NCBI GenBank assembly: GCA_009838075.1
Contig: VXSG01000057.1
Span: 1 to 36,554, forward strand
Length of the DNA stretch: 36,554 bases
Direction of reading: 5' to 3'
DNA from: Boseongicola sp. SB0665_bin_10
GTDB lineage: Bacteria > Pseudomonadota > Alphaproteobacteria > Rhodobacterales > Rhodobacteraceae
Part shown: positions 1-36,554 of the stretch, piece after piece
How positions within the stretch are numbered: position 1 is the first letter of the stretch
How the letters are laid out: each line of letters starts with the position of its first letter
Made by a program: the position numbers and the translations under genes
The notes under the pieces: generated by a model
What the model was told of the DNA's origin: nothing
Databases searched by the model: none
Seen by the model: the letters and a program-made list of their open reading frames with translations, nothing else

Positions 1-123
1 TGGATGCCCGGCGTCAAGGAAAATCCGACAAAATCTAGCGTGGGAAGGCCCTGTGACCAAGGGCGCAGCCCTTGTGCATTGTCCGAAATGCCGCGACAAT
101 TGAGTCGTCAATTGGAAACGTCA

Positions 124-552
124 ATGTCGGAAAACAAGACGAAGCCGAATGATGCGGACGTCATGGCGTTCCTGAACGCTGTCGAGCCAGAGAGGCGCAG
201 GGTTGACGCTTTGCGGCTCAACGAGGTGTTCCGGGAGGTCACGGGCTTTGAGCCGGTCATGTGGGGAACCAGCATTGTCGGCTTCGGATCCTATCGCTAC
301 GTCTACAAGTCAGGCCGCGAGGGTGACTTCCTGGCCACGGGATTCAGTCCGCGCAAGACCAGCCTCACGGTCTACATCATGCCCGGCTACGCAGAATTTG
401 GAGACATTCTGAAAAGGCTTGGCAAGCACAGAACGGGCAGGTCGTGCCTGTACATCAACAGGCTCGACGCTGTGGATGAGGACGTTTTGCGTGAGTTGAT
501 CTCAGCGGGCCTGCGTGACCTCGGTGCCCGCTGGCCGGTTGTACCAAGCTAA
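124..552 (+). CDS. DUF1801 domain protein (YdhG-like)
   Basis: A 142-aa protein starting with MSENKTKP. The open frame runs further upstream, but the extra 40 residues look unlike protein, and homologues begin near this Met, so I chose 124. The core reads as DUF1801: a 'VTGFEPVMWGTSIVGFG' stretch, then 'TGFSPRKTSLTVYIMPG', then 'LGKHRTGRSCLYI' and a C-terminal 'LRELI'. This family is small, cytoplasmic and of unknown biochemical role. The gene lies alone, about 520 bp from the end of the next gene, which is on the other strand, so it is probably not part of the peptide cluster. Confidence 0.85.
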   Translation: MSENKTKPNDADVMAFLNAVEPERRRVDALRLNEVFREVTGFEPVMWGTSIVGFGSYRYVYKSGREGDFLATGFSPRKTSLTVYIMPGYAEFGDILKRLGKHRTGRSCLYINRLDAVDEDVLRELISAGLRDLGARWPVVPS

Positions 553-1072
553 CGCAAGCGTCGGCTTCCGAGGGCGTCGCTTCCAGGCAGTGACAGGCGA
601 AACGCTCCCGGTTGCCTGTGCGCCTCGCGGAGTCTCATTCTGCCGCTTGCGCCCGTCCTTCTCCAGCCGGACCCTGCAGGTTCTTCCGCCTTTCGATTGG
701 TCCCGGGCCAACATGTCGCCGGCTCTTCAATCGAGCGGGAAGTCGGAACGTTCTGAATTCCCGCCTTTCCTGCAGCCGGCGACATCCATGAGCCGAGGAG
801 AAGGCGGTGCACCGCATGCGATGTCCTGGTCGGAACGGGATGCGTGGCGGCGTTGTTCGAGTTCGCACGATGGAGGCCCGCGCGAGGCGCTGCTCGATCA
901 ACCGGAACGGCAGGACCGCGGCGTCCTGGGTCGCCGGCAGGTAGCCGGCCCCTTCGTCAACTCGCCTCTCCTGCAACTGGAAGCCACGCGAGACCAAACG
1001 CCGAGGGCCAGCCGGCGCTCCCCCCGAACACCAACCGGACGCGGCAGCAGCGTTCGATGCCCGACTTGAGAT
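553..1072. other. Gene-poor gap
   Basis: About 520 bp between the DUF1801 gene and the end of the leftward FAD oxidoreductase gene. Several frames stay open because of high GC, but none gives a recognisable protein, a convincing start or a ribosome binding site. I see no tRNA, clear terminator or repeat in it. Confidence 0.5.
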
Positions 1073-2476
1073 TCACTTCCCGACTGGAATCCAGGGACCG
1101 GGGCCGGTGCCTCGCCGACCCGTGCCAAGCCATTCGAGCGCAGCGCCTGCGGCGTCAAGCCCGCTCCTCAATGCAGCGTTCACCGAAGGAACCCCCATGT
1201 ATTCGCCGGCGAGAAACAGGCCTCTGACGCCCCCCTCCTGTCGCATGCGATGCAGCGCGGACATGGTGCCTCCGGGAGACAGGCACACGGCTTCCGGCCA
1301 ACGGTGGACGTGCGCGAAAATCGGTTCACGGGACATCCGCGGGGCGAATCTGCAAATTTCCGCAAGTACCCGCTCCTCGATGCCTCCGTCACTCAACGCG
1401 AACAGCTCGTCCGCCTGACTGTCGATCGCAAGCGCGTCAATGAGTGCCTTTCCCTCCGGTGCAACTTCAGGCGCCAGCACTGCGGCGTTGCTCATGCCGG
1501 CAATGAGCGACCCCGTCTGCCTGGGAATGCCAACGGCATACCAGTCGGGGGGAAGCGGGCTGGATTCCACTCCGAAGAACACGCGGCAACATCTGGAATA
1601 GGTGACCTTGTGCAGGGTGTCGCGAAAGTTGGACGGCAGGCCAGGCACGATCTTGAGGGCCTCGCTCGCGGTCGTGGCACAAACTACGGCGTCAGCTTCG
1701 ACGAGGCCGGCATCCGTAACGGCCCCCTTTGCCACCTGGCCTTCAAGCACGACCCGGCGAACCGGCGTGGACAAGCTGATGCACGGGCCACAGGCATCCA
1801 CAAGCGCGTCGACGAACGCACCCATGCCGCCCTTCGGCAAGCACGGCCAGGCATCGCTCTTCAGACCGTTGTGCCACAGCGTTGCCATTGCATAGGCTGC
1901 GCCAACCTGTTCGGGATGCGCGAAAGTGTAGCCGGACAGACCTGGACCGAACAGCCATTCCAAGGATTCCGTTCCGACCTCCGCTTCCAGGAACCGGGCC
2001 GCACTTTCGACAGTGTCTAGGTCCAGAATCCGCGAAGGGTCATCGAAGTCCAGGGCGTCTTTTCTCGCCTCAAGCAACCGCGCAAGCCTGGATGCCCGCC
2101 AAACTCCCCTTGGAGAAAGCAACTGGAAGGACAGCATTGTCTTGGCGGTCTTCAACAGGCTGACAGGTCCGCCGCCGCCGTACAGGCCGTGAAACCGGCC
2201 GTTGCGATATATGCCGCTGTGAACGGGCAAAGGCGTCCGTGCCAATGGAACGCCGAGTCGGTCCGCCATCTGCCTGGCGGTTCCGTACGTTTCCAGAAAC
2301 AGGTTCGCGCCAAGGTCGACCTGAAACCCCCCTATCATCTGCCTCTTTGTCCTGCCGCCAGGGCGCGCCGATGCCTCAAGCACCTGGGCGTTGACGCCGT
2401 TCCGCCGGAGTTCATAGGCGGCCGCCAGTCCGGCCAGACCCGCGCCAACGACAAGTACCGACGGGTCATTCGACAT
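1073..2476 (-). CDS. FAD-dependent oxidoreductase, protoporphyrinogen-oxidase/amine-oxidase type
   Basis: A 467-aa flavoprotein. The N-terminus carries the FAD-binding Rossmann motif 'VLVVGAGLAGLAAAYELRR' followed by 'LEASARPGGR', and the C-terminus has the second FAD contact 'GLFLAGEYMGVPSVNAAL'. This layout is that of the HemG/HemY and flavin amine oxidase family, which also includes desaturases and dehydrogenases in natural-product pathways. I chose the ATG at 2476 because a GAGGGA sequence lies about 9 nt before it; the open frame upstream can only begin with TTG. It follows the ABC genes on the same strand after a 266-bp gap with no gene in it, so it may belong to the transport operon. 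It is a candidate tailoring oxidase for the peptide; a haem-pathway role is possible but no other haem genes are near. Confidence 0.75.
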   Translation of the reverse strand: MSNDPSVLVVGAGLAGLAAAYELRRNGVNAQVLEASARPGGRTKRQMIGGFQVDLGANLFLETYGTARQMADRLGVPLARTPLPVHSGIYRNGRFHGLYGGGGPVSLLKTAKTMLSFQLLSPRGVWRASRLARLLEARKDALDFDDPSRILDLDTVESAARFLEAEVGTESLEWLFGPGLSGYTFAHPEQVGAAYAMATLWHNGLKSDAWPCLPKGGMGAFVDALVDACGPCISLSTPVRRVVLEGQVAKGAVTDAGLVEADAVVCATTASEALKIVPGLPSNFRDTLHKVTYSRCCRVFFGVESSPLPPDWYAVGIPRQTGSLIAGMSNAAVLAPEVAPEGKALIDALAIDSQADELFALSDGGIEERVLAEICRFAPRMSREPIFAHVHRWPEAVCLSPGGTMSALHRMRQEGGVRGLFLAGEYMGVPSVNAALRSGLDAAGAALEWLGTGRRGTGPGPWIPVGK

Positions 2477-2742
2477 TTCGATCCGGTCCCTCGGCAATCA
2501 TGCGTTCCGTTCGATCCCTGTCAGCCACAACATCGGACGGGCCTCAATGACTCGTCATCGCGACAACGTGCTGCCTGCACCACCTTCGCCAGCGCCCTTG
2601 CGAACACGAAGCGCCCCCGCGATCCCTTGCTCTTCGAGGCGCCCAGGCATCCGGCAATGGCACGCCGGTCGCTGCAGTTGCGCAACGCGGTCGCAGGTCC
2701 GCGGCCGGTCGAACGGTGCGAAGCGGCAGGCACGCGAGCCGC

Positions 2743-5676
2743 TCAAGCCACCTGGCGACGAACGAGTTCATGAAACACGCCTCCAGCTGCGTTCAATTCC
2801 TCGTACGTCCCGCGCTCAACGACCTTGCCGGCCTGCAACACGTAGATGCGGTCCGCCTGACGCAAAGTGGACAGCCGGTGGGCGATGACGATCCGCGTCA
2901 CGGGCAGCTTCGCCAGCTCGCTCATGACCCGAGACTGGTTCTCGTTGTCAAGAAAGTTCGTTGCTTCGTCGAGCAGAAGTATGCCGGGCTTTCGTGCCAG
3001 CGCCCGGGAAATCGTGATCCGCTGCGTTTCCCCCCCGGACAGGACGCTTTGGTTGTCGCCGACGCAGGTCAGCATCTGCATGGGCAATTCCTTTATTTCG
3101 TCTGCCACAGATGCGGTTCGTGCAGCCCACCATACGTCTTCGGCGTCAATGTCGTCCTGGTTGGCGGCAATGTTGTCCCACAGATCCTGTGGATGGAGGC
3201 CCGCCTTCTGGGGAACAGCCCCGACCTTGCGACGCAGCTGCCGGACGTTCAACTGCCGGAGGTCGCGCCCGTCGTAATACACCGTGCCGGCATTCGGCTC
3301 GTTCAGGCCAAGCGCAAGGCGGAACAACGTGCTCTTTCCGGATCCTGACGGCCCCGCGATCGCGATGAACTCTCCCCGTCGGGCGTGGATCGACACGTCG
3401 TCAAGGATCATTGGACTCGCTGAATCATAGCCGAAGGAGACGCGCTCGAACTTCAGGTCTCCACCCAGGAATTCGACCGGTTCCTGGCCGTCGCTTGCTT
3501 CCGGAGGCTCGTCGAGGAACGGCCGGATCTGGGCGAGCTCGGGCCCCACTGCGGCCACCGCCGCGAACGAAGCCCCGAGCCGGACCACCCCCGTCACGAA
3601 CAGCATGAACGCGGCATAGACAAACAGGAAATCCCCCACGGACAAGGCTTCCGGACCGCGCAGCGTCATGGCAGCCAGCAGCGTCGCCGCCGCCAGCAGC
3701 GGCAGCGCGGCCCCGAACGCCCGCAGGTGCGCGTCCCAGATGCCAAGCTCGATTTCGGCGCGCTGCTGTTCGCCGAAATGCCGTGCCCACACCGCGTAGG
3801 CAGACCCTTCCGCACCTTCGATGCGCAGCTTGGAAATTCCATTGATGAACTGGAACAGGACGCCGGTGAGGCGGTGCGACGCACGAATCATTCGCGCGTA
3901 GGGGGAGACCAGCCGAAGACCAATGGTTACCGTCACGACCAGTGCAAACAGGCCGAACGCGGAAGTGATGCCGCCCAGAACGGCATCGTAAAGGAAAATG
4001 ACAAGAAGTGCCGGCAGCAGGAAAACGATCGAAAGCACGTTGTTGGCGGCCACGCCCTGGGCGGCGTCGCGGAGGCGCTGGAACGCCATGCCGCGCATGG
4101 CGCGGTCGCCTGTCGTGTATCGATGGAGGAAGCCGAGAGGGAGCCTGAGGAGGCGATCCCAGAATGCGGCTTCGATCCGGGACGCAATGCGACCTTCAAC
4201 GCGCATGAGCGACATCCCCTGAAGGACATGGATCAACGCTCCAATCAACGCAACCGCGGCCAGCCCTGCCGCCATGGGAACAAGGAGGCCCAGTTCACCG
4301 TTCGGGATCGCACGGTTCACGACGAACCCCAGTGCCAGGGCCGGCAGCAGCATGACCAGGCCACCTGCCAGTCCAGCCGCCGCGAAGCGGGCCAGACCCG
4401 CACCAAGCCCCTTTCCGAATATGTGCAGCAGCTCGCTCGGGCGGACGGAGCCGGACCCCATCGACCGATAGAAGTGCCAGGCTTCGTTGCCGAGCGAAGA
4501 GACGCACTCCGAGGTGACTGCGGTCGTGCGTTCGGTCGCCGGGTCAAACATCCGATAGCGCCCAAATGCTCCGGGCAACAACGCCACCGGGCTTCCGTCT
4601 TCCGCGCGGAACGCCAGCATCGCACCGCTGTCGCCTATCCACCAGCGGTCGATCGCGTCAAGCTGAACCCTTCGCCCGCGCACGCAGGATACATCCAGAA
4701 CGTCGATGAGATCGGGAGGGCTTTCCAGCGAGCCGGTTCTCTTCGGCCACAGGAACCTGATTCCTTCATGCCTGCCGATGGTTCTGAGAGCCTTTGCCAA
4801 AGGTGACCCATCATCGTCGACGCTTGTCGGTTCCTGCCAACCCGAAACATTCAGGAGCTGGTTCCGGGCCCGGGTCTCGTCGACGCGGCGGACAACGGTG
4901 CTGGCACGCTCCAGATGGGCTTGATCCACGACCGCGAGCATCCGATTGATCCGCTCAGTGGCAAGCACCAGCCCATGGAACCCGGCCAAGGAAGGCAGCA
5001 GGCGGCCATCAGCGGCCAATTCGTCCGAGGACAACGGTGCCGCAAGCCGCTGCGGCGGGGTCAGCGTCAGCCAGCTCGCCGGCGTCAGTGGAAACGCATC
5101 GGTCGCGGAGACCGAATCCGGCCCCCCGTCTCCGACGTCAACCAGATCCATGTAGAGACCTGCACCCGGGGACGAGGCCGGCATGCGCACCCATGCCACT
5201 CCGCGCCGTGCTGAAACCGTGCGGCCTTCCATTGACGGCGACTGCCCGGCTTCGAGAAGCACGTTTGGCAGCGGCCGGTTCATCGGGTCCCGGGATAGGG
5301 CGGCGGACACATCCATGATCCACGCGTCGACCAGCGACGCCAGCTCCGAAACTTGCACATCCGCAAGATTCTCGACCGGCAACCGCCGCAGGACAGTGCC
5401 CGGCAGGCCCTTCGCCGTCAGGCTCAGCGTCGTTTCCTCTGTCTGTGGCACCACGCCGGGAAGCAGGCGACCCGCGTCGGCGCGCGTCAGCAACTGCAGG
5501 GCGGTCCGCTCCACGCCGTTCTGCCGCTCGACAAGAAAGATGTCGACCGCACCCGATTCGACGAACCACACGCTTCCGGCATCGGCCATGTCCAGCGGCA
5601 AGTTGCCCGCGCAAGGCACTGCCGTGCCAGACTCGGCGGCGAGACCGGCGAACGACCCTTTGCCTAGCTCCTGCAT
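2743..5676 (-). CDS. NHLM-type ABC transporter, permease/ATP-binding protein (second of the pair)
   Basis: A 977-aa inner-membrane exporter subunit of the NHLM bacteriocin ABC2 kind. The first 400 or so residues are an extended cytoplasmic region with a cyclic-nucleotide-binding-like start ('GSVWFVESGAVDIFLVE'). Next come the membrane segments ('GGLVMLLPALALGFVV', 'PALLVIFLYDAVLGGI'). The C-terminal ATPase shows Walker A 'GPSGSGKST' near residue 770, signature 'LSGGETQRI', Walker B 'ILLLDEATNFLD' and the 'IVIAHRLS' switch His. I prefer the ATG at 5676, 10 bp after the stop of the C39-ABC gene with a GGGATAGGG sequence before it; an upstream start at 5730 would overlap that gene by 44 bp. It has no peptidase domain, so it should partner with the C39 transporter encoded just before it. 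Confidence 0.9.
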   Translation of the reverse strand: MQELGKGSFAGLAAESGTAVPCAGNLPLDMADAGSVWFVESGAVDIFLVERQNGVERTALQLLTRADAGRLLPGVVPQTEETTLSLTAKGLPGTVLRRLPVENLADVQVSELASLVDAWIMDVSAALSRDPMNRPLPNVLLEAGQSPSMEGRTVSARRGVAWVRMPASSPGAGLYMDLVDVGDGGPDSVSATDAFPLTPASWLTLTPPQRLAAPLSSDELAADGRLLPSLAGFHGLVLATERINRMLAVVDQAHLERASTVVRRVDETRARNQLLNVSGWQEPTSVDDDGSPLAKALRTIGRHEGIRFLWPKRTGSLESPPDLIDVLDVSCVRGRRVQLDAIDRWWIGDSGAMLAFRAEDGSPVALLPGAFGRYRMFDPATERTTAVTSECVSSLGNEAWHFYRSMGSGSVRPSELLHIFGKGLGAGLARFAAAGLAGGLVMLLPALALGFVVNRAIPNGELGLLVPMAAGLAAVALIGALIHVLQGMSLMRVEGRIASRIEAAFWDRLLRLPLGFLHRYTTGDRAMRGMAFQRLRDAAQGVAANNVLSIVFLLPALLVIFLYDAVLGGITSAFGLFALVVTVTIGLRLVSPYARMIRASHRLTGVLFQFINGISKLRIEGAEGSAYAVWARHFGEQQRAEIELGIWDAHLRAFGAALPLLAAATLLAAMTLRGPEALSVGDFLFVYAAFMLFVTGVVRLGASFAAVAAVGPELAQIRPFLDEPPEASDGQEPVEFLGGDLKFERVSFGYDSASPMILDDVSIHARRGEFIAIAGPSGSGKSTLFRLALGLNEPNAGTVYYDGRDLRQLNVRQLRRKVGAVPQKAGLHPQDLWDNIAANQDDIDAEDVWWAARTASVADEIKELPMQMLTCVGDNQSVLSGGETQRITISRALARKPGILLLDEATNFLDNENQSRVMSELAKLPVTRIVIAHRLSTLRQADRIYVLQAGKVVERGTYEELNAAGGVFHELVRRQVA

Positions 5677-5686
5677 CGCACCAACC

Positions 5687-7903
5687 CTATCCCGCCCTGA
5701 CCAACCGGCAGTAGAGGCCGTCCGAATCACTCATGAGTTCGTCATGGATCCCTCGTTGCACCACCGCCCCCCTATCCAGGACGACGATCTCGTCGCAGTC
5801 CCGGATCGTGCTCAACCGGTGCGCCACGACCAGGCAGCTCACGCCCCGGCGCCGCAGGGCATCATCAACCGCCCTTTCTGTTTCGGCATCCAATGCGCTG
5901 GTCGCTTCGTCGAGGATCAACACGGTCGGATTTCCCACCAACGCCCGGGCAATCTCGAGCCGCTGGCCTTCTCCGCCGCTGAAGTTGCCGCCGTCCTCGT
6001 CAACCTGTGCCTCATATCCGAGCGGCCGGTCGAGGATCCGGTCATGAATGCAAGCGTCCCGCGCTGCCGAAACCAGCATTTCGTCAGGTACCGCGGGATT
6101 CCACAAGGTGATGTTTTCGCGAACAGTGGCCGAGAAAAGAACGGGGCTCTGATCGACCACGGAAAGGGAACGCACCAACACCTCGTCGGGAATCTCCTCT
6201 CGTGGCAGGTCGTCGAAAATTATTTCGCCGGACCAGGGCTCGTAGGCACCGGAGACGAGAGACGCCAAGGTCGACTTCCCGGACCCGCTCGCGCCGACCA
6301 CCGCGATCCGTTGGCCTGGCATGATGACCAGGTCAATGCCTGTGATCAGGGGTGGACGGCCGCGATCATATCCAAAAGTCACGCCACGGAGCTCCACGCG
6401 GCCGCTCAATTGCAGGCGCCCGTTCAGCGTCGCGGTGGCGTCCGATCCGACATGCCGGCGTCCGTACCGGGCATCCTCATCGCTTTCGGCAATGTCCTCG
6501 ACACGCTGCAATCCGATGGCGAGCGCCTGCCAGCCATCGGCGGACTCGGCAAACTTCCCGACGGGCGCAAGGAACAGTGCTGCCAAGACATAGAACGCGG
6601 CCAGTGCGCCGACCGTCATGTCATCGAACATGACCTGGACCGCTCCAAGGGCCAGCACGGCGGCGTGGGCGAGAATCAGGAACAACCCCGGAAGGGCGGC
6701 GCCAACGTGACCGAACTCGACAAACCGCTGCCGCGCCGCGAGCTCGCGCGCCTGATGGCCGCCCCAGCGCGAGAAGAAGCCATCGTCCGAAGCGGTCATC
6801 CGCAGATTGTCGGCTTGATGCAGCATCAACATGCCGTGCCCGGTCAGCATGCTCTGCTCGCGCCGCAACAGGTGGTTCTCTTCGGATCTCATGCGCTCAA
6901 CCGCCCGCGCCGCAAGAACGTTCAAGACCGCCAGGCCGAGAACGACCAGCGCCAGCGCAGCGTCAAAGACGAACATGGCCACCAGAAACACCGCGCTCAT
7001 TGCAAATTCGATCGCCAATTCGACCAGATGGACCTGAAGTCCCTTTGCAATCCTGTCCACCGACAGAATTCGCTCGGTCAGGTCGCTGGAGAGCCTTTGG
7101 CTGAAATACTCGATCGGCAGCCGCAGCAGCTTCGACAAAAGGCGATCCCCGAACACGACTGACATCCGGATTGACAACCGCTTCATGCAGCGCTGCTTGA
7201 GCCAGCTCAGCACGTAGACAAGGACGCCGGCAATGGCCACGATGCCGGCCGCCGCGATGCCCCACTGGCCGTCCTCGCCCAAGACGCGGTCCACGAACAG
7301 GCCAAGTGCCACCGGCGCGGCCAGTGCGAGCATGGCCAACATGATTCCGCACGCCAGGAGATAGAACATCGGACCGGCACTTCCGTGCAACCACGGCGGG
7401 AGACGCCGCAGCATCCCGGGGGGATTTCCACCGCGCTGGAATCCCGACTCCGGCATCAGTTGCAAGGCGATTCCCGAGAACCCCCTGGCGAATTCGTCCA
7501 TGGAAAGCTTGCGGCGACCAATGGCCGGATCGTTCAGATACGCACGTTGTCCGTCGAAACCCTCCAGAATCAAGAAGTGGTTCCATTCCCAGAACAGTAT
7601 CTGCGGAAGCGGCATGTTCAGGAGATGGCGCGCATTCACGCTCTTGCCGGTACATTTCAGCCCATAATGCCTGGCGGCCCGCGCCAGGCCTGCGGCCGTC
7701 GAGCCGTCCCGGCTGACTCCGCACCTTTGGCGCAGTTCGGTCAGCGGCACCCAGCGCCCAAAATGCGCGAGCACGCTCCCCAGGCACGCGGCGCCGCATT
7801 CCGTCATATGCATCTGCATCATCAGCGGCGTGACAACCCGGCGTGCCGTCCTGGCTGGCGCCGTCCGCGATTGCACCGATTTGCCTCGAGAGAAAAGCGA
7901 CAT
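5687..7903 (-). CDS. C39 peptidase-containing ABC transporter (NHLM ABC1)
   Basis: A 738-aa transporter that would remove the leader peptide and export the core. Order: C39 cysteine peptidase (about residues 25-150), six membrane segments, ATPase. The peptidase triad looks intact: Cys36 in 'TECGAACL', His109 in 'WNHFLIL', Asp125 in 'LNDPAIG', with Gln30 placed as the oxyanion residue. The ATPase has 'GASGSGKST' near residue 537, 'FSGGEGQRLEIARAL', 'VLILDEATSALD' and 'LVVAHRLST'. The start at 7903 shares one base with the stop of the HlyD gene (TGATG), so the two are probably translationally coupled; a longer open frame to 8068 only shadows the HlyD gene. C39 enzymes normally cut after Gly-Gly, Gly-Ala or Gly-Ser; both precursors here offer Ala-Gly instead. 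Confidence 0.93.
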   Translation of the reverse strand: MSLFSRGKSVQSRTAPARTARRVVTPLMMQMHMTECGAACLGSVLAHFGRWVPLTELRQRCGVSRDGSTAAGLARAARHYGLKCTGKSVNARHLLNMPLPQILFWEWNHFLILEGFDGQRAYLNDPAIGRRKLSMDEFARGFSGIALQLMPESGFQRGGNPPGMLRRLPPWLHGSAGPMFYLLACGIMLAMLALAAPVALGLFVDRVLGEDGQWGIAAAGIVAIAGVLVYVLSWLKQRCMKRLSIRMSVVFGDRLLSKLLRLPIEYFSQRLSSDLTERILSVDRIAKGLQVHLVELAIEFAMSAVFLVAMFVFDAALALVVLGLAVLNVLAARAVERMRSEENHLLRREQSMLTGHGMLMLHQADNLRMTASDDGFFSRWGGHQARELAARQRFVEFGHVGAALPGLFLILAHAAVLALGAVQVMFDDMTVGALAAFYVLAALFLAPVGKFAESADGWQALAIGLQRVEDIAESDEDARYGRRHVGSDATATLNGRLQLSGRVELRGVTFGYDRGRPPLITGIDLVIMPGQRIAVVGASGSGKSTLASLVSGAYEPWSGEIIFDDLPREEIPDEVLVRSLSVVDQSPVLFSATVRENITLWNPAVPDEMLVSAARDACIHDRILDRPLGYEAQVDEDGGNFSGGEGQRLEIARALVGNPTVLILDEATSALDAETERAVDDALRRRGVSCLVVAHRLSTIRDCDEIVVLDRGAVVQRGIHDELMSDSDGLYCRLVRAG

Positions 7904-8802
7904 CAAAGCATGCGGGGAACGAACAGCGAGGCTGGAGAACCTTCGCCAAGAACCAGCCGAACCCGACACGCGGTGCCGTCGGGCACGGAGCCGTCGGGCG
8001 CCTGGCGAAGCCGGACATCGATCCGATGCAAGCCCTCCACGACTGCCGGCGGCACGGACGCAAGCCATTCCGGCATGGATCCGCCGACGACGGAAACCAC
8101 CTCCCCTTCCAGTCTCTGCGTGCCACCGCCGGGCATTGTCACTTCCACGGTCGCCGGCATTCCCGGGCGAACGCGCCGCGCAATGTCGGGGCCGACCCGC
8201 AGAACCGCGTGGACCGGTCCGGCCTCGGCGTCGCCGCCGCTCCTGACCCGCGCGACAGGTTTGCCGGCGGCAACGAACTCTCCGGGCGCGGCGCGCAACT
8301 CCGTGACCTCGCCTGCAACATGCGAGACGATGGTCTCTCGTGCAGCCCGCCGCGCCTCCAATGCCAGGAGCGCCACGCGCATCTCCTCCAGAAAGGCGGG
8401 CGACGGCGGGTCGTCTTGAAGCATCTCCTTCGCTTCTCCTCCAACAACCCCCAGCCGGCGCCGCAGTTCCTCCACTTCGCGGTCCAGTTCGGGCACGCTC
8501 TGCCGGGCGACCCGTCCACCTGCTGCAACACGGTCTCCCGGCAACGCGAAATACTCGAGCAAGTGTCCCGGTTCGGTCGAAGTCACTTCGTGCCGCTCGC
8601 CCGGTTCAATCAGCACGCCGTCAATCATGACATCATGCTGTATGCGGCCGAACACCGCCCAAGCGAGCAGCGCGAGCATCAAAAGGGCCGTTGCGATGAA
8701 AATGATCCGCTCGTGGGGCGCTGTCACCGTAAGCAGGACATCAAACTGCCTGAGCTTGTTCCTGCTTGAGGCGGCCTGGTCTAGACGTTGCAATCCCAAC
8801 AT
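7903..8802 (-). CDS. NHLM secretion adaptor, HlyD family
   Basis: A 299-aa periplasmic adaptor protein. After a short basic cytoplasmic N-terminus there is one membrane anchor (about residues 33-52, 'IIFIATALLMLALLAWAVFG'). A biotinyl-lipoyl-like region follows ('GVLIEPGERHEVTSTEPGHL'), then a coiled-coil-like hairpin rich in Glu/Arg ('LDREVEELRRRLG'), and a beta-barrel end. The N-terminal pattern 'LGLQRLDQAAS' resembles NHLM HlyD proteins, which supports the 8802 start. It is the first gene of the leftward operon and faces the first precursor gene across a 428-bp divergent region. It should bridge the two ABC subunits to the outer membrane; no TolC-like gene is in the window. Confidence 0.9.
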   Translation of the reverse strand: MLGLQRLDQAASSRNKLRQFDVLLTVTAPHERIIFIATALLMLALLAWAVFGRIQHDVMIDGVLIEPGERHEVTSTEPGHLLEYFALPGDRVAAGGRVARQSVPELDREVEELRRRLGVVGGEAKEMLQDDPPSPAFLEEMRVALLALEARRAARETIVSHVAGEVTELRAAPGEFVAAGKPVARVRSGGDAEAGPVHAVLRVGPDIARRVRPGMPATVEVTMPGGGTQRLEGEVVSVVGGSMPEWLASVPPAVVEGLHRIDVRLRQAPDGSVPDGTACRVRLVLGEGSPASLFVPRML

Positions 8803-9164
8803 CTGCGCAACTCCGAAACCTCGGCGACGTCAACTGGCACTGCATCATGTGCCCGCAGCCCTGACGCGAAGAACATCGAATCAATGGCCGTTGATGGCAT
8901 GATCCAAGCTGAATTGCAATTCGGCGGACAGCGAGACAGCGAGTCCCGAAGAATTTCTTTTTGTTCATTATCAATCTGTTGCGTGGCAGTGACGGATTTT
9001 CCTCCGGCGGGCATCCGCCGAGGCCGACATGCTTCGCGCGGCATGCAGACACATCGCCCAGCCGCAAGAATCGCGGTGGCCGGCGTCAGGATGATCGCGA
9101 CGCTGTCACGATCGGACACGATCCTGGCCGCACCGGCGGCGGAACGAAAGGTGCGGATGCGGGG
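8803..9164. promoter_or_regulatory. Divergent intergenic region between transporter operon and precursor 1
   Basis: No gene is visible. An AT-rich island at about 8955-8985 (TTTCTTTTTGTTCATTATCA) stands out in otherwise GC-rich DNA and is the best place for the leftward transporter promoter. A GC-rich hairpin lies at 9001-9023 (arms CCTCCGGCGG and CCGCCGAGG, 4-nt loop), whose function I cannot tell. Confidence 0.35.
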
Positions 9165-9205
9165 TTGAAAGTGCCAGGGCGACCGGATAGATTCGGAGTC
9201 CATAC
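9165..9205 (+). promoter_or_regulatory. Promoter block of precursor 1, shared with precursor 2
   Basis: TTGAAA at 9165-9170, GGGCGACCGGATA at 9177-9189 and CATAC at 9201-9205 recur with identical spacing upstream of the second precursor (TTGATA 23965, same 13-mer 23977, CATAC 24001). With a 17-nt spacer the -10 would be TAGATT at 9188-9193, but the conserved 13-mer could instead be an operator. The function is inferred; the shared sequence is seen directly. Confidence 0.55.
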
Positions 9206-9230
9206 TGACCCAAAAACAAGAGGTGTGGCC

Positions 9231-9506
9231 ATGGATTGGCAATCGTTCGCAGAAACGCCCCTGCAGTCGGCGGAAGACATGCGCCGTCAGATCACGGACA
9301 GGGCCGTCAGCGACGGGGAGTTCCGTAGCCTTTTGGTTTCGAGCCCCAAGAATGCAATCTCCCAGGAACTGGGCGTGGACCTTCCTGATGACATCAACGT
9401 CGTGGTCCACGAAAGCGATGCTCAGACCCTCCACCTGTCCCTCCCCGTCAGCGAGATCGGGGAAGAGCAGCTTGAGGCGATCGCGGCAGGCCGCTGCTGC
9501 TGCTGA
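9231..9506 (+). CDS. NHLP-family RiPP precursor peptide 1 (core Arg-Cys-Cys-Cys)
   Basis: A 91-aa precursor. The leader resembles the nitrile hydratase alpha subunit: 'FRSLLVSSPKNAISQELG' followed by an 'LPDDINVVVHESDAQTLHLS' segment, as in NHLP leaders. It ends in LEAIAAG-RCCC. The usual double-glycine site corresponds to Ala-Gly here, so the predicted core is the tetrapeptide RCCC. A strong site AGAGGTG lies 6 nt before the ATG; the open frame extends upstream but that part is not conserved in copy 2. Six leader residues differ from copy 2 (29, 36, 41, 44, 53, 58), while residues 59-91 are identical despite six silent base changes. It is the first gene of the rightward operon. It should be recognised by the E1-YcaO protein and cleaved by the C39 transporter. 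The exact cleavage point is inferred. Confidence 0.92.
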   Translation: MDWQSFAETPLQSAEDMRRQITDRAVSDGEFRSLLVSSPKNAISQELGVDLPDDINVVVHESDAQTLHLSLPVSEIGEEQLEAIAAGRCCC

Positions 9507-9516
9507 AAACAAGATT

Positions 9517-9553
9517 CCGGACTCCCCTGATGGAGACCCCGCGGGGGAGCCGG
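9517..9553 (+). terminator. Hairpin after precursor 1 (attenuator-like)
   Basis: CCGG-A-CTCCCC (9517-9527) pairs with GGGGAGCCGG (9544-9553): a 10-bp stem with one bulged A and a 16-nt loop. No good U-run follows, so it may act as a partial terminator or 3' stabiliser that keeps precursor mRNA more abundant than that of the enzymes downstream. Confidence 0.45.
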
Positions 9554-9625
9554 AGATTCGTTGGCTCCTTTGGCCGCGCGGCGGCCGACGAACACTGAAC
9601 GGGGTGGCACGTTTCGGAGATCGGC

Positions 9626-12046
9626 ATGGCGGACAGTGGAACGCTTCATGATTCTCTGAACGCAGGCGGGAAGATCGGAGGAGGCGCTCCGTCCGAACTG
9701 TCGTTCTTCAAGGCCATTCCCTACTTTTCCTCGATCGCCATCTTTCCATTTGTCGCCGTGGCGGCGTTGTACGGAGGATGGTGGCTGGCAGCACCGTTCG
9801 TCTTTCTGTGGCTTGTCGACTTTTTCGACACCGCACTGGGTACGGACGAGATAAATTTCAACCCTAACCAGCAGAACAGCCAGTTGTTCTGGTACAAGCT
9901 GGCGGTGTGGTGCTGGGTGGCAATCTACCCGATAGCGTTCATTTTCGCGTTCCGGCAAGTCTTCGTGGCTGACCATCTTGCCCTTTGGGAAGACGTCCTG
10001 ATCGTGCTGGCCTTGGGGGGCATGGCCCGACTGACGCTCAATGTCGGCCACGACATGATGCATCGTCGCACGATGCCGGAACGCCGCATCGGCGAAATCG
10101 TGATGGCTTCCGTTTCCTTTCCGCAGGAAGTGACCGAGCACGTTCTTGTCCACCACGCCCACATCGGCACGCCCAAGGACGCCGTATCGGCGCCAAAGGG
10201 CCAGGGTTTCTGGCAGTACCTCCCCCAATCCGTGTTCCGCAGCTACAAGGACACCTGGATCGTGGAACGGGACCGCCTGGCCCGCCGCCGCCTGCCGGTC
10301 TGGCACCACACGAACCCGGTCTGGCGCTACGTTCTTGAAACCGCCGCCTGGTATGCGCTGGCTTACTGGATCGGCGGGGTCTACGGCTTGCTGGTTTTCG
10401 CCGCCATCTGCGCCATGGGAATATTCCAGCTGCGGATGGTCGATTACATCCAGCACTACGGATTGCAGCGCGTGCGCCTTCCCGGCGGCCGTTTCGAACG
10501 CGTGCGCCCGCGACATTCATGGAGCGTCGCCTACAAGCTGCCCAACTGGTTCTACTACAACGCGCAGCGCCACGCCGACCACCACATGTCCGCGACCCGG
10601 CTTTACCCTCTGCTGCAGCATTCCGGGCCAGACGAAGCGCCGCAGCTTCCGGGAAGCTACTCGGAGATGGGCAACCTCGTCCTCCATCCAAAGCGCTGGT
10701 TCAAGAAGATGGATCCGCTGGTCGACCAATGGCGCGCGCATTTCTATCCCGAGATCGATGATTGGCGCGCCTACGACAGCGCCGCATACCGAGCGCGCCC
10801 GGACGCGTTCGAAGAGATAGACGAGATTTGTCGTGCGGCACCGGATCTTGCGGATTGGATAAACCGCGACCCGGGCTTGCTCGATGGCCTCGAGAGTCGC
10901 GAATTCACGGATCTCGACCTGCCGGACGGATTCGGACCCGACACGGCGTTCGAGACCTTGGCACGCCGTGGCCTTGCACGCGTCTACTGGACGCATGAAC
11001 TCGACGTCGCCGAGATGCGGGCGAGGATCGCCGACGTTCCTGTTCGAGACGTTCAGGACGCGATCGAGGCCGTGCGAAACTGGTCGAACGACAAGGTCTT
11101 TCAGGTATCTGTTCACGTGTTGCGCGGCAACCTGTCGCCGGGCGAGGCCGGGACGGCGCTGTCCAACATCGCGGAAGCCACGGTCAGCGCCGTGCTGTCC
11201 GCCGTCAGTGAGGACTTTGCTCATCTGCGTCCTGACGAAGGGATCGTGGTTGCGATGCTTGGCGACCTGGCAAGCTGCGACGCCGTGTTCCAGGCCGAAC
11301 TGGACGTGTTGCTCCTGCATGAGGGAAAGCGCACGAAGAAACACGACGCCATGTTTCGCCGTTTCCGGGAAGCGTTGCAGGTCCTGTCACGAGACAACCT
11401 GCTCCTTGCCCCGATTCCGCCGCGGAGCGAGGAACCGCGGCCCGCCGAATCCCTGGCCGACTTCTCGCAGAGGCTCAAGACCGCAGCGCCAGGCGGAGAA
11501 GCGCTGGACCTCATCCGGGCGCGTCGCGTCTTCACTTGCGGAAATGCGGAGATCGGCGGGCGATTTGACGAAGCTCGGCTCGAAATATTGCGCCGCAGCA
11601 ACGCGCGTGACGCGGCGATTGCCGAATTGGGCCCCAGCGTGCCGACGCGCAACGCGGAGTCGGACTCGCTGTCATCCGTCCTCGATGCGGCCGGCGGCTA
11701 CAGGGACGTCGAATTGGCGGCACGCCACCTGCAGCTAACCCATGCCGCCACGACCCCCGCGATTCTCGCCCCCGAGTCGGTTTCCGTCTTTCGAATTGCC
11801 GGAGAGCGTGGGACGGTGCCCACCGATGTCGCAGCCCGTCTGGCGGCCGCCGCCGAGCTCTGGAGGGATTTGCGTGGCATCCTGCGACTGGTCGGAGAGC
11901 ATGGCGGGTCCGTCGACACGGCATCCGGAACACAAAGGGCCGTTGTGGCGCGTGCCTGTGGCGAAGACAGTTTCGACGCGCTGACCGCCAGCGTCCGGAA
12001 GACCGCAACCGCTGCTGCATCTGGCATCCATGAACTGCGTGGCTGA
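9626..12046 (+). CDS. AlkB-like membrane di-iron hydroxylase fused to a degenerate GlnE-like adenylyltransferase domain
   Basis: An 806-aa two-part protein. Residues about 30-390 match alkane hydroxylase-type integral membrane di-iron enzymes: several membrane segments and the histidine boxes 'GHDMMHRR' (His142, His146), 'EHVLVHHAH' (His172, His176, His177), 'DYIQHYGL' and 'QRHADHH' (His316, His319, His320). Residues about 393-806 follow the C-terminal half of glutamine synthetase adenylyltransferase GlnE: 'FQVSVHVLRGNLSPGEAGTA', then 'LDLIRARRV', 'GGYRDVELAARHLQLTHA' and 'ELWRDLRGILRL'. The GlnE 'GSDLDL' motif is 'QAELDV' (556-561), and the 'EVDMRLRPSG' stretch is absent, so transferase activity is doubtful. 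The hydroxylase could oxidise the peptide or a lipid; the GlnE-like part may be a binding module. It is the first enzyme gene after precursor 1. Confidence 0.82.
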   Translation: MADSGTLHDSLNAGGKIGGGAPSELSFFKAIPYFSSIAIFPFVAVAALYGGWWLAAPFVFLWLVDFFDTALGTDEINFNPNQQNSQLFWYKLAVWCWVAIYPIAFIFAFRQVFVADHLALWEDVLIVLALGGMARLTLNVGHDMMHRRTMPERRIGEIVMASVSFPQEVTEHVLVHHAHIGTPKDAVSAPKGQGFWQYLPQSVFRSYKDTWIVERDRLARRRLPVWHHTNPVWRYVLETAAWYALAYWIGGVYGLLVFAAICAMGIFQLRMVDYIQHYGLQRVRLPGGRFERVRPRHSWSVAYKLPNWFYYNAQRHADHHMSATRLYPLLQHSGPDEAPQLPGSYSEMGNLVLHPKRWFKKMDPLVDQWRAHFYPEIDDWRAYDSAAYRARPDAFEEIDEICRAAPDLADWINRDPGLLDGLESREFTDLDLPDGFGPDTAFETLARRGLARVYWTHELDVAEMRARIADVPVRDVQDAIEAVRNWSNDKVFQVSVHVLRGNLSPGEAGTALSNIAEATVSAVLSAVSEDFAHLRPDEGIVVAMLGDLASCDAVFQAELDVLLLHEGKRTKKHDAMFRRFREALQVLSRDNLLLAPIPPRSEEPRPAESLADFSQRLKTAAPGGEALDLIRARRVFTCGNAEIGGRFDEARLEILRRSNARDAAIAELGPSVPTRNAESDSLSSVLDAAGGYRDVELAARHLQLTHAATTPAILAPESVSVFRIAGERGTVPTDVAARLAAAAELWRDLRGILRLVGEHGGSVDTASGTQRAVVARACGEDSFDALTASVRKTATAAASGIHELRG

Positions 12047-12318
12047 AAGCCGGCAACCCGAGAACGACCAAGGAGCCGGGGCGGCCAATATGCGCTGCAC
12101 GCAGATTCCGAAACCGCGCCAGCGGTCGAGTTCCCTGCCTCGCTCTCGAAATGTGACTGCAATTCAATCGGCAAATCGATCGCGAGTTTAGGGTTGAACG
12201 ACCGCCTGTTGACTGGCAGTTGAAGCACCGGGGTTTCTGCACGTGTCGAGAATCACTGCCTTGCATTTCTTTGGTCCACCCATCGCGCATCGGCCCGTCA
12301 TTCCAAGGGCTTCCAGTC

Positions 12319-13428
12319 ATGGCTAATTCCCGATTCCAAAGGCGCTTCGAGGAACTCTTGGCCGTTGCCGACATTCGCATTGGCGGTGATCGGCCTTGGG
12401 ACATGCAAGTGCACCGCGAGGAAGCTTTCGCGAAGTTCTTTGCGTATGGATCCTTGGGGATGGGCGAAAGCTACATGGATGGCTGGTGGGACTGCGATCA
12501 ACTCGACGAGCTGGTCAGCCGCGCCAGTGGTGCAGATCTCCAGAAGAAGATGCGTCCGTCGGACCTGTTGCTTGCAGTGCAGGCGCGATTGATGGATCCG
12601 ATGGGCGGCCGTCGCGGTTCCCGGGAAGGCGAACGCCACTACGAGCTTGGCCGGGAGTTCTATCGCCGCATGCTCGACAAGCGCATGATCTACAGTTGCG
12701 GCTACTGGAAGGACGCAGCGACCCTGGATGAGGCCCAGGAGCACAAGCTGGACCTGATGGCCCGCAAACTGCGACTCGAGCCGGGCATGAGAGTGCTCGA
12801 CATCGGCTGCGGTTGGGGCGGGTCAATCCACTACCTTGCGGAACGCTACGGCGTTTCGGGCATGGCCGTGACCATATCCCCCGATCAGTATGAGGTGGCC
12901 CGGGAGTTGTGCAGGGGCCTGCCGGTGGAAATTCGGCTGCAGGATTATCGAAAGGTCGACGAGCGGTTCGACTGCAGCTATTCGATTGACATGCTCGGCC
13001 ACGTCGGACGCCGAAACTACCGGGCTTACATGGAAGCCGTGAAACGCAACCTCCGCCCCCGTGGATTGCACCTGGTGCAAACCGCGGGCAGCAGCAACAG
13101 CACGGTGAAAGCGGATCCCTGGGTCAACCGGTACATTTTTCCCGGTGGCCACATTCCCTCGCCGAAACAGGTCACCGAGGCCGCGGAGGGCGTGCTTGTC
13201 CTGGAAGATTGGCACAGCTTCACCCAGGATTATGACCGCACTTTCATGTGCTGGCATGCCAATCTTCCCTCCGCTTGGGAGAGTCTGGACGGCGGCCCTG
13301 ACGACCGGCTGAAGCGCATGTGGAGTTACTATCTTCAGAGCTTCGCCGGGGTTTTCCGGTCCGGCGCCAGCCAGCTCTGGCAGGTCGTGTTCTCCAGTGC
13401 GGGCCCGGGTCCGGACTATTTCCGCTAG
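12319..13428 (+). CDS. Cyclopropane-fatty-acid-synthase-like methyltransferase lacking bicarbonate ligands
   Basis: A 369-aa SAM-dependent enzyme very like E. coli Cfa along its whole length: 'SLGMGESYMDGWWDCD', 'MIYSCGYWKDA', SAM motif 'VLDIGCGWGG' (159-168), 'WVNRYIFPGG', 'DYDRTFMCW' and the C-terminal 'SQLWQVVFS'. In E. coli Cfa a bicarbonate that acts as the base is held by Cys139, Glu239, His266, Ile268 and Tyr317. Here Cys127 and Tyr305 are kept, but Glu239 is Gly227 ('MLGHVG'), His266 is Gln254 and Ile268 is Ala256 ('VQTAG'). That suggests a different methyl transfer, for example on the peptide. I start at the ATG at 12319, which aligns with the Cfa N-terminus; 272 bp without a clear gene precede it. 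The stop is directly followed by the GTG of the next gene. Confidence 0.88.
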   Translation: MANSRFQRRFEELLAVADIRIGGDRPWDMQVHREEAFAKFFAYGSLGMGESYMDGWWDCDQLDELVSRASGADLQKKMRPSDLLLAVQARLMDPMGGRRGSREGERHYELGREFYRRMLDKRMIYSCGYWKDAATLDEAQEHKLDLMARKLRLEPGMRVLDIGCGWGGSIHYLAERYGVSGMAVTISPDQYEVARELCRGLPVEIRLQDYRKVDERFDCSYSIDMLGHVGRRNYRAYMEAVKRNLRPRGLHLVQTAGSSNSTVKADPWVNRYIFPGGHIPSPKQVTEAAEGVLVLEDWHSFTQDYDRTFMCWHANLPSAWESLDGGPDDRLKRMWSYYLQSFAGVFRSGASQLWQVVFSSAGPGPDYFR

Positions 13429-15771
13429 GTGCATCCGCAATTGTCCGCCACACCGCAGCCAATGCCTGTTCCGCAAAGGGTCGTCCGGAAGACCGCTGAA
13501 GACACGGGTCTCGTTGAAAGGCCGACGCTCGCACCGCATTTCGGATTCCACGCGATTGACGACCGGCAGGTATTCCTGGTCTCCGAAACCGTCAACACGT
13601 TGCTCCACGGGCAAATCCATCCCGATCTGCTGCCGCTTCTCAACGGTCGCCACACATATTCGGAGATCGTCGCCAGCCTGGCCGGAAAGCACCCGGAAGC
13701 AAGCGTCCGGACGGCGCTGGTCTCGCTGGCGTCCAAGGGATATGTCGTGTCAGGCGAACACGCTCTGGAAACTGGACTGGCGGCGTTCTGGACCTCGCTG
13801 GGTGCCTCGCCCCGATTTGCCGAGGAACGCCTCGCAAATTCTCGCGTGGCGATTGCCGGCAGCGCCGGCAGCTTCGCCGAGCGGCTTGCCTCACTGGGCG
13901 CGGCGGTCACCGATGACCTGGGTGCCGCCGCAATCTCCGTCGTCTTCTGCAACGACTATCTGGACGAGCGGCACGCCGAGATCAATCTGCGGCATGTCGC
14001 GTCCAACAGGCCGTGGATGCTGGTAAAGCCCGGCGGCCTGAAGCCACTGTTCGGCCCGGTGTTCCGCCCTGCGGCGCACGGCCCATGCTGGGCATGTCTT
14101 GCCTATCGCCTGCGCGGCCACCAGGAAATCCACAACTTCCTCCGCAACGTGACCGACGGAGACATCGCCCTCGCTCCCAGGGCTGCCGCGCCGGCCAGCC
14201 AGGATGCGGTTCATGGCGTCGCTGCGGTCGAGCTCGTGAAATGGCTTGTGCTCGGCGAGGCGGCGTTCATTCATGAACAGGCGATCTCCCTCGACACCGT
14301 TGATCTCTCGCTCGCACACCACCCCGTGACGCGCAGGCCGCAATGCCTCGTCTGCGGCGACGGTGCGCTCCACCGCGCCGACCGTGAACCGGTTCCAGTC
14401 CGCCTGCAGAGAAGCCCGAAGAACCTTCGCAACAGCGGCGGGGTGCGCTCGGTCTCGCCAGAGGCGACCCTTGCGAAATATCGTCACCTGGTCGATCCAG
14501 TGGGTGGTGTGGTGACGTGGTTGAGACGCACGACCAGCGAATCCGATCCTTGGCTGCACGTCCACTGGGCCGGGAGCAACCTGGCGCTGAAGAACAGGGC
14601 GCTGAACGTGCTGCGTCTCAGCCTGCGGACCAAGAGTGCCGGCAAGGGCAGCACGCCTCGCCAGTCGGAGGCGAGCGCCCTTTGCGAGGCGCTCGAGCGC
14701 TATTGCGGCGCCTTTCACGGCGACGAGATCCGCTGTCGGAAACGATACGCGGACTTTGACTCCGACGGTTCCGAAGCCATCCATCCGAACAGCGTGCAAC
14801 TGTTCAGCGAAGCGCAGCTGGACGATGCGGACCGAATAAACGCAAGCGGCCATCCCTACAACGTGGTGCCGCCGCGCCTTGACCCGGATGCCGAGACGGA
14901 CTGGTCGCCGGTGTGGTCGCTTACAGGGGATTGCCCGCGATACCTTCCGACGTCCCTGCTCTACTACGGCGCATCGACTGACAATCGCAGGGTCAAGGAC
15001 TTCGTCGCGGATTCCAACGGTTGTGCGGCTGGAAACACGCTGGAGGAAGCGATACTGCAGGGATTCTTCGAACTGGTGGAACGCGACGCTTTCGCGGTCT
15101 GGTGGTACAACCAGTTGCGCATCCCGGAAGTGGACCTCGACAGCTTCGATGACGAATATCTGGCGATGGCGCGCGACTACTACCGCGCTCTGAACCGCGA
15201 CCTGTGGGTGCTTGATGTCACTGGAGATTTCGGAATTCCGGCCTTTGTCGCCCTGTCGCGCCGGACCGACAGGAAGCCTGAGGACATCATCTACGGCGCC
15301 GGGGCGCACATGGACCCCCATATCGCGCTCCTCCGCGCAGTGTGCGAGCTCAATCAGTTCCTGAACTGGGTCCAGGGCACGGGCCCTGGGGGTGCCGGCT
15401 ATCAGGTGGACGACCCGCAGTGCCTGGCGTGGTGGCGGCATGCGACAATCGAGAACCAGCCCTATCTTGTGCCCGCGCCCGACGCTTCGCCGCGAGGAAA
15501 GTCCAGTTACCCCGTCGTCGAAACCGACGATCTGCGGGACGATCTGGAACGATGCCGGGCCCTCGTTGAAGCCAAGGGCATGGAATTTCTCGTGCTTGAT
15601 CAGACCCGTCCAGACATCGGCATGCCGGTCGTGCGGGTCATTGTGCCGGGCATGCGTCACTATTGGGCACGTCTGGCGCCAGGGCGGCTGTTCGACGTCC
15701 CGGTCGAGATGGGATGGAAGGAGCGCTGCATCGCTGAAGCGGACGCCAACACTGCCCCGGTCATCGGTTGA
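13429..15771 (+). CDS. TOMM cyclodehydratase: E1-like leader-binding domain fused to YcaO
   Basis: A 780-aa fusion that should convert core cysteines to thiazolines using ATP. Residues about 30-110 look like the winged-helix RiPP recognition element that binds the leader ('LLPLLNGRHTYSEIVASLAG'). An E1/ThiF-like part follows with a zinc site of Cys220, Cys223, Cys306 and Cys309 ('CWAC', 'CLVC'). The YcaO domain spans about 350-780. Its ATP-site motifs are intact: 'SALCEALER' (416-424) and 'QGFFELVERDAF' (from 544). The C-terminus reads 'EADANTAPVIG', where many TOMM YcaO proteins end in a proline-rich PxPxP-like tail. GTG start, directly abutting the upstream stop, implies tight translational coupling. 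No SagB-type dehydrogenase gene accompanies it. Confidence 0.93.
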   Translation: MHPQLSATPQPMPVPQRVVRKTAEDTGLVERPTLAPHFGFHAIDDRQVFLVSETVNTLLHGQIHPDLLPLLNGRHTYSEIVASLAGKHPEASVRTALVSLASKGYVVSGEHALETGLAAFWTSLGASPRFAEERLANSRVAIAGSAGSFAERLASLGAAVTDDLGAAAISVVFCNDYLDERHAEINLRHVASNRPWMLVKPGGLKPLFGPVFRPAAHGPCWACLAYRLRGHQEIHNFLRNVTDGDIALAPRAAAPASQDAVHGVAAVELVKWLVLGEAAFIHEQAISLDTVDLSLAHHPVTRRPQCLVCGDGALHRADREPVPVRLQRSPKNLRNSGGVRSVSPEATLAKYRHLVDPVGGVVTWLRRTTSESDPWLHVHWAGSNLALKNRALNVLRLSLRTKSAGKGSTPRQSEASALCEALERYCGAFHGDEIRCRKRYADFDSDGSEAIHPNSVQLFSEAQLDDADRINASGHPYNVVPPRLDPDAETDWSPVWSLTGDCPRYLPTSLLYYGASTDNRRVKDFVADSNGCAAGNTLEEAILQGFFELVERDAFAVWWYNQLRIPEVDLDSFDDEYLAMARDYYRALNRDLWVLDVTGDFGIPAFVALSRRTDRKPEDIIYGAGAHMDPHIALLRAVCELNQFLNWVQGTGPGGAGYQVDDPQCLAWWRHATIENQPYLVPAPDASPRGKSSYPVVETDDLRDDLERCRALVEAKGMEFLVLDQTRPDIGMPVVRVIVPGMRHYWARLAPGRLFDVPVEMGWKERCIAEADANTAPVIG

Positions 15772-15875
15772 AGTCATGCACGGAACGGCATGACATTTCC
15801 GCCTGCATGTGAGATTTGTTCATCCGTCGCCCGTTCAGCATTGACCCGCGACGGGCATCTTGCGGAGACTGGCCG

Positions 15876-17003
15876 ATGAGCGTCAACGAGGACTGGGCCC
15901 GTACAGAGAAGTGCCTGCCTTTCGTGGCGGATTCCATGGGCCATCTGTTGGCGCGGATGCGGCCACACATTTCCGCTCGAATTCTCGACGGACCGGCACT
16001 ATGGCGACTGCTCGACTGCGCGAGCGACCTTCCGGTTACCGCGGCGGCATTTCCATTTGGGATCGAGGTTCCGCTGCATGTGCCGGAGCCACGGTCGAAT
16101 TTCGGCATTTCGCTTGTCGGAGACAGTCTGACGGCTAGACACTTCCAGCAAGGGCGAAATGCGGAGGACACCGAGAAGTCGTCTGCTGGTGTTGCATGGA
16201 TACTGGACGAGACGGACCGGGAGACGTCAACTCTGCGCCGCGTCATTGGCAGGAAGATGGGGCTCGAATTCGAGATCAGCCTCGCGGAAAGCCCGTCGCG
16301 GACGGACCCGGGCATTTTCCTGTTTCCAGCAGGCGATGTGCTCGAGGGCGGCGCGGGCCGGTTCCAGGAACTGGGTGCGGTACACGACGCGCTGGTCTTC
16401 GCCGGCGGCTGGAACCCGGATGTCGCGGAACGCCGCGAACTCGATCGTCTCTATGCGGCGCTGCCGCCAAAACGGCGCATCAGGAGGGTCGGCGCGTTCC
16501 CGTCGCAGGAAAGGACGATCCGGACGACCGCAACAGATTTCAGGACGGCGGTCGAAGTGATGGCATATCTCGAGCGCGCGGGCTGGCCAGGTGACGCCTC
16601 GGCGGTTGGCGAGGTGGTTTCGTTCTTCGATGAATACAAGACCTTCGTCTATCTCGGTCTCCAATTCGACGTCACTGCGAATGGGCTCGGGCCAAGCTTG
16701 GGCCTTAGCTTCTATGCCCATGAATCGGACTGGCTCAAGGACATGGAGTGCTGGATGCCCTTGATCGAAGCCATCGGCGAGCGGAAGCTGGCCCTCCCCG
16801 GGAAGCTGGAGGCGCTGGCGAGGTGGTCGAACGGGACGGCGACCATGTATTCCGAGGCCGGACCAATCATTTTGGTTCGCGGCATACACCACGTTGAAAT
16901 GTCGATCATCGGTGACAATGTCGGGCCGGTGAATGGTTACGTTTTCTTCCTCATGATGTCCACGCGGCCTGGCAAGGAAACGGCGGGCCGGGGCTCACGA
17001 TAG
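15876..17003 (+). CDS. Uncharacterised cluster protein, paralogue A
   Basis: A 375-aa protein that I do not recognise by function. It is clearly paralogous to the proteins at 22398-23516 and 21103-22251. Shared features: start 'EDWARTEKC', 'AAFPFGIEVPL', 'FGISLVG', 'RDPGIF'-like 'TDPGIFLFPAGDVL', 'LERAGWPG', 'LGLQFDVTANGLGPSLGLSF' and a C-terminal 'RGIHHVEMSII...YVFFLM'. No signal peptide or membrane helix is obvious. The start at 15876 is fixed by alignment with paralogue C, whose protein begins at the same point; a longer frame to 15816 is not conserved. It follows the YcaO gene by 104 bp in the same direction. I recall similar hypothetical proteins with an 'RGIxHxK' ending near other NHLP-type clusters, but know no activity. 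Confidence 0.85.
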   Translation: MSVNEDWARTEKCLPFVADSMGHLLARMRPHISARILDGPALWRLLDCASDLPVTAAAFPFGIEVPLHVPEPRSNFGISLVGDSLTARHFQQGRNAEDTEKSSAGVAWILDETDRETSTLRRVIGRKMGLEFEISLAESPSRTDPGIFLFPAGDVLEGGAGRFQELGAVHDALVFAGGWNPDVAERRELDRLYAALPPKRRIRRVGAFPSQERTIRTTATDFRTAVEVMAYLERAGWPGDASAVGEVVSFFDEYKTFVYLGLQFDVTANGLGPSLGLSFYAHESDWLKDMECWMPLIEAIGERKLALPGKLEALARWSNGTATMYSEAGPIILVRGIHHVEMSIIGDNVGPVNGYVFFLMMSTRPGKETAGRGSR

Positions 17004-17163
17004 AGGGACAGATGCACGCCAGCATGGATTCCCGTCAAGAAAGACCCATGACAATCGTCAACGAATGTCACCGGGTCGGTACGGCCTGGGCGCAGGCAGG
17101 ATCGGCTGACTGTTCCAGCGCTCCGGCCGTCCACGCTCGCGGCGGCAGGATTCGGGTGGCGGC

Positions 17164-18360
17164 GTGAACGAACTCGACATTCCTTCGGCCTATCGGGACG
17201 GATACCGCAAGGCGGCCATCCTCAACCCGGACATCGCCACGAACTATGTCGCGAGCACGACTGTCGGCGACCCGCTCGCCGATGCCGTCGTTGAGGCGTT
17301 GGCATCGCTCCCGGCCCAGGAAATCAGTCGCGTAGTGAACGCCTGCATGGACCGGAATGCGGGGGCCCTCCCAAACACGCCGTCGGCGCTGAACGACCTC
17401 ATCGAATCCCTTAGTGTCGTTCCGACGTGGTTCGACGACGACGCGGTCCTGCCTGGTCGCCTGGCCCTGCACCGACACATGGACCTGTTCATCATCGGGC
17501 TCTTCTACGTCAGCCTGCAAAACTTCGACAGCCTGATGAGCCGGGTGTTTTTCTTGACGGGCGAGGGCACGACCCAACAAGGACTGCGGGTCATCCGGCA
17601 GAACATGCGATACTTGACCCAGACGCTCATTCTTCCGCAGGCGCTGGATCCCTGGGAGGACGGCTGGAAGTTCTCCATTCGGATCCGCCTGGTGCACGCA
17701 CGCGTCCGGCGGGGCCTAAGCAATTCGGGGCAGTGGAGCGTGATCAAGTACGGCGTGCCCGTCAGCGCTGCAAACATGGCGCTCACATCAGCCAATTTCT
17801 CCGCATCGCTAATCCGAAATGTTGATCGACTTGGAGCGAACCTGAGCGATTGCGAACGCTCCAGCATAATGCAGATATGGCGTTACGCGTCCTGGTTGAT
17901 GGGAACTCCCGATACGCTGCTGTGCGAAGGCGACGAGGATGCGACTTCCGAACTGTCCAGGATCGGCCATGTCTGCGAACCATCGGCCGACGCAATCACG
18001 ACCGTGATAGCGAACGCAATGATTGCTCTCCTGCCGGAAGTCGCAAAGTTGACTGATCCGGCCAAGAAACGGGCCATGATCGAACATGGGTATCAGCTCT
18101 CCCGTGCGCTTCTTGGCGACGCGTTCGCCGACCGGCTCGAATTTCCCCACAAGCGGACAGCCGGTCTGTTGCCCTTGATGCGCCTGAGGAATCGTCTGCA
18201 GAAGATGCCTGGCCACCTTGCTCCAGCCATTGCGCGGCTTTGGAAGGATGATCCGTTCCTGCAACTGCTTGACGCCGCCATGATCGCAAGTCTCCGCGGA
18301 CAGTTGCCAGATGAATTGAAGGCCGCGAAGGCGCGTGCAGCCGCCAAAAAGCGGTCGTGA
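17164..18360 (+). CDS. DUF2236 / MpaB-type (latex-clearing-protein-like) oxygenase
   Basis: A 398-aa protein of the DUF2236 family, which includes fungal MpaB, rubber oxygenase Lcp and related b-type haem oxygenases. Visible family features: 'RIRLVHARVRRGL' with the conserved His, 'GQWSVIKYGVPVSAANMALT', and 'QIWRYASWLMGTPDTLL'. It is mostly helical with no signal peptide. The GTG at 17164 is the first start in the frame; the protein ends in a basic Lys/Arg-rich tail. It lies 160 bp after paralogue A on the same strand. In this setting it may oxidise the modified peptide, for example ring oxidation or side-chain hydroxylation; that role is inference, as the family has widely differing substrates. 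Confidence 0.8.
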   Translation: MNELDIPSAYRDGYRKAAILNPDIATNYVASTTVGDPLADAVVEALASLPAQEISRVVNACMDRNAGALPNTPSALNDLIESLSVVPTWFDDDAVLPGRLALHRHMDLFIIGLFYVSLQNFDSLMSRVFFLTGEGTTQQGLRVIRQNMRYLTQTLILPQALDPWEDGWKFSIRIRLVHARVRRGLSNSGQWSVIKYGVPVSAANMALTSANFSASLIRNVDRLGANLSDCERSSIMQIWRYASWLMGTPDTLLCEGDEDATSELSRIGHVCEPSADAITTVIANAMIALLPEVAKLTDPAKKRAMIEHGYQLSRALLGDAFADRLEFPHKRTAGLLPLMRLRNRLQKMPGHLAPAIARLWKDDPFLQLLDAAMIASLRGQLPDELKAAKARAAAKKRS

Positions 18361-18893
18361 TCGTCGTGGCCGGCGCATAGGCGGGACGCCTCGCCTTTCC
18401 AGGGTTTCATGCCTTTCCGGTCGCAGGCATCGCGACAGCGACCAATGTCATCGCCCCCGTCGGGGCTGGCATCATGGACAGGGAAGGTCCGCCAGGGGAT
18501 TCGAGGAGAGGTGAATTTCCAATCTGGACAGGATGGTCGGCGTGTCGGGTGTCCGTGGAGGACTGCCGGCCCGGATGCGAGGCTTCCTGGATTCGCCGCC
18601 GATCGACGGCCGGGAACGGGAGCATCGGCAATGCGTGATCGAGTTTCCCCGCCCGTTGCATCGCTACGGGCTCGCCAATCAGTTCGCGGTTCCCGGAATC
18701 GAACGGTCGTTCTGCTACCGATGATGATGCAAAGGCATCGTCCGCAGAAGACGCATGGCCGCCTACCATGGAGGCTCGGACGGGTCTTCGAAATTGAGCC
18801 CTTGCTGCGACTGCGCGATGACAGGCGATTGCGCTTGACGCGCAATTTCGGGATTGGCTAAGTCAGGAACGAAATTTTCGCGAGGTGGTGGCC
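18361..18893. other. Gap before methyltransferase B
   Basis: About 530 bp with several open frames on both strands, the longest near 18409-18861 (+) and 18407-18769 (-). None resembles a known family or has a convincing ribosome site. A weak GC-rich hairpin followed by CCTTT lies at about 18380-18400. Confidence 0.4.
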
Positions 18894-18980
18894 ATGGTGG
18901 TCGGTTCTGCAAAATATGGCGCAACGCAGGCTGCCGAATCCATGTTGTTGGCGCCGCCATGCATGCGGGAGAGCCGGTGA
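18894..18980 (+). CDS. Possible 28-aa leader ORF coupled to methyltransferase B
   Basis: ATG at 18894 preceded by GAGGTGGTGGCC, which closely resembles the ribosome sites of both precursor genes (GAGGTGTGGCC and GAGGTGCAGCC). It encodes MVVGSAKYGATQ and ends in CMRESR. Its TGA overlaps an in-frame GTG of the methyltransferase gene as GTGA, an arrangement typical of translational coupling. No homologue is known to me; it may be chance. Confidence 0.25.
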   Translation: MVVGSAKYGATQAAESMLLAPPCMRESR

Positions 18981-19948
18981 CTGCGGGGCGGTCAAGCCAC
19001 CCGGTTGACGGCTGCGGCGAAGACAGTGCCGACCGGCAGGACGGAACGCACCCGGGAACCGAAGCACGGTCGACCGCGGCAGGCGACGCACATGGAAAAG
19101 AGGTCGGGGACCACTATGACAGACTGACCGAGTCATTCTACCTGAACTGGAGCCGGGACCACATTCACCTCGGAGTGTTCGAGCCGGGGGAGTGCCCTGA
19201 ACCCGGCGAGATGAACTGGCAGTCGAAAGGTCTCGCCCGCGCCCTTATACGCACGGTGGAGCTTACCGTTGCTCCCGCCGGAATCGAGGCGCATCATCGC
19301 GTGGTTGACGCCGGGTGCGGTGTGGGCGGCACGGCCATCCTGCTCGCAAAGCAGGTGGGATGCTCAGTCACCGGCGTTTCCAACAGCGCCGTGCACCTGA
19401 AGCTCGCGGAAGAGAAAGCGGTCGCCGAAGGCGTGTCGGAACTGGTTCGCTTCGAATACGCCGATTGCTCACGCAGACTCCCCTTTCCAGACGACTCCAT
19501 CGACGTGGTCGTCAACGTCGAAAGTGCGTGCCATTACCACGACCGTTACCAATTCCTGCGCGAAGTCCGCAGGGTACTCAAGCCCGGCGGGCGACTGGCG
19601 GCGATGGACTGGATGGCGCCTGACGGCCTGACCTCGGAGCAGCATGACGAATTCCTCCAGCCGATGCTCTCCGCCTATGTCATCAAGTCCCTCGACAGTC
19701 CGTCCTCATACTCGGAGAAACTGCGCAGGGCGGGCCTCGAAATTCTGGAATTCGAGGGATTCGGCGGCAAGGAGATGGACAACCTGAAACTCATCAAGAA
19801 CAGCCGCGACAACTTTTGCTTCTCGCTGCTTGCCGGCGCCAAGTCGCCGGAGTTTCTTGCTCTTTTTGAACGAATGCGGACCTTTTACCTCGCATGGTCG
19901 AACGGCGCCTTCGAAACTCGGCGATACTGTGCCGTCAAGCCGGGCTGA
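18977..19948 (+). CDS. SAM-dependent methyltransferase B (class I)
   Basis: A 323-aa class I methyltransferase if it starts at the GTG at 18977 (329 aa from the ATG at 18959). SAM motif I is 'VVDAGCGVGG' (109-118), motif II region 'VVVNVESACHYHDR', and 'VRRVLKPGGRLAAMDWMAP' follows. The N-terminal 'VGDHYDRLTESFYLNWSRDH' resembles tocopherol, sterol and small-molecule C- or N-methyltransferases. The first 40 residues are polar and low in complexity, so the start is uncertain. It lies 277 bp before methyltransferase C, which has the same fold but modest similarity. It presumably tailors the peptide; the target atom cannot be told. Confidence 0.82.
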   Translation: MTAGRSSHPVDGCGEDSADRQDGTHPGTEARSTAAGDAHGKEVGDHYDRLTESFYLNWSRDHIHLGVFEPGECPEPGEMNWQSKGLARALIRTVELTVAPAGIEAHHRVVDAGCGVGGTAILLAKQVGCSVTGVSNSAVHLKLAEEKAVAEGVSELVRFEYADCSRRLPFPDDSIDVVVNVESACHYHDRYQFLREVRRVLKPGGRLAAMDWMAPDGLTSEQHDEFLQPMLSAYVIKSLDSPSSYSEKLRRAGLEILEFEGFGGKEMDNLKLIKNSRDNFCFSLLAGAKSPEFLALFERMRTFYLAWSNGAFETRRYCAVKPG

Positions 19949-20225
19949 CTTCCGCTTGACCGGCGGCAGTGAGCGGTTTCGGATGCAGATGGGAAACGCT
20001 CGCGCACGAATTGGCCGGAAGCAAGGAACTTGACGATTTGCACCGGTTGCATCCTGACGCCATGCATCTTTCGGCGGTCGCCGATGCCTTCCACTTTCTC
20101 TGCAAGCGCCTGCGCAACGGGGCAGCCAGCTGCGACCGTCATCACTCTCGCCAGGTCAAGCGATTGCATGTTCGGTTCTTGCTGCCGCTCTTGACGATGG
20201 CAGGTCGGCGGCGCAACATTGATGC

Positions 20226-21083
20226 ATGAGCCTTGGGACGGAGTCCGAACTGGCGCGGGACGCTTCGGTTACCGCCTGCTACAACGACATGACAAAGCGG
20301 CTTCTTCAGGTGAATGGCGACCTGAGGATGATCCACTTTGGGCTATGGGGTCCCGGTGTCAAATCCGAAGAGGGCGCCCAAATGCGCGCCGTGCACGCTT
20401 TGGTCGAGGGATGCGGGCTTGGCCCGGGAAAGCGGGTTCTGGATGCAGGTTGCGGCCTCGGCGGACCGGCGGTCGCGCTGGCAAGAAAGTATGGCGTGCA
20501 GGTCACCGGCCTGACCATTTGCGAACCGCACGTCGCTGAGGCGACAGAATTCGCGGCAAGGCGTCGCGTAGATCATCTCGTCGAATTCCGGCATGGCGAT
20601 TTCATGGAAATGCCCTTCCCCGAAGACTCTTTCGACATTGTGATCAATCACGAGACCTTCTGCTACGCGCCGGACAAGCATGCCTATCTGCGAGGCGCGA
20701 TCAGGGTGCTCAAGCCAGGCGGATCGTGCCGCATGGCAGAAGGCCTGCTAAGCGGCAAGCCGATGTCAGAAGCCCAGAAGGCGGTCAATGCCGGCGTGCA
20801 CAGGGGTTGGCGCATACAGCCGCTCGTCGAGTGTCAGGAAGCCCTTGCCATGATGGAGCAGACAGGCTTCGAGAACATATGGGAGCGCAACCTGGACGCG
20901 GAAGTTGCGCCGTCCACCAAGGGTCTCAGCAACTGGTGGAAGATGCGTGTATTCCTGACGCCCCCGCCGAAGGCGGAGGATTTGACCTACCATGAGTTCA
21001 TGCAGGCCACCGTCGGCTTCGATCAGGGGCTGAGGGAAGGCGTCTTTACCTACCGCCTGATATCGGGAACAAAACCAGGATAG
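20226..21083 (+). CDS. SAM-dependent methyltransferase C (class I)
   Basis: A 285-aa methyltransferase. SAM motif I 'VLDAGCGLGG' sits at 71-80, followed by 'GVQVTGLTICEPHV', 'FRHGDFMEMPFPEDSFDIV' and 'AIRVLKPGGSCRMAEG'. The N-terminal 'VTACYNDMTKRLLQVNGDL' and 'IHFGLWGP' resemble the sterol/tocopherol/sarcosine methyltransferase group. A weak TTGACG at 20191 is the only promoter-like element in the preceding 277 bp, which shows no gene. It is the last gene of the rightward stretch and converges on paralogue B with only 19 bp between stops. The substrate is unknown; peptide tailoring is inferred from position. Confidence 0.85.
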   Translation: MSLGTESELARDASVTACYNDMTKRLLQVNGDLRMIHFGLWGPGVKSEEGAQMRAVHALVEGCGLGPGKRVLDAGCGLGGPAVALARKYGVQVTGLTICEPHVAEATEFAARRRVDHLVEFRHGDFMEMPFPEDSFDIVINHETFCYAPDKHAYLRGAIRVLKPGGSCRMAEGLLSGKPMSEAQKAVNAGVHRGWRIQPLVECQEALAMMEQTGFENIWERNLDAEVAPSTKGLSNWWKMRVFLTPPPKAEDLTYHEFMQATVGFDQGLREGVFTYRLISGTKPG

Positions 21084-21102
21084 CGCCAGCCTCCGGATTG
21101 CC

Positions 21103-22251
21103 CTAGCTGGAGTCCCTTGCGCGGTGCGGCCAGCGCGACAGCAGAAGGAACACGTGGGCATTTATGCGCCTCCCGCCTTCATCGTCCGCGACAATCGCAA
21201 AATGGTGAATCCGCTGAAGAAGCAGGAGAAGCCCGGAACGGCCGAGAAACGGTTTGGCCGAAAATGCCCATTCGTTGAGTTCCGGCAGTTTTCCGGGGTC
21301 GGCGAAGCCTTCGTCATGCAGGCCGTCCATCAAATCCGTCCAGCAACGCTTGTCCCTGAACCATCCTTCGTCGTCATGAATCGTGGCCGCCGAAAAGATC
21401 TGAAGTTCCAGCGGCGGCCTGACGCCTGCCGCGGCAACGTCAAACTGAACCCCGAGTTGCATTCCGGCTAGCGCGCCCCGCGCCTTGAGGCGTGCCAGCG
21501 CCTCGCGGGCTGCCGATGCACGCCGGTGCCAACCAGCGCGGTCCAGGAAAGACATGACGCCTTCCAGCCCGGAAAATCCCAACACGGTAAGTCGAAACGC
21601 ACCTTCCCTGGCGGGCGAGACGCCTATGGCGCCAATGCGCGTGTCGGGCTCCATTGCGAGGAACACACGTTCCTGACCGAGACGCAGATCCTCGCTTGGT
21701 CGCCGGCCGGCGGCTGTGGCCATGGCGTCAAGCGCCAGCCTGAAGTCCTCCAGGCGCCCGCTGGCGTGGCCGCCCGCCAGCGTCGCTCGAACGGGATAAA
21801 GCAAGGCGCTGGACTCCACTTGCCCGGGTTGGCCGGCATCGACGCTGTAGTGCAGCAAAACCCTGTCGCCTGCCACGCGACGCACGGGAGATCCCTTCCG
21901 ACCCGTCTCCTCAAGAAGAGAAGCGCCGACGACGGCCGCCGGGCCAGCATCGGCGGAGAGCTTCGCTGCCTTGACACGCGCTGCCGATTGGGTGCCGCCC
22001 AGCAGCGACACATCCATACAGGCTGAAGGTGGTGAATTGTCGATCGGGAGCCCCAGCCACAAAGGAAAGCCGGCCAGCGTCGGTGGCAGGTCGTGCGCGT
22101 GCGCCATCAGCTCTTCCAGCTGACGGCCGCAGAACAGCGTCGGGGAAAAGGTATGTCTCATCCGGCCAAGAAGCTCTCCCAGAGTGCCCGCTTCCCTGGC
22201 GAGGCAGTCTTCGTTTGCGGCCCATTCGTCTTCGAAGTTCATTCCATCCAA
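21103..22251 (-). CDS. Uncharacterised cluster protein, paralogue B
   Basis: A 382-aa protein, the most divergent of the three paralogues. It keeps the shared layout: 'EDEWAANEDCL' at the start, 'AGFPLWLGLPI', 'VSLLGG', 'LDRAGWHRR', 'LGVQFDVAAAGVRPPLELQIF' and the end 'QRIHHFAIVADDE...INAHVFLLLS'. The conserved 'RGIHH' has become 'QRIHH', and the 'DPGIFLYP' stretch is reduced to 'SSALLYPV'. A start at 22242 (MNFEDEW) is also possible. It is read in the same direction as paralogue C, 146 bp behind it. Function unknown. Confidence 0.82.
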   Translation of the reverse strand: MDGMNFEDEWAANEDCLAREAGTLGELLGRMRHTFSPTLFCGRQLEELMAHAHDLPPTLAGFPLWLGLPIDNSPPSACMDVSLLGGTQSAARVKAAKLSADAGPAAVVGASLLEETGRKGSPVRRVAGDRVLLHYSVDAGQPGQVESSALLYPVRATLAGGHASGRLEDFRLALDAMATAAGRRPSEDLRLGQERVFLAMEPDTRIGAIGVSPAREGAFRLTVLGFSGLEGVMSFLDRAGWHRRASAAREALARLKARGALAGMQLGVQFDVAAAGVRPPLELQIFSAATIHDDEGWFRDKRCWTDLMDGLHDEGFADPGKLPELNEWAFSAKPFLGRSGLLLLLQRIHHFAIVADDEGGRRINAHVFLLLSRWPHRARDSS

Positions 22252-22397
22252 CCTGTCCAGGCGTTCCGGAGCGCCGGAACGCGCCGCTCATGTCGCCGTG
22301 CCTTCAATCCGGCGCATCACCACCAACAAGGCGCTGCGGACGACCGCCGTTCGGCTGCCCTTGCGTTGCATTTCAGGGATCGAAGCGTTGCCGCCAG

Positions 22398-23516
22398 TTA
22401 CTTCGAACGGGCACCGCCCCTGGGCCGAGCGCACGTCATCAGGAAGAAAACATAGGCCTTTGCCTCTTCGACCCGGTCCTCGGTGATCCCCAGCTTGACG
22501 TGATGTATACCGCGCACGAGCGCGATCGGACCAGACCTTGCGATCAGGGTCGTCGCGCCCGCAGACCGATTGGAGAGATCCTCCAGTTTGTCGGAGAAGG
22601 CGTACCCCTGCTCGTCGATGCCGTCGATAAGCGCCTTCCAGAATCGAACGTGCCTCAGCCACTCCTGCTCCCGAGCGAAGAAACTCAGTCCCAGCCTCGG
22701 GCCGACGCCGTCCCTCGTGACGTCGAAATGAACGCCCAGATAGGCAAAGGCATTGCGCTCCTCGAAGAACGACAGGACGTCGTGGACGGCCTTGGGCTTT
22801 CCCGGCCAGCCGGCGCGCTGAAGGAACGCCTCAACGCACCGCGCGGTCCTGAAGCTTGTCACCGCGATCCTCATTGTCCTGTCGCGCGACGGAAAGGTGC
22901 CGAATGCCCTGATCAGCGTGTCCGGCTGCAACGTCCGGTACAGCCGCTCCAGTTCCCGGCGTTCCGCAGGATCCGACGTCCAGCCGCCCGCACGCGTGAC
23001 CGCGTCGTGAACTGCGGTCAGTTCCGGGAAAGCGTCGCCGCCGCCTGCCAGCACATCGCCAACTGGATAGAGGAATATCCCTGGATCGGGCCGTTCACCG
23101 CCAGGCGTCGGGTCGATATCGTATTCGAGCAGCATTTTCCGGCCCACGACATGGCGAAGCGGTGAATCTGCGCGGTCGGTCGCCTCAAGCAGTTCGGCGA
23201 GCGCCGCCGTCGATTTGCCGGCACCGCCCAACCGCTTCGCCTCGTGATAGCCGGCCGCCGTCCTGCTGCCGCCAACAAGCGTGACACCAAAATCCGCGAC
23301 CGGCCTCGCATCCTGCAACGGAATCTCGAACCCGAAAGGAAACGCGCCCATCGTGGCCGGCGCTTCGGCAGCCCGTTCCAGCAGCTGATTCCATCCTGCG
23401 CCATTGACGAGGCGGGTGGAAATCCAGGGCCTGAGAAGCGCCAAGAGCTGTCCCATAGAGGCCGCGACAAGCTCGAGTCGTTCCTCGGTATAGGCCCAGT
23501 CTTCTGGTGCGGTCAT
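22398..23516 (-). CDS. Uncharacterised cluster protein, paralogue C
   Basis: A 372-aa protein close to paralogue A. Shared segments: 'EDWAYTEERL', 'GAFPFGFEIPL', 'FGVTLVGGS', 'LRHVVGRKM', 'PDPGIFLYPVGDVL', 'ERRELERLY', 'LQRAGWPG', 'LGVHFDVTRDGVGPRLGLSF' and the C-terminal 'LVRGIHHVKLGIT...AKAYVFFLM'. The conserved Arg, the His pair and the acidic 'FDVT' stretch could be functional. It is probably cytoplasmic. It heads a two-gene leftward unit, divergent from precursor 2 across a 513-bp region. Function unknown. Confidence 0.85.
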   Translation of the reverse strand: MTAPEDWAYTEERLELVAASMGQLLALLRPWISTRLVNGAGWNQLLERAAEAPATMGAFPFGFEIPLQDARPVADFGVTLVGGSRTAAGYHEAKRLGGAGKSTAALAELLEATDRADSPLRHVVGRKMLLEYDIDPTPGGERPDPGIFLYPVGDVLAGGGDAFPELTAVHDAVTRAGGWTSDPAERRELERLYRTLQPDTLIRAFGTFPSRDRTMRIAVTSFRTARCVEAFLQRAGWPGKPKAVHDVLSFFEERNAFAYLGVHFDVTRDGVGPRLGLSFFAREQEWLRHVRFWKALIDGIDEQGYAFSDKLEDLSNRSAGATTLIARSGPIALVRGIHHVKLGITEDRVEEAKAYVFFLMTCARPRGGARSK

Positions 23517-23964
23517 GAACTGGCATTACCTGCACAGTTCAAGCGGCGCAAGAATCCTTCCCGTCATTTTTCCCGCGGAGGTCGCTTGCCGTGTCCGGCG
23601 TATGCGTCACCATATGTCAACCGACGAGCGGACGGGATCAGGCATTGCGTTTCAGACATCAGAAATTTGGGGGGCCACGGACCGGGTCCGAGTCAATGCG
23701 CAACGCAGATTACGTCCGGTTCTCTCGAATTCACCAATCGCAGACTTGATCTGGCGGCCCTCCGTCACGGCGTCAGAATCGACTGCCCCTCAACAGCGAA
23801 TACATGCACGAGGGGGAGGTCGGCAGTTTGAGGCAACGGCATCGGTCTCACAACCTGCGCCAGCCAGGCGGCATTTCACCGGTGGCAAGTCACGTCACCT
23901 GACCTCCGGATGCGCTGGCTATCCACGCAAATCCCGTCCACACCGAGCCCTGGATCGGGAGGGA
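23517..23964. promoter_or_regulatory. Divergent intergenic region between paralogue C and precursor 2
   Basis: About 450 bp with no credible gene. It must hold the leftward promoter for paralogues C and B. Short AT-richer runs occur at about 23563-23573 (GTCATTTTTCC) and near 23655-23670. I see no clear operator besides the promoter block next to the precursor. Confidence 0.35.
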
Positions 23965-24005
23965 TTGATATTGATCGGGCGACCGGATAAGGGAAGATTT
24001 CATAC
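23965..24005 (+). promoter_or_regulatory. Promoter block of precursor 2
   Basis: TTGATA at 23965-23970, GGGCGACCGGATA at 23977-23989 and CATAC at 24001-24005 match the block before precursor 1 in sequence and spacing. The implied -10 (TAAGGG at 23988) is weak, so the 13-mer may itself be what a regulator reads. Confidence 0.55.
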
Positions 24006-24029
24006 CGCCTTGAAAAAAGAGGTGCAGCC

Positions 24030-24305
24030 ATGGATTGGCAATCGTTCGCAGAAACACCCCTGCAGTCGGCAGAGGACATGCGCCGTCAGATCACTGACAG
24101 GGCCGTCAGCGACGACGAGTTCCGGAGCCTCCTGCTGTCGAGCCCCAAGAGTGCAATTGCACAGGAACTGGGCGTGGACCTGCCAGAAGACATCAACGTC
24201 CTGGTCCACGAAAGCGATGCGCAGACCCTCCACCTGTCCCTTCCGGTCAGCGAGATCGGCGAAGAGCAGCTCGAGGCGATCGCGGCGGGCCGCTGCTGCT
24301 GCTAA
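24030..24305 (+). CDS. NHLP-family RiPP precursor peptide 2 (core Arg-Cys-Cys-Cys)
   Basis: A 91-aa near-copy of precursor 1 with 85 of 91 residues identical. Differences: Asp29, Leu36, Ser41, Ala44, Glu53 and Leu58. The final 33 residues, including AAG-RCCC, are identical, while their codons differ at six silent sites and the stop is TAA instead of TGA. AGAGGTG lies 6 nt before the ATG. It is 14.8 kb from copy 1, at the far end of the cluster, followed by a hairpin and the RND exporter gene. Keeping two copies with the same core suggests gene dosage or separate regulation rather than two products. Confidence 0.92.
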   Translation: MDWQSFAETPLQSAEDMRRQITDRAVSDDEFRSLLLSSPKSAIAQELGVDLPEDINVLVHESDAQTLHLSLPVSEIGEEQLEAIAAGRCCC

Positions 24306-24320
24306 GAGGCGGTTTTCCCG

Positions 24321-24348
24321 GCTCCCCGGCGGATTTGCAGCGGGGAGC
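24321..24348 (+). terminator. Hairpin after precursor 2
   Basis: GCTCCCCG (24321-24328) and CGGGGAGC (24341-24348) form a perfect 8-bp stem with a 12-nt loop, followed by TGATCTTTCA. The U-run is poor, so partial termination or mRNA protection before the RND gene is likelier than a full stop. Confidence 0.55.
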
Positions 24349-24513
24349 TGATCTTTCAATGGCCATTCCTGACGCTTCGGAGGCCAGCCGGGCGTGCGAT
24401 TCGATCTCGCTCGCGCGGATATCCGTCACTTCTGCTATGGAAACGGCTATGCGCCGGACAGCCTTGGCGACACCGCTAGGTCGGACGCATCATGAAGCAC
24501 GAGGGATCAGGTG

Positions 24514-26826
24514 ATGCCGCAAACGCAAGACGTTGAATCCCGAGACTTCCAGACGCGGCTTTGCGAATGGGTCGTCGCGGCCCGCTACATTGTCATCGCG
24601 GCAACATTGTTGCTGGCGGGCATGGCTGCCAGTGGCTCCATTTTCCTAAAACCTTCAACGGATTACCGTGCATTCTTCAACGACGACAGTCCGGAGCTCC
24701 TGACGCTGCAATCACTGGAGAACACGTACGAGAAAAGCGACAATGTCCTGTTGATGATCGTGCCGGAAGACCGCGACGCAACGTCGGAACAGGCACTTCA
24801 GGCAGCGGTTTGGTTGACCGAACGCGCGTGGCAAACCCCTTACGCTTCGCGCGTTGATTCCATCGCCAACTTCCAGCACACGACGGCGGACGATGACGGG
24901 CTGGTGGTGCGCGATCTCGTGGACCCGGCAAGGACAGGCGACCCGCAGGAGCGCAGCAACGTCCGAGAAACAGCGCTCGCGGACCCACGGCTTGCAGGCA
25001 ATCTTCTTGCGCGTGACGGCGCCGTCAGCGCCGTCAACGTGACCGTCAAGCTTCCCGATGGGGACGATGCCGCAAGCATTGCCGAGGTTACCGAATTCGC
25101 GCGCGCAATTGTGGCAGAAGCGAAGGAAAGGTTTCCTGGAATCGATTTCCGGCCCGTCGGCACGGTGATTGTCAATCAAACCTTTTCGGAAGCCACGTTG
25201 GCTACAGTGGGGACGGTCCTGCCGGCCTCCATAGCGATAATGGTGGTGATTCTCGGTATCCTGACCCGCGGCATTGCCGGAATCGCGGCGACGGGTGGCG
25301 TTGTCCTTCTGTCCATTGTGGCTGCGATGGGCTTGGCGGGCTGGGTCGGCATTCCGTTGTCCACGTCCACGTCGGCGACACCGATCATCGTGCTGACCCT
25401 GGCCGTGGCCAACTGCCTGCATGTCTTGGTTGCCGTACAGGAACGCCTGGGAGCCGACTGTCCCAGGCACAAGGCGGCTGTCCAGTCAATCAGGGAGAAC
25501 CTGAAGCCGATATTCCTCGCGAACCTGACCACGGCATTCGGTTTTCTCATGATGAACTTTTCCGAGGTTCCGCCTTACCGGCACCTCGGCACGCTCGTCG
25601 CAATCGGGGCCGGCGTTTCGTTCGTCCTCTCGGTCACATTCCTGCCAGCGTTGCTCTCGCTGCTCCCCATGCGGCCGCGCCGGTGCCCGCGATCACGGTT
25701 CGGGATGAACGCCATTGCAGAATTTACGTTGCGCCACAGAACGCTGCTTCTGTGGATCTCGGCGGGAATCGTCGTCGGTCTTTCGGCAGCCGTTCCACGT
25801 AACGAACTGAATGACGTATTGACCAATTTCTTCGATGAGAGCTTCCAGTTGCGCAAGGATACCGAGTTCCTTGACCAGAATCTCAGCGGGAACACCGTCG
25901 TGGAATACTCGATAGAGGCTGGTGGTCCGGGCGATATCGCCAACCCGGAATTTCTCGAAGATGTATCCGCCTTTGCGGAATGGTTTAGGGCACAACCGGA
26001 AACGCGGCACGTGCTTGTCATCAGCGATACCTTTCGACAACTGAACGAGAGCATGCATGGCGATGATCCAGCCCACTACCGGATTCCCGAAAGCCGCGAA
26101 CTAGCCGCGCAGTTCCTGCTTCTCTACGAATTCTCGCTTCCGTTCGGCCTCGACGTGAACAACCGGGTCGACGTGTCGAGGTCGGCGACACGGATGACCG
26201 TCACTGCAAAGACGCTGTCCACAAAGGATCTCCTCGAATTCGATGCTCGTGCAAAGTCCTGGCTGGCGGGAAATGCGCCAAGTTTCGCCAGCGTCGAGAG
26301 TTCGGGGGCTGCATTGATGTTCGCGCATCTTGGACAGCGCAACATCCGCGCGATGCTGTTGGGCACGGCGATTGCGTTCTTGGGAGTTTCCGCTCTTCTG
26401 ATTTTCGCATTCCGTTCGCTTCGCCTCGGCCTCGTGAGCCTCGTGCCGAACTTCGTTCCTGGACTGATGGGATTCGGCATCTGGGGACTGATCGTCGGCG
26501 AGGTCGGTCTCGCGCTTTCGGTCGTCATGGCCATGACGATCGGCATCGTGGTTGACGATACCGTGCACTTCCTCAGCAAGTATCTCCACGCGAGACGCGA
26601 ACTCGGAAAATCCCCGGAGGACGCAGTGCGCTATGCCTTTCAGACCGTCGGGCGTGCCCTGTACGCGACGACAGTCATACTTGTGGCAGGATTCCTGGTA
26701 CTCGGCATGTCCAGTTTCGCTCCTACAGGGCAGATGGGGCAATTGACGGCTTTGGTTATCGCGCTCGCCCTGGTTTGCGACTTTTTGCTTCTTCCTTCCT
26801 TGCTGCTGGCGGTGGACCGTCGCTGA
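24514..26826 (+). CDS. RND-superfamily exporter (MMPL/HpnN-like, sterol-sensing-domain type)
   Basis: A 770-aa inner-membrane transporter with the duplicated RND layout: one helix near residue 25, a large periplasmic loop (about 45-220), five helices ('ASIAIMVVILGILT', 'GGVVLLSIVAAMG', 'PIIVLTLAVANCLHVLV', 'LTTAFGFLMM'), then a second half ending in 'VVMAMTIGIVVDDTVHFLSK' and 'LVIALALVCDFLLLPSLLL'. This class exports lipids, hopanoids and hydrophobic compounds without a TolC partner gene nearby. ATG 24514 and GTG 24511 are both usable; GAGGGATCAGG lies just before. It follows precursor 2 by about 208 bp in the same direction and may export the product or give self-protection. Confidence 0.85.
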   Translation: MPQTQDVESRDFQTRLCEWVVAARYIVIAATLLLAGMAASGSIFLKPSTDYRAFFNDDSPELLTLQSLENTYEKSDNVLLMIVPEDRDATSEQALQAAVWLTERAWQTPYASRVDSIANFQHTTADDDGLVVRDLVDPARTGDPQERSNVRETALADPRLAGNLLARDGAVSAVNVTVKLPDGDDAASIAEVTEFARAIVAEAKERFPGIDFRPVGTVIVNQTFSEATLATVGTVLPASIAIMVVILGILTRGIAGIAATGGVVLLSIVAAMGLAGWVGIPLSTSTSATPIIVLTLAVANCLHVLVAVQERLGADCPRHKAAVQSIRENLKPIFLANLTTAFGFLMMNFSEVPPYRHLGTLVAIGAGVSFVLSVTFLPALLSLLPMRPRRCPRSRFGMNAIAEFTLRHRTLLLWISAGIVVGLSAAVPRNELNDVLTNFFDESFQLRKDTEFLDQNLSGNTVVEYSIEAGGPGDIANPEFLEDVSAFAEWFRAQPETRHVLVISDTFRQLNESMHGDDPAHYRIPESRELAAQFLLLYEFSLPFGLDVNNRVDVSRSATRMTVTAKTLSTKDLLEFDARAKSWLAGNAPSFASVESSGAALMFAHLGQRNIRAMLLGTAIAFLGVSALLIFAFRSLRLGLVSLVPNFVPGLMGFGIWGLIVGEVGLALSVVMAMTIGIVVDDTVHFLSKYLHARRELGKSPEDAVRYAFQTVGRALYATTVILVAGFLVLGMSSFAPTGQMGQLTALVIALALVCDFLLLPSLLLAVDRR

Positions 26827-27215
26827 CCGCCGCTTCACGGATGCACCGGACCGTCGGGCGCGCGCGGGCGCGTACGGACATGGCGCTTGTGCGGACCGTC
26901 GTCCGGATACGCGCGGGCAGCGGGTCGACGCGGTCTGGCGGGAATGCTGCAGGCGTTCGGGATCAAGGGTGCACGGACGACGCGGACCGGGCGCTTCGCC
27001 GGAGACCGGCACCGGACGCGTGAAGCGTGGCGCAGCCGGATGTCTGCCAGGCGTCGAGGCGCCGGTACAGGATTCTGGATGCACGCTGCGGAAAGTTCGC
27101 TTTGCCATGGCCCTCCACGTCACCGTGCAGAAATTCTTTGCGATCGCACGACATTTGCGCCAGACTGAAAAAAATGCCGCGAAGATGGCAGCATAGAGGC
27201 AGCAAAGAGGCAGTG
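26827..27215. other. Boundary gap between cluster and ftsB
   Basis: About 390 bp without a recognisable gene; very GC-rich at its left end (GGCGCGCGCGGGCGCG near 26857-26872) and with an A-run at about 27168-27174. Probably the right border of the peptide cluster and the promoter of ftsB. Confidence 0.45.
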
Positions 27216-27515
27216 ATGCGTAGCAGCATGCGAACCGGCGCCGGAGATTTCGCGTATTTCACGGTCATGTTCCTGCTTGCGGCCTATTTCATGTTTGCCA
27301 GCGTGCAGGGCGATTTCGGCCTGTTTCGCCGAATACAGATCGAGGCCGAGCTCGTCGCGCTCGAGAGCGAGCGTGACCGGCTCGCGACGGAAGTCTTGGC
27401 GCTGGAAAACAAGACCGGGCGATTGTCGGGCACCCATCTTGACCTGGATCTTCTCGACAGCCAGGCCCGTGACGTTCTCGGTCTGATCCGCCCAGACGAG
27501 ATCGTGCTGAACTGA
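27216..27515 (+). CDS. ftsB: Septum formation initiator, FtsB/DivIC family
   Basis: A 99-aa bitopic cell-division protein. It has a short cytoplasmic start, one membrane helix (about residues 13-30, 'FTVMFLLAAYFMFASVQG'), then a coiled coil ('ELVALESERDRLATEVLALE') and a C-terminal 'LDLLDSQARDVLGL' that matches the FtsB family. It would join FtsL and FtsQ at the septum. The ATG at 27216 follows two copies of AGAGGCAG that could serve as the ribosome site. It lies 141 bp before pdhA, an order common in alphaproteobacteria. Confidence 0.9.
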   Translation: MRSSMRTGAGDFAYFTVMFLLAAYFMFASVQGDFGLFRRIQIEAELVALESERDRLATEVLALENKTGRLSGTHLDLDLLDSQARDVLGLIRPDEIVLN

Positions 27516-27606
27516 CGCGGTCCGCGCAATCCTTGCAGCGGTTGCATGGCGGCTCTGCATGCATCAGCGACTTTTGCCCGTGCAATTCGGAAATTGCCGG
27601 TGTATG

Positions 27607-27630
27607 AGATTGTTTAACGTTGAACAATCT
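27607..27630. promoter_or_regulatory. 24-bp near-perfect palindrome before pdhA
   Basis: AGATTGTT-TAACGTTG-AACAATCT: the 8-bp arms are perfect and the centre AACGTT is itself palindromic, so 22 of 24 positions are symmetric. It ends 26 bp before the pdhA ATG. The central CG with flanking AA/TT resembles LacI-family operators; which regulator binds is unknown. Confidence 0.55.
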
Positions 27631-27656
27631 GCTCCCGAACAGGAAGGATCGCACCC

Positions 27657-28649
27657 ATGGCTGCTCGACGGGCATCGAGGAACCTGGTCGCCCCGAAGAA
27701 GGAACTCCTCAAGTACTACAGGGACATGCTCCTGATCAGGCGGTTCGAGGAAAAGGCGGGGCAACTCTATGGCATGGGCCTGATCGGAGGATTCTGCCAT
27801 CTCTACATTGGACAGGAAGCTGTCGTTGTCGGCCTCGAATCCGTTGCCATGGAAGGCGACAAGCGGATAACCACCTACCGCGATCACGGCCACATGCTCG
27901 CATGCGGCATGGACGCGAACGGTGTCATGGCAGAGTTGACCGGGCGGATCGGAGGATATTCCAAGGGCAAGGGCGGCTCCATGCACATGTTCTCGAAAGA
28001 GCGGGACTTCTACGGCGGGCACGGCATCGTCGGAGCCAACGTGCCCCTGGGTGCGGGTCTTGCGTTCTCAGACATGTACAAGGGCAACAAGAACGTCACC
28101 TTCACGTATTTTGGCGACGGCGCGGCCAACCAGGGGCAGGTTTACGAGACCTACAACATGGCCGAACTTTGGAAGCTGCCCGTGATCTTCGTGATCGAAA
28201 ACAACCAGTACGCCATGGGCACAAGCGTAAGGCGTGCCACCAAGTCATCCTCCTTCTGGGAGCGGGGCACCGCCTTCTCGATCCCGGGCGAACAGGTGGA
28301 CGGGATGGATGTGCTGGCAGTTCGCGCCGCCGGCCAGAAAGCCGTCAAGCACTGCCGGGCCGGGAAAGGCCCCTACATCCTCGAGATCATGACATACCGC
28401 TATCGCGGCCATTCGATGTCCGACCCGGCAAAGTACAGGACCCGTGACGAGGTGCAGAAGATCCGCGAAGAGCGCGACGCGATCGAGCAGGTCCGCGGGC
28501 GCCTTCTTGACGCAGGCGCCACCGAAGCCGAGTTGAAGGCGATCGACAAGGAAATTAAGGACATCGTCAACGCCTCGGCCGAGTTCGCCAAGGAAAGCCC
28601 GGAGCCCGACCCCTCGGAGCTCTGGACGGACATCACAGTAGACGCCTGA
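27657..28649 (+). CDS. pdhA: Pyruvate dehydrogenase E1 component, alpha subunit
   Basis: A 330-aa subunit of the pyruvate dehydrogenase complex, which with the beta subunit decarboxylates pyruvate using thiamine diphosphate. The thiamine motif starts at 'GDGAANQG' (about residues 152-159) and ends in '[11 protein letters not shown]'. The phosphorylation-loop-like '[15 protein letters not shown]' is also present. The start is preceded by AGGAAGGA. It is the first gene of pdhA-pdhB-pdhC, with 14 bp to pdhB. Confidence 0.96.
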
Positions 28650-28663
28650 GGGAGGGGCACGAC

Positions 28664-30034
28664 GTGGCAACCGAAATTCTCATGCCGGCCCTCTCACCCA
28701 CCATGGAGGAGGGCACGCTGGCAAAGTGGCTGGTGAAGGAGGGCGACAGCGTTTCGGCCGGTGACATCATGGCCGAGATCGAGACTGACAAGGCGACGAT
28801 GGAGTTCGAAGCCGTCGACGATGGCATCGTGGGCAGGATTCTCGTCGCCGAAGGCACCGAGGCCGTCAAGGTCAACACGCCTATCGCGGTCATTGTCGAA
28901 GAGGGCGAAAGCGCGAATGACATCGCCGCACCCGCCGCCCCGGTTTCGGCCCCCGAATCCGATGAGACCACGCCTGCGCCGGAAGTCGCGGCAAACGCGC
29001 GCCCCGCCCAGCCAGCGGTCGACCGCTCGCCTGACTATCCTGAAGGCACCGAACTGGTTTCGACGACGGTGCGAGACGCACTCCGCGATGCCATTGCCGA
29101 GGAGATGCGGGCCGACGACACCGTCTTCATCATGGGTGAGGAAGTTGCGGAATACCAGGGAGCATACAAGATCACCCAAGGCATTCTCGAGGAGTTCGGC
29201 GCAAGACGCGTGATCGATACGCCGATCACCGAGCATGGCTTCGCGGGTCTGGGCGTGGGAGCGAGCTGGGGCGGTCTCAAGCCCATCGTGGAGTTCATGA
29301 CCTGGAACTTCGCCATGCAGGCAATCGACCACATCATCAACTCCGCCGCCAAGACGCTCTACATGTCCGGTGGCCAGATGGGATCGCCGATCGTCTTTCG
29401 GGGCCCGAACGGGGCGGCAGCCCGCGTGGCCGCCCAGCATTCCCAGGACTATGCCGCCTGGTATGCATCCGTACCGGGGCTCAAGGTCGTGCAGCCCTTC
29501 TCTGCAGCTGACGCGAAGGGGCTCCTCAAGACAGCCATTCGCGATCCCAACCCGGTTGTGTTTCTCGAGAACGAGATCCTCTATGGACGCGCTTTCGATG
29601 TGCCGAAACTCGATGACTTCACGATCCCCTTCGGCAAGGCCCGCGTCTGGCGCGAAGGCTCGGATGTCACGCTTGTGTCTTGGGGAATTGGCATGAGCCA
29701 TGCTCTCGAGGCTGCGGATGAACTGGCGAGGAACGGGATCTCGGCCGAAGTCATCGACCTCAGGACCCTGCGTCCGCTCGACATGGCAACGGTGATCGAA
29801 AGCGTGAAGAAGACCAATCGTTGCGTGACGGTCGAGGAAGCATGGCCGGTTGCCTCGATGTCCGATCACATCGGCTCGGAGATCATGCGCGAAGCGTTCG
29901 ACTATCTCGACGCGCCGGTGCTCAAATGCGCTGGCAAGGACGTGCCCATGCCATATGCGGCCAATCTCGAAAGACTCGCCCTGACCTCGGTCAAGGAAGT
30001 GATCGATGCCGTCAGAGCCGTCACCTACAGGTAG
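28664..30034 (+). CDS. pdhB: Pyruvate dehydrogenase E1 component, beta subunit with N-terminal lipoyl domain
   Basis: A 456-aa protein. Residues 1-80 form a lipoyl domain with the lipoylated Lys43 in 'ETDKATMEF', nearly identical to that of pdhC downstream. An Ala/Pro-rich linker (about 85-120) leads to the E1-beta transketolase-like part: '[15 protein letters not shown]', '[20 protein letters not shown]', 'RGPNG' and '[13 protein letters not shown]'. A lipoyl domain on E1-beta is typical of alphaproteobacteria. GTG start with GGGAGGGG a few bases before it. pdhC begins 12 bp after the stop. Confidence 0.96.
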
Positions 30035-30046
30035 GGAGAGAGAAGG

Positions 30047-31336
30047 ATGCCCACCGAAATCCTGATGCCGGCTCTCTCGCCAACCATGGAGGAAGGCACG
30101 CTGGCGAAGTGGCTGGTCAAGGAAGGCGACGACGTATCTGCCGGCGACTTGCTCGCGGAGATCGAAACCGACAAGGCAACGATGGAATTCGAGGCCGTCG
30201 ACGAAGGAACGGTGGGGCGGATCCTCGTCCCTGAAGGCACCGAAGGCGTGAAGGTCAATTCGCCGATTGCCGTCCTTCTCGTCGAGGGCGAAAGCGAGGC
30301 CGACATCGGTTCCGCAACCGCAGCCGCCGAATCCGCCCCGCCTGAACCGGCCTCCGAGGCTGCGCCCCCTGCCCCCGCAAGCGCGGACCCGGCACCGGTC
30401 GCAAGCGCATCGCCCGCGAATCCCGCCACAAGTTCCAAAGGCGATCGCGTCTTTGCATCGCCGCTCGCCAGGCGAATTGCCGCCGACAGGGGCATAGATC
30501 TGAGCCAGGTGAAGGGTTCAGGACCCAAGGGTCGAATCGTCAGGGCCGATGTCGAAAGCGCGCAAGCCCTGCCTGCGGCCCCATCAGCCGCACCTGTGCC
30601 CGGCACTCCTGGCGCCGAAGCTATCAAGGCGATGTTCGAGGACCGGGAATTCGAGGAAGTCGCGCTCGACGGCATGCGCAAGATCATTGCGGCGCGCCTT
30701 GGCGAAGCCAAGCAGACGATCCCGCATTTCTACCTTCGCCGGGACATCTTGCTTGATGATCTCCTCGCCCTGCGTTCGCAGGCCAACAAGCAACTTGAAG
30801 CACGTGGCGTCAAGCTCAGCGTCAACGATTTCATCATCAAGGCCTGCGCCCTTGCCCTCCAAACGGTACCTGAAGCCAACGCAGTCTGGGCCGGAGACCG
30901 GATCATCAAGCTCAAGCCTTCCGACGTCGCCGTCGCCGTAGCCGTTGAAGGCGGCCTGTTCACACCGGTTCTCAGGGACGCGCACGTGAAGTCGCTCTCG
31001 ACCCTGTCCACCGAAATGAAGGAACTGGCGGCACTCGCACGCGACCGCAAGCTGGCACCGCACCAGTACCAGGGAGGCAGTTTCGCGATCTCCAATCTGG
31101 GCATGTTCGGCATCAAGAACTTCGACGCCGTCATCAATCCGCCCCACGGATCGATCCTGGCGGTCGGGGCCGGCGAGAAGATGCCGGTCGTCAACGATGA
31201 CGGCGACCTTGCCGTCGCCACCGTCATGTCGCTCACGCTCTCGGTCGATCACAGGGTCATCGATGGCGCTCTCGGCGCCGAGTTCCTGTCAGCGGTGAAG
31301 ACGAATCTCGAGAACCCGATCGGCATGCTGGCGTAG
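30047..31336 (+). CDS. pdhC: Dihydrolipoamide acetyltransferase (E2 of pyruvate dehydrogenase)
   Basis: A 429-aa E2 core protein. Lipoyl domain at 1-80 with Lys43 in 'ETDKATMEF'; Ala/Pro linker; peripheral subunit-binding domain about 140-175 ('[20 protein letters not shown]'); second linker; acetyltransferase domain ending in '[14 protein letters not shown]' with catalytic His402 and Asp406. It transfers acetyl groups from lipoate to CoA and builds the complex core. No E3 (lpd) gene follows; instead the convergent cysE begins 43 bp later. Confidence 0.96.
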
Positions 31337-31379
31337 CACCGAAACTGGCGGCTTCCCCTCAGTCCCGGACAGCGGAAGT

Positions 31380-32195
31380 TCAGTCAGCGACGAATCCGTT
31401 CAGGATCTGGTCCATGGTCAGGGATGGTTGGTCACACCCGGCCTCGCCGACGATCCTGGCCGGCACGCCGGCCACCGTCTTGCAAGGAGGAACCTCCTGC
31501 AGGACCACGGAACCGGCCGCGATTCGGCTGCAGTCGCCAACCCGGATGTTGCCCAGCACCTTGGCACCAGCCCCGATCAGGACACCGTCTCCAATCTTCG
31601 GATGCCGATCATCGTCCTCCTTGCCGGTGCCGCCCAGGGTGACCGAATGAAGCATGGAGACATTGTCGCCAACGGCTGCCGTTTCACCGATCACGATGGA
31701 ATGGGCATGGTCGATCATCAGCCCCTTTCCGATCCTGGCACTCGGGTGAATGTCTATGCCAAAGATCTCGCTCACGCGGGCCTGGATGAAATATGCCAGG
31801 TCCTTGCGCGATTGTGTCCACAGCCAGTGCCCGATTCGATATGCCTGAACCGCCTGGAAGCCCTTGAAGAAAAGAAGGGGCTGCATCAGCCGATGGCAGG
31901 CAGGGTCGCGCTCGTAGATCGCGACGAGATCGGCGCGAGCCGCCTCGCCCAAGGAAGGATCCTCGGAATAGGCCTCCTCCGAAATCTCGCGCATGAGCTG
32001 TCCGGTCATTTCCGATGAGGAGAGCTTGAACGCGAAGCGATAAGCCAGCGCGCTTTCGAGCGAACCGTGATGCAGAATGGTCGCATGGACCATGCCGCCG
32101 ATCAGTGGTTCAGCGGCAATCGCTGCATGCGCATCCTCCTTGATGCGGTCCCAAACCGGATCAAGTGATGAAATCTGTGGCTTGTCCTTTGCCAT
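31380..32195 (-). CDS. cysE: Serine O-acetyltransferase
   Basis: A 271-aa enzyme that makes O-acetylserine, the precursor of cysteine. An N-terminal helical domain ('DPVWDRIKEDAHAAIAAEP') precedes a left-handed beta-helix of hexapeptide repeats ('IHPSARIGKGLMIDHAHSIV', 'IGDGVLIGAGAKVLGNIRVG'). A C-terminal tail follows. Start 32195 (MAKDKPQ) is preferred because GAGGAG lies 7 nt before it; a longer frame to 32249 adds 18 residues unlike the family. It converges with pdhC. Confidence 0.94.
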   Translation of the reverse strand: MAKDKPQISSLDPVWDRIKEDAHAAIAAEPLIGGMVHATILHHGSLESALAYRFAFKLSSSEMTGQLMREISEEAYSEDPSLGEAARADLVAIYERDPACHRLMQPLLFFKGFQAVQAYRIGHWLWTQSRKDLAYFIQARVSEIFGIDIHPSARIGKGLMIDHAHSIVIGETAAVGDNVSMLHSVTLGGTGKEDDDRHPKIGDGVLIGAGAKVLGNIRVGDCSRIAAGSVVLQEVPPCKTVAGVPARIVGEAGCDQPSLTMDQILNGFVAD

Positions 32196-32561
32196 GACGG
32201 ACTCCTCGACTGGCCCGGCGACCCTGGATGAGATAGCGTGCCGCACCAAGGAACAATTGATCGTCGATGGGAAGATACCATTGAACAGATTGGAAATAAA
32301 GGGAAATCATGTATGTGAGTGAGCAACGGCTCATCGGGGGCGCAACCTGGTTGACTCGAACAATGGTGCAGGACGCTCATGGCGCAATCCGGAAGGGCGG
32401 GTCTCCCGCCGATCTTCGGCACGGCTTTGCGTGGCCATGCCGCGGTCGCCAAGTGCCAGGGCCATACAGAACGAGGCGTCCGGGATTGTCGCATCTGCGC
32501 GGCGAGTGGCATTTGCGTTGGCAACCTCGTCTGGTCCGTGAATCCAGTTCGGAAAAGACCG
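32196..32561. promoter_or_regulatory. Divergent region between cysE and the DksA-like gene
   Basis: About 365 bp. An AT-richer stretch at about 32270-32315 (GGAAATAAAGGGAAATCATG and flanks) is the likely promoter zone for cysE. An open frame in the rightward direction extends the DksA-like protein upstream but lacks family similarity. No separate gene is supported. Confidence 0.4.
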
Positions 32562-32915
32562 ATGGCTACTCACGCGCGTGATTCCCAAACAAGGGCATAC
32601 CGCGACGCCCTCCTGGCGGAGCGCGCGCAGCTTGCCAGCGAGGACGCTGCATCAGCCGAGGACCGTGGCACGGTGATGCTGGACCAGCAATCGGTTGGCC
32701 GGCTCAGTCGCATGGACGCCTTGCAGCGTCAGGCCATGGCACAGGCGACCATGCGCCGACGTGCGGCGCGCGGTGCAAGAATCGATGCGGCCCTTCGGCG
32801 AATCGACGAGGGCGAATTCGGATTCTGCCAGGTATGCGGCGACGGCATCGCTCGGGAGCGCCTTGATCTCGACCCGACCGTCCCGACCTGCGTCTCCTGT
32901 GCGACCGGTGCATGA
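32562..32915 (+). CDS. Short DksA/TraR-family zinc-finger protein
   Basis: A 117-aa protein: a helical coiled-coil region ('YRDALLAERAQLASEDAASA', 'RIDAALRRIDEGEFGFC') then a C4 zinc finger of C-x2-C-x17-C-x2-C ('CQVCGDGIARERLDLDPTVP', 'CVSC'). DksA-type proteins act in the secondary channel of RNA polymerase; short forms like this one are common in alphaproteobacteria and are less well understood. I start at MATHARD (32562) because the upstream extension in the same frame has no family match. Confidence 0.85.
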   Translation: MATHARDSQTRAYRDALLAERAQLASEDAASAEDRGTVMLDQQSVGRLSRMDALQRQAMAQATMRRRAARGARIDAALRRIDEGEFGFCQVCGDGIARERLDLDPTVPTCVSCATGA

Positions 32916-32956
32916 AGCCGCACGGGACAGCGCCCGTCGCAACCGTCGTTCATTCA

Positions 32957-32976
32957 GATTCACAAACAGGTGAATC
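32957..32976. terminator. Hairpin between convergent DksA-like gene and mltG
   Basis: GATTCAC (32957-32963) and GTGAATC (32970-32976) form a perfect 7-bp stem with loop AAACAG. It sits between two convergent genes, as expected of a shared terminator, but lacks a clear U-run on either side. Confidence 0.35.
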
Positions 32977-33043
32977 GCCAGGAACGAAGCCGGATTTCGG
33001 AACGTTCGCCGCATCCATTTGGGAGCGTGGCACCAGAAGATTG

Positions 33044-34201
33044 CTATTGACCGGCCTGATCGGCCTGGAATCTCCGCCAGCGGGCAACGTTCGCGTTATG
33101 CTCGCGAAGCGTCTCGGCAAATGCATGCCCGCCCGTGCCATCCGCGACAAAGAACAGGTAGTCCGACTCTGCGGGCGACAGCGCGGCTTCGATGGCCGCC
33201 TTGCCGGGGTTCGCGATCGGTGTCGGCGGCAAACCTTCGAACAAGTAGGTGTTCCAGGGTGTGTCACGGCGCAGCTCGCTTTGCCTGAGCCCCCGTCCGA
33301 GACCGCCACGGCCTTCAGTGATCCCGTAGATGACCGTTGGGTCGGTCTGGAGCCTGATTCCCTTCCGAAGCCGATTCGCGAACACGCTCGCGACCAGCGG
33401 GCGCTCCTCGGCACGACCGGTCTCCTTCTCGATGATCGAGGCAAGAATCAGGGCCTCCTCGGGCGTCTTGACAGGCGCGTCCTCGGACCTGGCAAGCCAT
33501 GCCGCATCAAGTCGTTCCTGCTGCCTCGCGCGCATCACGTCGAGGATGGTCCGACGGCTGGCTCCAGAAACAATTTCGTACCCGTCCGGTGCCAGGGATC
33601 CCTCTTCGGGCAGGTCGCCGACTTCGCCTTCAAGCAAGTCGCTGACCTTCAAGGCTTCAACGACCTGCCAACTGGTCACGCCCTCCGCCACAACGATGCG
33701 AATCCTGGTCGCCACGTCGTTCAGGGCTGTCGTGTAGGAAGCCGGGACATCGGAAACTGACGCGGGATCGAATTCCGCGGTGACCGCAAATTCGCCGGTC
33801 GACGCGTTCAACTCGCGCACGCGAACTTCCTGCCCGCTGACCGAAATCCGGTAGACGACTTCAACACCACAGGTTGACTGTCCGTTGCCGGTGACTTCCG
33901 TCACGATGTCCTGCATGGACGCACCTTCCGGGATCAGGAACGACCCGGCCTTCACGTGTGCCGCACGTCCCGCATACTCGGCACCCAGCCTGAAGATCAT
34001 CGCATTGGAAATCGCGCCCGTTGCCTGCAGTTCCTCAGCCACGTGGGCGATCGATCCACCACGAGGGACCTTCAGGCAAATCGCCCTGGTCGAGGGACCT
34101 TGACCGACGAACTTGCCCTGTCCCCAGGCGATGAGCGCCGCAACCAGCACGAGGGCGACAAGCAGAAAGGTCAGGAAATTGGAGGCTATGCTCCGCAACA
34201 T
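33044..34201 (-). CDS. mltG: Endolytic transglycosylase MltG (YceG)
   Basis: A 385-aa inner-membrane lytic transglycosylase that cuts nascent peptidoglycan. One N-terminal membrane helix (about residues 10-27, 'FLLVALVLVAALIAW') is followed by a LysM-like part and the YceG domain. Family motifs: 'LASIIEKETG' with the catalytic Glu, 'RLRKGIRLQTDPTVIYG', 'YLFEGLPPTPIANPG' and 'YLFFVADGTGGHAF'. Its start overlaps the fabF stop by one base (TGATG), so it is coupled to fabF, a conserved order in proteobacteria. Confidence 0.95.
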   Translation of the reverse strand: MLRSIASNFLTFLLVALVLVAALIAWGQGKFVGQGPSTRAICLKVPRGGSIAHVAEELQATGAISNAMIFRLGAEYAGRAAHVKAGSFLIPEGASMQDIVTEVTGNGQSTCGVEVVYRISVSGQEVRVRELNASTGEFAVTAEFDPASVSDVPASYTTALNDVATRIRIVVAEGVTSWQVVEALKVSDLLEGEVGDLPEEGSLAPDGYEIVSGASRRTILDVMRARQQERLDAAWLARSEDAPVKTPEEALILASIIEKETGRAEERPLVASVFANRLRKGIRLQTDPTVIYGITEGRGGLGRGLRQSELRRDTPWNTYLFEGLPPTPIANPGKAAIEAALSPAESDYLFFVADGTGGHAFAETLREHNANVARWRRFQADQAGQ

Positions 34202-35463
34202 CAGCGATCGATCCGCCCCATTGCCAGCGAGGCGTTGGTACCGCCGAATCCGAAGCTGTTCGACAACGCAACGCCGATCTCCCGCTCGCGCTTCGCATTG
34301 GGTGCCAAGTCGAGCATCGGCTCGACATCCGGATTGTCCAGATTGATGTTCGGCGGCGCAACCTGATCGCGCAGCGCCAGGATGCAGAACACTGCTTCAA
34401 CGGCACCTGCGGCGCCCAGCAAGTGACCGATCGAGGACTTTGTCGACGTCATCGTTGCCCTGCCAGCTGCATCGCCCATCACCCGCTCGACGGCTGCAAG
34501 CTCGATCGTGTCCGCCATGGTCGAGGTGCCGTGCGCGTTGATGTAGTCAACGTCACCGGCCTGCAGGTTCGCGGAAGCCAGTGCGTTCCTCATGGCCCGC
34601 TCCCCGCCATCTCCGTCCTCGGAAGGAGCCGTGATGTGGAACGCGTCGCCCGAGAGGCCATAGCCCAGGAATTCGGCATACATCTTCGCGCCACGCGCCT
34701 TGGCATGCTCAAGCTCTTCAAGCACCAGCACGCCCGCGCCTTCACCCATGACAAACCCGTCTCGGTCAGCGTCGTAGGGACGACTGGCCTTCTCCGGCTC
34801 GTGTCCTCTCTTCGTGGAGAGGGCCTTGCATGCATTGAAACCGGCAATTCCGATTTCACAGATCGGACTTTCTGTTCCGCCCGCCACCATCACGTCTGCG
34901 TCACCATGCATGATCAGTCGTGCCGAGTCGCCAATTGCGTGAGCGCCGGTTGAACAAGCCGTAACGACGGCATGATTCGGACCCTTGAACCCGAACCTGA
35001 TCGAGACTTGCCCCGAAACCAGGTTTATCAACGCACCCGGGATGAAGAACGGCGACACCCTTCGCGGACCCCGTTCCTTGAGAATGATGGCGGTTTCGGC
35101 GATCGACTGGAGACCGCCAATCCCTGAGCCGATCATCACGCCGGTCCGCTCAAGGTCCCTTGCCTCCGTAGGTTCCCATCCAGAATCCTTAACCGCCTGT
35201 GCGGCCGCGGCTATCCCGTAGACGATGAATTCATCAACCTTTCGCTGTTCCCGAGGTTCCTGCCAGTCGTCCGGATTGAACGTGCCGTCCTTGCCGTCAC
35301 CCCTTGGAATTTCGCAGGCATACGTGGTCGCGAGGTGTTGCGCATCAAATCTTGAAATGGGGCCCGCGCCAGACTGGCCGGCCAGGAGGCGGGACCATGT
35401 CTCCTCGATTCCGCACGCCAACGGCGAGACTATCCCCATGCCCGTAACGACTACCCGACGCAT
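34201..35463 (-). CDS. fabF: 3-oxoacyl-ACP synthase II (beta-ketoacyl-ACP synthase II)
   Basis: A 420-aa condensing enzyme of fatty acid synthesis. The catalytic Cys is in 'VTACSTGAHAIG', and the two His residues are in 'NAHGTSTMADTIE' and 'KSSIGHLLGAAGAVE'. It starts with MRRVVVTGMG, the standard FabF N-terminus, at 35463; the frame is open 118 codons further upstream, but that part is not FabF. Length is normal for the family. acpP lies upstream on the same strand, separated by a terminator and about 370 bp. Confidence 0.97.
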   Translation of the reverse strand: MRRVVVTGMGIVSPLACGIEETWSRLLAGQSGAGPISRFDAQHLATTYACEIPRGDGKDGTFNPDDWQEPREQRKVDEFIVYGIAAAAQAVKDSGWEPTEARDLERTGVMIGSGIGGLQSIAETAIILKERGPRRVSPFFIPGALINLVSGQVSIRFGFKGPNHAVVTACSTGAHAIGDSARLIMHGDADVMVAGGTESPICEIGIAGFNACKALSTKRGHEPEKASRPYDADRDGFVMGEGAGVLVLEELEHAKARGAKMYAEFLGYGLSGDAFHITAPSEDGDGGERAMRNALASANLQAGDVDYINAHGTSTMADTIELAAVERVMGDAAGRATMTSTKSSIGHLLGAAGAVEAVFCILALRDQVAPPNINLDNPDVEPMLDLAPNAKREREIGVALSNSFGFGGTNASLAMGRIDR

Positions 35464-35833
35464 GCCCGATCCCCGATTCACTGCTCTCGGGTTGAGACAT
35501 ACATGCGCCCCAATTGCTCCGCAATCGACCAAGGGTTCCGCATGCACCCGGAACAGCTTGAATCTACGGCAAGGACCGGGCCGCAACACATTTCGCTCGC
35601 AACATGTACTTCGCGAATCCGACAAGTTGGAGCCGAGCCTCCAACGACATGAGCGAGGCCTAGCGCGCAAAAGGAATGAACGAGCTTTGCCGCCCGGCTC
35701 TGTGAAACCGCCTGAGGCCTCCACATCGACTGCTGCAGGTGACTGGACCTGTCCTTGGTCATGCACGCTTGTCGTGCCCGACCGGTCGAGCACGCTGGCC
35801 TCCGCCGCGGGCCGCAACAGGAACGGTCATCAA
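35464..35833. other. Gap between acpP terminator and fabF
   Basis: About 370 bp; no gene seen. It should hold the fabF promoter on the leftward strand, but I see no clear -35/-10 pair. Confidence 0.4.
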
Positions 35834-35867
35834 ATCAAGAAAACGGCCCCCGAATCATCAGGAGCCG
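35834..35867 (-). terminator. Rho-independent terminator of acpP
   Basis: On the leftward strand CGGCTCC pairs with GGGGCCG (7 bp with one G-U; 10-nt loop) and is followed by TTTTCTTGATTT. It lies 27 bp after the acpP stop, so acpP is probably a single transcript separate from fabF. Confidence 0.75.
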
Positions 35868-35893
35868 AACTTCCTCGCAGTCACTACAGGTGG

Positions 35894-36127
35894 TTAGGTG
35901 GCATCCTTGATGAACTTAACGGCATCACCAAATGTCTGGATGGCTTCGGCCGCATCGTCCGGAATCTCGATGCCGAACTCTTCCTCGAAAGCCATCACAA
36001 GCTCCACGGTGTCAAGGCTGTCGGCGCCGAGATCGTCGATAAACGAGGCACTGTCAGAAACCTTGCTCTCCTCGACGCCCAAATGCTCGACCACTATCTT
36101 GCGCGTGCGATCTGCGATGTCGCTCAT
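35894..36127 (-). CDS. acpP: Acyl carrier protein
   Basis: A 77-aa acidic carrier protein. Ser37 in '[18 protein letters not shown]' would carry the 4'-phosphopantetheine arm. I choose the ATG giving MSDIADR at 36127 because this is the usual ACP start and GAGGA lies 6 nt before it; an ATG two codons upstream (36133) touches the ribosome site. It feeds FabF, encoded downstream. Confidence 0.97.
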
Positions 36128-36192
36128 GTCCATTCCTCACCTGTTCCTCGGGATCGATAAGCCCGGTACTTTCCTGCCGCCCCCGAGGGACG

Positions 36193-36222
36193 AAAAACAG
36201 CCGGGCCAATCAGGCTCCCGGC
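36193..36222 (-). terminator. Terminator-like hairpin in the acpP upstream region
   Basis: On the leftward strand GCCGGG-AG-CC pairs with GGCCCGGC (8 bp, AG bulge, 5-nt loop TGATT) and is followed by TGTTTTTCG. It ends 65 bp before the acpP start. It may end an upstream transcript or attenuate acpP. Confidence 0.6.
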
Positions 36223-36236
36223 CGGGATTAGCGCCG

Positions 36237-36267
36237 CCTATACCATATTCGTCAGAAACGCAATCAA
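36237..36267 (-). promoter_or_regulatory. Possible acpP promoter
   Basis: Leftward TTGATT (36267-36262) and TATAGG (36242-36237) with a 19-nt spacer in the most AT-rich part of the upstream region. The spacing is long and the terminator-like hairpin lies downstream of it, so this assignment is weak. Confidence 0.3.
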
Positions 36268-36342
36268 TATGATGTGCGCATGATGTCGATGTGTCCGGCC
36301 TGACCAAGGGGCCAGAAGCCATCTTCCGCGCACTGCGCCACC

Positions 36343-36519
36343 TCACGCTTCGAACGGATTCAGGACGTCCGCGTCCAAGCCCGCCACGTCCGCGAGGTTG
36401 CGCGCCACGAGGGTCAGGCTGTTGACCTTGGCCATCGCGGCTGAGAGCGCATCGATCACCGGTACCGATCGATGTGCGCTCATCCTGCCCCATAGGACTC
36501 GCTCTGGGGACTGCGGCAT
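36343..36519 (-). pseudogene. vapC remnant (C-terminal part of a PIN-domain toxin)
   Basis: A 58-codon frame ending in 'LTLVARNLADVAGLDADVLN' plus PFEA, which matches the end of VapC/FitB ribonucleases ('LTLVTRN..DF......LNPW/FE'). 'VPVIDALSAAMAKVN' before it corresponds to the helix that carries an acidic active-site residue. The first two thirds of a VapC (about 130 aa) are missing: a TGA stop lies just upstream of its only Met. No antitoxin gene is visible before the window ends. It is probably a decayed toxin gene. Confidence 0.6.
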
Positions 36520-36554
36520 TCAGGCGACAGGGGAATGCGCGCCCCTCGCAATGA

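Follow-up and report, generated by a model that had tools for sequence, protein, structure and literature searches.

Gene content of the locus

The window, by which we mean the whole analysed stretch of 36,554 nucleotides from Boseongicola sp. SB0665_bin_10, contains twin NHLP precursor genes lying on either side of a gene for an E1-YcaO cyclodehydratase, along with genes for candidate tailoring enzymes, transporters and three members of an orphan protein family (Table 1). The E1-YcaO is the sole YcaO match in the genome, which is 98.6% complete by a computed estimate, and no match to a SagB-type dehydrogenase was found there. The ABC1, ABC2 and HlyD proteins all score below their NCBIfam equivalog cut-offs.

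Table 1. Features of the window, numbered from its first nucleotide
Feature	Positions	Strand	Remarks
RCCC cassette, approximate extent	714..27120	.	DNA similarity to congener G767 lost on both sides
PPOX/HpnE-like FAD oxidoreductase	1073..2497	-	linked to RCCC branch
NHLM ABC2 transporter	2743..5730	-	661 bits, below equivalog cut-off 709.4
NHLM ABC1 transporter with C39 peptidase domain	5687..7903	-	819.4 bits, below equivalog cut-off 853.3; ORF to 8068
HlyD-type adaptor, NHLM type	7903..8802	-	87.4 bits, below cut-off 156.2
Precursor A, 91 aa	9231..9506	+	NHLP leader residues 1-87, core RCCC 88-91
AlkB-type diiron monooxygenase fused to GlnE-like domain (AlkB-GlnE)	9626..12046	+	
Cyclopropane-fatty-acid-synthase-like (CFA-like) methyltransferase	12319..13428	+	PRK11705 501.9 bits, cut-off 400; start codon picked by eye
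E1/RRE-YcaO cyclodehydratase (E1-YcaO)	13429..15771	+	TIGR03882, TIGR03604, PF02624
U1, orphan protein family, 375 aa	15876..17003	+	
MPAB/Lcp-type oxygenase	17164..18360	+	PF09995
SAM methyltransferase MT1	18854..19948	+	start approximate
SAM methyltransferase MT2	20226..21083	+	
U3, U1 paralogue	21103..22251	-	32% identical
U2, U1 paralogue	22398..23516	-	51% identical
Precursor B, 91 aa, twin of precursor A	24030..24305	+	core RCCC
MMPL-family RND transporter	24511..26826	+	

The twin precursors and their core

The ORF translations of both precursors end in LEAIAAGRCCC*, and against the NHLP leader profile TIGR03793 they score 61.1 and 62.1 bits (curated cut-off 50.9); positions, length, ends and leader family agree with a sequence-only reading of this DNA, which had described two 91-residue NHLP precursors ending in AAG-RCCC. 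The last of the profile's 77 positions aligns with the Gly that precedes RCCC (residue 87, counting the Met), which is also where the alignments of precursor A with 9cjx and 8tb1, two solved NHLP chains, end. In 8tb1, the aligned end is residue 85 of 91, directly followed by the TH1 hexapeptide, which stands there in place of the MprE7 core (part of PMC10858898). These boundaries, together with the comparison of relatives below, uphold the four-residue core that the earlier reading had placed behind the leader. Where that reading expected a Gly-Gly-type site, both precursors have Ala-Gly, at the last position of TIGR03793.

Twelve copies of the RCCC core, from ten loci including the window, are all identical, with leaders that are 48-94% identical to one another. 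The DNA of precursors A and B is 90.6% identical; their codons differ by 16 synonymous and six non-synonymous changes (dN 0.031, dS 0.380), giving a dN/dS of about 0.08. The identical cores and the synonymous bias of the twin differences rule out RCCC as a chance tail. The RCCC precursor is likewise twinned at locus L021, where the copies are 91.7% identical, and identity between the two genomes is 75.4-79.0%. That twins are closer within than between genomes points to independent duplication or to conversion keeping the copies alike.

Relatives of the E1-YcaO and the range of cores

The E1-YcaO scores 133.2 against TIGR03882 (cut-off 36.9) and 281.9 against TIGR03604 (cut-off 219.25), and a winged helix (PF21084) is present in it. 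A YcaO scan of a species-genome collection yielded 42 loci, of which 36 come from MAGs (53-81% identical to the window protein) and six from Paenibacillaceae (26-29%). Short NHLP precursors turned up in 23 MAG loci, with cores ending in RCCC in nine (ten copies), LCCCW in ten, LCCCGI in two, and LCCCGL and LTCCGC in one each. In the LTCCGC core (L044:52-309), a Thr, itself a possible cyclisation residue, stands in place of the first Cys of the triple. The six Paenibacillaceae loci gave no NHLP match, and repeated looks gave no precursor in the other 13 MAG loci, 12 of which reach a contig end and one of which (L032) has full 10-kb flanks; because no flank exceeds 10 kb and clusters are often cut by a contig end, these absences are soft.

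LCCCW is reportedly also the core of SrpE, encoded with the YcaO SrpC and the brominase SrpI in the srp clusters that Nguyen et al. 2021 described from sponge microbiomes. The earlier reading's suggestion of a new ribosomal route to so small a product is therefore not supported, as this five-residue core was already published and is present in the relatives, including all seven congeners of the window genome. The same comparison bears on where the core begins. A mature product larger than RCCC, arising from a cut further upstream or from a modified precursor active on its leader, would fit the lack of Gly-Gly at the junction, and LEAIAAG is kept in 11 of 12 RCCC precursors (LEAVAAG in the twelfth), so that conservation alone cannot separate the leader end from the core. 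However, such a product is unlikely, given that the leader profile and the solved chains end at Gly87, that a C39 peptidase-transporter gene adjoins precursor A, that the residues around CCC vary (R or L before it; W, GI or GL after it in relatives) while Ala-Gly stays the same in all 26 aligned precursors, RCCC and relatives alike, and that the SrpE core is given as LCCCW in parts of PMC10286304 and PMC10858898.

A maximum-likelihood tree built from 34 YcaOs out of 37 (L050, L054 and L055 were left out) places all ten RCCC rows inside one 14-row clade with support 100/100. These rows span Pseudomonadota, Nitrospirota and Binatota; the remaining four rows of the clade (L022, L025, L035 and L051) are without a precursor on the available stretch. 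A label test on the tree gave five changes for RCCC rather than one, with the four precursor-less rows scored as a group of their own. More distant E1-YcaOs (36-42% identical) occur in five of 398 genomes, the window's own genome excluded; in these five, no other module was matched at E 1e-6 and no CCC precursor was found near the distant E1-YcaO. One weak NHLP-like ORF ending in NGCC was seen in this set, at L071. Among plasmids, four records matched, each at less than 60% identity. We infer that the relatives labelled CAR, RHO, IRC and APA correspond to the sponges Carteriospongia, Rhopaloeides, Ircinia and Aplysina named in part of PMC8163846, and that the window genome is likewise of sponge origin.

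Tailoring genes of the two branches

Among 24 precursor-bearing loci including the window (10 RCCC and 14 others), the PPOX-like gene is found in nine of the RCCC loci versus none of the others; the tenth, L028, starts 2.2 kb before the YcaO at a contig end. A full-length MPAB gene is present in five of the ten RCCC loci versus 0/14 others. Conversely, a Trp halogenase is found in five of ten LCCCW loci and the protein F9 in eight of ten, each versus none of the 14 others. Fisher tests on such counts overstate independence because the RCCC loci form a single clade. A tblastn search of the window with the L049 halogenase (E 1e-3) found no Trp halogenase. RCCC is thus a second branch without a halogenase, alongside the LCCCW branch.

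F9 (L048:15282-16595, minus strand) is a protein of about 435 residues, with an NHLP-leader-like N-terminus (34.2 bits against TIGR03793, below the cut-off) followed by about 360 further residues without a Pfam name. Its relatives (L031, L038, L042, L043, L049, L050, L053 and L077-L083) occur with LCCCW cores only; in L028, L036 and the window, it is matched over 57-78 residues of the leader-like part alone. F9 may represent a leader-like domain inside an enzyme.

AlkB-GlnE is shared by both branches. Its AlkB part resembles 8f6t (E 3.6e-53) and its GlnE-like part 3k7d (E 4e-4). It lies near the YcaO in 31 of the 36 MAG loci; because it is absent from the other five (L020, L022, L032, L035 and L050), including the RCCC locus L020, it may be non-essential. 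Across 28 proteins longer than 600 residues, out of 32 found, the His motifs of the AlkB part are at least 95% conserved. As no Asp reaches 95% conservation in residues 455-806 of these proteins, the nucleotidyltransferase-like part may be catalytically dead, serving in binding rather than catalysis. A family of long antisense ORFs (f15), which lies opposite AlkB-GlnE in L027, L028, L031 and L034 (tblastn), was rejected as an artefact.

The U proteins have no relative worth naming in PDB, Pfam or NCBIfam. Members of the family occur at 26 of 36 MAG loci, and a single one lies in a further NHLP cluster of the window's genome (L016:6316-7428).

The only full copy of the CFA-like gene among the relatives is in L025. 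N-terminal pieces alone align upstream of the YcaO in L021 (9786-10001, 72 residues) and L027 (9293-9889, 199 residues), and loss of this gene within the RCCC branch is possible. Such loss would be in keeping with a locus that is a decayed, non-functional remnant of an srp cluster. As a reading of the window this is highly improbable: the listed genes are open ORFs, the twins differ with the low dN/dS given above, and RCCC is conserved across three phyla.

A chromosomal site shared with congeners

This YcaO is present in all eight genomes of the genus, with the seven congeners being 58-60% identical to the window's. An LCCCW-ending precursor is found in each of the seven: six have it on the YcaO contig, and in G765 it lies next to the shared left-flank ORF, on a different contig; on the available stretches, F9 is seen in all seven and a halogenase in two. 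Window positions 49-713 and 27121-36493 match G767 at 88-92% DNA identity, where they flank an LCCCW-type cluster that lies between the left-flank ORF and pdhA, with its precursor just past that ORF. In G763, the LCCCW cluster abuts pdhA and the left-flank ORF is on another contig; in the other five congeners, the cluster and pdhA are on separate contigs or no close pdhA was found. In the window, it is the RCCC cassette that adjoins pdhA. The flank matches in G767 and the pdhA-adjacent cluster in G763 establish a shared site for the two kinds of cassette: the window's cassette sits where at least two congeners hold an LCCCW cluster.

Other NHLP genes of the genome

A second NHLP cluster (L016, contig C87:26001-44125) has a precursor ending in GG-WAPTSSSY, both NHLM transporters, a halogenase-like flavoprotein, a methyltransferase and the U protein noted above. 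Twin NHLP genes ending in LEAVAVALDGSCI lie on two contigs (L017:2347-2601 and L018:7550-7840); on the stretches available there, none of the YcaO, transporter or tailoring proteins of the window was matched. As substrates of the window YcaO, the NHLP genes of contigs C87 (with the ending just given), C73 and C74 (ending in LDGSCI) and C17 (resembling nitrile hydratase) were all dropped.

A proposed pathway

Taken from the sequence, the precursors, the leader end, the conserved core, the enzyme families, the YcaO clade and the shared site indicate that the locus is probably an azoline-forming proteusin (NHLP) RiPP cluster, a halogenase-less sister branch of srp with an RCCC core in two near-identical precursors. 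The chemical steps, their order and the cleavage point can be proposed as follows. The leader motif I(GEEQ)L would be bound by the E1-YcaO through its winged-helix (RRE-like) part; the motif corresponds to the L(X)4L reported to be needed for YcaO action on MprE7, of which Val and Phe variants were active, with no mention of Ile (part of PMC12455567). The E1-YcaO would then cyclodehydrate the three Cys in an ATP-dependent manner to yield Arg-(thiazoline)3 still on the leader, a first product with a predicted [M+H]+ of 430.1148. The core would next be modified, by oxidation or methylation, through AlkB-GlnE, which both branches have, together with the flavoenzyme linked to RCCC, the MPAB oxygenase and the methyltransferases. 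The C39 domain of ABC1 would cleave after Ala-Gly (Gly87), and the ABC/HlyD system, perhaps with the MMPL pump, would export the product.

The first step is proposed by analogy, because SrpC is reported to turn the three Cys of the SrpE LCCCW core into thiazolines, after which SrpI brominates the Trp (parts of PMC10286304 and PMC10858898). The published core likewise favours the view of the sequence-only reading that the three adjacent Cys are likely YcaO targets. The Cys might instead stay uncyclised, with metal binding or another change (by AlkB-GlnE or the flavoenzyme) in its place, or with only some of them acted on by the YcaO. A run of three Cys could coordinate a metal, the genome has no SagB-type dehydrogenase match, and SrpC modified LCCCW incompletely, to a mixture, when the two were co-expressed in E. 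coli (same parts of PMC10286304 and PMC10858898). We nevertheless hold this to be quite unlikely, considering that E1-YcaO cyclodehydratases act on Cys, that the genome's only YcaO sits between the twins, and that three thiazolines are reported for LCCCW.

Beyond the azoline-forming pathway itself, a bolder proposal, which we regard as conceivable though doubtful, is that the RCCC clusters make the smallest NHLP product proposed, a cationic Arg-tri-azol(in)e, that the PPOX-like protein is an azoline oxidase, and that the cassette is exchanged with that for brominated LCCCW. If so, AlkB-GlnE and the PPOX-like flavoenzyme would finish the tetrapeptide, with the latter replacing the missing SagB-type enzyme, and symbionts would swap RCCC and brominated LCCCW cassettes at a fixed site as alternative chemotypes.

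No RCCC peptide core was found in the open-licence literature among the matches listed. LCCCW already provides a precedent for three adjacent azolines on a very short NHLP core; the novelty, provisionally, seems to lie in the RCCC branch, in its set of enzymes and in the chromosomal site shared with LCCCW. The published sponge RiPP pathway is thereby widened from LCCCW to at least five core endings (RCCC, LCCCW, LCCCGI, LCCCGL and LTCCGC), in a group that mostly shares AlkB-GlnE and the orphan U family. RCCC offers a minimal substrate for the study of tandem thiazoline formation, and AlkB-GlnE, a candidate tailoring enzyme present in most of the group, is directly open to enzymology. The presence of two core types at one site within one genus also makes chemotype exchange between symbionts testable.

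Comparison with known systems

The closest likeness is to the srp clusters, which, judged from the published descriptions of SrpE and SrpC, share with the window an NHLP leader, a very short core that follows Ala-Gly and has three Cys in a row, and a nearby YcaO. The srp-like features themselves, LCCCW precursors and halogenase genes, occur in congeners that carry the 58-60% identical YcaOs. In contrast, the window has RCCC instead of LCCCW, no Trp, no halogenase match and two precursors, with PPOX-like and MPAB genes instead.

The mpr cluster of a methanotroph (MprE1-10, MprC, MprD) likewise combines NHLP leaders with YcaO azoline formation, and precursor A can be aligned with the leader in the MprE7 structures. 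On a chimera, MprC/MprD are reported to convert all three Cys to rings (parts of PMC10286304 and PMC10858898). On the other hand, mpr has ten precursors and an azoline oxidase, MprD, as described in part of PMC12455567, whereas the window genome is without a SagB-type match. NHLP-type families are described, in part of PMC4603692, as being without the PatA/G-like proteases of cyanobactins. The cyanobactin cyclodehydratases LynD and TruD are nonetheless related to the E1-YcaO over nearly its whole length (residues 34-778 for LynD, phmmer E 4e-164). Finally, tantazoles, mirabazoles and thiangazole are chains of adjacent thiazoline rings, and their likeness to the predicted RCCC product is a chemical one only.
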